In this document: piece by piece, positions 1 through 64,000 of the stretch | Numbering within the stretch: position 1 is the first letter of the stretch | Layout: each line of letters opens with the position of its first letter | Assembly (NCBI RefSeq): GCF_008974325.1 | Contig: NZ_BKCG01000001.1 | Span: forward strand, 124,001 to 188,000 | DNA from: Patiriisocius marinus | GTDB lineage: Bacteria; Bacteroidota; Bacteroidia; Flavobacteriales; Flavobacteriaceae | Length of the DNA: 64,000 nucleotides | Direction of reading: 5' to 3' | The notes under the pieces: model-generated | Told to the model about the DNA's origin: nothing | What the model saw: the letters and a program-made list of their open reading frames with translations, nothing else | Database searches by the model: none | Made by a program: the position numbers and the translations under genes

Positions 1-911
1 GAGTTATGAATGGACCTTATGGTGAGCAAAATTTTAGTATGGAAGATATTTCAACATATAATAACATGGGAGGAACAGCTCCCGCAGCAAATGGCGGGAC
101 TACTCCTACAAATATTATTGCTACAGCTCAAGGTTTTGGAATCAAAGCAAATGCAGGCGGAACTATAAAATTCACCAATGCAATGCGTGTAAGCTCAGGA
201 AATACAACTTTGCGTTCTTCACTTGAAGATGCAAATCGTTTATGGTTTTCAGTTCGAGAAACACAAAGCGATAAGGGTAGTTCTAACTTAATAGGTTTTA
301 CTTCTGCTGCAAGTGAAGGATTTGATTATGGTTTTGACACTAAAAAAATTGGAACCGAGGTTTCTTTATACACTCATTTACAAGATGGTACAGAACAATT
401 AAGCATACAATCTAGAGAAGCTTTTAATGATGAAATGAGTATATCTATGGGCTTCTCGACATTATTAGACGAAGAACTATCTTATACTATTTCATCCTTA
501 GATAAAGAAGGTGACCTTATTTCTAATGCTACAGTATATCTAATTGACAATTTAGTAGGCACTACTACTAATATGAATGAGGAAAATTACACATTTACTA
601 GTACTGCTGGAACATTCAATAATCGTTTTATTATTATATTTCAAAACAATCCATTAGGAGTTGATGATGTTACTTTATCGTCTATTTCGATATACCCTAA
701 TCCGGCAGATGGGATAATAAATGTTAACTCTCCACACGCTATTATTTCTAATATTGAAATTATAGATGTTAGAGGGAGAATCCTTGAGAAAATCAATACT
801 GATAAGTTAAACAACATTCAGGTTGATCTTTCTTCCTATGGTAATGCCATCTATTTTGTAAAAGTTACTACTGAAAATGGGATAAAAACTAAAAGAGTAA
901 TTAAAAATTAA
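1..911 (+). CDS. Secreted protein with C-terminal T9SS type A sorting domain (5' end outside window)
   Basis: The frame is open to the left edge, so the first ATG at position 6 is probably internal and the gene is partial. The last 80 or so residues have the layout of a type IX secretion sorting domain: an ISIYPNPADGIINV strand, a central IEIIDVRGR strand and a terminal YFVKVTTENGIKTKRVIKN segment. That domain directs export through the outer membrane with later cleavage. The roughly 220 residues before it are rich in Ser, Thr, Asn and Gly, as in surface or extracellular proteins, but I recognise no catalytic domain. Function beyond secretion is unknown. Confidence 0.85.
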   Translation, partial: VMNGPYGEQNFSMEDISTYNNMGGTAPAANGGTTPTNIIATAQGFGIKANAGGTIKFTNAMRVSSGNTTLRSSLEDANRLWFSVRETQSDKGSSNLIGFTSAASEGFDYGFDTKKIGTEVSLYTHLQDGTEQLSIQSREAFNDEMSISMGFSTLLDEELSYTISSLDKEGDLISNATVYLIDNLVGTTTNMNEENYTFTSTAGTFNNRFIIIFQNNPLGVDDVTLSSISIYPNPADGIINVNSPHAIISNIEIIDVRGRILEKINTDKLNNIQVDLSSYGNAIYFVKVTTENGIKTKRVIKN

Positions 912-922
912 ATTTCTATAAT

Positions 923-1333
923 TTGAAAAAAGCTTTAATACTACTATCAATACTTTGCATGAGTTGTAAAACAGTCCAAATTGACACAGTACATAAGCAA
1001 ATAATAACTCCAGGCAGACCGTCTGGAGTTATTTATATTAAATATATAGCCCGTTTAAGTACTTCAGAAAAAATAAAAATTGATAAAATTGTCTTTGAAA
1101 ATGCGCTAGATGAATCATTAAAATTTCACAGCGTTAATTTAGATTCGGCAATTTCATTAACAAGTGCTGTATCTCTTGATGTGGGGAAATATCAAATAGA
1201 GATAACAACACCTTATAATGAGTTTTTAAAAAGTTCTTCGGAAATTTTAATGTTTTATATAACAAGAGAAAATGAAGAACCTATAATTTTAAAAAAGAAA
1301 TCTCAACGTATAGAAACATTGAGAATGAAATAA
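923..1333 (+). CDS. Small putative lipoprotein, function unknown
   Basis: A 136-residue protein starting 11 bases after the upstream stop, at TTG (923). The TTG start gives a short basic and hydrophobic leader, MKKALILLSILCMSC, ending in a cysteine that would be the lipidation site. Starting at the later ATG (959) would remove this leader, so TTG is preferred. The rest is beta-rich with no motif I recognise. Close spacing suggests cotranscription with the T9SS gene before it. It may be a periplasmic or outer-membrane lipoprotein, but the lipobox is imperfect (Cys-Met-Ser before the Cys). Confidence 0.6.
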   Translation: MKKALILLSILCMSCKTVQIDTVHKQIITPGRPSGVIYIKYIARLSTSEKIKIDKIVFENALDESLKFHSVNLDSAISLTSAVSLDVGKYQIEITTPYNEFLKSSSEILMFYITRENEEPIILKKKSQRIETLRMK

Positions 1334-1335
1334 TA

Positions 1336-1983
1336 TTAAGAAGCTTTAACGGCTAGATCAAATATTAGCTTTTGATTCTTTTTGCCCCAGTGTACAAGTT
1401 GAGTGAAATTTTCAAACTTGAGTGTGTCGCAAATTTCTTTTACTTTGTTATTTAGACTATCCTTATCCATTCCTGTCTTTTTCAAAATTGATTTCATTTC
1501 ACCATAGAGGGTAAGTAAAACTAAAACTTCAAGACTTCCAGCATTTAATCCAGACAGTTTCTCTTTATGAGAATCATTAACTGATAAATTTTTAAAAGCA
1601 TTTAATGAGCAAGATCCTTCTAGAAAATGTTGAAGCTCAACTTTCATGTGATCGTTAGAAATATCAAAAACAATATTACTATTAATATCTAACGATTTTG
1701 CGATTAAATAATCTTCATAAGTTGCCTCATTATACAATACGCAGAACCTAGTATTGATTCCTTTTTTATTGATATCAGCAATTACATCAAAAGCTGATGC
1801 ATTGATTAATGAATAATTAAGAATAGCAAAATCTGGTTTCTCCCTAATAATTGTTCTAAGTGCTGTACCACCATATTTAGTAGAATTTATTACTTCTACA
1901 GTGTTATTTTTCAGCAACTCATTTAAAGAATTTAAACTTGCGCTATTGCTATGTGCTATAAATACTTTTGTGGGGGATGACAT
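1336..1983 (-). CDS. Degenerate receiver/LuxR-type HTH regulator lacking phosphorylation residues
   Basis: The 215 residues follow the plan of a NarL/LuxR response regulator: an N-terminal receiver-like alpha/beta domain (about 1-125) and a C-terminal four-helix region (about 145-210). That region aligns loosely with the GerE/LuxR helix-turn-helix (LNAGSLEVLVLLTLYGEMKSIL...). The key residues are gone. The phospho-acceptor Asp is Asn (ILNYSL, residue 56), the N-terminal acidic pair is His-Ser (IAHSNS), and the conserved Lys loop is absent. It is therefore more likely a constitutive or protein-binding pseudo-receiver than a phosphorylated regulator. It lies just downstream of a kinase/LytTR pair on the same strand, separated by about 190 bp. 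Confidence 0.6.
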   Translation of the reverse strand: MSSPTKVFIAHSNSASLNSLNELLKNNTVEVINSTKYGGTALRTIIREKPDFAILNYSLINASAFDVIADINKKGINTRFCVLYNEATYEDYLIAKSLDINSNIVFDISNDHMKVELQHFLEGSCSLNAFKNLSVNDSHKEKLSGLNAGSLEVLVLLTLYGEMKSILKKTGMDKDSLNNKVKEICDTLKFENFTQLVHWGKKNQKLIFDLAVKAS

Positions 1984-2174
1984 AAATAAGAGTATATTTA
2001 ATTACATTAACTTAGACCCAAAAACCTCTAAAACAGATATTTGAGCACACAACTTGCTGTACATACAAATTGTATTTTCAAATTCTATAAAAAAGCATCT
2101 ATTCACAAAAATATGTGACGAATAAACAATAAAATGGTAAGTATGTAACTAAAATACTTAAGCACAAGTAAATG

Positions 2175-2894
2175 TTACCCTCTTTTAGCGAGCGCTTTAG
2201 ATAAATTTTCCTTAAAAGATCTGGAAATGGGAATTTCAATACTATCTACAAAAACTGTATTTGTAGCTATTCGTGTAACGCAATTTAAATTAACTGCATA
2301 TCTTCTATGCACCTGTACAAAATCATTATTTGAAATCTGATCTAGAAAATCAACTAGCTTTTCTCTAGTAATATGTTTTCTTCCATGTACAGCAACCTCT
2401 AGATAATTACCTTCACTTTTGAAGTATTGGATTTGAGATATTTTAATATTTAATAAGTCACTCCCTTCTTTAATAATTACTGTTGGACTACTCTCATCCT
2501 TTAAGTTTTTATGTTGTTCAGATTTTCTAAATGAACGACTAGCTATATCAATTAATGTTACTAATGTAGGCGCGTTAAATGGCTTCATTAGATAGCCATT
2601 AGGTTCAACTTCTCTTATTTCTTCTAAGGTCTTTTCATCACCATATGCCGTTAAAAAAATGATAGGCATATTTTTATAATTACGTATCATTTTAGCCAAC
2701 CAGACTCCATCTCTATCTCCTACAAGATTAATGTCTAACAAGGCTATATCTACATCTAACTCCTTAATTTCAATCCAAGCTTTATCGCCACTAGCACTAC
2801 TACCTACCACTTCAAAATCATTATCTTCAAGTGTGCTTATCAATGCTGCTCTTGAGATGGCCATATCCTCAACTACATAAATTTTCCTAGCCAT
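2175..2894 (-). CDS. LytTR-family response regulator
   Basis: A 239-residue two-domain regulator. The N-terminal CheY-like receiver (about 3-120) has the acidic pair Glu9-Asp10, phospho-acceptor Asp54 (ALLDINL), Thr82 and Lys104 (YLMKPFNAP). The C-terminal half is a LytTR DNA-binding domain (about 140-235), with the typical IQYFKSEGNYLEV and FVQVHRRYAVNL segments. Its start codon overlaps the stop of the upstream histidine kinase by 8 bp, so the two form a translationally coupled cognate pair. LytTR proteins bind DNA through beta strands. Targets cannot be read from this window. Confidence 0.92.
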   Translation of the reverse strand: MARKIYVVEDMAISRAALISTLEDNDFEVVGSSASGDKAWIEIKELDVDIALLDINLVGDRDGVWLAKMIRNYKNMPIIFLTAYGDEKTLEEIREVEPNGYLMKPFNAPTLVTLIDIASRSFRKSEQHKNLKDESSPTVIIKEGSDLLNIKISQIQYFKSEGNYLEVAVHGRKHITREKLVDFLDQISNNDFVQVHRRYAVNLNCVTRIATNTVFVDSIEIPISRSFKENLSKALAKRG

Positions 2895-4857
2895 TACTAT
2901 TTTCGTCTTTAAAGTTCACTTCAATTTTCAACCCAGAAATACCGTCAATTAATATTTCACCACCTAGCTCTTCAGCTAACATATGCAATAATCTAAATCC
3001 TAATGTTTTTTGTGATTTCATATTAAAATTACTCGGAAGTCCTTTTCCATTATCTGAGTATTTAAAAGTATACATAAATGGGGCATTTTTCACCAAAGCA
3101 ACCGTAACTAAACCTTCATTTTCGTCGAAAGCATATTTATAGGTATTACTTAACAACTCACTCAAAATTAATCCTAACGGAATTGCCTTATTTATTGAAA
3201 GCTCAATAGTTTCTTCTATCGAAGTTTTTGCAGTAATATTTTTACTTGAAAGACTATACAAAAGCTGGTTTGTAAGCTTTGTTAAATATGTACTCATAGG
3301 AACTAAAGATTGATCCTCTTGTTGAAACAACATTTCATGTACTAAAGCCATACTATTTACTTGCCGTTGCGAATCTTGCAAAGCCAATAGCATAGCAGGG
3401 CTATCTGTTTTTTTTGATTGTAATTGTAATAGGCCTGTAATTACTTGAAGATTATTTTTTACTCTATGATGTATTTCTTTTAAAAGTATTTCTTTCTCTT
3501 TTACACTTGCTTCAAGATTCACTTTTTGACCATTAATTATTCTATTTGATCGTAATGATATAAAGTAATAATAGCCAATAATGGCTATTAAAAACAATGA
3601 AAGAAAAATAGCGTACCATTGATACTTATTTAACTTATCCTTCAGTATTATTTCCTCTTTAATTTCATCAAGCTCTTTATCTCTTTCTAAGCTGAGATAC
3701 TTTGCTTGCGCTACCATATTATCCCTAGATATCTGGACTTGCTGTATAGAATCACTTAGTCTTTGTGCATTTCTAAAAACTGCTACAGACGCATTAGTAT
3801 CACCAAGTTGTAGATAAATTTTACCTCTAAGCTCTTCAATTTTAATTCTTCTATCTGTAATATTTTCAACATTTGTAGCAGCACTATCTAAGTACTTTAA
3901 TGCTAATGAAGGATAATTCATATTTGAATAAATTTCAGAAACAAAAAATTGAGATTGGTGCTCTTTAAATTTGTCTTTAATATCAGGAGATCTTGATAAG
4001 GTTATTAACCTCTTAAAAACTGGCAAAGCACTCTCGTAATTGCCATTTTTAAAATCGATTTCGGCAGAACTCCCTAACACAACTTCCTTAAAATAAGATA
4101 TATACTCTTTGCTATTCAATTTATCACTCCCTACTTCTGCTTCATTTAATTTTATCAATGCTAAAGTATAACTCTCTTTAGCCTTCTCATAGTTGCCTAT
4201 TTTAGCATAACTCAGCCCTGCATTATTAATCATACTAGCCACTACTACTTTGCTTAAATTTCTTTTATCAAAATAGTTTGCCTCGGCTAAAAACTGTTCC
4301 GCAGCTGCAGCATAATTTCGTGTATGGAAAAAAGCCCAACCTAGCTCTGCACTTTTTCTAGGTTCTTCTAGCCCTAAATCCATTTTATTGTAAACATATT
4401 TCTCTAAGTAAGGTAATAGCTTTACTATTTCATTGTACGCTTCAATACTTTTATATGTTCCTTGTAATCGTAAAACAAGCTTAAGCATCTCATCTTCTGT
4501 TAATGAATTCTCAAACTTTAGTAATTCTGTACCTTTCTCAATCGATAATTCATCTTTTCTATTAGCTGAATAAAAAAAGAACAAGGCGAGTTTGGCTTTA
4601 ATAACTAACTCTTCATTTCCGTATTTCATGGCCCATTTTACTGCACTAGAAAACTGATTTTCTTGACGAAGGTATTCCTTGTCTAATTGATTGTAAGTCT
4701 GAAATTGCCCAAAATCAATAAGCATCAACTTATTGAACGTTTTTGTCGAGTTTATTTCAACAGGAAGTATCGACAACAAAGAGTCTAACTCTCGTTTCGT
4801 TTGTTGGGCTTGCATTGAAAATGCAAAAAAGGCTATAATGTAGAGTACTTTTTTAAT
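2887..4857 (-). CDS. TPR-containing sensor histidine kinase (HisKA_2 type), apparent ATT start
   Basis: The product has an N-terminal region of tetratricopeptide-like helices (about 30-390), a single membrane segment (YAIFLSLFLIAIIGYYYFI) and a HisKA_2 phosphorylation site (IHHRVKNNLQVITGLLQLQ). A HATPase domain follows with the N box LILSELLSNTYKYAF and G box SDNGKGLP. The first in-frame ATG (4815) gives MQAQQTK, which is the tail of a signal peptide. The frame stays open 14 codons further to an ATT at 4857, giving MKKVLYIIAFFAFSMQAQQ, and an in-frame TAG follows two codons upstream. I chose ATT because this leader is complete and a canonical promoter lies just upstream. It pairs with the overlapping LytTR regulator. 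Confidence 0.8.
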   Translation of the reverse strand: MKKVLYIIAFFAFSMQAQQTKRELDSLLSILPVEINSTKTFNKLMLIDFGQFQTYNQLDKEYLRQENQFSSAVKWAMKYGNEELVIKAKLALFFFYSANRKDELSIEKGTELLKFENSLTEDEMLKLVLRLQGTYKSIEAYNEIVKLLPYLEKYVYNKMDLGLEEPRKSAELGWAFFHTRNYAAAAEQFLAEANYFDKRNLSKVVVASMINNAGLSYAKIGNYEKAKESYTLALIKLNEAEVGSDKLNSKEYISYFKEVVLGSSAEIDFKNGNYESALPVFKRLITLSRSPDIKDKFKEHQSQFFVSEIYSNMNYPSLALKYLDSAATNVENITDRRIKIEELRGKIYLQLGDTNASVAVFRNAQRLSDSIQQVQISRDNMVAQAKYLSLERDKELDEIKEEIILKDKLNKYQWYAIFLSLFLIAIIGYYYFISLRSNRIINGQKVNLEASVKEKEILLKEIHHRVKNNLQVITGLLQLQSKKTDSPAMLLALQDSQRQVNSMALVHEMLFQQEDQSLVPMSTYLTKLTNQLLYSLSSKNITAKTSIEETIELSINKAIPLGLILSELLSNTYKYAFDENEGLVTVALVKNAPFMYTFKYSDNGKGLPSNFNMKSQKTLGFRLLHMLAEELGGEILIDGISGLKIEVNFKDENSNG

Positions 4858-4879
4858 AAACTAAGGGGGTATTAAATTA

Positions 4880-4909
4880 CAAAAGTAACTGTTGTTTAAT
4901 AACACCCAA
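4880..4909 (-). promoter_or_regulatory. Bacteroidota-type promoter for the TPR kinase/LytTR operon
   Basis: On the minus strand a TTG (4907-4909) is followed after 19 bp by TACTTTTG (4880-4887), matching the TTG-N19-TAnnTTTG consensus. Transcription would begin near 4873, giving a short leader before the ATT start at 4857. Confidence 0.6.
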
Positions 4910-4924
4910 TTTATAACAAATATT

Positions 4925-7000
4925 TTAGTAATTTAAAATTGCATTGATTTTAGCTTTCACTTTTTCTGTTGAAGGAATCATTGTTTCTTCTAAAACAGAA
5001 TTCAATGGAATTGCAGGCATATTTTCAGAACCAATAATCATAACCGGTGCATCAAGCGACTGAAAACATTCTTCTTGTATTCTTCCTTGCAAAGCTCTGC
5101 TAAAACTATTTTCGCTTGGCTCTTCAGTGACTACTAGACATTTACCACATTTGTTTACAGACTTGAAAACTGTGTCATAATCTAATGGATGTAATGTTCT
5201 TAAATCTACAATCTCTACACGGTCAGTAATTCCCAATTCCCTTGTGGCGTTATATGCCCAATGCACTCCCATTCCATAAGTTATGATAGAAAGGGTTTCT
5301 TCCTCTTCTTGAGGCCAGATTTCTTGTAACACCCATGCTTTACCAAAAGGCAGCATATAATCTTCACTTGGTTCAATAGAAGTTGCTCCTTTTGTTCCTT
5401 TTACTTTACTCCAGTACAAACCTTTGTGCTCAAAAATAACCACAGGGTTAGGATCATAATAGGCCGCTTTCATTAATCCTTTTAAATCTGCTCCATTAGA
5501 CGGATATGCAATTTTAATTCCGCGAATAGTACTCACCACACTCTCCATAGATGAAGAATGATAAGGACCACCACTTCCGTAAGCACCAATAGGCACTCTT
5601 AAAATCATTGAAACTGGCCATTTACCATTTGATAAATAACAACTCCTAGAAACCTCTGTAAATAATTGATTAAGCCCAGGCCAAATATAATCTGCAAACT
5701 GAACCTCAACAATAGGTTTCAATCCCACAGCACTCATACCAACCGTAGAACCAACAATAAATGCTTCTTGAATAGGCGTATTAAATACACGATTGTCTCC
5801 AAACTTTTGAGCCAAAGTTGCTGCTTCTCTAAACACACCACCAAGACGTCCTCCTACATCTTGCCCATATAACAAACACTCAGGGTGTTTTGCCATTAAC
5901 TCTTCAATTGCAAACAATGCACAATCAACCATTACCACTTTATCACCACCCTCAGGAGCACGTACTCCCACTTCTTTCGTAACTGGAGTTGGCGCAAAAT
6001 CATGCGTAAATAAATCTTCAGGTTTAGGATCTTCAGCAGCTTGAGCACGCTCTAAACTATCTTTAACATCAGACTTTATTTTAGTTTCGACGTCTCTGAT
6101 TTCTTCTTCGGAAATATTATAATCTGAAAGTAATTTAAGCATTTTAGGATATGGGTCTCGCGATCTAGCTTCATCTAGATCATCGCGATAAAACTCCATC
6201 CTAACACCTGAAGTATGATGATTTAATAAAGGCACTTTTGCATGAACCAAAAATGGTCTTCGCTCAGTTCTTATTTTCTCAATAACTTCATTAATCGTTT
6301 TATAACTTTCTTCAAAATCAGTTCCGTCAATAGATATTGCTTCAAGACCGTGAAATCCAGCTGCATATTCTGCTGCATTCTGTGCTCTTGTTTCTGCTGC
6401 ATTAGCTGAAATATCCCAACCATTATCTTGTACTAAATAAAGTATAGGAAGTTGCTTTAAAGCAGCCATCTGGAAAGCTTCAGCAATCTCACCTTCTGTC
6501 ACACTCGCATCACCTAAAGAACAAACAACTATAGGTTTATCTTCAAATACCTGCTTAGCAATTGCTTCGTTAACCCCTAAAGACTCTTTATATCTAAATC
6601 CTAATGCAACTCCAGTTGCAGGGATTGCCTGCATTCCAGTTGCACTACTTTGGTGAGGTATTTTAGGTTTATCAATATCGTTTAAACTTGGGTGCGAATA
6701 GTAGGTACGTCCAGCAGAAAATGGGTCATCTTTTTTAGCTAATACTTGCAACATTAACTCATAAGGAGTCATCCCAATAGCAAGCAACATTGAGTCATCT
6801 CTGTAATACGGAAACATATAATCCTGTGGTTGCAATTGCATACCAACAGCTGTCTGTATTATCTCGTGACCACGAGAAGTTGCGTGCACATATTTTGAAA
6901 CTATTTTAAAATTCTCCTCATATAACTCTGTCATTGCTTTTGCAGTGACTAGGTTTTTAAAGGCTTTTAAAACTAGGTCTTTGGATACTAATCTATTCAT
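4925..7000 (-). CDS. 2-oxoacid dehydrogenase E1, fused alpha and beta subunits (branched-chain type)
   Basis: A 691-residue fusion of the two E1 chains of a thiamine-diphosphate 2-oxoacid dehydrogenase. Residues about 1-330 are the alpha part, with the ThDP motif beginning GDASVTEGE (163) and ending at Asn193 (VQDNGWDIS). Residues about 350-691 are the beta part (VDCALFAIEELM, LLYGQDVGGRLGGVFREA, PIQEAFIVG). The enzyme decarboxylates a 2-oxoacid and transfers the acyl group to lipoyl-E2. The E2 gene is upstream on the same strand, separated by a four-helix-bundle gene. A separate PDH E1 beta lies at 48.3 kb, so this one is probably for branched-chain or arylpyruvate substrates. No E3 gene is in the window. 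Confidence 0.92.
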   Translation of the reverse strand: MNRLVSKDLVLKAFKNLVTAKAMTELYEENFKIVSKYVHATSRGHEIIQTAVGMQLQPQDYMFPYYRDDSMLLAIGMTPYELMLQVLAKKDDPFSAGRTYYSHPSLNDIDKPKIPHQSSATGMQAIPATGVALGFRYKESLGVNEAIAKQVFEDKPIVVCSLGDASVTEGEIAEAFQMAALKQLPILYLVQDNGWDISANAAETRAQNAAEYAAGFHGLEAISIDGTDFEESYKTINEVIEKIRTERRPFLVHAKVPLLNHHTSGVRMEFYRDDLDEARSRDPYPKMLKLLSDYNISEEEIRDVETKIKSDVKDSLERAQAAEDPKPEDLFTHDFAPTPVTKEVGVRAPEGGDKVVMVDCALFAIEELMAKHPECLLYGQDVGGRLGGVFREAATLAQKFGDNRVFNTPIQEAFIVGSTVGMSAVGLKPIVEVQFADYIWPGLNQLFTEVSRSCYLSNGKWPVSMILRVPIGAYGSGGPYHSSSMESVVSTIRGIKIAYPSNGADLKGLMKAAYYDPNPVVIFEHKGLYWSKVKGTKGATSIEPSEDYMLPFGKAWVLQEIWPQEEEETLSIITYGMGVHWAYNATRELGITDRVEIVDLRTLHPLDYDTVFKSVNKCGKCLVVTEEPSENSFSRALQGRIQEECFQSLDAPVMIIGSENMPAIPLNSVLEETMIPSTEKVKAKINAILNY

Positions 7001-7026
7001 TTGTTGTAATATTATTCTATTGTTGG

Positions 7027-7135
7027 ACGTTTTGAATCACGATCGCAAACTGCGTTTGCTGCACGAAACACGACTTATTAAATTTTTATCGTGGGTCGTG
7101 CAGCTTGCTTTGCCAGAGGTCGTGACTCAAAACGT
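7027..7135. repeat. 109-bp imperfect palindrome next to four-helix-bundle gene
   Basis: The left end acgttttgaatcacga (7027-7042) and right end tcgtgactcaaaacgt (7120-7135) are inverted copies with one mismatch. Inner parts also pair (gctgcacga near 7059 with tcgtgcagc near 7096). It fills most of the spacer between the E1 start codon and the four-helix-bundle gene. A third copy of the end lies on the other side of that gene (7558-7573). It resembles a non-autonomous palindromic element, but no transposase or target duplication was identified. Confidence 0.7.
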
Positions 7136-7148
7136 TTTTTTTTAAATT

Positions 7149-7508
7149 TTAAGCATCTAATGTGCTCATAAAATTAGAAATCTTACTTTGAACTGCCTGA
7201 ACCTTATCTTCAAGAATTTTAAAACGTTCCTCTGAAATAAAGCCTTGCCTTAAACAAATATTTAATTGCGTCTCCCATTCAAAAGCAGAACCCAAGCTAT
7301 CATCTAAATATTTTAAAAAATGCTTGTCTGTCCTTTTACTTGAACCCTCAGAAATATTTGAGGCAATAGAAACTGAACATCTATTCATTTGTGTTCTCAA
7401 CCCGAACCTCTCATAGTCTGGTAAAGTCTTTGTTAAGACATAATTCTCATCAATCAAATCCATCGCTTCCGTCCAAATCCTTAACTTCTTAAAATTATGC
7501 CTTCTCAT
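7149..7508 (-). CDS. Four-helix-bundle protein of the S23/23S-rRNA intervening-sequence family (copy 1)
   Basis: A 119-residue all-helical protein with the family signature: an N-terminal FKKLRIWTEAMDLI helix, then LRTQMNRCSVSIASNISEGS (positions about 38-57), then KHFLKYLDDSLGSAFEWETQL. Members are encoded in intervening sequences of some bacterial 23S rRNAs and as free-standing genes. The Avd accessory protein of diversity-generating retroelements has the same fold. Biochemical function of stand-alone copies is not established. It interrupts the E2-E1 gene pair on the same strand and is bracketed by inverted repeats (7027-7042 and 7558-7573), which suggests acquisition as a small cassette. 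Confidence 0.85.
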   Translation of the reverse strand: MRRHNFKKLRIWTEAMDLIDENYVLTKTLPDYERFGLRTQMNRCSVSIASNISEGSSKRTDKHFLKYLDDSLGSAFEWETQLNICLRQGFISEERFKILEDKVQAVQSKISNFMSTLDA

Positions 7509-7524
7509 TTATTAATCGTTAATT

Positions 7525-7573
7525 GTCGTGTATCGTGTAGTGAGCGTCAGCGAACGGTCGTGAGTCAAAACGT
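7525..7573. repeat. Third copy of the flanking repeat, overlapping the E2 stop codon
   Basis: On the minus strand this reads acgttttgactcacgacc and continues to cacgatacacgaca, similar over about 48 bases to the arms of the palindrome at 7027-7135. The E2 reading frame ends inside it: its last codons ACG TTT TGA are the first nine bases of the repeat. Confidence 0.65.
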
Positions 7574-8854
7574 CCTTTCCACATCAAAATTCTCCATATT
7601 ATCTGCTATTCTCTTTAAGAAAGAACCTGCTAAATACCCATCTACAATTCTATGATCAAATGATAGCGACAAGTACATCATACTTCTAATCTCAATAGTG
7701 TCACCTTCTGGTTTTTCAATTACCTCAGCACGTTTTTTAATAATCCCCGTAGCTAGAATTGCTGCTTCTGGCTGGTTGATTATTGGAGTACCCATCAAGC
7801 TGCCAAAAGTTCCTACATTACTAATGGTAAATGTGCTACCCTTCATATCATCGCCTTTTAGTTTTCCTTCGCGAGATTTACCAACTAACTCATTTGTTGC
7901 AGCTGCCAAACCTTTTAAGTCTTTCTTATCTGCATTTTTTACTACAGGAACAATTAAATTCCCCGAAGGCAAAGCGGTTGCCATCCCTATATTAATATCC
8001 TCTTTTACTATAATATTTTTACCATCTAATGACGAATTTATCATCGGAAAATCTTTGATAGCATTTGCTACAGCTTCAATAAAGAGCGGTGTAAATGTGA
8101 GTCTCTCAGAGTGTTTCTCCTGAAATTTTAATTTATTTGCATTTCGCCAAGTCACCATATCTGTTAGGTCTGCTTCCACATAAGCCGTAACGTGTGGTGA
8201 AGTGTGTTTGCTATACACCATATGGTCTGCAATCATCTCGCGCATACGATCCATCTCAACAATTTTACCTGTTCCTTTATCAAACTTTAAGTCTGGAACT
8301 TGAAAGCCTGATGGCTCAACAACTGGTTGTGCAAACTGAAATGGTCTACCTTCATTTAAATAATTAGTAACATCACTTTTACGTAATCTTCCGTCTTTAC
8401 CTGTTCCAGTAATGCGAGCTAACTCTTCATACGAAATATGATTTTTTCTAGCTACGGCATCTACTAAAGGAGATATAAATAGGTTTTCATTAACCTTATA
8501 AGCTTTAGAACTGGAATTTGAATTCGTTGCTTTTTTAGGTTTCTTTTCAGAAGTAGCTGGGCTTCCTTTATCTGGCATTTTTTCAGCCTGTGACATTTTC
8601 GCGGAAGCTGTATCGCTCAACTCAAGAATAGCGATAACATCACCCACAGGCACCACATCTTTAGCCGAAACTTTATGTGACAACATTGTACCGGAAGATG
8701 GAGCAGGCACTTCATTGTCCACTTTATCTGTTGCTACTTCAACTAAAATATCTCCCTCTTCAAACGTATCGCCCTCCTGAACCAACCAATTAAGGATTGT
8801 TCCTTCTGTGATACTTTCGCCCATTTTAGGCATTCTAAATTCTATTTTTGACAT
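7565..8854 (-). CDS. Dihydrolipoamide acyltransferase (E2) of a 2-oxoacid dehydrogenase complex
   Basis: A 429-residue E2 with one N-terminal lipoyl domain (lipoyl Lys44 in VEVATDKVDNE). A Ser/Lys-rich linker and a peripheral-subunit-binding domain follow (about 127-166, FISPLVDAVARKNHI to LRKSDVTNYL), then the catalytic acyltransferase domain with SFDHRIVDG (catalytic His about 401). It passes the acyl group from E1 to CoA, probably making branched-chain or aryl-acyl CoA. The stop codon lies within a repeat copy (7558-7573), so the last residues VERTF may have been set by that insertion. The gene is close after paaY. Confidence 0.92.
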   Translation of the reverse strand: MSKIEFRMPKMGESITEGTILNWLVQEGDTFEEGDILVEVATDKVDNEVPAPSSGTMLSHKVSAKDVVPVGDVIAILELSDTASAKMSQAEKMPDKGSPATSEKKPKKATNSNSSSKAYKVNENLFISPLVDAVARKNHISYEELARITGTGKDGRLRKSDVTNYLNEGRPFQFAQPVVEPSGFQVPDLKFDKGTGKIVEMDRMREMIADHMVYSKHTSPHVTAYVEADLTDMVTWRNANKLKFQEKHSERLTFTPLFIEAVANAIKDFPMINSSLDGKNIIVKEDINIGMATALPSGNLIVPVVKNADKKDLKGLAAATNELVGKSREGKLKGDDMKGSTFTISNVGTFGSLMGTPIINQPEAAILATGIIKKRAEVIEKPEGDTIEIRSMMYLSLSFDHRIVDGYLAGSFLKRIADNMENFDVERTF

Positions 8855-8860
8855 TTCGTC

Positions 8861-9466
8861 TTATGCTTTATTGTTCGACTTCATCTCTTGAAGCGTTTTA
8901 TAAAAATCTTCTTGTTTTGGTCTATCTGCTGGAACCGCTCTAAGTGGTTCCACTTCTTTTAAACTCTCGTGACAATCTGCTGGTAATTGCTGGTACAACT
9001 TTGTCCCCGCAGTCTTCCAGGCAATCATCGCATCTGAAACTTCTTTAATCGCTTTAGCAGGATTCCCAACTATTAACTGTCTTTTCTCAAACTTGGTTTC
9101 TGCTTTTACAAAAGCCATTGCTCCCACGATACACTCCTCACCTATTTCTGCATCGTCCATAATCACACTGTTCATACCTATGAGGCAATTACGGCCTAAA
9201 TTAGCTCCGTGAATTACCGCGCCGTGACCTACGTGTGCTCCTTCTTTTAAAACAATACTTTTTCCCGGAAACATATGTACAGTACAATTTTCTTGTACGT
9301 TCACTCCGTCTTCAAGTATTATTTCTCCCCAATCACCACGTATTGCAGCGCCAGGACCTATGTAGCAATTCTTGCCAATAATCACGTTACCCGTGACTGC
9401 AGCTAAAGGATGTACAAAGCTAGATTCGTGTACTACTGGTATGTGACCTTTGAAGGAGTATATCAT
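8861..9466 (-). CDS. paaY: PaaY-type hexapeptide-repeat protein (gamma carbonic anhydrase-like)
   Basis: A 201-residue left-handed beta-helix protein with repeated hexapeptide turns (VTGNVIIGKNCYIGPGAAI, VQENCTVHM, GHGAVIHG, IVGAMAFV). Length and placement match PaaY of phenylacetate clusters, reported as a thioesterase that removes dead-end CoA esters. The metal-site histidines of the gamma carbonic anhydrase fold are visible (CTVHM, VGHGAVIHG). It lies between the crotonase gene and the E2 gene on the same strand, 6 bp from E2. The assignment rests on family plus neighbourhood. Confidence 0.85.
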   Translation of the reverse strand: MIYSFKGHIPVVHESSFVHPLAAVTGNVIIGKNCYIGPGAAIRGDWGEIILEDGVNVQENCTVHMFPGKSIVLKEGAHVGHGAVIHGANLGRNCLIGMNSVIMDDAEIGEECIVGAMAFVKAETKFEKRQLIVGNPAKAIKEVSDAMIAWKTAGTKLYQQLPADCHESLKEVEPLRAVPADRPKQEDFYKTLQEMKSNNKA

Positions 9467-9556
9467 ATTAAATATAAAATTTCAAACTAAAAAAATTGAA
9501 AATGTATCAAACTTTAAACTTTTACATTTTTCAGTTTTACATTATGCTGTTTCTTA
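9467..9556. repeat. A/T-rich palindromic intergenic spacer (element A)
   Basis: The 90-bp gap between paaY and the crotonase gene has runs such as aaaaaattgaaaatgt and acttttacatttttcagt that partly pair with each other. Similar words (gaaaaatgtaaaag on the minus strand) occur in the spacers at 16812-16891 and 17675-17758. It may be a dispersed short hairpin element or just convergent A/T-rich sequence. Confidence 0.4.
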
Positions 9557-10309
9557 TTATTTAAATCTTTTAAGAGTTTCTTTTGTAAAATCTGAAAGCA
9601 CAAGTCTTCCTGAAATGACTGCTCTTTCAGCAAGTAATGTATCCCAGTTTTCAGTTCCTGACCACATTATCTTTTTCATTTCTTTCATTGCTTCAGGGTT
9701 ATACGTACAAAGGTTTTCAGCAAAAGCTTGAACAGCTTCGTCTAAAGCTTCTGTAGATTCATGAACACTTGCATACAATCCTTTTTGTCTTGCCCACTCG
9801 GCATCATAAAAAGTATTTGCATCAATAGCAATTTGACTCATCCCAGTTAAACCTAATTTTCTTTCTACTGCTGGCCCAACAACAAAAGGTCCTATCCCAA
9901 TGTTCAATTCACTTAGTTTAATGCTTGCAAATTTGCTAGCCATACAGTAATCTGTTGCACTTGCAACACCTACTCCACCACCTACAGTTTTTCCTTGTAC
10001 GCGACCAATGATGAATTTAGGGCATTTTCGCATTGCGTTAATTACGTTTGCAAATCCGCTAAAGAAAATACGTCCTGTTTCTGCATCGTCAATACTTATT
10101 AATTCTTTAAAACTTGCTCCTGCACAGAAAGTACGCTCACCTCCACTTTTTAATATAATTACTTTTACAGCATCGTTCTCTCCAGCTGCTGTAATAGTTT
10201 GTCGTAATTTTTCAAGAATATCGCCTGGCAAACTGTTATGTGCTGGGTGAAAAAATTCTATGGTTGAGATACCGTTTTCTATATGTTCTTTTACGTATGG
10301 TGCTGTCAT
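9557..10309 (-). CDS. Crotonase-family enoyl-CoA hydratase/isomerase of the phenylacetate block
   Basis: A 250-residue crotonase-fold protein with the CoA/oxyanion elements FCAGASFKEL (about 62-71) and VQGKTVGGGVGVASATDYC (about 104-122), plus an acidic site in LSELNIGIGP. The first catalytic Glu usual in hydratases (GGGCELA) is replaced here (GGGVGVA), leaving one clear acid, so it may act as an isomerase or a divergent hydratase. In a paa operon its expected place is PaaF, hydration of 2,3-dehydroadipyl-CoA. It is divergent enough that I leave the symbol blank. Confidence 0.8.
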   Translation of the reverse strand: MTAPYVKEHIENGISTIEFFHPAHNSLPGDILEKLRQTITAAGENDAVKVIILKSGGERTFCAGASFKELISIDDAETGRIFFSGFANVINAMRKCPKFIIGRVQGKTVGGGVGVASATDYCMASKFASIKLSELNIGIGPFVVGPAVERKLGLTGMSQIAIDANTFYDAEWARQKGLYASVHESTEALDEAVQAFAENLCTYNPEAMKEMKKIMWSGTENWDTLLAERAVISGRLVLSDFTKETLKRFK

Positions 10310-10347
10310 CGTTTTAATTGTAAATACTTATTATTTAATCGTTCTTT

Positions 10348-10950
10348 TTAAAAGAAATCTTTTATTCCTGTTAATATACTTTGTACTGCGTATGATGCTA
10401 AAATTAATCCCATCACTTTACTTATTACAGTTATACCATATGATCCTATTTTTTCTTGAATTGAACTTGCTGCTAATAACATAAGTGATGTTAGTACTAT
10501 TACTATTAACACTAAACCTGTAGTCAACATTTGTTGCTCTATGCTATAAATATGATTATCTGTAAGCAGCACAACAGCCATTATTGCTCCTGGCGAAGCA
10601 ATTGACGGTATTGCAACTGGAAATATTGTGACGTGTTTATAATCGGTTATTACATTTTTTTCGGTTTCAGGTTTTCCGTCACCAAATATCATAGTCAATG
10701 CAAATAGAAACAGAATAACACCTCCAGATATTTGAAATGCATCTAATGACACATCCATTCCTTCGAGAATTAATTGTCCAATTATTATAAAAAACAACAG
10801 AATTAAAAACGCAATAAAAGATGCTCTAATAGCTACTTTCTTTTTATGTTTTTTATCTAATTCTTTTGTTGCTTCTAGATAAACAGGTACAGTACCTATT
10901 GGATCAATTACTGCAAAAAGAAAAAATATTGAAGTGAGTATTTCAGTCAT
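10348..10950 (-). CDS. MarC-family integral membrane protein
   Basis: A 200-residue protein with about six hydrophobic helices and the MarC family start (IFFLFAVIDPIGTVPVYLE) and middle (AIPSIASPGAIMAVVLL). MarC proteins are inner-membrane proteins once linked to antibiotic resistance; their transport role is not established. It sits in the same direction within the phenylacetate gene run, between paaZ and the crotonase, which is not a usual component. It could be a passenger gene, or it could move a pathway compound; sequence alone does not say. Confidence 0.88.
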   Translation of the reverse strand: MTEILTSIFFLFAVIDPIGTVPVYLEATKELDKKHKKKVAIRASFIAFLILLFFIIIGQLILEGMDVSLDAFQISGGVILFLFALTMIFGDGKPETEKNVITDYKHVTIFPVAIPSIASPGAIMAVVLLTDNHIYSIEQQMLTTGLVLIVIVLTSLMLLAASSIQEKIGSYGITVISKVMGLILASYAVQSILTGIKDFF

Positions 10951-10974
10951 TTAATCTATAGTTATTAAATCTAT

Positions 10975-13515
10975 TTATATTAAATTGAATTGTTCAAAAT
11001 GATGATTTAAATGTTTTCGTTCTAATAAATAAGACTCGTATTTATTTAATTCACCAAACACTAAATTCTTTAAAACAGCATCTGGATTTTCCTTAAAAAA
11101 TGCTAAATATTTAAAACGTTGTTCTAAAAATTTATCTTTTGCTGTTTGCAAATCTTCGTGAACTAAAGGTGCCAACGTATCTTTTTCTAATGTTGGAAAT
11201 TTAGAATTCTGCGGAAATTTTTCAAAGTTATAAAGGCTATCGTGGACAACATCCAAATACTTTTCTGGTGTTGCAATATCAAAATCTTGAATTTCTCCCG
11301 AAGCAATTTTGTAGGTGTATTCTAAATGCTCTAACATATGCTGTGGAGTCATAATTCCCCATAGCGGTTTGCTGTCTTCTGAAAGTTTATGGAGACACGA
11401 CTGGATCGTTTCATTAGTCATTTCGGTAAAAACCTCTTGTTTTTTCTCTACCATTGTCAAAATGGTTGCAATACAAACTAATGGATCTTCCTTTTCTGCT
11501 CCTTCTGGCAAAATAGCATTGGCGTTGTCTACATTTTTATCAAATATTTCAACATACCATTTTACTATTCCGCTTGGGTGTTCTTGCCCTCTACTATCTC
11601 TGTCTACTTTTTGCTTACACGTTAAACGCACGTATAATGTATCACCATCATAAATAGGGCGCAAAAATCTGATTTCTTCTAAACCATAATTAGCCGCTAC
11701 AGGCCCTTTATTTGGGTATACAAATAATCCTGCTGCCATAGATATGATAAAATATCCATGAGCAGTTCGTTTTTCAAAAATACTTCCGTCAAGACTTGTT
11801 GTATCTGTGTGAGCATAAAAATGATCCCACGTAATATTTCCGAAGTTTACAATATCTGTGTCTGTAATAGTACGATTATGCGTTTTAAGAGACATACCCG
11901 GTTGGATATCCTCCCAATGATATTTAAAAGGATGTTGCGATGCTTCTTTATAAGCTGCTTTAGGCTGGTAAATACCCGTAACCTCTGTCAATGTGGTTGG
12001 ACTTCCTTGAATGGCACAACGTTGTAAGTAATGCTTAATACCACGCATTCCACCCATTTCTTCTCCTCCACCTGCACGTCCTGGACCACCGTGAATTAAT
12101 CCTGGTAATGGACTACCATGCCCTGTACTTTGCTTTGCAGATTCTCTATTTAATATTAAAATACGACCGTGATGCGTTGCTGCATTTACGGCATATTCTT
12201 TTGCGATTTTATCATCATTTGTAACAATAGAACTCACTAATGAACCTTTACCCATCTTAGCTAATGTGATTGCATCTTCAAGTGTGTCATACGGCATTAT
12301 TGTACTTACAGGACCAAAAGCTTCGGTAATGTGAGCTGCTTCATTTTGTAAGGGATTATCTTCTCGCAATAACACAGGCTTCATAAATGCTCCTTTTTGA
12401 GCATCTGCACCAATAGCTTCAAAGTCATTAGAATTTCCGTAGACAATTTCTGCACTTTCTGAAATTTTAGCAACTTGTTCCCTTACACTATTTCTTTGAG
12501 CATCACTCACCAATGAACCCATACGCACTTCGCGCAATCTTGGATCACCAATGGTCACTTTATCAAGTTGTTTTATCAATGCATTTTGCACATCTCCAAC
12601 CAAATTTTGAGGAACAACAATACGACGTATTGCCGTACATTTTTGACCACATTTTGTTGTCATTTCATTACGAACTTCTTTTACAAATAAGTCAAATTCG
12701 GGTGTTCCTGGCACTGCATCTTTTCCTAGAATCGCCGCATTTAAACTATCAGCTTCCATTGTAAATGGCACCGACTCTGCAGTCAATTGTGGATGATTTT
12801 TAAGAATACGACCTATTTTAGCAGATCCAGTAAAGGTTACTACATCTTGAGATTCTACTGTATCTAATATATTTTTTGCTGTTCCTGAAATAAGTTGCAA
12901 AGATCCTTCGGGTAAAATACCCGAAGCAATGATTTCTCTTACTACGGCCTCCGTCAAATATGCTGTTTGTGGCGCTGGCAATACAACTGCTGGCATTCCT
13001 GCCATCCAGTTTACTGCGCATTTTTCTAACATTCCCCAAACAGGGAAGTTAAATGCATTAATATGCACAGCAACTCCTTCACGAGGCACCATAATATGAT
13101 GCGCCATAAAACGACCCCCGCGAGATAAATCTATAGGATCTCCTTCTACGTGATACGTCTGATTAGGAAATAATTTACGTAAAGATGCATTGGCAAAAAG
13201 ATTACCAAACCCCCCTTCAATATCAACCCAACTATCACGTTTTGTCGCACCTGTGCGGTAACTAATTTCGTAAAAAGCTTGCTTTCTTTTTTCAAGATAT
13301 AGCGCTAGGCTTTTTAGCATGTTACCACGTTGTTGAAATGTCATTTTACGAAGTGTTGCTCCTTGGTCACGCCCATATTGCAAAATAGACGGAACATCTA
13401 ATCCCTCTACTGTTGTACTTGTAAAATGTTCTCCGGTGATAGAATCAAAAACAGGAATTCCTTCACCGTTTCCAGATTGCCATTGCCCTTGTATGTAATG
13501 TTGTGTTTTATTCAT
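10975..13515 (-). CDS. paaZ: PaaZ oxepin-CoA hydrolase/semialdehyde dehydrogenase with extra C-terminal DUF1569-like domain
   Basis: An 846-residue fusion. Residues about 1-520 are an aldehyde dehydrogenase (FTGSAKIGRIL, acid FTMEADSLNAAIL, Cys in TTKCGQKCTAIRR). About 530-685 is a MaoC-like hydratase (NITWDHFYAHTD, RTAHGYFIISMAAGLF). Together these open the oxepin-CoA ring and oxidise the resulting aldehyde. E. coli PaaZ is about 680 residues. The additional 155 residues here, ending FGELNKYESYLLERKHLNHHFEQFNLI in effect, resemble DUF1569/DinB-like helical bundles (His-rich end, KHLNHHFEQF). The role of that extension is unknown. It is transcribed after paaJ, with a 9-bp gap. Confidence 0.93.
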   Translation of the reverse strand: MNKTQHYIQGQWQSGNGEGIPVFDSITGEHFTSTTVEGLDVPSILQYGRDQGATLRKMTFQQRGNMLKSLALYLEKRKQAFYEISYRTGATKRDSWVDIEGGFGNLFANASLRKLFPNQTYHVEGDPIDLSRGGRFMAHHIMVPREGVAVHINAFNFPVWGMLEKCAVNWMAGMPAVVLPAPQTAYLTEAVVREIIASGILPEGSLQLISGTAKNILDTVESQDVVTFTGSAKIGRILKNHPQLTAESVPFTMEADSLNAAILGKDAVPGTPEFDLFVKEVRNEMTTKCGQKCTAIRRIVVPQNLVGDVQNALIKQLDKVTIGDPRLREVRMGSLVSDAQRNSVREQVAKISESAEIVYGNSNDFEAIGADAQKGAFMKPVLLREDNPLQNEAAHITEAFGPVSTIMPYDTLEDAITLAKMGKGSLVSSIVTNDDKIAKEYAVNAATHHGRILILNRESAKQSTGHGSPLPGLIHGGPGRAGGGEEMGGMRGIKHYLQRCAIQGSPTTLTEVTGIYQPKAAYKEASQHPFKYHWEDIQPGMSLKTHNRTITDTDIVNFGNITWDHFYAHTDTTSLDGSIFEKRTAHGYFIISMAAGLFVYPNKGPVAANYGLEEIRFLRPIYDGDTLYVRLTCKQKVDRDSRGQEHPSGIVKWYVEIFDKNVDNANAILPEGAEKEDPLVCIATILTMVEKKQEVFTEMTNETIQSCLHKLSEDSKPLWGIMTPQHMLEHLEYTYKIASGEIQDFDIATPEKYLDVVHDSLYNFEKFPQNSKFPTLEKDTLAPLVHEDLQTAKDKFLEQRFKYLAFFKENPDAVLKNLVFGELNKYESYLLERKHLNHHFEQFNLI

Positions 13516-13524
13516 TATAAAGAA

Positions 13525-14736
13525 TTATAAATTCACATTTTCAATAATAGCAGCATATCCTTGCCCTACACCTATACACATAGTAATAAGTGCATATCTT
13601 TTATTTGTTTCTTGTAATTGTAATGCCGCTGAATAAGCTATTCTTGCACCAGTAACACCTAGTGGGTGTCCTATTGCAATAGAACCTCCATTAGGGTTTA
13701 TTCTTGCATCATTATCAGCTAAGCCCCATTCTCTAATACATGCTAAAGCTTGCGAAGCAAATGCCTCATTAAGCTCAATTACATCCATATCTTCCATTTT
13801 CAAACCAGCCTTTGCTAACGCTTTATTTGATGCGTTGACAGGACCAATTCCCATAATTCTTGGCTCCACTCCAACCACGGCAGAACTAACTATTCTAGCC
13901 ATTGGTTTTAGGTTATATTTTTTTACCGCAGCTTCACTAGCTATAATAGTAGCTGCTGCTCCATCATTTAATCCAGAGGCATTACCAGCAGTAACACTAC
14001 CATCTTCTTTTTTAAATGCTGGTCGTAATTTTGCCAATATTTCTTTTGAAGAATTTGGTTTTATAAACTCATCATCTTTAAAGATAATTGGGTCTTTTTT
14101 TCGCTGCGGAATTTCAACAGCAACAATTTCTTTTGCTAATCGACCAGACTTTTGAGCCGCGGTAGCTTTCATCTGGCTGTTATAAGCAAATGCATCTTGA
14201 TCTTCTCTTGAAATATTATATTTCTCAACCAAGTTTTCTGCCGTCGTTCCCATACCATCGACACCATATAACTCTTGCATTTTTGGGTTTACAAAACGCC
14301 ATCCAAATGTAGAATCGTACATTTTACTATCACCACCAAAAGCTGTTGAAGGTTTTGCCATCACGTATGGCCCACGTGTCATATTCTCAACACCACCAGC
14401 AATAAATAAGTCACCGTCTCCAGCTTTTATTGCTCTGTTAGCATGAATAATTGCAGACAAACCACTACTACATAATCTGTTTACTGTTTCGCCAGGAACC
14501 GAAAAAGGCAATCCTGCAAGAAGTAAACTCATACGAGCAACATTACGGTTATCTTCACCTGCTTGATTTGCACAGCCCATAATCACATCTTCATACGCAT
14601 CTAATGGAATGTTCGGGTTTTTATCAGTTACCGCTTTTATAACAAGTGCACCTAAATCATCTGTTCTCACAGCGCTAAGTGTTCCTTTATAGTTTCCTAT
14701 TGGAGTTCTTACTCCGTCAATTATATATGCTTCCAT
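13525..14736 (-). CDS. paaJ: 3-oxoadipyl-CoA/3-oxo-5,6-dehydrosuberyl-CoA thiolase
   Basis: A 403-residue thiolase of full length. Nucleophile Cys89 lies in NRLCSSGLSAI, the His loop in IAIGHPLGVTGARI, and the second Cys in MCIGVGQGYA near the C-terminus. It cleaves the beta-ketoacyl-CoA intermediates at the end of the phenylacetate pathway to release acetyl-CoA and succinyl-CoA. It is located between paaI and paaZ in the same operon direction, which supports PaaJ/PcaF over a generic acetyl-CoA acetyltransferase. Confidence 0.92.
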   Translation of the reverse strand: MEAYIIDGVRTPIGNYKGTLSAVRTDDLGALVIKAVTDKNPNIPLDAYEDVIMGCANQAGEDNRNVARMSLLLAGLPFSVPGETVNRLCSSGLSAIIHANRAIKAGDGDLFIAGGVENMTRGPYVMAKPSTAFGGDSKMYDSTFGWRFVNPKMQELYGVDGMGTTAENLVEKYNISREDQDAFAYNSQMKATAAQKSGRLAKEIVAVEIPQRKKDPIIFKDDEFIKPNSSKEILAKLRPAFKKEDGSVTAGNASGLNDGAAATIIASEAAVKKYNLKPMARIVSSAVVGVEPRIMGIGPVNASNKALAKAGLKMEDMDVIELNEAFASQALACIREWGLADNDARINPNGGSIAIGHPLGVTGARIAYSAALQLQETNKRYALITMCIGVGQGYAAIIENVNL

Positions 14737-14741
14737 TTTAT

Positions 14742-14774
14742 GAAATTGAAATCGAAATTGAAATCGAAAACGAA
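14742..14774 (+). repeat. GAAATY hexamer tract upstream of paaJ
   Basis: Five consecutive hexamers GAAATT GAAATC GAAATT and GAAATC GAAAAC followed by GAA, in the spacer between paaJ and paaI. The same unit recurs at 19105-19134 and, inverted, at 19508-19537, on either side of a four-helix-bundle gene. Confidence 0.8.
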
Positions 14775-14805
14775 TGCTTCGAAAACAAATTTCTAATTAT
14801 TTTTT

Positions 14806-15240
14806 TTATTCTTCCCAGTCTTTATTCGTTCTATACACGACTCCTTTAAAGAGCGCTACTAACTCATCATCGCGTTTAACTTCTACGATATTAAAACCTA
14901 CTTTATTCTTTTGTACATCTAATGTTGCTTCAGCGGTAATATAATCTCCTTCATTTAAAGCCTCAATATGATTGATGCTTGTTTCAATAGATACAGCATA
15001 TTTTCCGTGGGTATTTGCTGTAAATCCAAAAGCAGTATCTGCAAGCGAATAACTAATACCACCGTGTGCTTTATCCATACTATTTAGCATTTCTTTACGA
15101 ATGGTCATGCCTACTTTTACGTGCCCAACTTTACATTCTAGTATTTCAATTCCTAACCAAGTTGAGTAAGCATCTTGAGCTAGCATTTTATGTGGTATTC
15201 TTTCTCCTGCGAGAGGTACTAGGGATTTGGTATTAGACAT
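14806..15240 (-). CDS. paaI: PaaI hotdog-fold acyl-CoA thioesterase
   Basis: A 144-residue hotdog thioesterase with the PaaI signature HGGISYSLADTAFGFTANTHG (about 60-80) and an N-terminal AYSTWLGIEILE strand. PaaI hydrolyses phenylacetyl-CoA-type esters that stall the pathway and so frees CoA. Its ATG overlaps the stop of the upstream four-helix-bundle gene in a TAATG arrangement, so the two are translationally coupled. Confidence 0.92.
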   Translation of the reverse strand: MSNTKSLVPLAGERIPHKMLAQDAYSTWLGIEILECKVGHVKVGMTIRKEMLNSMDKAHGGISYSLADTAFGFTANTHGKYAVSIETSINHIEALNEGDYITAEATLDVQKNKVGFNIVEVKRDDELVALFKGVVYRTNKDWEE

Positions 15241-15620
15241 TAGTTTTTATTTATTCTTTTAGTAATTGTACTTCTTAAAGAAGATAGCATCTTAGTAATT
15301 TCAGAAACCATTCTCCTGTTTTCTTCGTCCATTTCAAAATCGATATAAGATCTTCTTCTCGATTTAGTACTACAACTTACATATTCATTTGCACTATGAA
15401 TTGCGTGATTAATGTGTTTCACAAATTGCGCATCAGAACCTGAATATCCTTCTGCGATATGAAGTGCTATAGAATCTGAGGCTCTTCTAAACTGTGATGA
15501 AAGCGCATATAACTCGTAGTTTGAGAAAATTTTTACTTGCTCGTTTACAACCTCTCCATAATCCAAGGCCTTTTGGTAAACATTCAAATCTTCAAACTTA
15601 AAATGGTATTTACTTTTCAT
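15240..15620 (-). CDS. Four-helix-bundle protein of the S23/IVP family (copy 2)
   Basis: A 126-residue all-helical protein with the family pattern: FEDLNVYQKALDYGEVV at the N-terminus and LSSQFRRASDSIALHIAEGY (about 40-59), followed by a charged C-terminal helix. Sequence identity to the other two copies in this window is low beyond the motif, so it is not a recent local duplicate. It is coupled to paaI by TAATG. No clear inverted repeats flank it. The upstream gap (15621-15644) has a loose heptamer run, taatcccaaatgcctaattc. Function unknown. Confidence 0.8.
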   Translation of the reverse strand: MKSKYHFKFEDLNVYQKALDYGEVVNEQVKIFSNYELYALSSQFRRASDSIALHIAEGYSGSDAQFVKHINHAIHSANEYVSCSTKSRRRSYIDFEMDEENRRMVSEITKMLSSLRSTITKRINKN

Positions 15621-15644
15621 ATTATTTTTTCTAATCCCAAATGC

Positions 15645-16811
15645 CTAATTCCTAAAAAACATTTTATCCTCTCTATTCATTCTCCTCAATAATGGAGAAC
15701 AACGATATCTATCTTCGCTATATTCCTCATACAACGCGTCTAGCGCATGCACACAATTATTAATACCAAACTCATCTGCCCAAGCCAATAATCCTTTTGG
15801 ATAATTAACACCTTTAGTCATTGCATTATCAATATCTTGAGCACTAGCAATATTTAAAAATAAAGCATCTGCAGCTTCATTGATCAACATCACCACTATT
15901 CTATTCTTTATACTTTCTAACAGGTTTTGATCTTTAGATGGTTCTGGCCTAACAGTTCCTTCTGAGTAATCATAAAAACCTCTTCCAGTTTTTCTACCTA
16001 AATATCCTGCTTCTGCAAAACGTTTTTGAGTAAATGCTGGCTTATAACGCGGGTCATAATAAAATGCTGTAAAAACAGTTTCAGTAACAGTATAATTCAC
16101 ATCGTTACCTATAAAATCCATTAATTCAAAAGGTCCCATTTTAAAACCCCCAACAGATTTCATTGCAAAATCAATGGTTACAAAATCGGCTATTCCTTCT
16201 TCATAAATACGGAGTGCTTCACCATAAAATGGGCGTGCAACTCTATTTACAATAAAACCTGGAGTATCCTTTGCTACTGCAACTACTTTTTTCCAACTCT
16301 TAATTGTTTCTTCTGAAATTTTAAGCACTTCACCACTTGTCTGAATTGCAGGAATAACTTCAACAAGTTTCATCAATGGCGCAGGATTAAAAAAGTGAAT
16401 TCCCACACAGCGTTCAGGATTTTGTAATGACGATGCTATTGAAGCAATTGACAAAGAAGAAGTATTTGATGCAATTATACAGGCGTCAGAAACATAACTT
16501 TCTAACTCTTGAAAAACCTTCTTTTTAATATCAAGATTCTCAACAATAGCCTCTATAGTCAAATCACTATCTGCTAGCTCTTTTAAAGAATTAACGTAAC
16601 TAATATTACGTTGAATACGCATTTTTTCTTCTGATTCAATACGACCCTTTTCAACTAAGCGTGTCATTATTTTCTCTAAAGAAGCTTTTGCTTTATCTAA
16701 AGCTGCCTGATTAAGATCAAATAATTTTACAACACAACCTGCTGTAGCTGCAACTTGCGCAATTCCAGAACCCATTGTTCCTGCTCCTATTATTCCTATT
16801 TTTTTAATCAT
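15645..16811 (-). CDS. paaH: 3-hydroxyacyl-CoA dehydrogenase (3-hydroxyadipyl-CoA dehydrogenase)
   Basis: A 388-residue NAD-dependent dehydrogenase. The Rossmann motif GIIGAGTMGSGIAQVAATAG opens the protein, catalytic His and Asn regions are in GIHFFNPAPLMKLVEVI, and two C-terminal helical 3HCDH domains follow (VGGFKMGPFELMDFIG and GVNYPKGLLAWADE). It oxidises 3-hydroxyadipyl-CoA to 3-oxoadipyl-CoA. It is shorter than E. coli PaaH (about 475 residues). Its position between paaG and paaI supports the pathway role. Confidence 0.92.
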   Translation of the reverse strand: MIKKIGIIGAGTMGSGIAQVAATAGCVVKLFDLNQAALDKAKASLEKIMTRLVEKGRIESEEKMRIQRNISYVNSLKELADSDLTIEAIVENLDIKKKVFQELESYVSDACIIASNTSSLSIASIASSLQNPERCVGIHFFNPAPLMKLVEVIPAIQTSGEVLKISEETIKSWKKVVAVAKDTPGFIVNRVARPFYGEALRIYEEGIADFVTIDFAMKSVGGFKMGPFELMDFIGNDVNYTVTETVFTAFYYDPRYKPAFTQKRFAEAGYLGRKTGRGFYDYSEGTVRPEPSKDQNLLESIKNRIVVMLINEAADALFLNIASAQDIDNAMTKGVNYPKGLLAWADEFGINNCVHALDALYEEYSEDRYRCSPLLRRMNREDKMFFRN

Positions 16812-16891
16812 AAATGAAAAATGTAAAATTTAAAACTCAAAAGTATATTTCACTTTTACATTTTAAATTTTTCGGTTTGATATTTTAAATT
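16812..16891. repeat. A/T-rich palindromic intergenic spacer (element B)
   Basis: The 80-bp gap holds aaatgtaaaatttaaaa on the left and ttttacattttaaattt on the right, which are inverted copies and would form a long hairpin. Related words lie in the spacers at 9467-9556 and 17675-17758. Confidence 0.55.
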
Positions 16892-17674
16892 TTACTTCCC
16901 TTTAAATACGGGTTTTCTTTTTTCTACAAACGCGGCTACACCTTCTGCATAATCTTCTGTAGAAGCTGATTCAATTTGTAACTTACTTTCTAATTTCAAT
17001 TGCTCTTCAAGATTGTTATTCATTGATTGATTAAGCAATCTTTTTGTTAAGCCCAATGCCTTTGTTGGCATATTAGCTAATGTCAATGCTTTTAAATTAA
17101 CTTCTTCCATTAAAGTTTCCGAAGCAACCACACTATAAATCATACCCATCTGCTCTGCTTTTTCTGCGGAAATTTTATCTCCTAACATCATTATTGCAGA
17201 TGCTTTTCCGAAGCCTATTAATCGAGGTAAAAAGAATGTCCCAGCACTATCTGGCACTAAGCCAATTTTACTAAAAGCCTGTATAAAACTTGCTCTATCA
17301 CTTGCAATTACTACATCACAAGCTAATGCTATATTTGCTCCAGCACCTGCTGCAACACCATTAACACCACAAACTATTGGTTTTTCAATAGCTCTAATTC
17401 TGTTAATGATAGGGTTATAATGATCGTCAAGTATTTTTTTAAATCCTGGGTTTAAATCTGGATTTGTAATCTCACCAATATCTTGTCCCGCACAAAAAGC
17501 TTTTCCGTTTCCGGTTAAGATAATAGCTCTTACGGCATCATCTTTTTCACAAGCATCAAGTTCATCTTGAAGCAAAAAAGCCATCTCTCTATTAAAGCTA
17601 TTAAAAACCTCTGGACGGTTAAGAGTTAAAGTTGCAACTCCGTTTTTTATTTCTTTCGTTATTGATTGATCCAT
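16892..17674 (-). CDS. paaG: Ring 1,2-epoxyphenylacetyl-CoA isomerase
   Basis: A 260-residue crotonase-fold protein with GKAFCAGQDIGEI (about 54-66), NGVAAGAGANIALACDVVIA and the acidic loop KIGLVPDSAGTFFLP. The C-terminus AFVEKRKPVFKGK is typical of PaaG. It isomerises ring-1,2-epoxyphenylacetyl-CoA to oxepin-CoA, the step after the PaaABCDE epoxidase, whose genes lie directly upstream. Confidence 0.92.
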   Translation of the reverse strand: MDQSITKEIKNGVATLTLNRPEVFNSFNREMAFLLQDELDACEKDDAVRAIILTGNGKAFCAGQDIGEITNPDLNPGFKKILDDHYNPIINRIRAIEKPIVCGVNGVAAGAGANIALACDVVIASDRASFIQAFSKIGLVPDSAGTFFLPRLIGFGKASAIMMLGDKISAEKAEQMGMIYSVVASETLMEEVNLKALTLANMPTKALGLTKRLLNQSMNNNLEEQLKLESKLQIESASTEDYAEGVAAFVEKRKPVFKGK

Positions 17675-17758
17675 AGTATTATTTTAAAACTGAAAAATTC
17701 TAGGTGCAAAAACTAAGGTTAATTTTTACGCCTAAAATTTACATTTTTAGGTTATTAT
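17675..17758. repeat. A/T-rich palindromic intergenic spacer (element C)
   Basis: The gap between paaD and paaG contains tttttacgcctaaaatttacatttttaggttatt, partly self-complementary with aaaactgaaaaattctaggtgcaaaaac on its left. Word use resembles the spacers at 9467 and 16812. Confidence 0.35.
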
Positions 17759-18262
17759 TTATTTCAAACATTTAAAGTAATCAAATGGCTCTTGGCAATC
17801 ATCACATTTAAATAATGCTTTACATGCGGTAGATCCAAATTGACTCACTAAATGCGTATTTGTACTTTTACATTGCGGGCAAATTACCTTTTTAGCATTT
17901 CCCAACAACACCTCTTTGTCTGCTGTTTCTGATAGTGGTCTTGCGATACCATATTCTTCCATCTTTAGCAATCCAGCTTCACTTATCCAGTCTGTACTCC
18001 AAGCTGGACTTAAAATTAACTCCACCTCAACTAATTTCCCCAAAGGCTTAAAAGCAGCTTTTAAATCATCACCAATTACGTCCATTGCTGGACAACCACT
18101 ATAGGTTGGGGTTAACTTTACTTTAATGACTCCATCTACCTCAATCGCCTCTCTAATAACTCCCAGATCTAACACTGATAACACGGGAATTTCCGGATCA
18201 CTTACTTGTTCCAAAATTGGAATTAAGTGTTGGTCGATATTTACGGTTTGAGTTACTGCCAT
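17759..18262 (-). CDS. paaD: Phenylacetyl-CoA epoxidase maturation subunit PaaD
   Basis: A 167-residue protein: an N-terminal DUF59/MIP18 domain (about 10-95, EQVSDPEIPVLSVLDLGVIR, YSGCPAMDVI) and a C-terminal zinc-ribbon-like segment with CPQCKSTNTH and FKCDDCQEPFDYFKC. PaaD is required for an active epoxidase and is thought to help metal centre assembly. Gene order PaaA, B, C, D, E of the classic operon is retained except that paaE is first. Confidence 0.93.
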   Translation of the reverse strand: MAVTQTVNIDQHLIPILEQVSDPEIPVLSVLDLGVIREAIEVDGVIKVKLTPTYSGCPAMDVIGDDLKAAFKPLGKLVEVELILSPAWSTDWISEAGLLKMEEYGIARPLSETADKEVLLGNAKKVICPQCKSTNTHLVSQFGSTACKALFKCDDCQEPFDYFKCLK

Positions 18263-18288
18263 TACAATTTATGTAGTTTCATTTAACT

Positions 18289-18309
18289 TCTCGATTGCGC
18301 TCGATGAGA
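18289..18309. repeat. Short palindrome in the paaC-paaD spacer
   Basis: The sequence tctcgattgcgctcgatgaga is an imperfect inverted repeat (TCTCGA with TCGATGAGA). It resembles GC-richer palindromic words often seen between genes in flavobacterial genomes. The rest of the 81-bp spacer shows nothing else. Confidence 0.45.
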
Positions 18310-18343
18310 CAAACAAAAGTTCATCAGTTTCGGTTTCACAGGA

Positions 18344-19099
18344 TTACCATTCCATGTTAGGATAAGTACGTTGCATATATTGCAAATCACTTAATATATA
18401 CCCCATATGCTCGCTGTGAATTCCTTTTTTACCACCTCTTGTAAAGTATTTACCTTCTGGAACAGTTAGATTTGCTTCTTTTAATAATTCTGAAATTTCA
18501 GCGTAATAAAGCTCCTTAAGTTTTGAAGTGTCAACACCTATACCATCAGCGATCATTGCTTTATCTGCTTCGGTTAGATCAAAAAGCTCATCTGTGTATA
18601 CCCACAAATCATCAATTGCTTCTTGCATTTTAGCATTACTTTCTTCTGTACCGTCACCTAATCTTTTTACCCAGTCGCCTGAAAAACGCTTGTGGTAGCT
18701 TACTTCTTTAATTCCTTTTTTTGCAATTGCAGCGAGTGTTTCGTCTTTACTATTTAGCATTTCTGTCATAAATAATAGGTGAAACACATCAAATAAATAT
18801 TGACGCCCCATGACAAAACCAAAATGATCATTTGGCTGTTCTACTAATAACACATTTTTATATTCGCGTTCTAACCTTAGAAAAGCAAGATCGTCTTCTG
18901 TCTTTCCTTCACCTTGAATTTTCGCTGCGTATTGATAGTAATTTCTTGTCTGACCAATTAAATCTAATGAAATATTGGTACCTGCTATATCTGTTTCAAG
19001 CGTTGGACCGTGGCCACACAGTTCACCTAAGCGTTGCGCTAGGATAAGACTGTTGTCTGCTATTGATATTATATAATTGTATAGATTGTTATTTTTCAT
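18344..19099 (-). CDS. paaC: Phenylacetyl-CoA epoxidase subunit PaaC
   Basis: A 251-residue helical ferritin-like protein matching PaaC: YNYIISIADNSLILAQRLGELCGHGP at the N-terminus, QPNDHFGFVMGRQYLFDVFH, and KEVSYHKRFSGDWVKRLGDGTEES. PaaC is the structural partner of the catalytic subunit PaaA and does not carry the working di-iron site. A four-helix-bundle gene is inserted between it and paaB. Confidence 0.93.
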   Translation of the reverse strand: MKNNNLYNYIISIADNSLILAQRLGELCGHGPTLETDIAGTNISLDLIGQTRNYYQYAAKIQGEGKTEDDLAFLRLEREYKNVLLVEQPNDHFGFVMGRQYLFDVFHLLFMTEMLNSKDETLAAIAKKGIKEVSYHKRFSGDWVKRLGDGTEESNAKMQEAIDDLWVYTDELFDLTEADKAMIADGIGVDTSKLKELYYAEISELLKEANLTVPEGKYFTRGGKKGIHSEHMGYILSDLQYMQRTYPNMEW

Positions 19100-19104
19100 T
19101 TTTT

Positions 19105-19134
19105 TGAAAACGAAATCGAAAATGAAATCGAAAT
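19105..19134 (+). repeat. GAAATC hexamer tract, left flank of four-helix-bundle copy 3
   Basis: Units GAAAAC GAAATC GAAAAT and GAAATC GAAATC lie between the paaC start codon and the stop of the four-helix-bundle gene. It is inverted relative to the tract at 19508-19537 on the other side of that gene. Confidence 0.8.
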
Positions 19135-19150
19135 CGAAGGTTTTAGTTAT

Positions 19151-19495
19151 TTAACTGTATTTCTTAATAAGTGTCACAACAATTCTTATTAACTCATCAT
19201 TCTCTTTTAGTATCCCAACAGCATTATCTTTTTTTAAGATATTAGCTTTAATTTGGATATTTAAGTTTCTTAAAGACTCACGTAATTCCTTCAGTGTAAT
19301 TCTTAATTTATTGGCTCTATCTTTATCAGTACCAGCTCCTGCAAATTCGCCAAAATTTAAAGCTGACGAACAAGCAGATCTTATTAATTGTTTAGCTAAA
19401 TAATCTGCTGAGAATGATTTTGGTTGTTTATCAAACAACACAATAACCGAAGCTGCAAAATCTTCAAATCTTCCATCTAAATCATATTTCTTCAT
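19151..19495 (-). CDS. Four-helix-bundle protein of the S23/IVP family (copy 3)
   Basis: A 114-residue all-helical protein: GRFEDFAASVIVLFDK, then AKQLIRSACSSALNFGEFAG (about 34-53), then KLRITLKELRESLRNLNIQI. It is the divergent subgroup of the family in which the usual NIxEG is NFGEFAG. It separates paaB from paaC, two subunits of one complex that are normally adjacent. Inverted hexamer tracts flank it (19105-19134 and 19508-19537). Function unknown. The placement suggests insertion of a small cassette without loss of operon polarity. Confidence 0.8.
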   Translation of the reverse strand: MKKYDLDGRFEDFAASVIVLFDKQPKSFSADYLAKQLIRSACSSALNFGEFAGAGTDKDRANKLRITLKELRESLRNLNIQIKANILKKDNAVGILKENDELIRIVVTLIKKYS

Positions 19496-19507
19496 AAGCT
19501 ATACTTC

Positions 19508-19537
19508 ATTTTCGATTTCAGTTTCAGTTTCGATTTC
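19508..19537 (-). repeat. GAAATC hexamer tract, right flank of four-helix-bundle copy 3
   Basis: On the minus strand the units are GAAATC GAAACT GAAACT and GAAATC GAAAAT, five in a row, in inverted orientation to the tract at 19105-19134. Confidence 0.8.
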
Positions 19538-19551
19538 AAGGCGAAGCCACG

Positions 19552-19836
19552 TTACATATGTTTTACCTCGTCTGGTAAATCATAGAAAGTAGGATGACGA
19601 TACACCTTATCTTGTGCTGGTTCAAATAACTCGCCATTATGTTCTGGGTTACTTGCTGTAATATTACTACTTTCAACTACCCAAATACTTACTCCTTCAC
19701 TTCTTCTAGTATATACATCTCTTGCATTTTCTAGAGCCATCTCCGCATCTGATGCGTGTAAGCTCCCAAAATGACGATGCTCTAATCCGTTTTTACTTCT
19801 TACGAAGATTTCCCATAAGGGCCAATTCTTACTCAT
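19552..19836 (-). CDS. paaB: Phenylacetyl-CoA epoxidase subunit PaaB
   Basis: A 94-residue protein matching PaaB in length and pattern: WPLWEIFVRSKNGLEHRHFGSLHA, MALENARDVYTRRSEGVSIWVV and a terminal FYDLPDEVKHM. It is the small bridging subunit of the PaaABCE monooxygenase complex. It is 84 bp from paaA; that gap carries repeated words (ttgagttgttagtattgag with taataactcaag) that partly pair. Confidence 0.94.
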   Translation of the reverse strand: MSKNWPLWEIFVRSKNGLEHRHFGSLHASDAEMALENARDVYTRRSEGVSIWVVESSNITASNPEHNGELFEPAQDKVYRHPTFYDLPDEVKHM

Positions 19837-19920
19837 AATTTTAAAGTATTGAGATGTGAGTTGTTAGTATTGAGTTTAAGAATATTTTCTAATAACTCAA
19901 GATTGAAAACTCCCTACTAT

Positions 19921-20877
19921 TTATATCGCTTCTTTTAATTTTCTTGCTTCTTTTTTATCTGCATACGCCATTGCTGCATCACGAACCCACTCTCCGTTTT
20001 CCCAAGCATTCACTCTGTCTTTCATTCTTTTTTTGTTACAAGGACCGTGACCTTTTACAACTTGCCAGAACTCATCCCAGTTAATTTCTCCAAAATCATA
20101 AACACCTTTCTCTTCGTTCCATTTTAAATCTGGATCTGGTATTGTTAAACCAAGAAGTTCTGCTTGAGGTACTGTTTGATCTATAAATTGCTGACGAAGA
20201 TCATCGTTAGATTTTCTTTTTAGCTTCCATTTCATAGATTGCTCCGTATGTATACTTTCTGCATCTGTTGGCCCCAACATCATTAGACTTGGCCACCACC
20301 ATCTATTTAATGCATCTTGCGCCATGTCCTTTTGCTCTTGAGACCCATTACAGAGTTTTAACATAATTTCAAAACCTTGTCTTTGATGGAAACTTTCTTC
20401 TTTACAAACACGAACCATTGCTCTTGCATAAGGACCAAATGAAGTATTACAAAGTGGCACTTGATTAATGATGGCTGCTCCATCAACTAACCAACCTATT
20501 GCTCCCATATCTGCCCAAGTGACTGTTGGGTAATTAAAAATTGAAGAGTACTTTGCCTTTCCTGAATGCAACTGCTCATATAACTCATCACGAGAAACCC
20601 CTAAGGTTTCACAAGCTGAATACAAATACAACCCATGCCCAGCTTCATCTTGAACCTTTGCTAATAATGCAGCTTTTCGTCTTAAAGAAGGAGCTCTAGT
20701 AATCCAGTTTCCTTCCGGTAACATTCCTACAATTTCACTATGTGCGTGTTGCGACATCTGCCTAATATGTGTTTTACGATACTTCTCTGGCATCCAATCT
20801 TTAGGCTCAATTTTTTCGTCTCGCGCTATGCGTGCCTCAAAAATTTCTTCTAAATTTTTAATTTGTTCGTTGCTCAT
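19921..20877 (-). CDS. paaA: Phenylacetyl-CoA epoxidase catalytic subunit PaaA
   Basis: A 318-residue ferritin-like di-iron protein. Visible iron-ligand motifs are [15 protein letters not shown] and [16 protein letters not shown], with [19 protein letters not shown] before them. PaaA uses oxygen to epoxidise the ring of phenylacetyl-CoA, taking electrons from PaaE. The neighbours paaB, paaC, paaD and paaE confirm the complex. Confidence 0.95.
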
Positions 20878-20928
20878 AATTATATATTTAAAAACTCATA
20901 AACTTTAAGTGAATCTATTTACTATAAA

Positions 20929-22002
20929 TTACACATCAAAGTCTACTATTACTTTATCTGTTGTTGGGACAGCTTGACAACTCAAAACAAGGTTTTGAGA
21001 GACTTCTTTATCACTCAACGCATAATTAATTTTCATCTCTACATTCCCATCAATTACCTCACATTTACATGTACTACAAACACCACCTTTACAAGCAAAT
21101 GGCAAATCTGCCCCTGCACCTAAAGCTGCGTCAAGAATATTATCATATTCTTTAGTCATTATAAACGAAAATTCTTTACCTCCGTCAACTATGGTAACTT
21201 CAGTACCCTCTACATTTTGTTGTGCCAAACGTTCTTGTCTAGCTTTATCTTCTTCCGTTAATCCAGTTACAAATAACTCAAAGTGGATATTTTCTTTAGG
21301 CAATCCTGCATTGACCAAGTAATTACTTACATAGTTCACCATTGTTTCTGGACCACAAAGAAATACGTCGTTAGTATCAGGTATATCGATAAACGTTTTA
21401 GTTAACACTTGCATTTTATCATCATCAAAACGACCATTGAATAACTCGATATCTCTTTTCTCTTTTGTTAAGAAATAATAGATTTCAAATCGTCCAAAAT
21501 ACTTGTTACGTAATTGCTCTAACGCTTCTTTGAAAATAATAGACTTTGCCGTTTTATTTACATAAAAAAGCTTGCAAGTAGACTTTGGCTCTGCTGCTAA
21601 ATGCGCTTTTACCATAGACAGCACTGGCGTGATTCCACTACCTGCTGCAAAAAATAAATAATTTTTCTCTTCGGAAGGTTGACATTCAACTCCAAAATTT
21701 CCACTAGGAGCCATTACTTCTAATTCGTCCCCAGTTTTCAGCTTTTCATTTACAAAAGTCGAAAAGGCACCTCCCAGTATTTGCTTTACAGCAACTTTCC
21801 ATTCTCCATCAACAGGACTTGAACATAAACTGTATGAACGCCTTGTATCGTTACCATCAATTTCGGCTTTTAGAGTTAAATGTTGCCCTTGGCGAAACTG
21901 GAATTCGCTTTTAATTTCCGAAGGAACATCAAAGCTAATAACCGATGTATCATCCGTCTCTTTATAAATGTCCTTTATTTTAAGTTTGTGAAATGTAGCC
22001 AC
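20929..22002 (-). CDS. paaE: Phenylacetyl-CoA epoxidase reductase PaaE
   Basis: A 357-residue electron-transfer protein. It has a ferredoxin-reductase FAD domain (RRSYSLCSSP, about 54-63), an NAD-binding domain (FFAAGSGITPVLSMV, VFLCGPETMVNYV), and a C-terminal plant-type [2Fe-2S] domain with CKGGVCSTCKCEV and a fourth Cys in LSCQAVP. It delivers electrons from NAD(P)H to PaaA. It is the first gene after the operator-promoter at 22027-22058. Confidence 0.95.
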   Translation of the reverse strand: MATFHKLKIKDIYKETDDTSVISFDVPSEIKSEFQFRQGQHLTLKAEIDGNDTRRSYSLCSSPVDGEWKVAVKQILGGAFSTFVNEKLKTGDELEVMAPSGNFGVECQPSEEKNYLFFAAGSGITPVLSMVKAHLAAEPKSTCKLFYVNKTAKSIIFKEALEQLRNKYFGRFEIYYFLTKEKRDIELFNGRFDDDKMQVLTKTFIDIPDTNDVFLCGPETMVNYVSNYLVNAGLPKENIHFELFVTGLTEEDKARQERLAQQNVEGTEVTIVDGGKEFSFIMTKEYDNILDAALGAGADLPFACKGGVCSTCKCEVIDGNVEMKINYALSDKEVSQNLVLSCQAVPTTDKVIVDFDV

Positions 22003-22026
22003 TAGTATTTATTAGTTTTATTATCA

Positions 22027-22058
22027 CAAAACTAACGATTGTTAGTTAGAATTGCAAA
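22027..22058 (-). promoter_or_regulatory. Promoter of the paa operon
   Basis: On the minus strand TTTG (22055-22058) is followed after 20 bp by TAGTTTTG (22027-22034), matching the Bacteroidota consensus. The -7 element overlaps the inverted repeat at 22030-22047, and the paaE start codon lies about 25 bp downstream. Confidence 0.7.
22030..22047. promoter_or_regulatory. Probable TetR-family operator AACTAAC-gatt-GTTAGTT
   Basis: A perfect 7-bp inverted repeat with a 4-bp spacer covers part of the -7 element and the core of the paa promoter. The TetR gene lies immediately upstream on the same strand. The half-site ACTAAC is similar in outline to PaaR sites known in other phyla (ACTNAC...GTNAGT). 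Binding would block RNA polymerase, with a phenylacetyl-CoA-type ligand as the likely inducer by analogy. Confidence 0.65.
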
Positions 22059-22128
22059 TCATTAATTAATGCTTATAATTCTGTTTAAATAGATGGATTT
22101 TTTATGTTAAAATCAGCTTTTAAATAAG

Positions 22129-22695
22129 TTAGATAATTCCATTAATTAAGACTGAAACCATATCTTTTTTAAGCACATTAACATCCATTTTTCCACGTTT
22201 CTCATTCCATAGATATAACGTTCTTAAAGTTGACAGAATTGAAAATAAAATAACCTCGGGGTGCTGCGATTTAATATTTCCTTCGGAAATACCCAACTTT
22301 ATTATTTTTCTGAAATTTTCTTCATAATCCTCCCGCATCTTCACTACCCGATTTAGAGCTATTCCTTCAAGATGCATCCAATCGTTATTAAGCGTCGCGA
22401 TGTTATCAGGGAAATTGACTGTTACATCAATATGCATTTCAATCACCTTTTCGATTTTTTCAATAGGATTTAAAGAAGCAGTCATTACCTGAGACATTTG
22501 AGAAGTAAATTCCTCTCCAACCTCTATAATTAATGTTGCTAGTATTTCTTGTTTTCCAGAAATGTGGTTGTATAAACTAGCAGCTTTGATATCTAAGGCT
22601 TGTGCTATATCGCGCATAGAGACAGCGCTATAACCTCGCTCTTTAAATAGACGTGAAGCAATCTGGATTATTTCTTGTTTGCGCGTAATACCCAT
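22129..22695 (-). CDS. TetR/AcrR-family regulator, probable PaaR-type repressor
   Basis: A 188-residue TetR protein with the N-terminal helix-turn-helix ASRLFKERGYSAVSMRDIAQ and the following ALDIKAASLYNHISGKQEIL, then a helical ligand domain with no recognisable motif. It directly precedes the paa operon and a perfect palindrome lies in the gap (22030-22047). Control of the paa genes is inferred from this arrangement. A weaker TATCTTTA element (22702-22709) lies just upstream of its own start. Confidence 0.88.
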   Translation of the reverse strand: MGITRKQEIIQIASRLFKERGYSAVSMRDIAQALDIKAASLYNHISGKQEILATLIIEVGEEFTSQMSQVMTASLNPIEKIEKVIEMHIDVTVNFPDNIATLNNDWMHLEGIALNRVVKMREDYEENFRKIIKLGISEGNIKSQHPEVILFSILSTLRTLYLWNEKRGKMDVNVLKKDMVSVLINGII

Positions 22696-22823
22696 ATAAT
22701 GTAAAGATAAATTTTGAAATCGAATTAATGCCCAAATTGAAATTGAATTTTAAGCTTCGTAAGTAGGTTGTTAATTAAAGGTGAAAACTTCTTTCTACAA
22801 ACAACTATCGGCAATCATTTTGC

Positions 22824-22831
22824 TACTTTTG
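22824..22831 (+). promoter_or_regulatory. -7 element TACTTTTG just before the aromatic amino acid hydroxylase
   Basis: It matches TAnnTTTG and ends only 4 bp before the ATG at 22836, so the transcript would be leaderless or nearly so. No good -33 TTG was found at the usual distance. Confidence 0.4.
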
Positions 22832-22835
22832 AAGT

Positions 22836-24566
22836 ATGAACGAAGGACGTATAGAAAGCAACGAGCTACTCGATAGATTGCCACCACATTTAAAGCAATA
22901 TATTAAGCCACAAAACTATGAATATTACACGCCTATTAACCAAGCGGTATGGCGATTTGTAATGCGTAAAAATGTAGATTATTTAAGTAAAGTAGCACAC
23001 GAAAGTTATCTCGACGGCCTTAAACAAACTGGTATTTCAATTGACGAAATTCCATCCATGTATGGAATGAATCGCATATTGAAAGAAATAGGCTGGGCAG
23101 CAGTTGCCGTAGATGGTTTTATTCCCCCAAATGCTTTTATGGAATTTCAAGCATACAAAGTGCTTGTAATTGCTAGTGATATTAGACAATTAGACCATAT
23201 TGAATATACACCTGCTCCAGATATTATTCATGAAGGCGCAGGACATGCACCAATTATCGCTAGCCCTGATTATGCAGAATATTTAAGACGTTTTGGAGAA
23301 ATAGGCGCTAAAGCAATTTCTAGTGCGCACGACATGGAAATGTATGAAGCTGTTAGAGAATTATCAATTTTAAAAGAAGCTGAAGGTATTTCTTTGCAAA
23401 AAATTGAACTAGCTGAAAAGCGTGTTGAAGAATTACAAAACAAAGAAGTTACTCCTTCCGAAATTTCACTAATAAGAAACCTTCATTGGTGGACTGTTGA
23501 ATATGGAATGGTGGGAACTTTAGAAAACCCAAAAATATATGGTGCTGGTCTTTTATCCTCAATAGGCGAAAGCGAATGGTGTATGAAGGATGAAGTAAAA
23601 AAACTACCTTATTCTATAGATGCAGCTTATCAAGATTTTGATATCACTAAGCCGCAACCTCAATTATATGTAACACCAGATTTCGCTTATTTACAACAAG
23701 TATTAGAAGAGTTTGCTAATACTATGGCAGTAAGAAAAGGTGGATGGAGAGGCCTAAACAAACTAATAGAGTCTAAGCAATTAGGGACAATTGAAATATC
23801 GACAGGCTTGCAAATTTCAGGAGTATTTAAACGAATGATTCGCAATGAAGACAATGAAGTTGTTTACTTTGAAACAGAAGGAAAAACTGCTCTTGCGTAT
23901 AGAGAAACTGAAGTTATTGGGCACGGAACTTCAAGACATATTAATGGATTTAGAAGTCCGCTAGGAAAGCTACGCGGCATTAATCTTTCTATTGAAAATA
24001 TGGGCCCTCGTGATCTGGCAGCTTATGATTTTTACGATGGAAAACCCATTGAATTTGAGTTTGAAAGCGGAATCAAAGTAAAAGGTATGAACGTTACTGG
24101 AATGCGTAATTTGAAAGGAGAGCTTATGCTTATTCAATTTAATGATTGCACTGTAACATATAAAGACGAAGTATTATTTACGCCACAAGATGGTGATTTT
24201 GACATGGCTGTTGGTAAAGAAGTAATTTCAGCATTTGCAGGTGCAGCAGACTACCTGTCGTTTGATTTAGTAGAGCATGAATTAAGCACTTTAGGGGATG
24301 TTTCGGAAATGAGTATTTCTGATAAAAACCTAAACAGTTTATACCAAAAAGTTAGAAGTATTAGACACAATAATTCAGTGGACACAACTGCTATTGAGGC
24401 TATCTTCAATACGCTTAAAAGTGATTTTCCAAAGGATTGGCTTTTAGCATTAGAAATGTATGAACTCACAAAAGCTTCGGAAATTTTACTACATTTAAAA
24501 TCGTTAGAAAAAACAAGACCTGAAGTTTCTCACTTAATTAAAGCAGGACTTGAACTTATTAAATAA
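22836..24566 (+). CDS. phhA: Aromatic amino acid hydroxylase (phenylalanine 4-monooxygenase type), long form
   Basis: A 576-residue pterin- and iron-dependent hydroxylase. Ferrous iron ligands are His132 and His137 (DIIHEGAGHAP) and Glu222 (HWWTVEYGM). The gap between the second His and the Glu is about 44 residues longer than in short bacterial enzymes. The insert is a charged helix (KIELAEKRVEELQNKE). About 240 residues follow the catalytic core, with beta-rich (YETEGKTALAYRETEVIG-like) and helical parts not found in the 260-300 residue proteobacterial enzymes. It probably converts phenylalanine to tyrosine. It is divergent from the TetR/paa block. Confidence 0.88.
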   Translation: MNEGRIESNELLDRLPPHLKQYIKPQNYEYYTPINQAVWRFVMRKNVDYLSKVAHESYLDGLKQTGISIDEIPSMYGMNRILKEIGWAAVAVDGFIPPNAFMEFQAYKVLVIASDIRQLDHIEYTPAPDIIHEGAGHAPIIASPDYAEYLRRFGEIGAKAISSAHDMEMYEAVRELSILKEAEGISLQKIELAEKRVEELQNKEVTPSEISLIRNLHWWTVEYGMVGTLENPKIYGAGLLSSIGESEWCMKDEVKKLPYSIDAAYQDFDITKPQPQLYVTPDFAYLQQVLEEFANTMAVRKGGWRGLNKLIESKQLGTIEISTGLQISGVFKRMIRNEDNEVVYFETEGKTALAYRETEVIGHGTSRHINGFRSPLGKLRGINLSIENMGPRDLAAYDFYDGKPIEFEFESGIKVKGMNVTGMRNLKGELMLIQFNDCTVTYKDEVLFTPQDGDFDMAVGKEVISAFAGAADYLSFDLVEHELSTLGDVSEMSISDKNLNSLYQKVRSIRHNNSVDTTAIEAIFNTLKSDFPKDWLLALEMYELTKASEILLHLKSLEKTRPEVSHLIKAGLELIK

Positions 24567-24607
24567 TAAGTATAACCTTTGAAATAACATTTGACAATTT
24601 TTGAGAT

Positions 24608-24985
24608 ATGAACTTAGCAAAGAATAAAGAAAATGCAATTGCTTTTTACAAAATGGCATACGAGGGAAATCCAAAAAAAGCAGTTGAATTATATGTAGGA
24701 GAAACATATATACAACACAATCCAGACGTGGCAGATGGCATACAAGGGTTTATTGACTATTTTGAGAGAATGAAAAGAGATTATCCTAATAAGTCAATCA
24801 ATTTTGTAAGATCAGTTGCCGAAGGACATTTAGTTTCCTTACATACACATCAAATTTGGCCTGATAATGACCAATACATAACAATGGATTTTTTTAGATT
24901 TGATGACTCTGGAAAAATTTGTGAGCATTGGGATGCCATACAGCAAGTTCCTAAAAGCGCTACAAACAACAATACCATGTATTAA
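24608..24985 (+). CDS. NTF2-like/SnoaL-like protein
   Basis: A 125-residue small alpha+beta barrel protein with the SnoaL-like pattern NKENAIAFYKMAYEGNPKKAVELYV, YIQHNPDVADGIQGFIDYF and VSLHTHQIWP, ending FFRFDDSGKICEHWDAIQ. Such proteins act as cyclases, isomerases or have no known activity. It follows the hydroxylase gene by 41 bp in the same direction, so it may be cotranscribed. No specific substrate can be assigned. Confidence 0.85.
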   Translation: MNLAKNKENAIAFYKMAYEGNPKKAVELYVGETYIQHNPDVADGIQGFIDYFERMKRDYPNKSINFVRSVAEGHLVSLHTHQIWPDNDQYITMDFFRFDDSGKICEHWDAIQQVPKSATNNNTMY

Positions 24986-25053
24986 TTCAGGAATATTTCA
25001 GAATTAAATAATAATTAAAGCTTCATAAATACGAGCGTTAAAAAAATATACAA

Positions 25054-25359
25054 ATGGGATTATTAGATTTATTATTTGGTAACAAAACCAAGAAAATTCA
25101 AGATTTCACAAGTCGTGATGCAGTTATTTTAGATGTTCGTTCAAAAGCGGAATATAATAGCGGAGCAATCCCTGGTTCAAAACACATCCCTCTTCAACAA
25201 GTTGCCTCTAAAATTTCGGAAATTAAAAAATGGAACAAGCCTGTAATAACTTGTTGCGCTAGTGGTATGCGAAGCGGAAGCGCCGCTGCTATATTAAAAA
25301 GTAATGGCATTGAAGCTATGAATGGTGGAGGATGGCAATCACTTTACCAAAAATTGTAA
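25054..25359 (+). CDS. Single-domain rhodanese-like sulfurtransferase
   Basis: A 101-residue rhodanese domain: AVILDVRSKAEYNSGAIPGSKHIP and the active-site loop CCASGMRSGSAAAIL with the catalytic Cys at about 72. It carries persulfide sulfur, or detoxifies cyanide or thiosulfate, in the cytoplasm. A short amphipathic N-terminus (MGLLDLLFGNKTKK) precedes the domain. Confidence 0.92.
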   Translation: MGLLDLLFGNKTKKIQDFTSRDAVILDVRSKAEYNSGAIPGSKHIPLQQVASKISEIKKWNKPVITCCASGMRSGSAAAILKSNGIEAMNGGGWQSLYQKL

Positions 25360-25466
25360 TCGAGCTTTATCAAGCCACCTTAAGGTAAAATAGTACAGAT
25401 CTAAACTCGCATATACTTTTGTTTTTTAGTAGCTTTAAAAACTAACTAGTAAATAATATATATAAT

Positions 25467-25793
25467 ATGTGAAATTATAAAGCAGAAAATATCGCTTTCT
25501 ACGATGGCGATACTGTTACAGTAAAAGTAGATTTAGGGTTTCTACATTTTCAAATAATGAAACTGAGACTTTTTGTTATTGACACTTTAGAGCTTAGAGG
25601 TCCTGATCGTGAACAAGGTTTAATTGTTCGTAATATTGTGAGAGAAATGATACTTAACAAAGAGGTAGAAATCCACTCTTACAAGGACAAACGTAGGAAT
25701 TTTGGACGTTATCTTGCAACTAATATGATTGGCGAACTCAACCTCAACCAATGGCTTATTGATAATGGCCACGCTGCGTCTTATTTACTTTAA
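25467..25793 (+). pseudogene. Thermonuclease (SNase)-like gene with a stop at codon 2
   Basis: From ATG 25467 the second codon is TGA (25470-25472). After it the frame is open and encodes an SNase-like domain: NYKAENIAFYDGDTVTVKVD, RLFVIDTLELRGPDREQG, FGRYLA and LNQWLIDNGHAA. The catalytic Arg (LRL), Glu (LEL) and Arg (GRY) positions are kept. The next ATG (25557) would drop the DGDTV strand, so that shorter 78-residue product is unlikely to fold. A single change of TGG to TGA at codon 2 would explain it. No signal peptide is visible. Confidence 0.65.
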
Positions 25794-25795
25794 TT

Positions 25796-26401
25796 CTAAA
25801 GTTTAAAATCGGTTTCTTCTAGAATTAGTTGATTGTTATATTCTAATGTCCATCCCATTGCATTGGTTAATAAATAGATTTTCTGAAGTTCAGAAATGAG
25901 CCTATTTTCTGCATTGGCTGTTAGACTTGAAGCTTCGATTTTTTTACGTAGGAGCTTTGTAACGCGTTTTTTAATTTCGTTATAATCCTTAGCTTCAAAT
26001 TGGTTCAAGTATTCCTGAGTAATATCATAATACTCAATATCAGGATTAATTTTTAGTTCTGGCTCGGGGATATTTAGAATTCGAACAATTTTTTCTTCTT
26101 TTAAAATTTCGGTTTCAATTTTACTTAAATCATAGCTAATAAATGCTTCAGCGTTAACTACAACAAGCGCTTTCTTTTTAGAATCTACCAAGCCCATTAA
26201 TAAGCTTTTAGTATCGTTATAAGTATAAATTTGAGAATAGGTCCCCTCTGTTACTATCAATTTACCTACGTTTCTAAGTTCTTTTTCAATTAAGGCACTA
26301 GTTTCATTAAGCTCATTTCTACGGTCCCTTTCTTGACTAAAATATTGAACCACACCAAAAAGTACTACCGCTATAAAAACACCTAAAAGTATTTTTCTCA
26401 T
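25796..26401 (-). CDS. DUF4230 protein, membrane-anchored
   Basis: A 201-residue protein with one N-terminal membrane segment (ILLGVFIAVVLFGVVQYF) followed by a periplasmic region matching the DUF4230 pattern: KELRNVGKLIVTEGTYSQIYTY, KALVVVNAEAFISYDLSKIE and IPEPELKINPDIEYYD. The activity of the family is not known. Its end converges on the SNase-like gene with a 2-bp gap. Confidence 0.82.
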   Translation of the reverse strand: MRKILLGVFIAVVLFGVVQYFSQERDRRNELNETSALIEKELRNVGKLIVTEGTYSQIYTYNDTKSLLMGLVDSKKKALVVVNAEAFISYDLSKIETEILKEEKIVRILNIPEPELKINPDIEYYDITQEYLNQFEAKDYNEIKKRVTKLLRKKIEASSLTANAENRLISELQKIYLLTNAMGWTLEYNNQLILEETDFKL

Positions 26402-26440
26402 TTCTGAAATTTTAATGAAAGGTAAATAATTAAACGATAA

Positions 26441-26468
26441 AAGCCATTGGCTAATTAACCAATGGCTT
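26441..26468 (-). terminator. Rho-independent terminator of the outer-membrane barrel gene
   Basis: A perfect 10-bp stem AAGCCATTGG/CCAATGGCTT with an 8-bp loop, followed on the minus strand by TTTTATCGTTT. It lies 63 bp after the stop of the barrel gene and before the DUF4230 gene. Confidence 0.75.
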
Positions 26469-26530
26469 CCATATTATTTTAATTTTTCTCGCCAAAATAT
26501 CAAATTTATGATATTTCCGAAGAAAACATT

Positions 26531-29305
26531 TTAGATATCATACTTAACAACTAGCATTACAATTCTAGGTAACACAAAATATTCTGAAGTACTACTAAGT
26601 TGTTGTTGCTCGTTAAAACTATCGTTATTTATACTTCCCGTATCAAGAATATTTGTTGCTTGAACTGAAAACTCCCAAGGACTTTCACCTTTTTGATAAT
26701 ATAAATTTGCATCAAAAAATGAGTAGCTGTTTTCGATAGTATTTTCTTGATTAGAGTAATCGTAAAAATCCCATTCGGCATTAAATGTAAAATCTTTTAA
26801 AAATTTAAAATCAACATTTGCATAAGGGCGTTGTGTTGTAAATTTTTGCTCTCCTGCACCATTATCATACTCATTTAAAGTAAGCCTGTACCCTACTTCA
26901 AAATTAGGAAACTCTTTAAAACTTGTTTGAGCACTTGCTGTATAACCTTGGGTGAAACTTGAACTCTCTAAAATTTCTTCATTGATATTATTAAAAGTAT
27001 TACTCCAAGAAACATTTGCGTTTAATCTAAACTGCACTTTTTTCACTCGCTTGCTAAATCGTGCAAAAACAGAAAGTGATTCATCTGGAAAATTACTGTC
27101 AATATTAAAAGGAGAACTCACTTGACTAATACCTTCTAAGTCTGTAGTTTGCTTAATCGCATCGATACTACGGCTATAGTTTATGTTACCCGAAATATTT
27201 GTGTAATTAAACATATTGAAACTGAAATACGATAAGTTATATGTGTGAGCTAAAGAGTTTTCAAGATTTCTATTTCCACGGAAAAGCCTGTTGTAGCTAT
27301 TAAAAACATAGCCTCTTGCATAGTCATTAATATCACTGTATTGTGCGTTAATAGAATAGTTAAATCTAATGTTTTCACTTTTCTTCAATTCCCAAATTAC
27401 ATTTAAATCTGGTAAAACCATCCAGTCATTTTGAGTTACCTCTGTGCCTAGTTGCTCATTTTTAAGACCGTAATTATGTAATGTCGCACCAGGAGTTAAT
27501 GTGAATGCTCCTGTTTTCAATTTGTAATGTAAGCCTAAAAATGCATCAGTAAATGTGTAAGCTACGTCATTATTATAGTCTGCTCCAGTAAATGTATTTG
27601 TAGATTCGCCATCTAACAATTGAAAGATACCAGAGTCAAATTGTTGCTTACTAAAAGTACTTCCTAACGTTACATTTAAGTTACTCACATTATTTAAAAC
27701 GTAGTAATAATCTACTTTTCCATCAAACTTGTTAGTGATTACATTTTTTTGCTGATTGATGCTAAATCTATCTGCATCAAATAATGGATCAAAAGTATCA
27801 GTACTTGTATCAGAAGGGTCTGCATTTGTCTCATCGATATCTGTAAATACTCCTCTAAATGGAACGGCATCTTGTACTGCCTGATAAAAAGGATCTTCAT
27901 CTTGATACAGGTATTGTGCTTGACCTGCGAAAATATTTTTATCATTAAGCGTATAATAAGCGTTTAGATTTTGATTGATTGAGAAAGGCTTGTTTTCTAA
28001 TTCTTCAGTTACATCGTTAGTAAAACCTTGAACAACTGAAAGTGTGTTTGAGTCTTCAGTTTGCTTTGAGGTTTTTATTAAAGCATCATAATCTAACTGG
28101 AAGTTTGTACTTGGTTTATACACACTACTTAGTTTCATCATCGCAAGTTGATTGCGAGTATCGCTATTGCTGTTTGTATTTTCAGTAATACCACTTAAAG
28201 CAAATTGCCTAACCGAATTATTTACAATGTTCGTTTTGTTATCACTTAAAATGGCAAAACCACTTACATCTAACTTAGGATTAACAGCATAGCTAAAGTT
28301 AGCCGCTAAAAACTTTGTGTCTAATTTATTTGCACGATTGTTTTGTGTTGTTGTAAAACCTAGGTCGCTATCCCTAACATTAAATGTGGTACCACCACCT
28401 CTATTAAAATTTCTAAATCCTCCAGTGAAATTAAAGTAATCTCTAAAAGTAAATGGCACTTCCCCTATATTATTAAAATCTGTAATAACATTAATACTAT
28501 ACTTAGGATTGTAATAAAAAAGTTTAGGATGAATCAAATAACTCCCGTCATCTTGATCTGAATTTGCTTCAGCAACACCTGCTCCTGCAGTAATTTCTCC
28601 AAACCAGAAATTTTTCTTTCCTTCTTTTAATTTTATATTAATTGCATAACTGTCTTGGTCATTACCAAGGCCTTTTAATTGCCCAACTTCATTGTAGTTA
28701 CGCAACACTTCAACTTTACCCACAGCATCAGCAGGAATATTTTTAGTGGCTAATTTAGAATCACCATCAAAGAAGTCTTTTCCCTCGACCATTACTTTAG
28801 AAACCGTTTTACCTTCAATCTGTATTTCACCATCATCGTTCACTTCAAGACCTGGAAGTTTATCTAGTACATCCCCAAGTTTACGCTCTTCTCCACTAGT
28901 AAAACTATCTGCATTATAAATAATAGTATCCCCTTTTACAGTCACTGGCATTTCATAAATAAGTTCAACATCGTCCAGTAAATTATCTTGCTGTAAAAGC
29001 TTAAAGTTATAGTCTACATTTTCACCATCAGCAGGTACAACCAGCACTTTCTCAGCTGGATTATACCCTAAAAAACTTGCCTTCAATACATATGTTTCGC
29101 CTTTAGGCAAATCTAATTGGTACTTACCATCATCATTAGTTATCCCATAACTTTCAATAGCTCCTGAAGATTGTACGGTTGCAATAACGTTAGCTAAAGA
29201 GAGGGGCTCCCCTATACTATCCCTAATAAAACCTTTTACTTTTATTGACTGCGCAGAGGCTCCTACTCCACACAACAATACTGCAATTAATAGTATCTTT
29301 TTCAT
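26531..29305 (-). CDS. TonB-dependent-receptor-like outer membrane beta-barrel protein
   Basis: A 924-residue outer-membrane protein: signal peptide MKKILLIAVLLCGVGASAQ, a CarboxypepD_reg-like domain (about 22-110, GEPLSLANVIATV, GKYQLDLPKGE), a plug-like region (LGDVLDKLPGLEVNDDGEI, about 140-235) and a long beta-barrel rich in aromatic and Asn residues. It belongs to the flavobacterial outer-membrane beta-barrel family that resembles TonB receptors. The substrate is unknown. GLPGLI genes follow upstream on the same strand, and such neighbours are common in flavobacteria. Confidence 0.88.
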   Translation of the reverse strand: MKKILLIAVLLCGVGASAQSIKVKGFIRDSIGEPLSLANVIATVQSSGAIESYGITNDDGKYQLDLPKGETYVLKASFLGYNPAEKVLVVPADGENVDYNFKLLQQDNLLDDVELIYEMPVTVKGDTIIYNADSFTSGEERKLGDVLDKLPGLEVNDDGEIQIEGKTVSKVMVEGKDFFDGDSKLATKNIPADAVGKVEVLRNYNEVGQLKGLGNDQDSYAINIKLKEGKKNFWFGEITAGAGVAEANSDQDDGSYLIHPKLFYYNPKYSINVITDFNNIGEVPFTFRDYFNFTGGFRNFNRGGGTTFNVRDSDLGFTTTQNNRANKLDTKFLAANFSYAVNPKLDVSGFAILSDNKTNIVNNSVRQFALSGITENTNSNSDTRNQLAMMKLSSVYKPSTNFQLDYDALIKTSKQTEDSNTLSVVQGFTNDVTEELENKPFSINQNLNAYYTLNDKNIFAGQAQYLYQDEDPFYQAVQDAVPFRGVFTDIDETNADPSDTSTDTFDPLFDADRFSINQQKNVITNKFDGKVDYYYVLNNVSNLNVTLGSTFSKQQFDSGIFQLLDGESTNTFTGADYNNDVAYTFTDAFLGLHYKLKTGAFTLTPGATLHNYGLKNEQLGTEVTQNDWMVLPDLNVIWELKKSENIRFNYSINAQYSDINDYARGYVFNSYNRLFRGNRNLENSLAHTYNLSYFSFNMFNYTNISGNINYSRSIDAIKQTTDLEGISQVSSPFNIDSNFPDESLSVFARFSKRVKKVQFRLNANVSWSNTFNNINEEILESSSFTQGYTASAQTSFKEFPNFEVGYRLTLNEYDNGAGEQKFTTQRPYANVDFKFLKDFTFNAEWDFYDYSNQENTIENSYSFFDANLYYQKGESPWEFSVQATNILDTGSINNDSFNEQQQLSSTSEYFVLPRIVMLVVKYDI

Positions 29306-29460
29306 TTTTATTAATTAGTTGATTATTAATTTAAATTGACAATTTGCAAGATTTTTTTTGTTGAAATTTTGTAACTCTTCAAAATTTCGAAAGAAAAATG
29401 CGCTCAAAAGTTTTATACAGGTAAGCGCATTCAATAATTTATTGAGAAACTAAAATTAAA

Positions 29461-30354
29461 TTAACCTCGTCCGCCTCTTCCACCTCCTCGGCCACCACGA
29501 CCTCTAAAGTTTTCACGCATTTCGTCAGTTTTTTCTTTTACAATTTTTTGGTATTCTTCTCTTGTAACTTCTTTACCTTTAGTTGGAGCTTCAATTTTAT
29601 CAGTATCCTTAGGGTTCATTATAATTTTAGAACACAACAATGTAGTTCTATGTGCATTTAGTTCAAGGATTAATCCCGGTAAGCCTGCATATTCCCCAGG
29701 ACCATTTTTCACAGGAATCATAGGTGTGTACCACGCCGTAACAGTCACTTCTTTAGGTACTTCAATATTATCCATTGGGTCATCACTTTCCTTCTTTGTT
29801 AGCGAATCGTTTTTTTCTTCTTTAGCATTATTATCGCCTCTACCTCCTCTTGGCCCTCTGGGACGAGCCATACTAAAATCATTAGGATCAACAGCTTTTA
29901 CTGCAGTTGCTTTAAATGCTACATATTGACCAATTTGCTTAGACTCCTTTGACATCACCCACTCTAATTGTGGAACTTCGTCTGTTACTAAAAACTCTTT
30001 TCCAAAAAATTCATTTTCTTCAATTAATTGATTAGTTTCTAAATTTTTATACTGCGCTCCAGGTGTGTAACTACTCATCATCATCCCAAAACCACCTCTT
30101 CCAGCATTGGTGTCAAGTTTTTCTTCTTCTTTGTAAATAGACTCGTTATTATTAAATGTGAGAATGTATGTTTTTTCTAAATAGCTTTTCATTCGATCAG
30201 CTATCGTTTTTTTCATATCCTCACTCATTTCTCTACCTCCAAAACCGTCCATATCCATAGTGGTTTTAGATTCGTAAAATGCCTGTCCGCTAATGTTTTG
30301 TGCCGAAATATTAATAGTAAAAAAGACGGCTAATGCAATTAAAAGTGTTTTCAT
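29461..30354 (-). CDS. GLPGLI-family secreted protein with Gly/Arg-rich tail
   Basis: A 297-residue periplasmic or secreted protein. It has a signal peptide (MKTLLIALAVFFTINISAQ) and the name motif in YAGLPGLILELNAHRTTL (about 220-235), with the earlier ILTFNNNESIYKEEE strand. The last 15 residues are FRGRGGRGGGRGGRG, a low-complexity cationic tail. The GLPGLI family is restricted mainly to Bacteroidota and has no known activity. A paralog lies directly upstream (30499-31332). Confidence 0.9.
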   Translation of the reverse strand: MKTLLIALAVFFTINISAQNISGQAFYESKTTMDMDGFGGREMSEDMKKTIADRMKSYLEKTYILTFNNNESIYKEEEKLDTNAGRGGFGMMMSSYTPGAQYKNLETNQLIEENEFFGKEFLVTDEVPQLEWVMSKESKQIGQYVAFKATAVKAVDPNDFSMARPRGPRGGRGDNNAKEEKNDSLTKKESDDPMDNIEVPKEVTVTAWYTPMIPVKNGPGEYAGLPGLILELNAHRTTLLCSKIIMNPKDTDKIEAPTKGKEVTREEYQKIVKEKTDEMRENFRGRGGRGGGRGGRG

Positions 30355-30418
30355 AAGGGTTGTTGTTTATTTAGTATTAGTACTAAAGTTTCTGTTATGT
30401 TACAGCAACTTTAAATTT

Positions 30419-30437
30419 GTCTAACTATCTGTTAGAC
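30419..30437. promoter_or_regulatory. Inverted repeat GTCTAAC-tatct-GTTAGAC upstream of the first GLPGLI gene
   Basis: A perfect 7-bp inverted repeat with a 5-bp spacer, about 65 bp before the GLPGLI start codon at 30354. The GTTAG half-site resembles the GTTAA units of the direct repeat at 31453-31477, so the neighbouring response regulator could bind both. This is inferred from sequence alone. Confidence 0.45.
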
Positions 30438-30498
30438 TACTATAAAAACCGCAACCCTCCCATGTTAAGAAATCTTTAACACTTAAAGCGTTTCTAAT

Positions 30499-31332
30499 CT
30501 ACATCCCACCATCAATTTCGATGGTAAAACCAGTATTGCCTTTACTCCCCTTTCGACTTTCAAACTGCTCCTGCATCTCTTTTCTTTTTTTCTCTTGTAT
30601 TTTATCAAACTCATCTTGAGAAACTTTCTTCCCTTTTTTAGGTCGCTCTGTTGAGACTCCTTCTTTTGGATTCAAGACAATTTTTGAACAAAGTATGGTT
30701 AAATCGCCATCATTCACTTCAAGTACTAATCCTGGTAATCCATAATAATCGTCTGGCCCATGTTGTACGGGTATTGAAGGAGTGTACCACACTGTCAGTA
30801 GTATCACTTTTTCACTATCCTCATATTCTTGCTTTTCTTCATTGTAAATTCTATCGTTTCTAGTTTTTGTTTTTGTTGCTTTAAAACATACATACTCCCC
30901 TATGTTTTTCGTTTCCTTTTCGAGTTTCCATTCCTGATCCACAAGAGCATCTTGGATTAAAAATTCTTTACCCATTATTTCGGTTGCTTGGGTATAGGTT
31001 TTTTCTTTAGTATTTCGGTACACTAAATCATTTCCTCCAGAAACTATAATCTGAATTCCATCCCCTACTGCAGGTGGTGCAAGTGATTGCTCTTGCTCAT
31101 ATAATGACTCGGTAGTTGTAAAATTAAGCGTGTAAGTTTTCTGAAATTGTTTTTTCATTTGTGCGCGAAGTTGCTCCATCATCGCATCATCAATTCCAGA
31201 TTCCTTTGCGTCATTTTCAGGAATGTCAAAACTTCTATCGGTTTTATAAGTAGCTATTCCATTGAATTCTTGAGCAATTGCAGTGCTTAACGAAAGTACA
31301 ATTGTGAGTAGTAGTGTAATAAGTGTTTTCAT
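30499..31332 (-). CDS. GLPGLI-family secreted protein (paralog)
   Basis: A 277-residue protein with signal peptide MKTLITLLLTIVLSLSTAIAQ, a YTLNFTTTESLYEQEQ strand, and YYGLPGLVLEVNDGDLTILCSKI containing the family motif. The Lys-rich end differs from the Gly/Arg tail of its neighbour. The pair probably arose by duplication. It is transcribed divergently from a histidine kinase/response regulator pair across a 185-bp gap that holds three phased GTTAA repeats. Confidence 0.9.
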   Translation of the reverse strand: MKTLITLLLTIVLSLSTAIAQEFNGIATYKTDRSFDIPENDAKESGIDDAMMEQLRAQMKKQFQKTYTLNFTTTESLYEQEQSLAPPAVGDGIQIIVSGGNDLVYRNTKEKTYTQATEIMGKEFLIQDALVDQEWKLEKETKNIGEYVCFKATKTKTRNDRIYNEEKQEYEDSEKVILLTVWYTPSIPVQHGPDDYYGLPGLVLEVNDGDLTILCSKIVLNPKEGVSTERPKKGKKVSQDEFDKIQEKKRKEMQEQFESRKGSKGNTGFTIEIDGGM

Positions 31333-31452
31333 TTTTCTGAAATTTTAATGATAATAAGTTGGTTCTAAATAAACGTACAGTTTTTACTTCATTAATATTT
31401 CCGAAGCTATTATTGCACACCACAAAGATGTACTAATTGTTTAGCTACAATA

Positions 31453-31478
31453 GTTAACGAACGTTAACGTGTGTTAAG
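31453..31478. promoter_or_regulatory. Three GTTAA direct repeats at 10-bp spacing (probable response-regulator site)
   Basis: GTTAAC, GTTAAC and GTTAAG begin at 31453, 31463 and 31473, exactly one helical turn apart. The first two also form a palindrome (GTTAACGAACGTTAAC). Phased direct repeats are typical of OmpR-family regulators, and the gene for one starts in the divergent operon 1.6 kb away. The site lies between GLPGLI (start 31332) and the kinase (start 31518). Confidence 0.6.
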
Positions 31479-31517
31479 CGGTTTGTGGAACACATATTTA
31501 TGGTTGTTATTTGTACT

Positions 31518-33050
31518 ATGCAAGAACGACACTACAAAACAATTTTATACTTTATTATCGCTGCGATACTTGGTACGCTAGCGATACAAGGATATTGGAA
31601 TTATAAAAATTACCAAACGGGAAAGCAACAACTTATCAATGATGTTCAGGTTAGTTTAGATAATGCCGTGAACAATTATTATGCAAACAAAACGGAGCAA
31701 CGTTTTAAAGATTTCGCTTTTGTTGAAGAATTAAAATCTGCAGATTCTATAATTAATAGATTTAGAAATGACAGTATTTTCATAGAGTTTGACAGAATAG
31801 ATTCAATTTCTAAAGTAGATGATGCAAGTGTAGATATTATTCTTGAGCTTCAGGAAAACACTGCTCTAGGAGAAAGTGGGAAATTCACTTCAATGAGTTT
31901 CAAAAAAGGAAATACTAGAAGTAAAGATACGATCTACAAAATATTTAAATTGAATGATACCATAAACGAGTTTTTTTTTAATTTGGAAAACAAAAATGAT
32001 TCCTTATTTAGTCACCCATTAGCACAACTTACTTCTCAAGTAATGTACTCGATGGCTGCTAAAAAAATTGATTTAAATGAAATTGACCAACTTTTAATGA
32101 AAGAGTTGAATAGTAAAAATATTCACGTAAATTTTAGTCTGTACTTTCAAAATGCATTTGCAGATGATCAAAGCAGTGGTTTTATTCCTGAAACTAGATC
32201 ATATTTAACAGCAAAATCGAATAGTGCTTTTCTACCCAAGCATTCATTCTTGCAAATCAATTTCTCTAATATTCCCGAAACTATTTTAAAGAGAAATATC
32301 ATAGGACTCATTATATCATTACTTTTCATTTTAGCCATTTCTGGATGTTTACTTTACTTATTAAAAGTGATAAAAAACCAAAAACAACTTGCCGAAATTA
32401 AAAACGATTTAATAAGTAATATCACCCACGAATTTAAAACGCCTTTAGCAACCATTGGCGCTGCAATGGAGGGAATCCAATTATTTAACAAAAATAATGA
32501 TATAGAAAAAACACAACGGTATGCAGAGGTTTCATCAACACAAGTAAAAAAACTAACTACAATGGTTGAAAAACTTCTCGAAACAGCAACGCTTGATAGT
32601 GAAAATTTAGAGTTAAATATTGAGGAGACTGATCTTGTCCATTTATTAGAAACGGCGACCACAAAGGAGTCCGTACTTGCAAGTAACAAAGAAGTAACTT
32701 TTAACACAACTGCGCCTATTCTATCGTACCCTATTGATGCATTTCATTTTGAAAATGCACTCAACAACCTTATCGACAACGCAATTAAATATGGCGGAAA
32801 CCATATTGAAGTCTCTATTTCAAGAACTAAAAATGAGATAGAAATAATAATTTCAGATAATGGAAAAGAACTCACAAATACTCAAAGCAAACAGATTTTT
32901 GAAAAATTTTATCGTGTTCCAAAAGGAAATACACACGACATAAAAGGTTTTGGGATTGGGTTATACTATACAAAAGCCATAATTGAAAAACATGGTGGAA
33001 CCATTACAGTTCAAGTGAAACCAACTACTTTTAAAATAATACTATCCTAA
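31518..33050 (+). CDS. Membrane sensor histidine kinase
   Basis: A 510-residue kinase from the ATG at 31518; an upstream ATG would add an 11-residue non-leader extension. Two membrane helices (about 8-28 and 261-283) bracket a periplasmic sensor of about 230 residues. Then come a HisKA site ISNITHEFKTPLATIGAAM (phosphorylated His about 304) and a HATPase domain with NALNNLIDNAIKYGG, IIISDNGKEL and GFGIGLYYTKAI. The stop and the next start overlap as TAATG, so it is paired with the OmpR-type regulator. The sensor shows no recognised ligand domain. Confidence 0.9.
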   Translation: MQERHYKTILYFIIAAILGTLAIQGYWNYKNYQTGKQQLINDVQVSLDNAVNNYYANKTEQRFKDFAFVEELKSADSIINRFRNDSIFIEFDRIDSISKVDDASVDIILELQENTALGESGKFTSMSFKKGNTRSKDTIYKIFKLNDTINEFFFNLENKNDSLFSHPLAQLTSQVMYSMAAKKIDLNEIDQLLMKELNSKNIHVNFSLYFQNAFADDQSSGFIPETRSYLTAKSNSAFLPKHSFLQINFSNIPETILKRNIIGLIISLLFILAISGCLLYLLKVIKNQKQLAEIKNDLISNITHEFKTPLATIGAAMEGIQLFNKNNDIEKTQRYAEVSSTQVKKLTTMVEKLLETATLDSENLELNIEETDLVHLLETATTKESVLASNKEVTFNTTAPILSYPIDAFHFENALNNLIDNAIKYGGNHIEVSISRTKNEIEIIISDNGKELTNTQSKQIFEKFYRVPKGNTHDIKGFGIGLYYTKAIIEKHGGTITVQVKPTTFKIILS

Positions 33051-33733
33051 TGAGCAACGCACCTAAAATACTACTTGCAGAAGACGAACCCGCATTAGGG
33101 ATGATTGTAAAAGAAAGTCTTGAAACAAAAGGTTTTCAAGTAACACATTGCATTGATGGTAGTACCGCTTATGAGAAATTTAAAAGCCAAGAAATTGATG
33201 CATTAGTACTTGATGTGATGATGCCTAAAAAAGATGGCTTTACACTTGCTAAAGAAATACGAGAAATTGACGCGCAAGTACCTATCATTTTTTTAACAGC
33301 AAAATCGCAAACTAAAAATGTTGTAGAAGGTTTCGAAAGTGGCGGAAACGATTACTTAAAAAAACCCTTCAGTATGGAGGAGCTTATTGTACGTATAAAT
33401 AATTTACTTAATCGAAAGGAACTTCAAAATGAGCAAGCCGAAATTTTAATAGGTGACTACACGTTTCAATTTAAAAAACAAACCCTTCAATTTAAAGAAG
33501 AGGCTTGCATAAAGTTAACACATCGCGAAGCGCATTTACTTTTTCACTTAAACCAAAATAAAAACGAAGTCCTTGACCGTTCAACAATTCTAAACAAGCT
33601 CTGGAATAACGACGATTTTTTTAGTGCCCGAAGTATGGATGTATTCATCTCTAAACTCAGGAAAAAATTAAAACAAGACGAACGAATAGAGATTATTAAC
33701 GTGAGAGGTTTTGGCTATAAATTAGTATATTAA
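33050..33733 (+). CDS. OmpR-family response regulator
   Basis: A 227-residue regulator. The receiver has acidic Glu11-Asp12, phospho-acceptor Asp55 (LVLDVMMPKKDG), Thr83 and Lys105 (YLKKPFS). The winged-helix DNA-binding domain occupies about 130-227 (LTHREAHLLFHLNQNKNEVLDR, RSMDVFISKLRKKLKQD, IINVRGFGYKLVY). It is translationally coupled to the kinase. The three phased GTTAA repeats upstream of the operon are its most likely binding site. Confidence 0.95.
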   Translation: MSNAPKILLAEDEPALGMIVKESLETKGFQVTHCIDGSTAYEKFKSQEIDALVLDVMMPKKDGFTLAKEIREIDAQVPIIFLTAKSQTKNVVEGFESGGNDYLKKPFSMEELIVRINNLLNRKELQNEQAEILIGDYTFQFKKQTLQFKEEACIKLTHREAHLLFHLNQNKNEVLDRSTILNKLWNNDDFFSARSMDVFISKLRKKLKQDERIEIINVRGFGYKLVY

Positions 33734-33801
33734 TTTAAAAGATTATTCAGGTTCAAGTTCCTCATAATTATAAGGCACTCTTTTTGTATCTTGCTTTACA
33801 A

Positions 33802-34572
33802 ATGAAACAACTTTTAATAGTACTTTTTCTTGTAAGCAGCCTTGGATATAGCCAGCAATTTATTGAAGCTAAGCCCATTGAAGCTGAACATTTTATAGGG
33901 TACGACTCTTATAAAAACTTGTTTTTTACTCAGGGGATGGTTCTTTACAAAACAGGTCCTACAGGTATTTTTGAGTTCACAGATTTTCAATTAGGGCCTA
34001 TTTCTTCTGTAGATATAATTAACCCACTTAATGTTGTTGTCTATTACGAACAAACAAACACAGCTGTTTTATTAGACAATAGACTTACACAAATTGAACG
34101 TATTAACTTCAACACATTAGCGCCATTTACAAACACAAGTGCAGCCACTAATGCGGGCGGAAATAAACTGTGGATTTTCAATCAAGACAATCAACAATTA
34201 GAATTATACAATTACCGCACTAACCAAACAAGAGAACTTTCGCAGCCTATAGCCGAAACTTTAAAGCGTCAAGTAAGTAATTTCAATTATTGTTATGTGC
34301 TAACCGAAAAGCAATTAATAGGTTACAATCCTTTTGGAGGGGTACTATTTACAATGCCATTTGAAAAAGGCGAAAACATATACCAATACGATGAAGATGT
34401 AGTAATTTTGCGCGATAACCAATTATTTAAAATTTCAGATAAAAACACTGAAGTCATTCCGTTTTTCAACCCTGAAATAAGTATTAAGGACTTGCAGCTA
34501 ACTCAAGATTTCTTGTATATTTATGACGGCGAAAAACTTCATATATTTGCCATAAACAAACCCAAGAAATAA
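33802..34572 (+). CDS. Secreted hypothetical protein, possibly beta-propeller-like
   Basis: A 256-residue protein from ATG 33802, which gives signal peptide MKQLLIVLFLVSSLGYSQ. An upstream TTG (33784) would only add six residues before it. The body consists of short repeated beta-strand units (LWIFNQDNQQLELYNY, VVILRDNQLFKISDK, LYIYDGEKLHIFAI) like degenerate propeller blades. I recognise no family. The next gene, a deoxynucleoside kinase, starts 5 bp after its stop, so they are likely cotranscribed. Confidence 0.65.
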   Translation: MKQLLIVLFLVSSLGYSQQFIEAKPIEAEHFIGYDSYKNLFFTQGMVLYKTGPTGIFEFTDFQLGPISSVDIINPLNVVVYYEQTNTAVLLDNRLTQIERINFNTLAPFTNTSAATNAGGNKLWIFNQDNQQLELYNYRTNQTRELSQPIAETLKRQVSNFNYCYVLTEKQLIGYNPFGGVLFTMPFEKGENIYQYDEDVVILRDNQLFKISDKNTEVIPFFNPEISIKDLQLTQDFLYIYDGEKLHIFAINKPKK

Positions 34573-34577
34573 CACAT

Positions 34578-35192
34578 ATGCACGTTGCAATTGCAGGAAA
34601 CATAGGCTCTGGAAAGACCACACTAACTCGTTTATTAGCTAAACATTACAAATGGAAACCTCATTTTGAAGATGTTGAAGACAATCCTTACTTAGATGAT
34701 TTTTACAATTCTATGGAACGCTGGTCTTTTAACCTGCAAATTTATTTTCTAAACAGCCGCTTTCGCCAAGTTTTAGACATAAGAGAAAGTGGTAAAAATA
34801 TTATTCAAGATCGCACCATTTATGAGGATGCATATATTTTTGCGCCTAACTTACATGCAATGGGATTAATGACTAATCGTGATTTTGAAAACTACAAGTC
34901 ATTATTCGATTTAATGGAGAGCGTTACCAAAGGACCAGATTTACTTATATACTTACGCAGCTCTATTCCTAATCTTGTAAAACAAATTCACAAGCGTGGT
35001 CGTGACTATGAAAATTCTATAAGTATAGAATATTTAAGCAGATTAAACGAACGATACGAAGCGTGGATAACAACATACGACAAAGGAAACCTTATTATAC
35101 TAGATGTTGATGATTTAGATTTTGTAGATAACCAAGAGCATTTAGGACAAGTAATTAATAAAATAGACGCAGAAATTAACGGTCTTTTCTAG
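34578..35192 (+). CDS. Deoxynucleoside kinase
   Basis: A 204-residue kinase with the P-loop AGNIGSGKTTL (about 6-16), substrate residues in EDVEDNPYLDDFY, DRTIYEDAYIF (the DRS-like motif) and RIRGRDYE-type lid KRGRDYENSI. It phosphorylates deoxynucleosides for salvage. A CNT nucleoside transporter and thymidylate synthase lie elsewhere in the window (52-55 kb) but not in the same operon. Confidence 0.92.
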   Translation: MHVAIAGNIGSGKTTLTRLLAKHYKWKPHFEDVEDNPYLDDFYNSMERWSFNLQIYFLNSRFRQVLDIRESGKNIIQDRTIYEDAYIFAPNLHAMGLMTNRDFENYKSLFDLMESVTKGPDLLIYLRSSIPNLVKQIHKRGRDYENSISIEYLSRLNERYEAWITTYDKGNLIILDVDDLDFVDNQEHLGQVINKIDAEINGLF

Positions 35193-35295
35193 TTCGTTTT
35201 AACTGTATTTACATTTTTAAAAAACCTACTTCTGTTTAATTTATTAACCTAACAGCAGTACTTTTATTATTGAGTTTACCCCTATTCATCCCCCA

Positions 35296-35790
35296 ATGAA
35301 AAATTTTAAAATAATACTCGTAATTTGTATTTTAGTAATTATTCAATCTTGTAAAAGTGATGACGCTTCAAGTGATTCCTTATTAATTGGAACTTGGAAT
35401 TTAGTAAGCCTTCATCACACTAGCACCATTACAGGAATTGAAATTAACTCTAGCACTGTTGGAGTTGGAAGAGATATAAATTATACTTATACCTTTCAGA
35501 AAAATCCCAACGAAGTTATTTCTGAGGGAAGCTTCGCTCTTGATTTAACGACTACTAGCAACGGCGAGACTACTAAACACTCTATAGGTACTGCTGGTAG
35601 TTCAACCTCTAACTGGACTTTAGAAGGCAATCAACTTACCTATACTTGGGAGACTGGAAATCAAGTTAACACTATTACTAAACTTGAGGAGAATGCATTG
35701 ATATACACATTAAATAGAACTGAAGAAAACAATCAAAATGGAACTATTGAGATAACTGTTATAGAAGAAACATATACGTTTTCTAGATAA
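35296..35790 (+). CDS. Lipocalin-like lipoprotein
   Basis: A 164-residue protein with a lipoprotein leader ending in Cys19 (ILVIIQSCKSDD) and a lipocalin-like start IGTWNLVSLHHTSTITG, followed by beta strands such as SNWTLEGNQLTYTWE. It resembles the small flavobacterial lipocalin-family lipoproteins, whose ligands are unknown. It is followed by a strong terminator at 35811-35840. Confidence 0.75.
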   Translation: MKNFKIILVICILVIIQSCKSDDASSDSLLIGTWNLVSLHHTSTITGIEINSSTVGVGRDINYTYTFQKNPNEVISEGSFALDLTTTSNGETTKHSIGTAGSSTSNWTLEGNQLTYTWETGNQVNTITKLEENALIYTLNRTEENNQNGTIEITVIEETYTFSR

Positions 35791-35810
35791 CTACACATAA
35801 CATACAATTA

Positions 35811-35840
35811 AAAAAGCCGTTATCTATTAGCGGCTTTTTT
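35811..35840 (+). terminator. Rho-independent terminator
   Basis: AAAAAGCCG and CGGCTTTTT form a perfect stem around a 10-base loop, with a T run on the plus strand, 20 bp after the lipocalin-like gene. Confidence 0.9.
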
Positions 35841-35989
35841 AATTTAGAAAACTGAACTCAATAGGTAATTAGTAAATCAAATAAAAGAATACTAATCACC
35901 AACCTGTTATATATCACGTTATAAAGCTTTCGCAATACAAGCTAAAAGATTAGTTTTGCGACTTAATTACAATTAAAACAAAAAAATAG

Positions 35990-36502
35990 ATGAAAACTTT
36001 TAAATTAATTTTAGTGCTAGCTGTTTCAATAATGGCTTTTTCTTGTGGAAGTGATGATGACAATACCCCTGCAGGACCAACATTAACAAACGAACTATTA
36101 GCAGGAACTTATAATTTAAACTTCTACAACTCAACTGATGTTGTTGTAACTACAGTATCTGGAGGTACAGTAACAACTACTATTACTGAGGTAGGTGACA
36201 CTTTTGGAGGTTCAAACGTAACTTTTAATGCAAATGGAACTTTTACTTCTTCTTTTCAGTTTCGTATTACTGAAACTACAACACTACAAGGAAATGACCC
36301 TGTTGTTGAAACGTATATAATTAGTGATGAAAATTCAGGATCATATACTGTAAATGATGCTAATCAAACAATTACAATTGACGGTGAGCTAAATGATGTA
36401 ATTTTATTTAATGCTACAGACTTAAGACTTCAATATAATGAAAATGGAGTTGATGGCGATGAAAGTTATACCTATACAGAGGAATTACGTTTTACAAGAT
36501 AA
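35990..36502 (+). CDS. Putative lipoprotein, function unknown
   Basis: A 170-residue protein with leader MKTFKLILVLAVSIMAFSC, the lipidation Cys at 19, and an acidic linker GSDDDNTP of the kind used for surface-exposed lipoproteins in Bacteroidota. The rest is Thr-rich beta structure (TTTITEVGDTFGGSNVTF). It has the same layout as the gene 200 bp upstream, though sequence similarity is weak. A terminator follows at 36526-36555. Confidence 0.7.
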   Translation: MKTFKLILVLAVSIMAFSCGSDDDNTPAGPTLTNELLAGTYNLNFYNSTDVVVTTVSGGTVTTTITEVGDTFGGSNVTFNANGTFTSSFQFRITETTTLQGNDPVVETYIISDENSGSYTVNDANQTITIDGELNDVILFNATDLRLQYNENGVDGDESYTYTEELRFTR

Positions 36503-36525
36503 TTCGTTATCTAATATATTATTGA

Positions 36526-36555
36526 AAAAGCTACCTAATACGGTGGCTTTTTTTT
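36526..36555 (+). terminator. Rho-independent terminator
   Basis: The stem AAAAGCTACC/GGTGGCTTTT contains one G-T pair and is followed by nine T residues, 24 bp after the lipoprotein stop codon. Confidence 0.85.
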
Positions 36556-36704
36556 ATGCTTTATTTTTACTAAAACTTAACATTTCCAAAACATACAATG
36601 GCTTGGCAATTGACGTATTTTGCAATGTAATTTATAGCCTTATTTCTAAGCTATAACTAATAACAATATAACAGAAAATTGCATACCGCGAACGCGGCTT
36701 TCAC

Positions 36705-38729
36705 ATGTCATCATTATACAATACTAAATATTTTCACCGTGACCTTTCTTGGCTACGCTTCAATCATCGCGTACTTCAAGAAGCTGCAGATGCTCGAAAC
36801 CCACTCTACGAACGCATTAAATTTTTAGCTATTTTTTCGTCAAATTTAGACGAGTTTTTTAAGGTGCGTGTTTCTGATATTCGTCAAATTAAAGATGTTG
36901 AAAAATCGCTGCGTAAACGTCTTATTCGTAAGCCTAATAAAGTGCTCAAAGAAATAAAGGCGCAAGTGGACCTTCAGCAAACTGAATTTGGGCGTGTTTT
37001 CAAAGAAGACTTAATTCCAGATTTAGCCAAACATAATATTTACTTAATTGACAATAAAAAGTTTTCACCCACTCAAAAACTTGCTGCAAAAAATTACTTT
37101 GACGAAGTAATAAGCCCACTTTTAAAAGTTCAGGTATTTAAAACTAGTGCTAAAGACGCTGTGTTTGTTAAAAATGAAGCTTTATACCTAACTACTATAC
37201 AGGATAAGGATTGGTTTCAATTTGTTGAAATTCCAGCTGAAATTCCTAGATTTTTCACATTTCCGAAGCAAAACGGAAAACATTATATCACTTTCATTGA
37301 TGATATAATTAGATATAATTTAAGACAAACACCCAAAGGAGAAACTAAATTAGAATACTACTCCATTAAAATATCACGTGATGCTGAGTTGTATATTGAA
37401 GATGAATTTTCTGGTGATTTAAAAGATAAAATTGAGGCATCACTTTCAAATCGAGAAACCGGGCAAGCAACACGTGTGCTAATTGACCAAAACACACCTA
37501 AATCATTACAAGAAATAATAAAAACTGCTCTTGATATTAATAAAACTGATATTGTTGCTGGTGGTACTTACCATAATTTTAAAGACTTTTTTGGGTTTCC
37601 TAATCCAACAGAAATCAACTTATCTAATGAAAAACTAACACCTTTACCACACAAAATGTTATCATCACATAAGAATATGTTTGATGCCATTGATGCGGGT
37701 GATCAATTGATTCATTATCCTTATCAAACTTTTGAACCTGTTATTCGACTTTTAGAAGAAGCTGCCGTAGATAAATACGTTAAGAAAATACGTATAACAA
37801 TTTACCGCGCTGCATCTAAATCTCGTCTAAATGATGCTATTGCTTTAGCTGCCGAAAACGGAAAAGAAGTTACTGTTTTCATTGAAGTAAAAGCTCGTTT
37901 TGACGAACGAAACAACCTTAAATGGGGGAAAATCTTTGAAGAAAAAGGAGCTACAGTTATTTATAGCTATCCGGATATTAAAGTTCATAGCAAAATTCTA
38001 TTAATTAGCAGAGAGATTGATGGAGTACAAAAACGTTACGGCTATATAGCAACAGGTAATTTTAACGAAAAAACCGCTGCTTTATATACAGATTTTGGAC
38101 TTATGACATCTCACAAAAAAATCACTAAAGAGCTTCACAAAGTATTTCTTGTACTTGACCGCACAATAATAATTCCTAAAACGAGTCGCCTTTTAGTGTC
38201 TCCTTTTACAACCCGTGTAAAGTTTACTGAATTAGTAAATAATGAAATTGCATTAGCCCAAGCTGGCGAAGAAGCTTATATTATATTAAAAATGAATAGC
38301 CTAGAGGACAAGGATATGATTAAACTATTATATCGCGCAAGTGAAGCGGGAGTTAAAATAAGACTCCTTATTAGAGGTATTTGCTCACTAGTTCCTGGAA
38401 TTAAAGGTCAAAGTGAAAATATCTATATCACGTCAATTATCGATAGATATTTAGAACATGGCCGTATATACATTTTTGGAAATCAAGGTGACGAACAAGT
38501 GTATATCGGTTCTGCAGACTGGATGACACGCAATCTAAACCACCGTATTGAAGTTGTGACACCTATTCTTGACATAAGCTTAAAAAGACGTTTACGCAAC
38601 TTAATTAACATTCAAATTGCAGATAATGTAAAAGCGAGAGTGATTGATGAAAAGCAAAAAAACAACTATGTAACTAACAATAACCCAAGAGTGCAATCGC
38701 AGTTAGCAACTTACGAGTTTTTTAGATAG
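36705..38729 (+). CDS. ppk1: Polyphosphate kinase 1
   Basis: A 674-residue enzyme of typical length. The N-terminal domain starts FHRDLSWLRFNHRVLQEA and contains SSNLDEFFKVRVSDIRQI. The catalytic phospholipase-D-like halves carry DIKVHSKILLI (catalytic His, about 428) and HGRIYIFGNQG with IGSADWMTRNLNHRIEV. It makes polyphosphate reversibly from ATP. Neighbouring genes encode two pyrophosphatases and an App1-type phosphatase, so phosphate handling is a local theme. Confidence 0.95.
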   Translation: MSSLYNTKYFHRDLSWLRFNHRVLQEAADARNPLYERIKFLAIFSSNLDEFFKVRVSDIRQIKDVEKSLRKRLIRKPNKVLKEIKAQVDLQQTEFGRVFKEDLIPDLAKHNIYLIDNKKFSPTQKLAAKNYFDEVISPLLKVQVFKTSAKDAVFVKNEALYLTTIQDKDWFQFVEIPAEIPRFFTFPKQNGKHYITFIDDIIRYNLRQTPKGETKLEYYSIKISRDAELYIEDEFSGDLKDKIEASLSNRETGQATRVLIDQNTPKSLQEIIKTALDINKTDIVAGGTYHNFKDFFGFPNPTEINLSNEKLTPLPHKMLSSHKNMFDAIDAGDQLIHYPYQTFEPVIRLLEEAAVDKYVKKIRITIYRAASKSRLNDAIALAAENGKEVTVFIEVKARFDERNNLKWGKIFEEKGATVIYSYPDIKVHSKILLISREIDGVQKRYGYIATGNFNEKTAALYTDFGLMTSHKKITKELHKVFLVLDRTIIIPKTSRLLVSPFTTRVKFTELVNNEIALAQAGEEAYIILKMNSLEDKDMIKLLYRASEAGVKIRLLIRGICSLVPGIKGQSENIYITSIIDRYLEHGRIYIFGNQGDEQVYIGSADWMTRNLNHRIEVVTPILDISLKRRLRNLINIQIADNVKARVIDEKQKNNYVTNNNPRVQSQLATYEFFR

Positions 38730-38778
38730 TAATTTTACTTCGGAAATTTTAATGGTTTAATTTTAGCTAAGTATTTTA

Positions 38779-39780
38779 TTAAGCAATAAAGCCGTTTTCC
38801 CTAGCGTGTGCTTCTGCCAATTTACTTGAATCTACAAGCAAAGCTGGGGTTGATTTATATTCTTCAAAAAGCCCCTTTATGCGTAACATTCGTTTTTCGT
38901 GTTTTACACTTCTTAGATAAATAGCTTTAATTCTATTAGGGAATTGCTCTGCAATTTCTATATAAATATCTGCATCGTGTTCACCACTATCTCCAATGAG
39001 TATAAATTGCTGTTGAGGATACATTTCTAAAAGTTGAATAATTTCCTTTTGCTTTTGAGGTTTTTCTCCCCTTTTCTTTTTAAAAATATTACTAAAATTA
39101 CGAAGTAGTATAGGTCCTTTTGGAAAATCATTTAGTGTTAAGAAAAACTCTAAATAACGATATAGATTCCACGGACTGTGACTTACATAATAAATGGGGT
39201 TTGCCTTAGCTCCAGTTGTTCCCTTATGCAACTTATGATAAAACTCCGCCGCACCCTCTAAGGGGATTCTTCTTTCTGCTCTTTTAAAAAAAGTATTAAC
39301 TAAAAGCCTCCATTTAAACCTAGAAACTACACCAGTGTGCAAAATAGTATCGTCAATATCACTAATAATACCATATTCACAAGCATCGCAAGGAATAATC
39401 ATTTCGCCTAGAAAGCTGTTATTTTTATTTACAGTTTTACCTTTTGGAATCCTGGTGTAACTAATTTTGTATTCCAACCATCCTTCATCATTAGCTAACA
39501 ATTCTAATCCAGTTACCTGTTCATCTATTAAAAAATATCCTTTTGAATCAGTAATTGTTTTAAAAGTCCGTCCATCTGGCAACGTTAAAGTTAGCTGCGT
39601 ATTTTTAACTTGATCAGTTTTAAACCTTTTAAAACTATTAATCATAAGTTTAAATAATCCTTTATTTGAAAGATCAATAGCCTCATCATCAATAGCACGA
39701 CCACGTGCATAGAGATGATTTGCTTTTCCATAGCTATAAAATGTAATTATCTGAAGAGGATCTTTTTTAAAAATGCCCAT
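38779..39780 (-). CDS. App1-type phosphatase (DUF2183), phosphatidate phosphatase-like
   Basis: About 333 residues from the ATG at 39780 (MGIFKKDPLQ); three residues are added if 39789 is used. The N-terminal half is beta-rich (TLTLPDGRTFKTITDSKGYF). The catalytic half begins with the HAD-like motif SDIDDTILHTG (acidic nucleophile region, about 141-151), then YYVSHSPWNLYRYLEFFL and ILIGDSGEHDADIY. Yeast App1 dephosphorylates phosphatidate, and bacterial substrates are not established. It converges on ppk1. Confidence 0.85.
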   Translation of the reverse strand: MGIFKKDPLQIITFYSYGKANHLYARGRAIDDEAIDLSNKGLFKLMINSFKRFKTDQVKNTQLTLTLPDGRTFKTITDSKGYFLIDEQVTGLELLANDEGWLEYKISYTRIPKGKTVNKNNSFLGEMIIPCDACEYGIISDIDDTILHTGVVSRFKWRLLVNTFFKRAERRIPLEGAAEFYHKLHKGTTGAKANPIYYVSHSPWNLYRYLEFFLTLNDFPKGPILLRNFSNIFKKKRGEKPQKQKEIIQLLEMYPQQQFILIGDSGEHDADIYIEIAEQFPNRIKAIYLRSVKHEKRMLRIKGLFEEYKSTPALLVDSSKLAEAHARENGFIA

Positions 39781-39837
39781 ACGTTGCAACCTAACTTTAG
39801 CGTATTATTTAATTTCAAGATACGCACTTAAAGAAAA

Positions 39838-39860
39838 AACCCCGCCATTGAGGCAGGGTT
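39838..39860 (-). terminator. Rho-independent terminator of the membrane pyrophosphatase gene
   Basis: On the minus strand AACCCTGCC and GGCGGGGTT pair around TCAAT, with one mismatch, and are followed by a TTTTTT run. It lies 26 bp beyond the hppA stop codon. Confidence 0.85.
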
Positions 39861-39885
39861 AAATTTAAAATTTATAAAAAAATAT

Positions 39886-42354
39886 CTAGTCTTTTTTAAC
39901 TTTTACATCAACACTTTTTAACTTTTCAATATCAGCTAAAACTTGCTCCTCAGTTCCTGTAAAAACCTGAACTTCTTTAGTTGTTTTTCCATTACGAGTT
40001 GTTTCAGTAATTACTTCAGCAGTAGTAACATCTCCATCTACACTCATTTCTACCATTACTTCTCTAGTAACTTCTGCTTTGTTTACTGCATCAGCTTTAT
40101 CTGCAGAAAGTGACATCGTATTTCCATTTTCATCAATCATTAACATTTCAGTAGAAACATTATCTGCATTAACATCAACAGCTGAATGACCACCTAAAAT
40201 AGGTGCTATAACTAAACCGATAAGACATGTAAGCTTTATTAAAATGTTCATTGAAGGTCCTGAAGTATCTTTAAATGGATCTCCTACTGTATCTCCAGTT
40301 ACCGCAGCTTTATGAGCTTCAGAACCTTTATAGGTCATCTCACCATTAATTTCAACACCTGCTTCAAACGATTTTTTAGCATTATCCCAAGCTCCACCAG
40401 CGTTATTCTGGAAGATTGCCCACAATACACCTGAAACCGTTACACCAGCCATATAACCACCTAACATTTCGGCGATAGCTAATTTGTCCATCCCAAATAA
40501 TAAAGGAACAAATGCAATAACTAGTGGAAAACCAATAGTCAATAAACCTGGCAACATCATTTCTTTTAGTGAAGCCTCTGTAGAAATTGCAACACATTTA
40601 TCGTATTCTGGCTTTCCAGTTCCTTCCATAATTCCTGGAATTTCTCTAAACTGACGACGAACTTCTTCCACCATTTCCATTGCTGCCTTACCTACTGCAT
40701 TCATTGCTAATGCTGAGAATACTACTGGTATCATTCCACCTACAAAGAGCATTGCTAAAACTGGTGCTTTAAAAATGTTAATTCCATCGATTCCTGTAAA
40801 TGTAACGTATGCTGCAAATAATGCTAATGAAGTTAATGCTGCAGATGCAATAGCAAAACCTTTTCCAGTTGCTGCAGTTGTATTACCTACCGAATCTAAA
40901 ATATCTGTACGCTCTCTAACAATTGGTTCTTGTTCACTCATTTCGGCAATACCACCAGCGTTATCACTAATAGGTCCGAACGCATCAATAGCTAACTGCA
41001 TTGCTGTTGTTGCCATCATTGCAGATGCTGCTAATGCTACACCGTAAAATCCTGCAAATGCATATGATGCCCAAATTGCTCCAGCAAATAATAATACAGA
41101 TGGGAATGTAGAAATCATACCAGTTGCAAGACCTGCAATAATGTTTGTTCCTGCTCCAGTTGATGATTGTTGAACAATTTTAAGAATTGGTTTTTTACCT
41201 AGACCTGTATAATATTCTGTCACCGCAGAAATTACTGCTCCCACTACTAAACCAACTAAGGTTGCATAAAATACGCGCATTGAAGAAATTTCTTGAAGAC
41301 CTTCACCAAAGAATTCCATTTGCATTGTTTCTGGCAACATCCATTTACATAAACCAAAACAAGCTACTGCAACTAATAATATAGATGCAATATTTCCTTT
41401 ATTTAAAGCTCCCATTACTTGGGCTTCTTTCGCATCATTACTGCTAATTTTTACAAGCATCGTTCCTAAAATAGAAATGATTATTCCAACACCTGCAATA
41501 GACATTGGCAATAAAATAGGTCCAATTCCGCCAAAAGCATCAGCGATATTTCCACCCATATCTTTAATTACATAGTTTCCTAGTACCATTGCAGCAAGTA
41601 CTGTTGCAACGTATGATCCAAATAAATCTGCTCCCATTCCGGCAACATCCCCTACGTTATCTCCTACGTTATCAGCAATTGTTGCTGGGTTACGAGGATC
41701 ATCTTCTGGAATCCCTGCTTCTACTTTACCTACTAAATCTGCTCCAACATCTGCTGCTTTTGTGTAGATACCTCCACCTACTCTAGCAAACAATGCAATT
41801 GACTCAGCTCCTAGGGAGAAACCTGCTAATGTTTCAAGAACGATTGTCATATCCATTGTATTAGTCCAAACACCTCCCATAAAATAGTGAAAGAAAAAGA
41901 TGAAAAATGCCGTCAATCCTAGCACTGCAAGACCTGCGACACCCAGACCCATTACTGTACCACCACCAAAAGAAATTTTAAGTGCTTGAGGTAAACTGGT
42001 ACGAGCCGCTTGTGTTGTTCTTACATTTGTTTTAGTGGCTATTTTCATACCTATATTACCCGCAAAGGCAGAGAATACTGCTCCACAAATAAAAGCCACT
42101 ACAATTAGCCAGTGTGTTGTAGGAACCACAAAAGACACCACTGCTAACAAAATACTTACTATCACAACAAATATTGCTAGTAAGCGATACTCAGCATTTA
42201 AGAATGCTAATGCACCTTCATAAATATGATCACTAATCTCCTTCATCTTTCCATCTCCCGCATCTTGTTTCAACACCCAAGATTGCTTGATCCACATGTA
42301 GATCAAACCTAAAATCGCCAAGATTATTGGCACATAAATCATCATTGCTTCCAT
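39886..42354 (-). CDS. hppA: Membrane-bound ion-pumping pyrophosphatase with long C-terminal extension
   Basis: An 822-residue membrane protein of about 16 helices. The pyrophosphate site DVGADLVGKVE (202-212), the acidic motif DNVGDNVGDVAGMGADLF and a second DNAGGIAEMS are all present. NTTAATGKG (about 491) has the Ala of K+-dependent enzymes. Whether protons or sodium are pumped cannot be read safely. Membrane core sequence ends near LGGHSAV (724). The next 98 residues are hydrophilic and repetitive (VTREVMVEMSVDGDVTTAEV), an extension absent from typical family members. A TAATTTTG -7 element lies 37 bp upstream. Confidence 0.93.
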   Translation of the reverse strand: MEAMMIYVPIILAILGLIYMWIKQSWVLKQDAGDGKMKEISDHIYEGALAFLNAEYRLLAIFVVIVSILLAVVSFVVPTTHWLIVVAFICGAVFSAFAGNIGMKIATKTNVRTTQAARTSLPQALKISFGGGTVMGLGVAGLAVLGLTAFFIFFFHYFMGGVWTNTMDMTIVLETLAGFSLGAESIALFARVGGGIYTKAADVGADLVGKVEAGIPEDDPRNPATIADNVGDNVGDVAGMGADLFGSYVATVLAAMVLGNYVIKDMGGNIADAFGGIGPILLPMSIAGVGIIISILGTMLVKISSNDAKEAQVMGALNKGNIASILLVAVACFGLCKWMLPETMQMEFFGEGLQEISSMRVFYATLVGLVVGAVISAVTEYYTGLGKKPILKIVQQSSTGAGTNIIAGLATGMISTFPSVLLFAGAIWASYAFAGFYGVALAASAMMATTAMQLAIDAFGPISDNAGGIAEMSEQEPIVRERTDILDSVGNTTAATGKGFAIASAALTSLALFAAYVTFTGIDGINIFKAPVLAMLFVGGMIPVVFSALAMNAVGKAAMEMVEEVRRQFREIPGIMEGTGKPEYDKCVAISTEASLKEMMLPGLLTIGFPLVIAFVPLLFGMDKLAIAEMLGGYMAGVTVSGVLWAIFQNNAGGAWDNAKKSFEAGVEINGEMTYKGSEAHKAAVTGDTVGDPFKDTSGPSMNILIKLTCLIGLVIAPILGGHSAVDVNADNVSTEMLMIDENGNTMSLSADKADAVNKAEVTREVMVEMSVDGDVTTAEVITETTRNGKTTKEVQVFTGTEEQVLADIEKLKSVDVKVKKD

Positions 42355-42390
42355 ATAATTTAATTGGTTTAATTAAGTATCTAAAAGTAA

Positions 42391-42398
42391 CAAAATTA
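42391..42398 (-). promoter_or_regulatory. -7 element TAATTTTG of the hppA promoter
   Basis: It matches TAnnTTTG on the minus strand 36 bp before the hppA start and just after the terminator of the upstream gene (42412-42439). No clear -33 TTG was found. Confidence 0.4.
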
Positions 42399-42411
42399 AC
42401 TACATATAAAA

Positions 42412-42439
42412 AACCCCTAATTACATATAAAAAGGGGTT
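42412..42439 (-). terminator. Rho-independent terminator of the LamG/T9SS gene
   Basis: AACCCCT and AGGGGTT pair around a 14-base A/T-rich loop, and a T run follows on the minus strand. It lies about 35 bp after the stop of the LamG-type gene. Confidence 0.8.
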
Positions 42440-42473
42440 CTAAGTATTTAAAAGTAGACTCAAATCGTCTGTC

Positions 42474-43511
42474 TTAGTTAACTATTAATTTTTTAGTCAC
42501 TTCATTATTTCCTAGCCTTATTTTAATAAAATAGACTCCTTTAGCTAGATTTGAGACATCCATATTATTATTAACTAATACAAACGTTTTAACACGAGCA
42601 CCTAAGGCATTATACATAGTGATCTCAGTATCTACAATATTAACACCAATTAATGAGACAAAAGCTTTTCCTGGATTAGGAGCAATTATAAAATTTTCTA
42701 AAGCTACCTCATCTACACTTAGAGTGCAAGTACTATCGCTACCGCATTCTACATCAATAATAGCGGGAATATTATCAGAGAATTGAGGTAAATTATTTTG
42801 ACCTGCATTACCTGAACGCGTTCCTTGAAACTGACTTACACTACAATCTTGAATATCGCAAGACGAGTTACTAATGTCCATTTTGTAGTATCCAATCAAA
42901 TTTGATTCTGTCCCTGATAGTTCAGTATTATAGTTGTCTGCAATTTCAGTAGATGTTCTTGCGACATCCCAAATACGAACCTCATCGATGTTACCTTTAA
43001 AAAATTCATCATCAGGAGAATCAGTTCCATCATAACTCCCAATCTGTGTAGTAGCTGTTGTACTAAGTGTAGTCACAGTACCTGTATAATTCTCTAAAGA
43101 TAATGGTTCTAAAACTCCATTGACATACAAAGAAATAGTATTATCGATATTAAAGGACATCGCAACATGATACCATTCGTTGTTTTCAAGAACTTGTGTT
43201 CCATTTACGAAACGCGCATTTATTGTAAAACTTTCACTAACATATGCACTTAACCTTTTATCGTCCCTAATTTGTAGGCCCCAACCTCTAAAAAAGTCAT
43301 CTTCCACGCCAAGTTTTGATATTACTTGTTGAAAACCAGCATTACTTTCAAGGTAAACCCACGCTTCTAAAGTAAAAGTATCAGTAGGCTCGAAAGCGAA
43401 ATTTTGACCTAGTTCAATGGTATCTTCAAAACCATCAAAGTTTAAAGAATTGTTTTGTGCAGTTGATAAAGTAACAATAAAAAGACAAATATAAAGTGTA
43501 ATTTTTTTCAT
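42474..43511 (-). CDS. Secreted LamG-domain protein with T9SS sorting domain
   Basis: A 345-residue protein with a signal peptide (MKKITLYICLFIVTLSTAQ). A LamG/concanavalin-like domain (about 22-205) follows, with FEPTDTFTLEAWVYLES, WYHVAMSFNIDNTISLYVNG and DEVRIWDVARTSTEIADNY. The C-terminal sorting domain contains FIIAPNPGKAFVSLIG and the ending VYFIKIRLGNNEVTKKLIVN. A Cys-containing linker separates the two. LamG domains bind carbohydrates or proteins. The ligand is unknown. Confidence 0.9.
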   Translation of the reverse strand: MKKITLYICLFIVTLSTAQNNSLNFDGFEDTIELGQNFAFEPTDTFTLEAWVYLESNAGFQQVISKLGVEDDFFRGWGLQIRDDKRLSAYVSESFTINARFVNGTQVLENNEWYHVAMSFNIDNTISLYVNGVLEPLSLENYTGTVTTLSTTATTQIGSYDGTDSPDDEFFKGNIDEVRIWDVARTSTEIADNYNTELSGTESNLIGYYKMDISNSSCDIQDCSVSQFQGTRSGNAGQNNLPQFSDNIPAIIDVECGSDSTCTLSVDEVALENFIIAPNPGKAFVSLIGVNIVDTEITMYNALGARVKTFVLVNNNMDVSNLAKGVYFIKIRLGNNEVTKKLIVN

Positions 43512-43612
43512 AATAAGTTAATCGAAAGATTAAAATGTTTTTAAATAAGTCCCTATTAATTATAAGACTTACTGAATTAATGATGTAATGATTAATAAGT
43601 GATTAAAGTTTT

Positions 43613-43643
43613 TTATTATAAACTATATTGAAGCTTATAATAA
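43613..43643. repeat. A/T-rich inverted repeat downstream of T9SS gene
   Basis: TTATTATAA and TTATAATAA are perfect 9-bp inverted copies around a 13-base loop, starting 8 bp after the stop codon of the gene at 43651. There is no T run on the minus strand, so termination is uncertain. It may instead protect the 3' end of the transcript. Confidence 0.4.
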
Positions 43644-43650
43644 CATTAAT

Positions 43651-44571
43651 TTAATCCTTTATCAATTGATATGTGCTTGAAGAATCTGCGGATTTAGCCG
43701 TTATAAAATAAATCCCTGTATTTAATAAAGACAAGTCTATTTCTGAGGATGTAGCATCAATTACACTTTCTGTAACTTTTTGACCCAGAGCGTTAAAAAT
43801 CGTAACATAGTTAATCACCATAGGTGCATCAAAGAACAAAATATCGCTTACTGGATTTGGATAATATGTAAACCCGTTAAGGCTATGAGATGGACTGCTA
43901 AGAAGATTGCACTCCCCTTCTATTAGATACAAAATCTCAGCATCTGGATTAATATAACCCCAAGTAGCACCATTATTAGGAGAATAGGCTGCTATATTAC
44001 CACTAAATGAATTATTAGTAGCTTGAACCGCTCCCAATTCACCTCCTGAAATTTCGACATGATAACTTAACCAATACGATGTTGACATTCCTATTTGACC
44101 TTCTAACAAAACAGGATCTATTTCATAAACAACTTGAATTAAATCTTGAGTTGAATATGAAACAAGTATAGTGTTTGAAACAGGAACTACAGACTGAGTC
44201 TCTATTAATTGACCTGGAAGAGAATCTAAATCGCTATAAAAAGACAAATCTATGTTAGTAATTGTTACACCAGATTCAACAAGAAAATTGTACGTCAATC
44301 GAGTTACCGTGAAATCTGTATCTGCTGCTATAGTAATGTCATTTGCTAGTACTTGAGGTGTTGTACTGTACGTATTATAAAACAACTCAATAGCATCACT
44401 AGTAACCTCTTCAGCACAAGGAGTTTTTAAATAGGAGGAAGATTCAGCTGTTTGATTTTCAATAATTGACTCAATATTTAAAGAATCTTCAGACTCAGCA
44501 AGGAATAATGCCGTTTGGCTAAATGTAGTTACACTACTTAAAAGCAATAACAACAATGTAATTTTTTTCAT
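43651..44571 (-). CDS. Secreted protein with T9SS sorting domain, function unknown
   Basis: A 306-residue protein with signal peptide MKKITLLLLLLSSVTTFSQ, a beta-rich central region (VTRLTYNFLVESGVTITNIDLSFYSDL) and a C-terminal sorting domain (NGFTYYPNPVSDILFFDA, VTIFNALGQKV, YFITAKSADSSSTYQLIKD). No catalytic residues stand out. It sits beside another T9SS cargo gene in the same orientation, but a hairpin and about 140 bp separate them. Confidence 0.85.
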   Translation of the reverse strand: MKKITLLLLLLSSVTTFSQTALFLAESEDSLNIESIIENQTAESSSYLKTPCAEEVTSDAIELFYNTYSTTPQVLANDITIAADTDFTVTRLTYNFLVESGVTITNIDLSFYSDLDSLPGQLIETQSVVPVSNTILVSYSTQDLIQVVYEIDPVLLEGQIGMSTSYWLSYHVEISGGELGAVQATNNSFSGNIAAYSPNNGATWGYINPDAEILYLIEGECNLLSSPSHSLNGFTYYPNPVSDILFFDAPMVINYVTIFNALGQKVTESVIDATSSEIDLSLLNTGIYFITAKSADSSSTYQLIKD

Positions 44572-44648
44572 AATAAAGAATTTAAAAGTTAATACTACTC
44601 TAAAGTGATGCTATAAAAAATTCAGTAAAGTCTTATAAAAGGTTACCA

Positions 44649-44676
44649 CTTAATTAATCAAAATTTATTAATTAAG
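44649..44676. repeat. Perfect 10-bp inverted repeat in a 308-bp gap
   Basis: CTTAATTAAT, eight bases, then ATTAATTAAG. It lies about 80 bp upstream of the T9SS gene at 44571 and may be an operator or hairpin. Apart from it and the ppa terminator (44822-44857), the gap 44572-44879 shows only A/T-rich sequence with no gene. Confidence 0.45.
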
Positions 44677-44821
44677 AATCTTTATAAGCAATGCATCAAA
44701 CCTCATTAACCTATCAACTCCCAATATTACCTTAATAACATTTAATATAAAATAGTAAGTAGTTAACCGCTAATCAGTAATTAGTATCTGTTGCTATAAA
44801 TTGTATAAGTGTAACAAACCA

Positions 44822-44857
44822 AAAAACCCTGTCAAAGTAATTTTTGACAGGGTTTTT
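44822..44857 (-). terminator. Rho-independent terminator of ppa
   Basis: A perfect 15-bp stem, aaaaaccctgtcaaa with tttgacagggttttt, around a 6-base loop. It lies 22 bp beyond the ppa stop codon, with the T run in the minus-strand transcript. Confidence 0.9.
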
Positions 44858-44879
44858 GTAATCTATAAAATTTCAGAGC

Positions 44880-45407
44880 TTATATCGTGAAATTTCCATT
44901 TGCTTTGTGCTCACTGTTATCATAACGCTCAACACATTTATTAAAAATCTCGATTGCTTTAGTAGCATCTCCCCATCCACCTACATCAACACGTTTTTTC
45001 TCTAAGTCTTTGTAAACTTGAAAAAAGTGCTCGATTTCTTTTAGGGTGTGCTGGTTCATATCACTTAAATCGTTAAGTCTACTCCATACTGGATCTGAAA
45101 CTGGCACACATATTACTTTTTCATCTGGTCCTTTTTCATCTGCCATGTGGAAAACCCCAATAGGCTTAACCTCTACCACACACATTGGGAATGTAGGCTC
45201 TCCTCCTAATACTAATACATCTAATGGATCTCCATCTAGTGCTAATGTTTCTGGAATAAAACCATAGTCTGCTGGATACATCATAGATGAAAAAAGCATA
45301 CGGTCGAAACGAATTTTCTTTAAGTCGAAATCGTATTCATATTTGTTTCTGCTCCCTTTTGGGATTTCGATTAGAACATCAAAAGATTTGTTTTCTGAAA
45401 GTGTCAT
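44880..45407 (-). CDS. ppa: Soluble inorganic pyrophosphatase
   Basis: A 175-residue family I pyrophosphatase with IEIPKGSRNKYEYD, the active-site loop MMYPADYGFIPETLALDGDPLDVLVLG (three aspartates of the DGDPLD motif, about 63-68) and VKPIGVFHMADEKGPDEKVI. It hydrolyses cytoplasmic pyrophosphate. A membrane pyrophosphatase that conserves this energy is encoded 2.5 kb away, so both types coexist. Confidence 0.94.
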   Translation of the reverse strand: MTLSENKSFDVLIEIPKGSRNKYEYDFDLKKIRFDRMLFSSMMYPADYGFIPETLALDGDPLDVLVLGGEPTFPMCVVEVKPIGVFHMADEKGPDEKVICVPVSDPVWSRLNDLSDMNQHTLKEIEHFFQVYKDLEKKRVDVGGWGDATKAIEIFNKCVERYDNSEHKANGNFTI

Positions 45408-45556
45408 ATTATAATTTAATTAAGATTTTGGCAAAGCCGAAATTCTATTTTGATTCTATTTATTTCTAAAATTTTTATTTCTAATAACTATTGTGGTTTC
45501 TTAAAATTTCCGAAGAAATATTTACATAAAACCCTTAAGCAATAATCTTGCCTGAT

Positions 45557-48043
45557 TTAAAAATCAAATCCAAAACTTCCCGTAAATCCATATTTACGAG
45601 CATCTGGATGAGAAACTTCGTTTAGGTAATTTCCACGTACATTAAAATCGATACGGAATACTTTGAAAATATTTCCAATACCCACACTATACTCATAGTA
45701 TGGCTGAGTTGGCGCTTGATAAACGATGTTCGACCTATTTAAATCAATATTAGATTGGCTTATATTTCCTATCACCGTTCTAAAACCGATTACCTCTCGT
45801 AAGTTTAAATCACGAATCCAAGGAATACGCTGGAAAATACGTCCACCAAAATTGTGCTGAAAATGTACAGACACATATTCGTCACTTACAAATTCGTAAA
45901 AATCTAACTGAGAAAAGGTATTATAAATACTAAATAACGTTTGATTTCCAGGAATAGGATTTAATAAACTAATGTTAACATCACCAAAAGTTTTACCAGC
46001 CTCAACTGTTGTTGTTAACCTACCTATACCTCCTATATTCCAAGGTTGTGTGTATAAACCTTGAATACGTTGATAATCGAAATCACCACCTAAAACATCC
46101 TTTAAACCTTTAGTATATCCTAAGTAAATACTTGCAAAGTCACCAGAATTAATTGTTGTACGCTCAACTCCATATCCTGTGGTTTTACGTTTTGGTGTAT
46201 AGAAAAACCCAAGTTCTACTTCAGGTTGATGTACGTCATCGCCTATTGTACCATCTTCTTTTAGATAATTAATTGAAAACGTTTCAGTAGCTGTACGTAA
46301 TACTCTATAAGATCCAGTTAAACGGACATTAAAATTTTTAGCTGGTTCTATTGAAAACCCTACTGTTCCTAATTTGATACGTGTTAACCTGTCATTTGCT
46401 CCCACAGTAACTAATGAGGAAGATGCTAGATTTCTACCCAAAACATCTGTGGTGGATGTTAAACTTGCACCTGTCTGTTCCACATCTTTTCTAAAACCAC
46501 CATATGCAGTAAGTCGGCTTTTACGATCTAAAAGTATTTTCCCTGAAAGACCGTATTTTAAACGCTGATCTCTAAAACCATACGCTCCAAAACCTTCTAA
46601 TCTCCAAGGGTCATTTTGTCCAAAATAAGTACGACCCCCCAAGCGGACTCTAAATCCTTCTGCTTCATTAAATCCAAAAATTGAAAATACAGGTCCAACA
46701 TCGAAGTTATCAACTTCGTAATAGCCACTCGCTAAAATAGACCCAATACTATATAAAGCCTTAAACCTTGGTACAGTTTTTAGCGTATCGAGCATTTTAT
46801 AAACACTTTGCTCATCGCCATTTAATTTTTCTAAACGATTTTGTTCCCAGAAATCATCTGGCCTATTATACACCTCATATTGATAAGGATCTACTTGAGA
46901 TTTGTAGAACTCCTTTGGTTTAGGAATATCAAATTTATAGTTATCATATAACGTAGTTCGTTTACCATAAATACCACGAGCTTCTTCTTTATCTCTAAAA
47001 CTAAAATCACTCATAAAGTAATCTCTAGTTATTAAAAATGTTGAGTCGTTAAGCACATCATATTCTTGTTCAATATACACATCACGCACCCAGTTTAGAT
47101 TAGCACTCTTAGTGGCCTGCATATTAATTTCCTTAATTGCCCAAGTAGTATCATTTACCCAAAAATCACCTTTAAATGTGAGTTCGTTTTTACGACGTGG
47201 ATAGTACACGATGTTATAACACCATTTATCTCCTCTAAAAGTACTATCAATTAATGCATAATTATATACATCAATTCCAGTTCTAGAAAGCGGACTTGTA
47301 AATGCTTTGTCGAAAAATTTTAAGTAGTTGTCATAAATATCATAATCCGCATAAAGATCTTTTAAATAAGCAATTAGCGTATTATTATTATCAAAACCCG
47401 AATTTTTATTTCCTTCTAAAACCTCTTTAACATCTTTTAGTTTATTATCTCCATAAACTTTAGAAAATGCCTCATTGATAAAAATTGGCAAGTATGTATT
47501 ACCAGTAACTCTTGATGTATCCACCTCATCAAAGATGAATTCCATGCCTTTAAAAATCTTACTTTTAATTAATGCACTATCAATTGTATTTAAATCAAAT
47601 TCTAGCTTCTCATATTTATCGTAAGCATATTGATCAAATTTCTTAACCCCATTATCACGTCTATTCTCCCAAATTTTACGAAGTATATCAATTGCAGGAT
47701 TATTCTTTTTCGATTGTTTTCCAGAAACAATAACAACCTCATCAAGCGCAGCTGCTTCTTCTTCAAGAACAATTTCCATCTTGTAGTTGCTTCGTTCTAA
47801 AAGTTCAATTTCCTTAGTAACATAACCAACAAAAGAAACTACTATAGTAGAATATTTAGTATCACTTTCTAGATAAAACCTACCTTCTTCATTAGTTATA
47901 GTACCTTTAAAACTATCTTTAAAAACTACATTAGCAAAGGGCACTCCTTGACCTTTGTCATCTGTTACAAATCCACTCACTTTTGTTTGAGAGAAAACTG
48001 TTGCCGTGATGAGCACAAGTAATAACGTAAATAAGTTTTTCAT
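45557..48043 (-). CDS. DUF5686 outer-membrane protein with CarboxypepD_reg-like domain
   Basis: About 828 residues from the ATG at 48043, which gives signal peptide MKNLFTLLLVLITATVFSQ. An ATG at 48070 would add nine residues, but a TAAATTTG -7 element (48079-48086) sits almost on it, so the later start is favoured. A CarboxypepD_reg-like domain (about 22-100, GQGVPFANVVFKDSFKGTIT) precedes the DUF5686 region (NPAIDILRKIWENRRDNGVKKF) and a C-terminal beta-barrel that ends in aromatic Phe (YGFTGSFGFDF). The family is common in flavobacterial outer membranes and lacks a known function. Confidence 0.85.
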   Translation of the reverse strand: MKNLFTLLLVLITATVFSQTKVSGFVTDDKGQGVPFANVVFKDSFKGTITNEEGRFYLESDTKYSTIVVSFVGYVTKEIELLERSNYKMEIVLEEEAAALDEVVIVSGKQSKKNNPAIDILRKIWENRRDNGVKKFDQYAYDKYEKLEFDLNTIDSALIKSKIFKGMEFIFDEVDTSRVTGNTYLPIFINEAFSKVYGDNKLKDVKEVLEGNKNSGFDNNNTLIAYLKDLYADYDIYDNYLKFFDKAFTSPLSRTGIDVYNYALIDSTFRGDKWCYNIVYYPRRKNELTFKGDFWVNDTTWAIKEINMQATKSANLNWVRDVYIEQEYDVLNDSTFLITRDYFMSDFSFRDKEEARGIYGKRTTLYDNYKFDIPKPKEFYKSQVDPYQYEVYNRPDDFWEQNRLEKLNGDEQSVYKMLDTLKTVPRFKALYSIGSILASGYYEVDNFDVGPVFSIFGFNEAEGFRVRLGGRTYFGQNDPWRLEGFGAYGFRDQRLKYGLSGKILLDRKSRLTAYGGFRKDVEQTGASLTSTTDVLGRNLASSSLVTVGANDRLTRIKLGTVGFSIEPAKNFNVRLTGSYRVLRTATETFSINYLKEDGTIGDDVHQPEVELGFFYTPKRKTTGYGVERTTINSGDFASIYLGYTKGLKDVLGGDFDYQRIQGLYTQPWNIGGIGRLTTTVEAGKTFGDVNISLLNPIPGNQTLFSIYNTFSQLDFYEFVSDEYVSVHFQHNFGGRIFQRIPWIRDLNLREVIGFRTVIGNISQSNIDLNRSNIVYQAPTQPYYEYSVGIGNIFKVFRIDFNVRGNYLNEVSHPDARKYGFTGSFGFDF

Positions 48044-48078
48044 AGAAATTGCTTTCTTCCTTTGCTTCATAGAGTTTG

Positions 48079-48086
48079 CAAATTTA
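48079..48086 (-). promoter_or_regulatory. -7 element TAAATTTG of the DUF5686 gene
   Basis: It matches TAnnTTTG. Transcription would begin near 48072, so the ATG at 48070 would have almost no leader, whereas the ATG at 48043 would have about 29 bases. Confidence 0.5.
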
Positions 48087-48207
48087 CATACAATAGTTGT
48101 GTCTTAGTTGGTAAAGGAATCCTAAAATTACATCAAGATGAATTAATAACAGAAAGCGCCCATTATAACCACAAGAAACACTAAAAATTGAACTAATTTT
48201 CAATCAA

Positions 48208-48240
48208 AAAAGCCTGTTACAGTTATGTAACAAGCTTTAA
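48208..48240 (-). terminator. Rho-independent terminator of pdhB
   Basis: On the minus strand AAAGCTTGTTACA and TGTAACAGGCTTT pair with one mismatch and are followed by TTT. It lies about 55 bp after the pdhB stop codon. Confidence 0.8.
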
Positions 48241-48294
48241 TTTTAATTTTATTCGGCTATTAAACCGTCAGTAATGCTTACTAATTTCTAAAAA

Positions 48295-49275
48295 TTAATC
48301 ACGATACATCACTTTCTTCACAGCCTTAACAACATCATCGCTATTAGGCAACCATTCTTTTAAAAGTTCTGGTGAATAAGGCGCAGGAGTATCTGCTGTA
48401 TTTATTTTTACAATAGGTGCATCTAGGTAATCAAACGCCTGACTTTGCACTTGGTATGTAATTTCTGTAGCTACATTCCCAAAAGGCCAAGCCTCTTCAA
48501 GAATAACTAGTCTGTTAGTTTTCTTAACCGATGTCAAAATTGCATCGTGATCCATAGGGCGAACAGTTCTCAAATCGATAATTTCGCATTCAATACCTTC
48601 TTTCGCTAATTCTTCTGCTGCTTTATAAGCATCCTTAATTATTTTTCCAAAAGAAACGATAGTTACATCTGTCCCTTTTCTTTTAATTTCAGCAACACCA
48701 AGTGGAATCAAGTATTCTCCTTCAGGAACTTCACCTTTATCACCATACATTTGCTCACTTTCCATAAAAATTACTGGATCATTATCACGAATAGCGCTTT
48801 TCAATAATCCTTTAGCGTCCGCTGGATTAGAAGGAACAACCACTTTTAAACCTGGAGTATTTGCAAACCAGTTTTCAAAAGCTTGTGAGTGAGTTGCTGC
48901 TAATTGGCCTGCACTTGCTGTAGGACCTCTAAAAACAATAGGACAATTAAATTGTCCACCACTCATTTGACGTATTTTAGCTGCATTATTTATAATCTGA
49001 TCAATCCCCACTAATGAGAAATTGAACGTCATATATTCTACAATTGGCCTGTTACCATTCATTGCACTACCTATAGCTATACCTGCAAAACCAAGTTCCG
49101 CAATAGGAGTATCAATAACACGCTTAGCACCAAACTCGTCTAACATTCCCTTACTAGCTTTATAAGCACCGTTGTATTCGGCAACTTCTTCACCCATTAA
49201 GTAAATAGACTCATCGCGGCGCATTTCTTCGCTCATCGCCTCGCAAATAGCTTCTCTAAATTGAATTGTTTTCAT
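48295..49275 (-). CDS. pdhB: Pyruvate dehydrogenase E1 component, beta subunit
   Basis: A 326-residue beta subunit with MKTIQFREAICEAMSEEMRRDE, YLMGEEVAEYNGAYKASKGML, DTPIAELGFAGIAIGSAMNG, and TVRPMDHDAILTSVKKTNRL near the C-terminal domain. It pairs with a separate E1 alpha encoded outside the window. The E1 fusion at 4925-7000 is a different complex. The 14-base word TGGCAAAGCCGAAA lies 59 bp upstream. Confidence 0.93.
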   Translation of the reverse strand: MKTIQFREAICEAMSEEMRRDESIYLMGEEVAEYNGAYKASKGMLDEFGAKRVIDTPIAELGFAGIAIGSAMNGNRPIVEYMTFNFSLVGIDQIINNAAKIRQMSGGQFNCPIVFRGPTASAGQLAATHSQAFENWFANTPGLKVVVPSNPADAKGLLKSAIRDNDPVIFMESEQMYGDKGEVPEGEYLIPLGVAEIKRKGTDVTIVSFGKIIKDAYKAAEELAKEGIECEIIDLRTVRPMDHDAILTSVKKTNRLVILEEAWPFGNVATEITYQVQSQAFDYLDAPIVKINTADTPAPYSPELLKEWLPNSDDVVKAVKKVMYRD

Positions 49276-49495
49276 ATTTCGACTCCGCTTAATAATTTTC
49301 GCGGTTTGTTTTTATATTAATTCTAAATATCTCTGGCAAAGCCGAAACTTTAATTAAGTCACAACTTCTTCTGAAATTTTAAGGAAAACAAAAATAGTAT
49401 TTATTTCCCAAAAAGCACACGCTACTATTCAATCACTTTACCCCTTGTAAAAACTAAGGAAATTTCAAATCAATAACATTTCAGATCAAAAAAAT

Positions 49496-49511
49496 ACTAT
49501 GCACGCATAGT
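49496..49511. promoter_or_regulatory. Palindrome ACTATGC-ac-GCATAGT upstream of etfB
   Basis: A perfect 7-bp inverted repeat lies 20 bp before the etfB -7 element, over the expected -33 region. Its form suggests a dimeric repressor site, and it is distinct from the paa operator at 22030-22047. Confidence 0.5.
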
Positions 49512-49530
49512 AAATTAGGTTTTATTTCGT

Positions 49531-49538
49531 TATCTTTG
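49531..49538 (+). promoter_or_regulatory. -7 element TATCTTTG of the etfBA operon
   Basis: It matches TAnnTTTG and lies 73 bp before the etfB start. No -33 TTG is obvious. The palindrome at 49496-49511 sits where that element would be. Confidence 0.55.
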
Positions 49539-49610
49539 GCGACCGTATTATTGAATATTTTACATTTAAACAATACGCTAAATAAAATACCTAATTAAAA
49601 GAAAATATAT

Positions 49611-50351
49611 ATGAAGATTCTTGTATGTATTAGCCACGTGCCTGATACAACTTCAAAAATTAATTTTACAGATGGTGACACTGCATTTGACACAAATGGA
49701 GTAAACTTTGTAATTAACCCTAATGATGAATTTGGTTTAACCAGAGCAATGTGGTTCAAAGAAAAGCAAGGTGCTAGTGTGCACGTTGTAAACGTAGGAG
49801 GTCCAGAAACAGAACCTACTTTGAGAAAAGCATTAGCAATTGGTGCAGATGAAGCAATTAGAGTAAACACACCTGCTACTGATGGTTATGCTGTAGCGAA
49901 ACAATTAGCAGCCGTCGTAAAAGATGGAGGTTACGACCTTGTAATTGGTGGACGTGAGTCAATTGATTATAATGGAGGAATGGTTCCTGGTATGCTTGCC
50001 AAAATGCTTGATGCTAATTTTGTTAACACGTGCATTAGCCTAGAAGTAGCTGATAGCAATGTAACTGCAATTAGAGAAATTGACGGTGGTAAAGAAACTA
50101 TAAGCACATCATTACCTCTAGTAGTTGGTGGTCAAAAAGGATTAGTTGAAGAAAGTGATCTTCGTATTCCTAATATGCGTGGTATTATGCAAGCTCGTAG
50201 CAAGCCACTTACAGTTAGAGAACCAGTAGATGCTAACTCTGAAACTAAAACAGTTTCTTTTGAGAAACCAGCACCTAAAGGAGCAGTTAAGTTAGTTGAT
50301 AATGTTGATGATCTTATTAACTTATTACACAATGAAGCGAAAGTAATCTAA
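49611..50351 (+). CDS. etfB: Electron transfer flavoprotein, beta subunit
   Basis: A 246-residue EtfB with MKILVCISHVPDTTSKI, NPNDEFGLTRAM, IGADEAIRVN and VIGGRESIDYNGGMVPGMLAKML (AMP- and FAD-binding neighbourhood). With EtfA it accepts electrons from acyl-CoA dehydrogenases and passes them to the quinone pool. The pair is 76 bp apart (103 bp to the EtfA start), probably one operon. Confidence 0.94.
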   Translation: MKILVCISHVPDTTSKINFTDGDTAFDTNGVNFVINPNDEFGLTRAMWFKEKQGASVHVVNVGGPETEPTLRKALAIGADEAIRVNTPATDGYAVAKQLAAVVKDGGYDLVIGGRESIDYNGGMVPGMLAKMLDANFVNTCISLEVADSNVTAIREIDGGKETISTSLPLVVGGQKGLVEESDLRIPNMRGIMQARSKPLTVREPVDANSETKTVSFEKPAPKGAVKLVDNVDDLINLLHNEAKVI

Positions 50352-50454
50352 GGATTGCGCGTAACAAAAATGAATTACAAATCACAAAATGTAATTTCTT
50401 AATACTTTTTCAAAAGAGAATTAAGAGTTGAATTTTGGAAATTTATATAAAACT

Positions 50455-51423
50455 ATGAGTGTTTTAGTATATACAGAATCTGAAAATGGTTCATTCAAAA
50501 AAACAGCGTTTGAAGTCGTTTCTTACGCAAAAGCAATTGCTAACGAAATGGGAACAACAGTTACTGCTGTTTCTGTAAACGGAGGTGATGCATCACAATT
50601 AGGAACATACGGTGCAGATAAAGTACTAGAAGTTTCTAATGATAAATTAAACAATTTTAATGCAGAAGCTTATGCTGATGTTGTTGCTCAAGCAGCAAAA
50701 GCAGAAGGTGCTAAAGTTGTTGTATTAACATCTAGTGCAGATGCAAAATTCATGGCTCCGTTAGTCGCTGTTAATCTCGAAGCAGGTTACGTACCTAATG
50801 TAGTTGCAGCACCAGAAAGTATTTCGCCTTTTAAAGTTAAGCACAGTGTTTTTACAAACAAAGCATTTTCATTAACTGAAATCTCAACAGATGTAAAAGT
50901 TGTAGGATTAGGTAAAAATGCTTTTGGATTAAAAGAAAACGCTGGAGCAGCTGCTGCTGAAGCTTTCAGCCCATCATTATCAGACGACGACTTTAATACT
51001 AAAGTTGTTTCCGTAGATAAGGCAACAGATAAAGTAACTATTGCTGATGCAGAAATTGTTGTTTCAGCTGGTCGTGGCTTAAAAGGTCCTGAAAACTGGG
51101 GGATGATTGAAGAAATGGCAGAAATTCTTGGAGCAGCAACAGCTTGTTCTAAGCCTGTAAGTGATATGGGATGGAGACCACACGGTGAACACGTAGGGCA
51201 AACAGGAAAACCAGTAGCATCTACATTATATATTGCAATTGGAATTAGTGGAGCAATTCAGCATTTAGCCGGAATCAACTCTTCTAAAGTGAAAGTTGTA
51301 ATTAACAATGATCCTGAGGCACCTTTTTTCAAAGCAGCAGATTACGGTATTGTAGGTGATGCCTTTGAAATTGTACCACAACTAAACGAAAAATTAAAAG
51401 CTTTTAAAGCCCAAAACAACTAA
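50455..51423 (+). CDS. etfA: Electron transfer flavoprotein, alpha subunit
   Basis: A 322-residue EtfA from ATG 50455 (MSVLVYTESENGSFKK). An in-frame TTG at 50428 would add nine residues with no support. The FAD-binding C-terminal domain has VVSAGRGLKGPENWGMIEEMA, GQTGKPVASTLYIAIGISGAIQH and VINNDPEAPFFKAADYGIVGD. It is the partner of EtfB. A strong terminator follows (51500-51544). Confidence 0.95.
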   Translation: MSVLVYTESENGSFKKTAFEVVSYAKAIANEMGTTVTAVSVNGGDASQLGTYGADKVLEVSNDKLNNFNAEAYADVVAQAAKAEGAKVVVLTSSADAKFMAPLVAVNLEAGYVPNVVAAPESISPFKVKHSVFTNKAFSLTEISTDVKVVGLGKNAFGLKENAGAAAAEAFSPSLSDDDFNTKVVSVDKATDKVTIADAEIVVSAGRGLKGPENWGMIEEMAEILGAATACSKPVSDMGWRPHGEHVGQTGKPVASTLYIAIGISGAIQHLAGINSSKVKVVINNDPEAPFFKAADYGIVGDAFEIVPQLNEKLKAFKAQNN

Positions 51424-51499
51424 GAACAGACGTTAAGCATTTTCTTTTTATTAAAAAGGAATTGTTTCGACACTATTTTTTGTTAATTTGTGCCACTGA

Positions 51500-51544
51500 A
51501 AAAGGCTGTTTAAACATGGAAACATCCTGTCTAAACAGCCTTTT
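51500..51544 (+). terminator. Rho-independent terminator of etfBA
   Basis: AAAAGGCTGTTTA and TAAACAGCCTTTT form a perfect 13-bp stem around a 19-base loop, 76 bp after the etfA stop codon, followed by T-rich sequence. Confidence 0.85.
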
Positions 51545-51595
51545 CTATTTGAGTCCGCACCTCTGCGTACTGCTACTGAAAACGTATTATTGACA

Positions 51596-52219
51596 ATGAG
51601 CTTAGTTCGCTTAAACATAAAAGGAATCTCTTATAGCCAAACGCAAAATGGAGCCTACGCCCTCATTTTGAGTGAAGTTGATGGAGACCGAAAATTACCA
51701 ATTGTTATTGGAGCTTTTGAAGCACAATCTATCGCGATTGCATTAGAAAAAGAGATAATGCCTCCAAGGCCATTGACTCACGACCTTTTCAAAAACTTTT
51801 CTGACAGATTCCAAATTGTAGTTAAACAAGTTATCATCCACAAACTAGTGGATGGCGTTTTTTACTCTAGTATTATTTGCGAACGAGAAGGTATTGAAGA
51901 AATTATAGACGCAAGAACCAGTGATGCAATTGCATTAGCACTACGTTTTAAAGCCCCTATTTTTACTTACAAAGGCATTCTTGAAAAAGCTGGAATCTTC
52001 TTGAAATCTGGCAAAAAGAAGAAAGATAAAAAAGTAGATGAAGATGCCGTTATTGAGGAACTTTTATTGAGTGATGATGCTGAATCTGTAACAACAGATA
52101 CAGATGAATTAATCGATGTTTCTCTTCAGGAATTAAACGAAATGTTAGATGCAGCAGTAGAAAATGAAGATTACGAGCAAGCAGCTAAAATTAGAGATGA
52201 AATCTCTAAAAGAAACTAA
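51596..52219 (+). CDS. Bifunctional nuclease-family protein (DUF151) with UVR motif
   Basis: About 207 residues from ATG 51596 (MSLVRLNIKGISYSQTQNGAY); an upstream TTG adds only two residues. The DUF151 domain covers about 1-135 (LPIVIGAFEAQSIAIALEKEIMPPRPLTHDLF, ARTSDAIALALRFKAPIF). A charged linker follows, then a C-terminal UvrB/UvrC-type motif (LDAAVENEDYEQAAKIRDEISKR). Members have been reported to show DNase and RNase activity. The role in this organism is unknown. It precedes the CNT transporter by 12 bp. Confidence 0.9.
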   Translation: MSLVRLNIKGISYSQTQNGAYALILSEVDGDRKLPIVIGAFEAQSIAIALEKEIMPPRPLTHDLFKNFSDRFQIVVKQVIIHKLVDGVFYSSIICEREGIEEIIDARTSDAIALALRFKAPIFTYKGILEKAGIFLKSGKKKKDKKVDEDAVIEELLLSDDAESVTTDTDELIDVSLQELNEMLDAAVENEDYEQAAKIRDEISKRN

Positions 52220-52231
52220 TACAAGTCCTTT

Positions 52232-53959
52232 ATGAAATCAGTTTTAAGTTTATTGTGCGCTCTTTTTTTCTTCGGAAATGCGCTAGGTCAAACTATTGAA
52301 AAACAATGGAATTTTGACGCAATAACAGATGCAAGTGAAACTTCACTGCTCGACATTGACAAACAAAATGACGTGTTCGAGTTTAAAGATGGAACATTTC
52401 AGTATTCATTGAAAGCTGAAAATAACTATAACGCCTCCGGAGATTACATCTTTCAAAACAACTTATTAGTATTATTCTTTAATACACCAAACGATACTAT
52501 AAGAAGATATCACGTTACAGAACTAACTGATACAACATTAAAATTTACTGAAAACAACACAATCTATTCATTAATAGGTGCAATTGAAACTCCTGTAGAA
52601 GTATTAGACGAAACACCAACGGAGAACAACATTGCTCTCGATTCTAATTTAGGATTGGGTATCTCCGCAAACAGTATAGGTAGAGGATTAATAGGAATGC
52701 TGTTTTTAATTACAGTGTGCTTTTTATTAAGTGCAAACCGACGTAAAATTAACTGGCGTCTTGTACTAACAGGACTTATTCTTCAAGTATTGTTTGCAAT
52801 ATTAGTATTAAAAGTTGATTTTGTAGCTTACGGTTTTGACTGGATATCTCGTAAAGTTGTAGACTTTTTGAACATCGCAGAACAAGGAGCTCTATTTGTT
52901 TTTGGAAAATTAGTAGATCCATCAGCTAGTATGGGATACATATTTGCGTTTAAAGTACTGCCAACAATTGTTTTCTTTTCAGCCTTTACTTCATTGTTAT
53001 ATTACCTTGGTATTTTACAAGTTGTTGTAAAAGGACTAGCGTGGGTAATGAGTAAAACTATGCGTTTATCTGGTGCAGAAAGTCTTGCGGCAGCAGCAAA
53101 TGTTTTTATAGGTCAAACTGAAGCACCACTAGTTGTAAAACCATACTTAGATAAAATGACTAAGTCTGAAATGCTCTGTCTTATGGTAGGTGGAATGGCT
53201 ACAATAGCAGGTGGAGTACTTGCCGCTTTCATTGCTTTTTTAGGAGGAGACAACCCTGCTGAGCAAGCAATTTTCGCAAAACATTTATTGACAGCTTCAA
53301 TAATGTCAGCCCCTGCAGCTATTGTAATTGCTAAAATTCTATACCCAGAAACCGAAGAGGTTAATAGCAAACTTGACATTTCAAGAGAAAAAGTAGGCAC
53401 TAATATACTAGACGCTATCTCAAGAGGTACAACTGACGGACTTAAACTTGCTGTAAATGTTGGTGCAATGCTTTTAGTATTTACAGCATTAATGGGTGTT
53501 CTCAACTGGATGCTAGGAGATTTAATTGGAGATTTCACAGGTCTCAATGGTCTTATTGCAAGTAGTTCAGATGGAAGATATGCTTCATTATCGATGGAAT
53601 ACATTCTAGGTAACGTGTTCGCTCCTGTCGCTTGGATTATTGGTGTACCCGCAACAGATATCACAACAGTAGGTCAGTTATTAGGTGAAAAAACAATTTT
53701 GAACGAATTTTACGCATATGCTTCACTTAGTAAATTAAAAGCTAGTGGTGCAATTACAAATTACCGCTCAATAGTTATTGCAACTTATGCTTTATGTGGA
53801 TTTGCAAATTTTGCCTCAATTGGAATTCAAATTGGAGGTATTGGAGTTCTTGCACCAAAACAGAGAGGTACTTTAGCTAAATTTGGTATTAAAGCCTTAA
53901 TTGGAGGTACTGTTGCAGCGCTTCTAACCGCGACAATTGCAGGGATGTTAATTGGCTAA
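52232..53959 (+). CDS. CNT-family nucleoside transporter with N-terminal periplasmic domain
   Basis: A 575-residue protein. After a signal-like leader (SLLCALFFFGNALGQ) come about 120 residues of lipocalin-like beta structure (LLVLFFNTPNDTIRRYHVTE, TLKFTENNTIYSLIGA). The membrane part then follows from about residue 145, with CNT family motifs VFIGQTEAPLVVKPYLDKM, MLCLMVGGMATIAGGVLAAF and YALCGFANFASIGIQIGGIG. It imports nucleosides with a cation gradient. The N-terminal domain is not part of well-studied CNT proteins, and may sense or bind something at the outer face. Confidence 0.9.
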   Translation: MKSVLSLLCALFFFGNALGQTIEKQWNFDAITDASETSLLDIDKQNDVFEFKDGTFQYSLKAENNYNASGDYIFQNNLLVLFFNTPNDTIRRYHVTELTDTTLKFTENNTIYSLIGAIETPVEVLDETPTENNIALDSNLGLGISANSIGRGLIGMLFLITVCFLLSANRRKINWRLVLTGLILQVLFAILVLKVDFVAYGFDWISRKVVDFLNIAEQGALFVFGKLVDPSASMGYIFAFKVLPTIVFFSAFTSLLYYLGILQVVVKGLAWVMSKTMRLSGAESLAAAANVFIGQTEAPLVVKPYLDKMTKSEMLCLMVGGMATIAGGVLAAFIAFLGGDNPAEQAIFAKHLLTASIMSAPAAIVIAKILYPETEEVNSKLDISREKVGTNILDAISRGTTDGLKLAVNVGAMLLVFTALMGVLNWMLGDLIGDFTGLNGLIASSSDGRYASLSMEYILGNVFAPVAWIIGVPATDITTVGQLLGEKTILNEFYAYASLSKLKASGAITNYRSIVIATYALCGFANFASIGIQIGGIGVLAPKQRGTLAKFGIKALIGGTVAALLTATIAGMLIG

Positions 53960-54056
53960 ATTACGTTTAGTTAATAACTAATTATAAATGCAAAATCAGC
54001 TTTTTCCTGTAGCTATAATCTTTCACTATTTTTAGCGTTCTATATTTTCAGAAATT

Positions 54057-54908
54057 ATGAAACAATATCACGACCTTATTGAACACGTGCTCGAGCATGG
54101 AAGTCTTAAAAGCGATAGAACTGGTACAGGTACTAAAAGTGTATTCGGATACCAAATGCGATTTGATTTAAGTGAAGGTTTCCCTATGGTAACTACTAAA
54201 AAATTACACTTAAAATCTATTGTACACGAATTGTTATGGTTTCTCGCAGGAGATACAAACATAAAATATTTAAAAGAAAATGGTGTCCGAATTTGGAATG
54301 AATGGGCTGATGAAGAAGGTAATCTAGGACCCGTTTATGGCCATCAATGGAGAAACTGGAACAATGAAGAAATCGATCAAATTTCAGATATAGTACATAC
54401 ACTTAAAACCAATCCAGATAGCAGAAGAATGCTAGTTAGCGCTTGGAACCCAAGTGTAATGCCAGATACTTCTAAGCCATTTTCAGAAAATGTCGCTAAT
54501 GGTAAAGCAGCACTTCCACCCTGCCACGCATTTTTTCAGTTTTATGTAAGCGCCCCTGAGGTTGAAGGAGATGATAGTACACGAAAATTATCCTGTCAAT
54601 TATACCAACGAAGCGCAGATATTTTTCTAGGAGTACCTTTCAATATCGCATCATATGCATTATTTACTCAAATGATGGCTCAAGTATGTGGATATCAAGC
54701 AGGAGATTTCATTCACACTTTTGGTGATGCACACATTTACACGAACCATATGGAGCAAATTGAGCTTCAATTATCTAGAGATCCAAAACCTTTACCGAAA
54801 ATGATTATCAATCCTAAGGTAAAAGACATCTTTGGCTTTAAATTTGATGACTTTACATTAACAGACTATAATCCGCATCCACACATTAAAGGTGTTGTTG
54901 CCATTTAA
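54057..54908 (+). CDS. thyA: Thymidylate synthase
   Basis: A 283-residue ThyA with catalytic Cys156 in [29 protein letters not shown] near the N-terminus, and [22 protein letters not shown] with [15 protein letters not shown] after it. It makes dTMP from dUMP using methylenetetrahydrofolate. It lies downstream of the nucleoside transporter and just before a TonB-like gene (15-bp gap). Confidence 0.96.
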
Positions 54909-54923
54909 CCCCGAATACTACTT

Positions 54924-55352
54924 ATGAAAAAACTTATCTTTCTATTTGCAATTTTAGCAGTTACAGTATCTACAGCCCAAGAAGAATGGGGTGATGTAAA
55001 TAAAAACAAACTAACAATGAAAGAGATTGCACCAGTATGGCCAGGCTGTAAAGGAAGCACCTCTCAATTAGATGCTTGTTTTAATACAAAACTTACAGAG
55101 CACATTGTAAAAAATTTCAAATATCCAACTGAAGAATATAAAAAAAATATTCAAGGTCGCGTTACAGTTAACTTTGTAATTAATGAATTAGGTAACGTTG
55201 AAGTAACTAGCGTAACTGGCGGAAATGCGGGTCTTCAAAAAGCAGCAAAAGATAACATAATGAAAATGCCTCAAATGAAACCTGGAATGATGGGTGGAAA
55301 ACCGAGAGCTATTAAAATGACAGTTCCTTTTACTTTCAAAACTGGTAAGTAA
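54924..55352 (+). CDS. Secreted TonB C-terminal-like protein
   Basis: A 142-residue protein with signal peptide MKKLIFLFAILAVTVSTAQ and a TonB-type C-terminal domain (VKNFKYPTEEYKKNIQGRVTVNFVINELGNVEVTSVTGG, ending VPFTFKTGK). It has no membrane anchor, so it is not a full energy transducer. A Cys pair occurs in PGCKGSTSQLDAC. Such TonB-domain proteins are frequent in flavobacteria. A strong terminator follows. Confidence 0.85.
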   Translation: MKKLIFLFAILAVTVSTAQEEWGDVNKNKLTMKEIAPVWPGCKGSTSQLDACFNTKLTEHIVKNFKYPTEEYKKNIQGRVTVNFVINELGNVEVTSVTGGNAGLQKAAKDNIMKMPQMKPGMMGGKPRAIKMTVPFTFKTGK

Positions 55353-55377
55353 CAGTAGTTATTATTATACAAAATTT

Positions 55378-55408
55378 AAAAAAGCCTCAATGTTATTGAG
55401 GCTTTTTT
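55378..55408 (+). terminator. Rho-independent terminator
   Basis: AAAAAAGCCTCAA and TTGAGGCTTTTTT form a perfect 13-bp stem with a 5-base loop, 26 bp after the TonB-like gene. Confidence 0.92.
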
Positions 55409-55520
55409 GTTTAACACATATACCCTAACCCCAAACAATTAACACCTTTTAACATGAAAGGGCTTCAGAAAGGGAAAAATGTTTCTGTATCTTTATAACA
55501 TACACAGAAATTTCACTATT

Positions 55521-56687
55521 ATGATTGCTACTAAAAACCTTGTAACTTTATTTACTGAAACAAGAAGCAAAACAGAACAACTTTGCAAACCTTTAGAGAT
55601 TGAAGATTACGTTGTACAACCCATAGTTGACGTCTCGCCACCAAAATGGCATTTAGGACATACTACATGGTTTTTTGAAGAATTTATCCTAAAACATCAT
55701 AAACCAAACTACAAGTTATTTCATCCAGATTTTGCTTTTGCTTTTAACAGCTATTATGAATCTATTGGCAAAAGAGTCGTTAGAACGGATAGAGGAAATA
55801 TGTCTCGCCCTGGAGTTGCACAAGTTTATGATTATAGACATTACGTTACTAATGAACTAAAAGATTTTCTAGAAACTATTGATATTTCAAAGGAAATCGA
55901 ACACCTATTATTAATGGGAATTCATCACGAAAAACAACATCAGGAGTTGTTAATGACTGATATTAAATATATTCTTGGAAATAATTCTTTCCAGCCAAAG
56001 TACGACGACCATTTTATTGAAAGCACTACGGAGAAGGAAAAGTTTAAATGGATTTCAATGGGTGAGGGAATCTATGAAATAGGTCACACTAATTTAGAAG
56101 AGTTTCATTATGACAATGAAATAGGACGACACAAAGTATATCTCCACAAATACGAAATTGCAAACAAGCTTGTAACTAATGCTGAATATTTAGAATTTAT
56201 AAAAGCTGGCATATACAATGACTTCAACTATTGGCATGCTGAAGCTTGGGAATGGCTAAAAGAAACTGGAATATCTCAACCTATGTATTGGCACAAAATT
56301 GATGAGAATTGGCATCACTACACCTTAAATGGCCTCAAACCATTAACCATGGACTCACCAGTAAAACATATTTCATACTTCGAAGCATTTGCTTATGCAC
56401 AATGGAAAGGTTGTAGGTTGCCTACAGAGTTCGAGTGGGAAGCCTCTCAAAACAACTTTAAATGGGGACAACGATGGGAATGGACAGAAAGCGCATACTT
56501 ACCCTATCCCGGCTATAAAAAGGCACCAGGAGCTATAGGTGAATACAATGGGAAGTTTATGGTAAATCAAAAAGTACTTAGAGGAGCATCTGTTGTAACC
56601 GCATCGAAACATACACGACCAACCTACCGAAATTTTTTTCATACAAATTTAAGATGGCAATACACTGGGATCCGTCTTGCCAAATAA
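55521..56687 (+). CDS. egtB: EgtB-type iron-dependent sulfoxide synthase
   Basis: A 388-residue protein from ATG 55521 (MIATKNLVTLF); an upstream ATG at 55479 would add 14 residues without homology support. The N-terminal DinB-like domain carries metal-ligand histidines in WHLGHTTWFFEEF and GIHHEKQHQELL (HxxxH). The C-terminal FGE-sulfatase domain has YEIANKLVTNAEYLEFIKAG, RLPTEFEWEAS and a terminal RWQYTGIRLA. It joins a sulfur donor to trimethylhistidine. EgtD follows by 20 bp, so both steps are encoded together. The sulfur donor (cysteine or gamma-glutamylcysteine) is not known. Confidence 0.93.
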   Translation: MIATKNLVTLFTETRSKTEQLCKPLEIEDYVVQPIVDVSPPKWHLGHTTWFFEEFILKHHKPNYKLFHPDFAFAFNSYYESIGKRVVRTDRGNMSRPGVAQVYDYRHYVTNELKDFLETIDISKEIEHLLLMGIHHEKQHQELLMTDIKYILGNNSFQPKYDDHFIESTTEKEKFKWISMGEGIYEIGHTNLEEFHYDNEIGRHKVYLHKYEIANKLVTNAEYLEFIKAGIYNDFNYWHAEAWEWLKETGISQPMYWHKIDENWHHYTLNGLKPLTMDSPVKHISYFEAFAYAQWKGCRLPTEFEWEASQNNFKWGQRWEWTESAYLPYPGYKKAPGAIGEYNGKFMVNQKVLRGASVVTASKHTRPTYRNFFHTNLRWQYTGIRLAK

Positions 56688-56707
56688 CACTGAACATACA
56701 GCTACAA

Positions 56708-57661
56708 ATGCCAAATACACCATTTAAAAAAGATGTTTTCGAAGGACTTAACACCTTCCCTAAATTTCTTTATTCAAAATATATTTACGACAAAAAAGGA
56801 GATAAATTATTTCAAGATATTATGGCGATGCCGTCATATTATTTGACTAATTGCGAATTTGAAATTCTAACAAATCACGTTACAGCGATTTCAACATATT
56901 TTGACAATAAAGAAGAAGGTTTCGACCTTATTGAATTAGGTGCTGGAGACGGTAAAAAAACCAAAGTACTGCTTAATGAATTAGTTTCAAAAAAAACTAA
57001 TTTCATATACAAACCTATCGATATTAGTCAAAACGCAATCGATAGTCTTTCATCAAACTTAAAAGCTGAAAATCCTGCTTTAAAAGTCGAAGCAGAAATT
57101 GGAGAATATTTTGATGTCCTAAAAAGATTAAAATCATATGACTCTAGAAAGAAAGCTATAATGGTTTTAGGTTCTAACATTGGAAACTTATTACACCCAA
57201 AAGCTATCGACTTTTTAACACAACTTAAAAATGCCATGTCATCTGAAGATATGGTTCTTATAGGTTTTGATCAGAAAAAGGACCCACAAACTATACTTGA
57301 TGCATATAATGACCCTGAAGGAATTACTGCAGCTTTCAATAAAAATTTGTTAGCACGTATCAATTCTGAAATGAAAGCAAATTTTGATTTAGATGCTTTC
57401 AAACATTGGGAAGTTTACGATCCAGAAACAGGAACTGCAAAAAGTTACTTGGTTTCTACTAAAAAACAAGAAGTGACCATTGGCGAAATAGCGCTTACTA
57501 TCAACTTTGAAGAATGGGAAACAATTCATACTGAAATATCTCAAAAATACGACGACAAAATAGTATCGTGGTTAGCAGATGAAGCTGGTTTAACAATTGT
57601 AGATTCATTTACAGACAATAAAGGATATTATAAAAATTATCTTTTTATGAAAAAGAAATAA
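56708..57661 (+). CDS. egtD: L-histidine N-alpha-methyltransferase EgtD
   Basis: A 317-residue SAM-dependent methyltransferase from ATG 56708 (MPNTPFKKDVFEGL). Motifs include YDKKGDKLFQDIMAMPSYYLTNCEFEIL, the SAM-binding LIELGAGDGKKTKVLL and VLGSNIGNLL. It trimethylates histidine to hercynine for EgtB. No EgtA, EgtC or EgtE genes are visible in the window. The dedicated lyase step must be encoded elsewhere. Confidence 0.93.
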   Translation: MPNTPFKKDVFEGLNTFPKFLYSKYIYDKKGDKLFQDIMAMPSYYLTNCEFEILTNHVTAISTYFDNKEEGFDLIELGAGDGKKTKVLLNELVSKKTNFIYKPIDISQNAIDSLSSNLKAENPALKVEAEIGEYFDVLKRLKSYDSRKKAIMVLGSNIGNLLHPKAIDFLTQLKNAMSSEDMVLIGFDQKKDPQTILDAYNDPEGITAAFNKNLLARINSEMKANFDLDAFKHWEVYDPETGTAKSYLVSTKKQEVTIGEIALTINFEEWETIHTEISQKYDDKIVSWLADEAGLTIVDSFTDNKGYYKNYLFMKKK

Positions 57662-57726
57662 CAAATCTTCCCGCTTTAAAATTTTGGCGAAAGCCAGAAA
57701 TAACAAAAACTTTTAAAATAAAAAAT

Positions 57727-58008
57727 ATGAAAGCAATCTGGAACAATCAAGTTATCGCAGAAAGTAATGACACCGTTGTCATTGAAAACAATCATTACTT
57801 TCCACCTAGCTCAATAAATAAGAAGTTTTTTAATTCTAGTGACACCGCTAGCCATTGTCCTTGGAAAGGTACTGCATCATATTTTACTTTGGAAGTCGAT
57901 GGAAAATCAAATGCAGATGCAGCTTGGTATTACCCTACAACTTCACATGCAGCAAAACCAATTGAGGGTTACATAGCTTTCTGGAAAGGCGTGGAAATAA
58001 CAGAATAA
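57727..58008 (+). CDS. DUF427 protein
   Basis: A 93-residue protein of the DUF427 family: MKAIWNNQVIAESNDTVVIENNHYFPPSSI, then CPWKGTASYFTLEVDGK and AAWYYPTTSHAAKPIEGYIAFWKGVE. These small beta-rich proteins have no established activity. It lies in a plus-strand run with egtBD and mqo and may be cotranscribed. Confidence 0.9.
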   Translation: MKAIWNNQVIAESNDTVVIENNHYFPPSSINKKFFNSSDTASHCPWKGTASYFTLEVDGKSNADAAWYYPTTSHAAKPIEGYIAFWKGVEITE

Positions 58009-58041
58009 TAAAGCCGAAATTTTAACAACTGAACCATTACC

Positions 58042-59520
58042 ATGATAAACAAATCCGTTAAAAATTTCGACCTAATTTGTGTAGGTGGAGGAATAATGAG
58101 TGCCACTCTAGCCCTTATTACAAAATTGCTAAAACCTGAATTAGATATCTTACTATTAGAACGTTTAGACAGGGTTGCACAAGAAAGTTCTGCTGCTTGG
58201 AATAATGCAGGAACAGGCCATTCCGCTCTTTGCGAACTTAACTATTGCCCTGAAAGTGACGGAGGAGTTGATATTTCTAAAGCAATTGACATTTGTAATC
58301 AGTTTGAAATTTCAAAACAATTTTGGGCATTTCTTGTAAGGGAAGGGCTGTTGAAAGATCCTAAAAGCTTTATTAACCCTGTTAAACATCATAGCTGGGT
58401 TCACGGCGAAGACAATGTGATTTATCTCAAAAAACGCTTTCTAGAAATGAAAGAGCATTTTATGTTTGATAGCATTGAGTTTACTGATGAGATTGACAAA
58501 ATGAGAGAATGGTTTCCACTAATTATGGAAGACCGAACGGAAGACGATGTTATGGCGGCTTCACGAATGGACAGAGGATGCGAAATGAATTACGGCGCAT
58601 TAACCGAACAGCTTTTTGCTATACTTGAGAATGATTTTGACACTCCTGTTCAATGTAATATGGATGTACTAGATGTAGATCCAGATGAAAAAGTAGAATG
58701 GTTCGCCAAAGTAAAAAACACTGTTACCGATGAGCTGTTCCATTTTGATGCACACCATATTTTTATTGGTGCAGGTGGTGGAAGCCTTTTATTATTACAA
58801 AAAGTAGAGATTGATGAAAAAGAAGGTTATGGCGGTTTTCCCGTAAGTGGTCAATGGTTAGTTTGTAAAAATGAAGAAATTATTAAGCAACATAATGCTA
58901 AAGTGTATAGTAAAGCTGGACCTGGTGATCCACCAATGTCAACACCACATCTAGATACCCGTTACATTAACGGAAAAAGAGAGTTACTGTTTGGACCTTT
59001 CGCAGGGTTCAGCCCTAAATTTTTAAAAGAAGGTTCAAATTTAGACCTATTTAAATCTGTTAAATTGGATAATATTTCTCCTATGTTAGGAGCTTTCTGG
59101 AAAAACTTGCCACTTACTAAATATCTTATTGAGCAACTTGCAATGTCCTTCGAAGATAGAATGGATGAGCTTCGAAAATTTGCAAAAGGAGCCAAAAATG
59201 AGGATTGGGAAATTATCCATGCGGGACAACGGGTTCAAATAATAAAGGAAGATGATTATACGGGTGGTGAGCTACAATTTGGAACCGAAGTAATTAGTAG
59301 TAATGACGGAAGTATCACTTGTTTGCTAGGTGCTTCGCCTGGGGCATCTACGGCAGTATATATAATGCTAGATGTTTTAGAAAAAGCATTTCCAGAAGTC
59401 ATAAATAGCCCTGAAGGAAAAGAAAAACTTAGGTCTATTGTTCCAACCTACAAAACCGAAATCACACCAGAATTATTTAACGAAAATCTAGAACGATCGA
59501 AAAAACACCTTCAACTTTAG
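58042..59520 (+). CDS. mqo: Malate:quinone oxidoreductase
   Basis: A 492-residue FAD-dependent enzyme with FDLICVGGGIMSATLALITKLL at the N-terminus, ESSAAWNNAGTGHSALCELNYCPE and LFGPFAGFSPKFLKEGS. It oxidises malate to oxaloacetate and reduces the quinone pool at the inner membrane face. It is 33 bp after DUF427. Placement among egt and photolyase genes is unusual for a citric-acid-cycle enzyme and may reflect chance or a shared response. Confidence 0.95.
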   Translation: MINKSVKNFDLICVGGGIMSATLALITKLLKPELDILLLERLDRVAQESSAAWNNAGTGHSALCELNYCPESDGGVDISKAIDICNQFEISKQFWAFLVREGLLKDPKSFINPVKHHSWVHGEDNVIYLKKRFLEMKEHFMFDSIEFTDEIDKMREWFPLIMEDRTEDDVMAASRMDRGCEMNYGALTEQLFAILENDFDTPVQCNMDVLDVDPDEKVEWFAKVKNTVTDELFHFDAHHIFIGAGGGSLLLLQKVEIDEKEGYGGFPVSGQWLVCKNEEIIKQHNAKVYSKAGPGDPPMSTPHLDTRYINGKRELLFGPFAGFSPKFLKEGSNLDLFKSVKLDNISPMLGAFWKNLPLTKYLIEQLAMSFEDRMDELRKFAKGAKNEDWEIIHAGQRVQIIKEDDYTGGELQFGTEVISSNDGSITCLLGASPGASTAVYIMLDVLEKAFPEVINSPEGKEKLRSIVPTYKTEITPELFNENLERSKKHLQL

Positions 59521-59559
59521 AGCATAACTAATCAGTTTTTGATAAAAAAGCTATTTCAA

Positions 59560-60687
59560 ATGAAAGTCCCATCAACCATAAAATATATCTTCCCAACAGA
59601 ATTGACAGAAATTCTAAAGCGAATTGACGCAATCGATCCTGAAAAATATGGGCGAACGCGTAATTTTATCGATGGCGCAGTTACACAATTATCCCCGTAT
59701 ATTTCAAGAGGTGTTATTTCTACAAAATATATTTTTGAAAAATTACTTGACAAAAAATATGCTTTTGAAACTATAGAAAAAATATCACAGGAACTTGCTT
59801 GGAGAGATTATTGGCAGTTAGTGTGGATTGAAAAAGGCAACCTTATTGACACTGATTTAAAGAACGAACAAACAGAAGTAACGAACCACAAAATAGCTGC
59901 TGCTATTACCGATGGAACTACTGGAATTGACGCTATTGATCTTGCCACCAATGAGTTTTACAATACTGGTTATTTACACAACCACATTAGAATGTATATT
60001 GCTGCAATAGCTTGCAATATGGGACGTTCACATTGGAAATTACCTGCACAATGGATGTACTACCATTTACTTGATGGAGATTGGGCAAGCAATGCACTTA
60101 GCTGGCAATGGGTTGCAGGAACAAATAGCAATAAAAAATATGTTGCTAATCAGGAAAATATAAACAAATATTGCTATACAAATCAAAAAAACACGTGGAT
60201 TGATGTGCCTTACGAAATGTTCTCTGAATTTGAAACACCTCAAGTATTAAAAGAAATAAAGGAACTTGAATTAAAAACCGAGCTACCTCAAAGTAAAAAC
60301 ATTACTATAAACAAAACTCAACCCACAACTATTTACAATTATTACAATTTAGATCCACTATGGTTAAATGATGTAAAAGCTAATCGTATTTTGCTATTAG
60401 AACCCTCGTATTTTAACGCATACCCTGTTTCGAAAAAAGTGTTGGATTTTGTTATTTCACTTTCTAAAAACATTCCAAATATTCAGCTATTTGTAGGGGA
60501 ATTTGATGAACTTCTAAAATATGAAGGACTTAATGAAATTCATTTCAAAGAACATCCTACATCAAATCACTACCAAGGAACAATGCATAATAGAGATTGG
60601 ATGACTGAAGTTAAAGGATATTACCCATCGTTTTTTAAATTTTGGAATAAAGCTAAAAAGGAATTGAAAAATAGATCCATTAACTAA
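59560..60687 (+). CDS. Photolyase-like protein with FAD-binding domain first and an alpha/beta domain last
   Basis: A 375-residue protein from ATG 59560 (MKVPSTIKYIFPTEL). The helical FAD-binding photolyase domain is at the N-terminus (GAVTQLSPYISRGVIST, ELAWRDYWQLVW, DWASNALSWQWVAGTNSNKKYVANQENINKY). The usual antenna-binding alpha/beta domain is not at the front. Instead the C-terminal 120 residues (RILLLEPSYFNAYPVSKKVLDFV, LFVGEFDELL) look like part of one, as if the domains were swapped. It may be a permuted or repurposed photolyase. Repair activity is uncertain. Confidence 0.8.
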   Translation: MKVPSTIKYIFPTELTEILKRIDAIDPEKYGRTRNFIDGAVTQLSPYISRGVISTKYIFEKLLDKKYAFETIEKISQELAWRDYWQLVWIEKGNLIDTDLKNEQTEVTNHKIAAAITDGTTGIDAIDLATNEFYNTGYLHNHIRMYIAAIACNMGRSHWKLPAQWMYYHLLDGDWASNALSWQWVAGTNSNKKYVANQENINKYCYTNQKNTWIDVPYEMFSEFETPQVLKEIKELELKTELPQSKNITINKTQPTTIYNYYNLDPLWLNDVKANRILLLEPSYFNAYPVSKKVLDFVISLSKNIPNIQLFVGEFDELLKYEGLNEIHFKEHPTSNHYQGTMHNRDWMTEVKGYYPSFFKFWNKAKKELKNRSIN

Positions 60688-60710
60688 GACTATTAAAAGC
60701 GAGAAACGCT

Positions 60711-61340
60711 ATGGAATTGAATAAAGAAGCAATTGAACAACTAGATAGAGTTACACGTTTAAAAATAATTAATTCCGTTAGTGGAATAAAACCAGCTAAC
60801 CTCATAGGGACCGTTAGCGAAGATGGCATCACAAATGTAGCCATCTTTAGCTCTGTTGTACATTTAGGGAGTAATCCACCGCTAATTGGTTTTATGATGC
60901 GCCCAAAAGGAAATGTTCCAAGAAATACCTATCAAAATATAATTGATAAAGGGTTTTACACAATTAATCATATACATCCTGAATTTGTAGAACGCGCACA
61001 TTATACATCGGCTAAATTTGATGCGTTGGTATCTGAGTTTGAACGTTGCAACCTTACTGAAGAATACGTTGATGGTTTTAAGGCACCATTTGTAAAAGAA
61101 AGCACCTTTAAAATAGGATTAAAATTTCAGCAGGAAATTAAAATTGACATCAACAATACTTCACTTATCATAGGTGAAATTGAACACCTCATCATTCCTG
61201 ATAATGTCTTTGGTAAGAACTCAAATATCGATTTAACAAGTTCAAACACTGTAGGTATCTCTGGACTAAACAGCTATTATAGTTTAAATAAAATTGCGGA
61301 ACACCCGTATGCTCGAGTAAAAGAAACTCCTGAATTTTAA
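60711..61340 (+). CDS. Flavin reductase-like (flavoredoxin family) protein
   Basis: A 209-residue FMN-binding protein: VSGIKPANLIGTVSEDGITNVAIFSSVVHLGSNPPLIGFM, NTYQNIIDKGFYTINHI and KFDALVSEFERCNLTEEYVDGF. The family reduces or binds flavin and often sits beside flavoenzymes. Here the neighbours are two photolyase-like genes, so supply of reduced flavin to them is a reasonable but unproved idea. Confidence 0.88.
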   Translation: MELNKEAIEQLDRVTRLKIINSVSGIKPANLIGTVSEDGITNVAIFSSVVHLGSNPPLIGFMMRPKGNVPRNTYQNIIDKGFYTINHIHPEFVERAHYTSAKFDALVSEFERCNLTEEYVDGFKAPFVKESTFKIGLKFQQEIKIDINNTSLIIGEIEHLIIPDNVFGKNSNIDLTSSNTVGISGLNSYYSLNKIAEHPYARVKETPEF

Positions 61341-61342
61341 GA

Positions 61343-61476
61343 TGAAAAAACAAGATCTACCTAAAAAAATATGCCCCGTTTGTAAACTTCCATTTACTTG
61401 GCGAAAAAAATGGAAGCTAAATTGGGAGACTGTAATTTATTGCAGTGAACGCTGCAGAAGAACTAAAAACATATGA
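61343..61476 (+). pseudogene. DUF2256 zinc-binding microprotein with a one-base frameshift
   Basis: From ATG 61343 the frame reads MKKQDLPKKICPV and then stops making sense. Shifting by one base at about 61380 restores CKLPFTWRKKWKLNWETVIY and CSERCRRTKNI, which ends in TGA (61474-61476). Together these give the DUF2256 pattern CPxC with LPFTWRKKW and CSERCRR. One missing base between CCC-GT and TGT breaks it. Its stop overlaps the start of the next gene (ATGA), so it was coupled to the photolyase-related gene. It could also be a sequencing error. Confidence 0.6.
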
Positions 61477-62948
61477 TTTTAAACCTTATTTTTCCTCATC
61501 AATTATTCAAAAACTCGCAATTACTTGAAAATAATTTTGAGTGTTATCTCGTGGAAGAATGGTTATATTTTAAACAATATAAATTTCACAAACAAAAAAT
61601 AGCTTTCCATCGCGCTTCAATGAAATGGTATGAAAGTTATTTAAATTCTTTAGAAAAAAAGACTTTTTATATTGAGAGTACTAGTAACGATTGTGATATT
61701 AGAATATTATTAAAAAAACTTCATAAAAAGGGTCTCAAAAAAATTCAGCTATTTGAAGTTGTAGACAACTGGCTTCATAATCGTATTACTGAAACATGCT
61801 TGAAATTAAATATTGAAATTCAATTTTTTGAAAGTCCGCAGTTTATAAATACAACTGAAGAAACACAACGTTATTTCACATCAGAAAAGAAGAAATTTCA
61901 ACAATCTCACTTTTATACTGCTCAGCGTAAAAAACTTGATATACTTGTAACAAATGGAAAACCCACTGGTGGGAAATGGAGTTACGATCACGAAAACAGA
62001 AAGAAATATCCACGTAATAAAATACCGCCTTCCATACAGTTCCCAGAAACTAATGATTTTTTCACAGAGGCTAAGGAATATGTCTCAGAACATTTTAAAG
62101 AGAACTTAGGGGAAGTTAAACAATTTCCGTTATATCCTATTTCATTTAAAGAAAGTGAAGCTTGGTTAAATCAATTTCTAGAGCAACGTTTTATTGAATT
62201 TGGGCCTTATGAAGATGCTATTGTTTCTCATAATTCATTTTTAAACCACAGTATATTAACCCCAATGTTAAATACTGGCTTATTAACTCCCGAGTTAGTA
62301 ATTGAAAAAACACTAAGCTTCGCTGCAAATAATGAGATCCCACTAAACTCGACTGAAGGATTTATTAGACAGATTATTGGATGGCGTGAGTTTATGAGAG
62401 GTATGTATGTTTCAAAAGGAACCGCTTCAAGAACTTCTAATTTTTGGAAACATACACGTAAAATACCCGCATCATTTTATGACGGAACTACAGGAATTCC
62501 AGCATTAGACACTACAATTAAAAAAGTGTTAGCTACAGGGTATTGCCATCACATAGAACGATTAATGGTACTTGGTAATTTTATGTTGTTATGCGAGTTT
62601 GACCCAAAAGAAGTATATAAATGGTTTATGGAACTTTTTATTGATGCTTACGATTGGGTAATGGTGCCTAATGTTTATGGAATGAGTCAATTTGCAGATG
62701 GCGGATTTTTTGCAACAAAACCCTACATAAGTGCCAGCAATTATATTCTAAAAATGAGTGATTATAAGAAGGGAGATTGGCAAGAAATATGGGATGGACT
62801 GTTTTGGAACTTTATGGACAAAAACAGAAACTTTTTTGAACAAAATCCACGAATAGGAATGCTACTTAGGATGTTCGATAAAATGGATCAAGAAAAACGC
62901 ACTACTCATTTAGAAAACGCTAGTACCTTTTTAAGCTCGTTAGATTAA
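61473..62948 (+). CDS. Cryptochrome/photolyase-related protein (PhrB/FeS-BCP-like group) lacking most Fe-S cysteines
   Basis: A 491-residue protein with the deoxyribodipyrimidine photolyase-related alpha/beta N-terminus (NLIFPHQLFKNSQLL, VEEWLYFKQYKFHKQK) and the helical FAD domain (FIRQIIGWREFMRGMYVSKG, YCHHIERLMVLGNFMLL, WVMVPNVYGMSQFADGGFFA, SASNYILKMSDY). Family members with an iron-sulfur cluster have a CxxC and a later Cys after the MSxY segment. Here that stretch is KKGDWQEIWDGLFW with no Cys. So cluster binding appears lost while flavin motifs are kept. It may be a 6-4 photolyase or a photoreceptor. Confidence 0.9.
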   Translation: MILNLIFPHQLFKNSQLLENNFECYLVEEWLYFKQYKFHKQKIAFHRASMKWYESYLNSLEKKTFYIESTSNDCDIRILLKKLHKKGLKKIQLFEVVDNWLHNRITETCLKLNIEIQFFESPQFINTTEETQRYFTSEKKKFQQSHFYTAQRKKLDILVTNGKPTGGKWSYDHENRKKYPRNKIPPSIQFPETNDFFTEAKEYVSEHFKENLGEVKQFPLYPISFKESEAWLNQFLEQRFIEFGPYEDAIVSHNSFLNHSILTPMLNTGLLTPELVIEKTLSFAANNEIPLNSTEGFIRQIIGWREFMRGMYVSKGTASRTSNFWKHTRKIPASFYDGTTGIPALDTTIKKVLATGYCHHIERLMVLGNFMLLCEFDPKEVYKWFMELFIDAYDWVMVPNVYGMSQFADGGFFATKPYISASNYILKMSDYKKGDWQEIWDGLFWNFMDKNRNFFEQNPRIGMLLRMFDKMDQEKRTTHLENASTFLSSLD

Positions 62949-63410
62949 TTATTGTAAAGGTTTATTTCTAGAGCGATCGTAAAGGACTATACTTCCTGCT
63001 ACAGCTACGTTTAGGCTAAACTCAGATGGGAATTGCACCAAAAAATGTGACTTATCAATAGCCTCTTTAGTCATTCCGTGATCCTCTGCTCCTAAAAGAT
63101 ACACACACCTTCGTGGGTGATTAAAATCTTCTAAGTTTTCTGAACGATCATCTTTTTCAATTCCTACAATACGAACCCCTTTTGGCAAGTGTTCGAAAAA
63201 ATCGTTGAAGTCTTTATAATGGAAATAAGGCATTGATTTAACAGCATTATGTGTATCGCTAGCTTGATTTGCATAACGTTTTCCAATGGTGAAAATAAAA
63301 CTTGCTCCTAAGTTTTGAGCTGTCCTCCAGAGTACTCCCAAATTTTCGGGAGTTTTTCCATTCATTATTCCAATGCCAAAATATGTTGTGGTAAAATTAT
63401 CTGGTTGCAT
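62949..63410 (-). CDS. SpoU/TrmH-family RNA methyltransferase
   Basis: A 153-residue SPOUT methyltransferase without the N-terminal substrate-binding extension. It has NGKTPENLGVLWRTAQNLGASFIF, YLLGAEDHGMTKEAID (knot loop) and FPSEFSLNVAVAGSIVLYD (SAM-binding knot with Asn and Ser-Leu). It methylates a 2'-O-ribose or base in tRNA or rRNA; the target is not clear. Its stop abuts the stop of the converging photolyase-related gene with no gap. Confidence 0.9.
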   Translation of the reverse strand: MQPDNFTTTYFGIGIMNGKTPENLGVLWRTAQNLGASFIFTIGKRYANQASDTHNAVKSMPYFHYKDFNDFFEHLPKGVRIVGIEKDDRSENLEDFNHPRRCVYLLGAEDHGMTKEAIDKSHFLVQFPSEFSLNVAVAGSIVLYDRSRNKPLQ

Positions 63411-63457
63411 TTAGCAAAGATATAATTCTTAATATTTCCGAGGAAAACATTTATAAA

Positions 63458-64000
63458 TTAACCTTCAAACTCATCGTCTCCACCACCGTTTTGACTTGGT
63501 CTACCTCGTTTTTTCTTTTCATTAAATCTATATGTAAATGAAAGATTTATAGAACGTTCTCTCCATTGAAACTCACTATCGCTAGTAAATGTAGTAGTGT
63601 CTGTAAATGAACGACGCTTTCTTGAATTTAACAAATCGCTCACATTTAAACCAATGGTTCCATTGTCTGACATAATATCTTTACTGAAAGCTAAACTCAC
63701 TGAAGTGATGCTTTTGTTTTCGGTTTGTGCATTGTTGCTTGGACCTCTATAGAATACATTTGTCTGCCAATCGATTTTGTATGGTAAACTAACTTTAGCA
63801 CTACCTCTAGCAAAATAACTAGTATTTTTTGTACCGTAATCAACACCTCCGAATGCACCTTCTGTTTCGAACTGGAAGAAGTTAAAACTTCCGTTTAAGC
63901 GCAACCATTTGTTTGGGTTATAAAGAATCCCTGCCTCTGCACCTATTCTTTTATTTGTGCTTAGGTTAATAGGAATTGTTCTAATAATTGGAATTCCGTT
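63458..64000 (-). CDS. C-terminal end of an outer-membrane beta-barrel (TonB receptor-like) protein (5' end outside window)
   Basis: The frame is open to the right edge, giving 180 residues. Strands alternate polar and aromatic residues (LRLNGSFNFFQFETEG, INLSFTYRFNEKKKRG) as in the last strands of a TonB-dependent receptor-like barrel. The end GRPSQNGGGDDEFEG is acidic and lies after the last strand. It is similar in style to the barrel at 26531-29305. The substrate is unknown. Confidence 0.8.
   Translation of the reverse strand, partial: NGIPIIRTIPINLSTNKRIGAEAGILYNPNKWLRLNGSFNFFQFETEGAFGGVDYGTKNTSYFARGSAKVSLPYKIDWQTNVFYRGPSNNAQTENKSITSVSLAFSKDIMSDNGTIGLNVSDLLNSRKRRSFTDTTTFTSDSEFQWRERSINLSFTYRFNEKKKRGRPSQNGGGDDEFEG

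Follow-up and report, generated by a model that had tools for sequence, protein, structure and literature searches.

Four-helix-bundle gene cassettes that come and go at the same operon junctions in Bacteroidota

Introduction

Three small genes for S23-like four-helix-bundle proteins (PF05635; here IVP1, IVP2 and IVP3) lie in the phenylacetate (paa) operon of Patiriisocius marinus, and the question is how they came to stand between genes that usually adjoin. The operon is contained in a stretch of 64,000 nucleotides (contig NZ_BKCG01000001.1, positions 124,001 to 188,000), referred to below as the window. The original prediction, made from this stretch, was that the genes represent a class of small mobile cassettes that enter operons without breaking them. 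PMC4990558 describes 23S rRNA intervening sequences (IVSs) with an S23/IVP ORF, in which complementary sequences form the borders of the segment; these segments are sporadic and are called selfish, and the IVP/S23 family protein is given as a homopentamer. No account of such IVP cassettes at operon junctions was found in the open-access literature that was searched, which also yielded no role for PF05635 genes outside rRNA intervening sequences. In what follows, G000 is the P. marinus genome (3.56 Mb), other G-numbers are related genomes, and X>Y denotes the junction from gene X to gene Y in the operon direction.

Results

The three genes and their arms: The ORFs were recovered exactly where they had been predicted, on the minus strand, which is the operon direction (Table 1), and they do part the usual neighbours E2/E1-like, PaaH-like/PaaI-like and PaaB/PaaC. 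All three scored above the Pfam cut-off for PF05635 (109.1, 76.5 and 39.1 bits; cut-off 33.8) and that for TIGR02436, "four helix bundle protein" (102.1, 73 and 62.4 bits; cut-off 24); there are no further PF05635 matches in G000. PaaB and PaaC passed their NCBIfam cut-offs; PaaI, PaaH, E1 and E2 matched only below the respective equivalog cut-offs. Two solved relatives, 2gsc (E 4.1e-34) and 2rld (E 2e-27), both with five chains, were matched by a profile of 30 IVPs. Since pairwise identity is only 22, 27 and 28 %, recent local duplication is ruled out as the source of the three genes, in agreement with the original prediction.

Table 1. Features of the paa operon of P. marinus (positions in the window).
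Feature	Position	Strand	Remarks
IVP1	7149..7508	-	PF05635 four-helix-bundle protein, 119 aa; E2>E1 junction
5' arm region, cassette 1	7509..7575	-	GGACGTTTTGACTCACGACC ... CACGATACACGAC; outer end overlaps last codons and stop of E2
3' arm region, cassette 1	7025..7148	-	palindromic in itself; ends TCAAAACGTCC
IVP2	15240..15620	-	PF05635 protein, 126 aa; PaaH-like/PaaI-like junction; stop overlaps PaaI start (TAATG)
5' arm, cassette 2	15630..15653	-	includes stop codon of PaaH-like gene
3' arm, cassette 2	15214..15237	-	within first codons of paaI
IVP3	19151..19495	-	divergent PF05635 protein, 114 aa; PaaB>PaaC junction
5' arm, cassette 3	19504..19539	-	tandem hexamers GAAANN
3' arm, cassette 3	19104..19139	-	GAAANN array, inverted
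Solo GAAANN arm without IVP	14741..14774	-	PaaI>thiolase junction
Palindromic heptamer-periodic spacer without IVP	16812..16891	-	paaG2>hbd; same junction filled by IVP in G009
Heptamer-periodic spacer without IVP	9467..9556	-	periodicity

Inverted repeats had been noted around two of the genes. They bracket IVP3 (36 nt, 83 %) and IVP1 (21 nt, 90 %), but the count was too low, as the two arms of IVP2 are also inverted with respect to each other. The N-terminal extension of paaI that holds the 3' arm of cassette 2 is absent from G002, G009 and G006. Exact matches to four GAAANN units followed by GAA were confined in G000 to the IVP3 arms and the solo arm at PaaI>thiolase; in G001, GAAANN arrays occur at eight places, one of them in a paa spacer, so the restriction to the paa operon fails there. 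Solo GAANNN arrays at PaaI>thiolase are also present in G001, G074, G035 and G031.

A Pfam scan of the three proteins returned PF05635 as the sole match, with no recognised transposase domain; profile searches found no recognised homing endonuclease domain in them, and PADLOC gave no convincing match for a defence function (best: Cmr5, E 0.006). Distant kinship of IVP1 to Avd was detected (E 1.3e-4 and 5e-5; 22.3 bits against the Avd cut-off of 80), and RVT_1 (PF00078) had no match in G000, so the reverse transcriptase of a diversity-generating retroelement (DGR) was not found in this genome. Y1_Tnp (PF01797) had no match in G000 or in the IVP-rich genomes G059, G074, G104 and G034, and neither RVT_1 nor Y1_Tnp was found in IVP-rich G074, G034, G035 and G094. 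A reverse transcriptase (present in 28/100 relatives) and a Y1, RAYT-type transposase (39/100), both without a match in G000, are thereby ruled out as requirements in trans. PF05635 genes themselves were present in 76/100 genomes of Flavobacteriaceae relatives.

Occupancy of junctions and descent of the genes: Two samples of IVP loci were surveyed, the first of 110 loci and the second of 80 named loci, with at least one locus common to both (L097/L225). The IVP was co-directional with both neighbours at 103/110 loci, at 69 of the 80 named loci (70 once locus L295 had been corrected by Pfam) and at 12 of 14 loci with broken copies; it was antisense to both neighbours in none of these sets.

Comparison of the same operon in relatives, which the original prediction had proposed, revealed presence and absence that vary by junction, with empty sites and relics; filling of the same places in all relatives, with no empty site, was not found. 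At E2>E1 an IVP is present in G000, G001 and G009 and absent from G002. Within the genus, junctions are filled, empty or differently filled: at one site G001 and G009 carry IVPs that are 45 % identical and have different arms, and site A has an IVP in two members of the genus and solo hairpins in two others. Across genera, junctions are filled in some, empty in others and occupied by relics in a few; relic fragments were detected in 4/309 spacers without an intact IVP. The comparison confirms beyond the window that cassettes come and go at the same Bacteroidota operon gaps. On the operon tree, IVP presence is unclustered at the five paa junctions, with 11, 9, 8, 6 and 4 changes versus 10.1, 10.05, 8.6, 5.8 and 4.8 after shuffling. 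When filled and empty sites were compared by eye, the ends were too diverged to define any target-site duplication. G000 and G001 share cassette 1 at 100 % identity across 7001-7564 (E1 94.4 %, E2 91.8 %), which is not decisive for recent exchange because the operon is mosaic elsewhere too (PaaC 99.6 %).

The descent of the IVPs was compared with that of their flanking genes. At the junction of the β-oxidation genes ECH-domain/FadJ-like>thiolase (40 loci), the IVP-flank correlations were 0.03 and 0.04 against a flank-flank rho of 0.80, and flanks of about 90 % identity surround IVPs of 36 %; at the split MetH junction, too, the sporadic IVP does not share the history of its host gene. As judged from these values, cassettes at some junctions have descended independently of the genes that flank them. 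Tracking was partial at thiolase>FadE (26 loci; 0.50 and 0.53 versus 0.87 for the flanks) and at PanB> (7 loci; 0.01 and 0.53 versus 0.44), and at E2>E1 (5 loci) the IVPs largely track the operon (rho 0.92). The IVPs are not scattered, a point that the original prediction had not anticipated: across genera, certain clades go with certain junctions and repeat units. The dN/dS values for five IVP pairs (0.08, 0.25, 0.14, 0.08 and 0.03) indicate purifying selection.

Several of these results would also suit IVPs that go back to the ancestral operon as its small subunit or regulator and were passed on vertically, often lost and never mobile: the junction-specific clades span genera, the genes are under purifying selection with relics as losses, and the E2>E1 copies, and in part those at thiolase>FadE, follow their operon. 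This account is nevertheless unlikely, as the FadJ-like>thiolase IVPs ignore their well-correlated flanks, G001 and G009 hold dissimilar IVPs with unlike arms at one site, and IVP3 clusters with the copies in two genomes from other genera (G034 and G035) and not with its genus-mate G005. The prediction of small mobile cassettes is supported in part: it holds for unbroken operons, empty sites, relics, differing IVPs per site and the lack of copies antisense to both neighbours, while old vertical residence fits equally well at some junctions.

Arms across relatives: In IVP3 and in most cassettes of the relatives, the typical arm consists of degenerate tandem 6-7-mers. The two flanks of one IVP paired with a lenient score of at least 24 at 76/108 loci versus 277/4000 mismatched pairs, and this was repeated in the second sample (62/80 versus 319/3000). 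With a stricter score, 61/110 loci exceeded the 95th and 20/110 the 99th percentile of mismatched pairs, a control that is inflated because repeat words are common to different cassettes. Autocorrelation of the gaps at lag 7 was 0.455/0.448 versus 0.306 after shuffling, the only other raised lags being 14 and 21; the 80-locus sample, which overlaps the first by at least one locus, gave 0.44/0.467. Tested per cassette, 7-nt periodicity was significant in 80/110 and not significant in 30/110, among them IVP2 and the 6-periodic IVP3. Array lengths of 29-39 nt (about five units) were found in 27/58 downstream arrays, but in 18/76 upstream ones; going by this commonest downstream length, there is perhaps one repeat unit per IVP subunit.

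With units picked after inspection, runs of at least four GAANNN were present in 12/13 paaB>paaC and paaA>paaB copies and runs of at least four GATTNNN in 9/11 paaG2>hbd copies; among the remaining 26 copies such runs occurred in 1 and 0, respectively. Two IVP3-type copies in G088, of another genus, are identical over the 83 aa compared and differ in arms and N-termini, so arms are able to change separately from the gene. Solo heptamer arrays were detected in 9/170 random spacers of IVP-bearing genomes, 2/150 of IVP-free genomes and 3/43 of the window, which is suggestive only; the statistic differs from the per-cassette test, and the rates are not directly comparable with it. Solo GATTNNN arrays were enriched in paa operons with a GATTNNN-armed IVP (4/9 versus 2/33, p 0.013), and the same comparison for GAANNN gave 4/12 versus 5/30 (p 0.41); the idea of an operon-specific repeat therefore holds for GATTNNN and fails for GAANNN.

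The arms might act in RNA, pairing in the polycistronic mRNA so that RNase III would cut and segment the message as in 23S rRNA. The protein family common with the 23S IVS ORFs, the seat inside presumed transcripts and the long stem that the arms close in predicted folds (z -3.54, -4.71 and -2.18) speak for such a module; these z-scores carry little weight, however, because any inverted repeat folds well. G-U pairs are not in excess among arm mismatches (66 G-U versus 86 A-C; share 0.43, with 0.48 predicted from composition; p 0.33), so that this test does not support selection on an RNA stem, and Rfam gave no match at gathering threshold in 4500-23000 of the window. By analogy with IVSs the module is conceivable, yet distinctly unlikely. 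Very improbable is that repeat hairpins are independent dispersed elements whose loops IVP genes enter, just as IVSs take the place of hairpin loops in rRNA: solo hairpins with the same units do occur without an IVP, as at site A, but protein clade is coupled to repeat unit across genera, arm similarity climbs as soon as IVPs exceed 50 % identity, and 11/32 IVP-free paaB>paaC junctions are only 2-15 nt long, which leaves no space for a hairpin.

Discussion

Comparison across genomes establishes that many genera have the same junctions occupied and many do not, that cassettes decay in place and that protein clade is linked to repeat unit. The explanation that we consider rather likely is one of junction-specific cassettes in a cycle of gain, decay and loss, with a protein that recognises its own arms and with spread at homologous junctions. 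The cassette would consist of a 5' arm (usually tandem 6-7-mers), the IVP ORF and an inverted 3' arm, and would lodge sense-wise in the stop-start junction of an operon, where space for a promoter of its own appears scant; at some sites an arm would provide the stop or start codon of a neighbour. The pentameric IVP may bind the repeat units of its arms, which would either serve as inverted sites on the DNA or form a stem once transcribed. Cassettes could pass from one species to another at homologous junctions, perhaps by recombination via conserved neighbour genes, and a cassette may occasionally be copied to another junction within the same operon. Nucleic-acid binding is plausible in view of the distant Avd kinship and the link between clade and repeat, and the IVP probably recognises its own arms. 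Weak points of this explanation are that movement is inferred from comparison and that flanks are tracked in part at thiolase>FadE and PanB> and largely at E2>E1. Also against it stand the missing G-U excess, the G088 copies with unlike arms, the 30/110 cassettes that lack significant 7-nt periodicity and the GAAANN places of G001 outside the paa operon. More tentatively, the cassettes could form a junction-homing class free of transposase, reverse transcriptase and known nuclease, in which a pentamer reads tandem 6-7-nt units in the inverted arms of its own gene and each clade is confined to certain junctions of certain metabolic operons.

Terminal inverted repeats are shared with classical transposons and IS elements, from which the cassettes differ in the missing recognised transposase domain. 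REPIN/RAYT systems comprise dispersed hairpins alongside gene-bearing forms; solo hairpins next to gene-bearing cassettes are reminiscent of these, but there is no Y1_Tnp match in G000. With 23S rRNA IVSs the cassettes have in common the protein family, the ORF bordered by complementary sequences, as in the window, and the sporadic occurrence. They differ in their seat at junctions of protein-coding operons (all three G000 matches lie in the paa operon, not inside 23S rRNA), in arms that are mostly tandem 6-7-mers, in the possibility of several per operon and in presence tied to particular junctions. The P6b element of the Nostoc trnL intron is described in PMC4476775 as a heptamer stem with units TDNGATT or NNTGAGT, of which one class repeatedly displaced the other; degenerate 7-nt repeats paired as a stem are the likeness, whereas P6b sits in a group I intron and its account there leaves a protein gene unmentioned. 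TAACTGA arrays, presented in PMC4679880 as intergenic tandem heptamers, often directly before start codons or inside operons and including some Bacteroidetes, resemble the arms as intergenic heptamers but are single-unit direct repeats; the terms "S23", "four helix" and "intervening" are absent from the main text of that paper.

The common PF05635 genes thus obey strict rules: they are intra-operonic, sense-oriented and flanked by inverted arms, they recur at the same junctions, and their clades are linked to repeat units. These rules make IVP function directly testable, for example through the binding of an IVP to its own repeats. The IVPs are candidates for proteins that partner the puzzling heptamer repeats known from bacteria. 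They may also show how cassettes can spread into operons of essential pathways without a transposase.

IVP genes of the phenylacetate operon

A whole-genome search of the 3.56-Mb Patiriisocius marinus genome (G000) gave three PF05635 matches (S23-like, four-helix-bundle proteins; IVPs), every one in the window, which spans 124001–188000 of contig C1. The three genes of the original prediction were recovered with their coordinates and ORFs, family scores agreed, and pairwise protein identities of 22–28 % bear out its view that they are too different for recent local duplicates. Inverted repeats, which it had placed around two of them, were found there and around the remaining gene as well. A cassette denotes a 5′ arm, the IVP ORF and an inverted 3′ arm, and X>Y the junction between neighbouring operon genes. 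PaaZ, 3-oxoadipyl-CoA thiolase, PaaD, PaaC and PaaB scored above their NCBIfam cut-offs; PaaI, PaaH, E1 and E2 fell below their equivalog cut-offs and are hence "PaaI-like" and so on, and paaA, paaE, paaG, marC and gCA are names presumed from reading the sequence. Cassette 1 overlaps the last part of E2 with its 5′ arm; in cassette 2 the 5′ arm includes the PaaH-like stop codon and the 3′ arm supplies the opening codons of paaI.

Coordinates of features (window numbering; locus numbering for L063)
Feature	Position	Strand	Remark
IVP1	7149–7508	−	
Cassette 1 with arms	7001–7564		
IVP2	15240–15620	−	
IVP3	19151–19495	−	
GAAANN repeat	14742–14774		paa operon
Further 7-periodic spacer	44572–44879		intergenic, outside paa operon
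L063 ORF	449–1456		matches MetH 4–332
L063 ORF	1833–3314		matches MetH 337 on

Filled and empty sites within the genus

Operon stretches were mapped in ten relatives. PF05635 occurs in 5 of 11 genus genomes and PaaC in all 11. An IVP lies at E2>E1 in G000, G001 and G009 (none in G002), at PaaH>PaaI in G000 and G001 (none in G009, G002, G005 or G006), at PaaB>PaaC in G000 and G005, 73 % identical (none in G001, G009, G002 or G006), and, among the genus operons mapped, at paaG2>hbd in G009 only. At a further site (ECH-domain protein>thiolase) the IVPs of G001 and G009 are just 45 % identical and their arms differ; this site holds solo repeat hairpins, without an IVP, in G000 and G002, another palindrome in G005 and a short plain gap in G006 and G010. 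A second G001 site is filled in G001, G009 and G005 and unfilled in G000, G002, G006 and G007. Empty sites thus exist, so the relatives do not all carry the three genes at the same places, the pattern that was to have spoken against mobility.

Arms included, cassette 1 matches locus L032 of G001, another species, at 100 % identity (E1 94.4 %, E2 91.8 %), and other operon genes are also mosaic between the two genomes. Several paa spacers of L032 and L035, at places that hold IVP cassettes in other species, carry another palindromic repeat (CCTTGAGCGCAGTCGAAAGG and relatives).

Operon junctions across the family

IVP3-type proteins were found in 25 of 199 family genomes, with paa neighbours at 24 of 30 fetched loci; two non-paa loci (G064, G145) are placed within or next to a single other operon; in G064 this operon has VWA and BatD proteins. 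Mapping covered 18 paa operons selected for an IVP3-type copy and 20 selected for the lack of a detected IVP3, of which 17 have no IVP at all and 3 have one. Every IVP call in a paa operon (52 in total) was sense, 48 being left once four overlapping calls were removed. In 36 of the 45 family genomes with PaaC, the paa operons held 38 IVPs against 163 PF05635 matches genome-wide, so that roughly one match in four falls within some half per cent of the genome. Filled and IVP-free counts were 11/32 at paaB>paaC, 11/31 at paaG2>hbd, 9/33 at hbd>paaI, 6/33 at paaG1>gCA and 5/27 at E2>E1. The 427-nt paaE>paaA spacer of L338 (G019) contains many GCATCGCATGCGGATATCACAGAC-like units in a long tandem array.

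Among 179 survey IVPs, both neighbours were homologous in 139/162 pairs at least 70 % identical, 471/6118 pairs 40–50 % identical and 0/1620 pairs below 30 %. The loci formed 80 junction clusters (40, 26, 7, 7, 4, 4, 3, 3, 3 and smaller; 60 single); the two largest, ECH-domain protein>thiolase and thiolase>FadE, hold 66/179, proportions biased by the choice of mostly best-scoring matches. The ECH-domain protein at the 40-locus junction is presumably FadJ-like. Other junctions were PanB>(unnamed), split MetH parts, methylmalonyl-CoA mutase small>large subunit, (unnamed)>SufB and E2>E1. At the 40-locus junction IVP identity showed no relation to that of the flanks (rho 0.03, 0.04; flank–flank 0.80); corresponding values were 0.50, 0.53 and 0.87 for 26 loci, 0.01, 0.53 and 0.44 at PanB (7 loci), and 0.04, 0.01 and 0.76 at MetH (7 loci). 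In L063 two ORFs matching adjacent MetH parts have an IVP between them, an arrangement that recurs in the cluster of seven; either methionine synthase MetH was split exactly at the cassette site, or the cassette occupies an older split.

Orientation

In 104 genus and family loci with 113 IVP ORFs (110 with full flanks), neighbours being assigned throughout by ORF length without a gene finder, 103/110 were co-directional with both neighbours; five opposed the upstream neighbour only, one the downstream only, and one was uncalled. A second sample, the 80 named loci obtained by scanning species genomes, gave 69 as first called and 70 after correction of L295, which had been called antisense and whose Pfam-supported neighbours lie on the sense strand; ten had one neighbour opposed or uncalled. 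The named loci are nearly all from Bacteroidota (a few MAGs labelled Bifidobacterium, Limnohabitans and Methanophagales look mislabelled), and the samples share at least one locus (L097 and L225 have the same IVP and equally long contigs). Broken copies were sense with both neighbours at 12/14 loci, two being uncalled or with one neighbour opposed. Operon genes are co-directional in any case; the telling point is that the supposed insertions are never antisense.

Cassette arms and genome-wide repeats

Arms are mostly tandem 6–7-mers. Gap medians were 55 nt upstream and 43 nt downstream. Lag-7 autocorrelation was 0.455 and 0.448, respectively, versus 0.306 in shuffles, and it rose again at lags 14 and 21 (lag 7 in the named set, 0.44 and 0.467); cassette by cassette, 7-periodicity reached p≤0.05 in 80/110 and, in the named set, 64/80. 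G exceeded C in 95/110 upstream gaps (reverse in 13), and C exceeded G in 78 of 110 downstream gaps (reverse in 15). Arms were inverted at 76/108 loci versus 277/4000 mismatched pairs (named set 62/80 versus 319/3000); by a stricter score 61/110 passed the 95th percentile and 20/110 the 99th. No G–U excess was found in mismatches of the surveyed arms.

The pattern GAAANN ×4 + GAA occurs at three places in G000, in the paa operon only (IVP3 arms and the repeat tabulated), and at eight in G001, one a paa spacer. GATTNNN ×3 + GATT occurs at 18 places in G009, four in the paa operon, and a genome-wide search gave no match in G000, G001 or G002; the reversed control pattern gave hits too (4 in G009, 6 in G002, 11 in G005), as would be expected of other heptamer families. 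At least seven solo hairpins in G009, without an IVP, are related to arms of two G001 cassettes. The arms of L177–L184, related to IVP cassettes, enclose a second, smaller hairpin (ATTCGCTTTGCTCATTG and variants), which makes the solo elements composite.

Phylogeny, relics and selection

On a weakly resolved tree (229 IVPs, 119 columns), non-paa rows need 5 changes versus 48.1 in shuffles, and a single branch with support 94 separates the E2>E1 copies, Psychroflexus included, from the rest. When IVP presence was mapped onto the tree of operons, whose 47 rows were picked partly for IVP3, the number of changes matched that for shuffled labels at all five junctions considered. IVP and operon identity correlate at E2>E1 (rho 0.92, p 0.016); the four other junctions gave 0.28 (p 0.16), 0.49 (p 0.054), −0.10 and 0.18. 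With units picked after looking, GAANNN occurs in 12/13 paaB>paaC and paaA>paaB copies and 1/26 others, GATTNNN in 9/11 paaG2>hbd copies and 0/26 others. Relic IVP fragments were detected by tblastn in 4/309 IVP-free spacers (G019, G066 twice, G095 weakly), and by eye an arm is kept at paaB>paaC in G045 and G031. In G088 two IVP3-type copies on either side of paaB show no difference across the 83 aa compared and differ in N-termini and arms. For five IVP pairs dN/dS was 0.03–0.25, synonymous sites being near saturation in four.

Proposed mechanism

No description of IVP cassettes at operon junctions was found in searches of an open-access library, including the portions consulted of PMC4990558, PMC4679880 and PMC4476775. 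The solved structures of this protein family are pentamers (PMC4990558, and solved relatives matched by profile), and IVP1 is a distant relative of Avd. An IVP probably binds the units of its own arms, because the arms go with protein clades and their inversion shows no bias towards RNA pairing. Movement does not require a reverse transcriptase or a Y1 transposase acting in trans. Recombination via the conserved flanking genes, which would leave the first arrival at a new junction unexplained, may, as a conjecture, give rise to both the junction specificity and the sense orientation at homologous sites.
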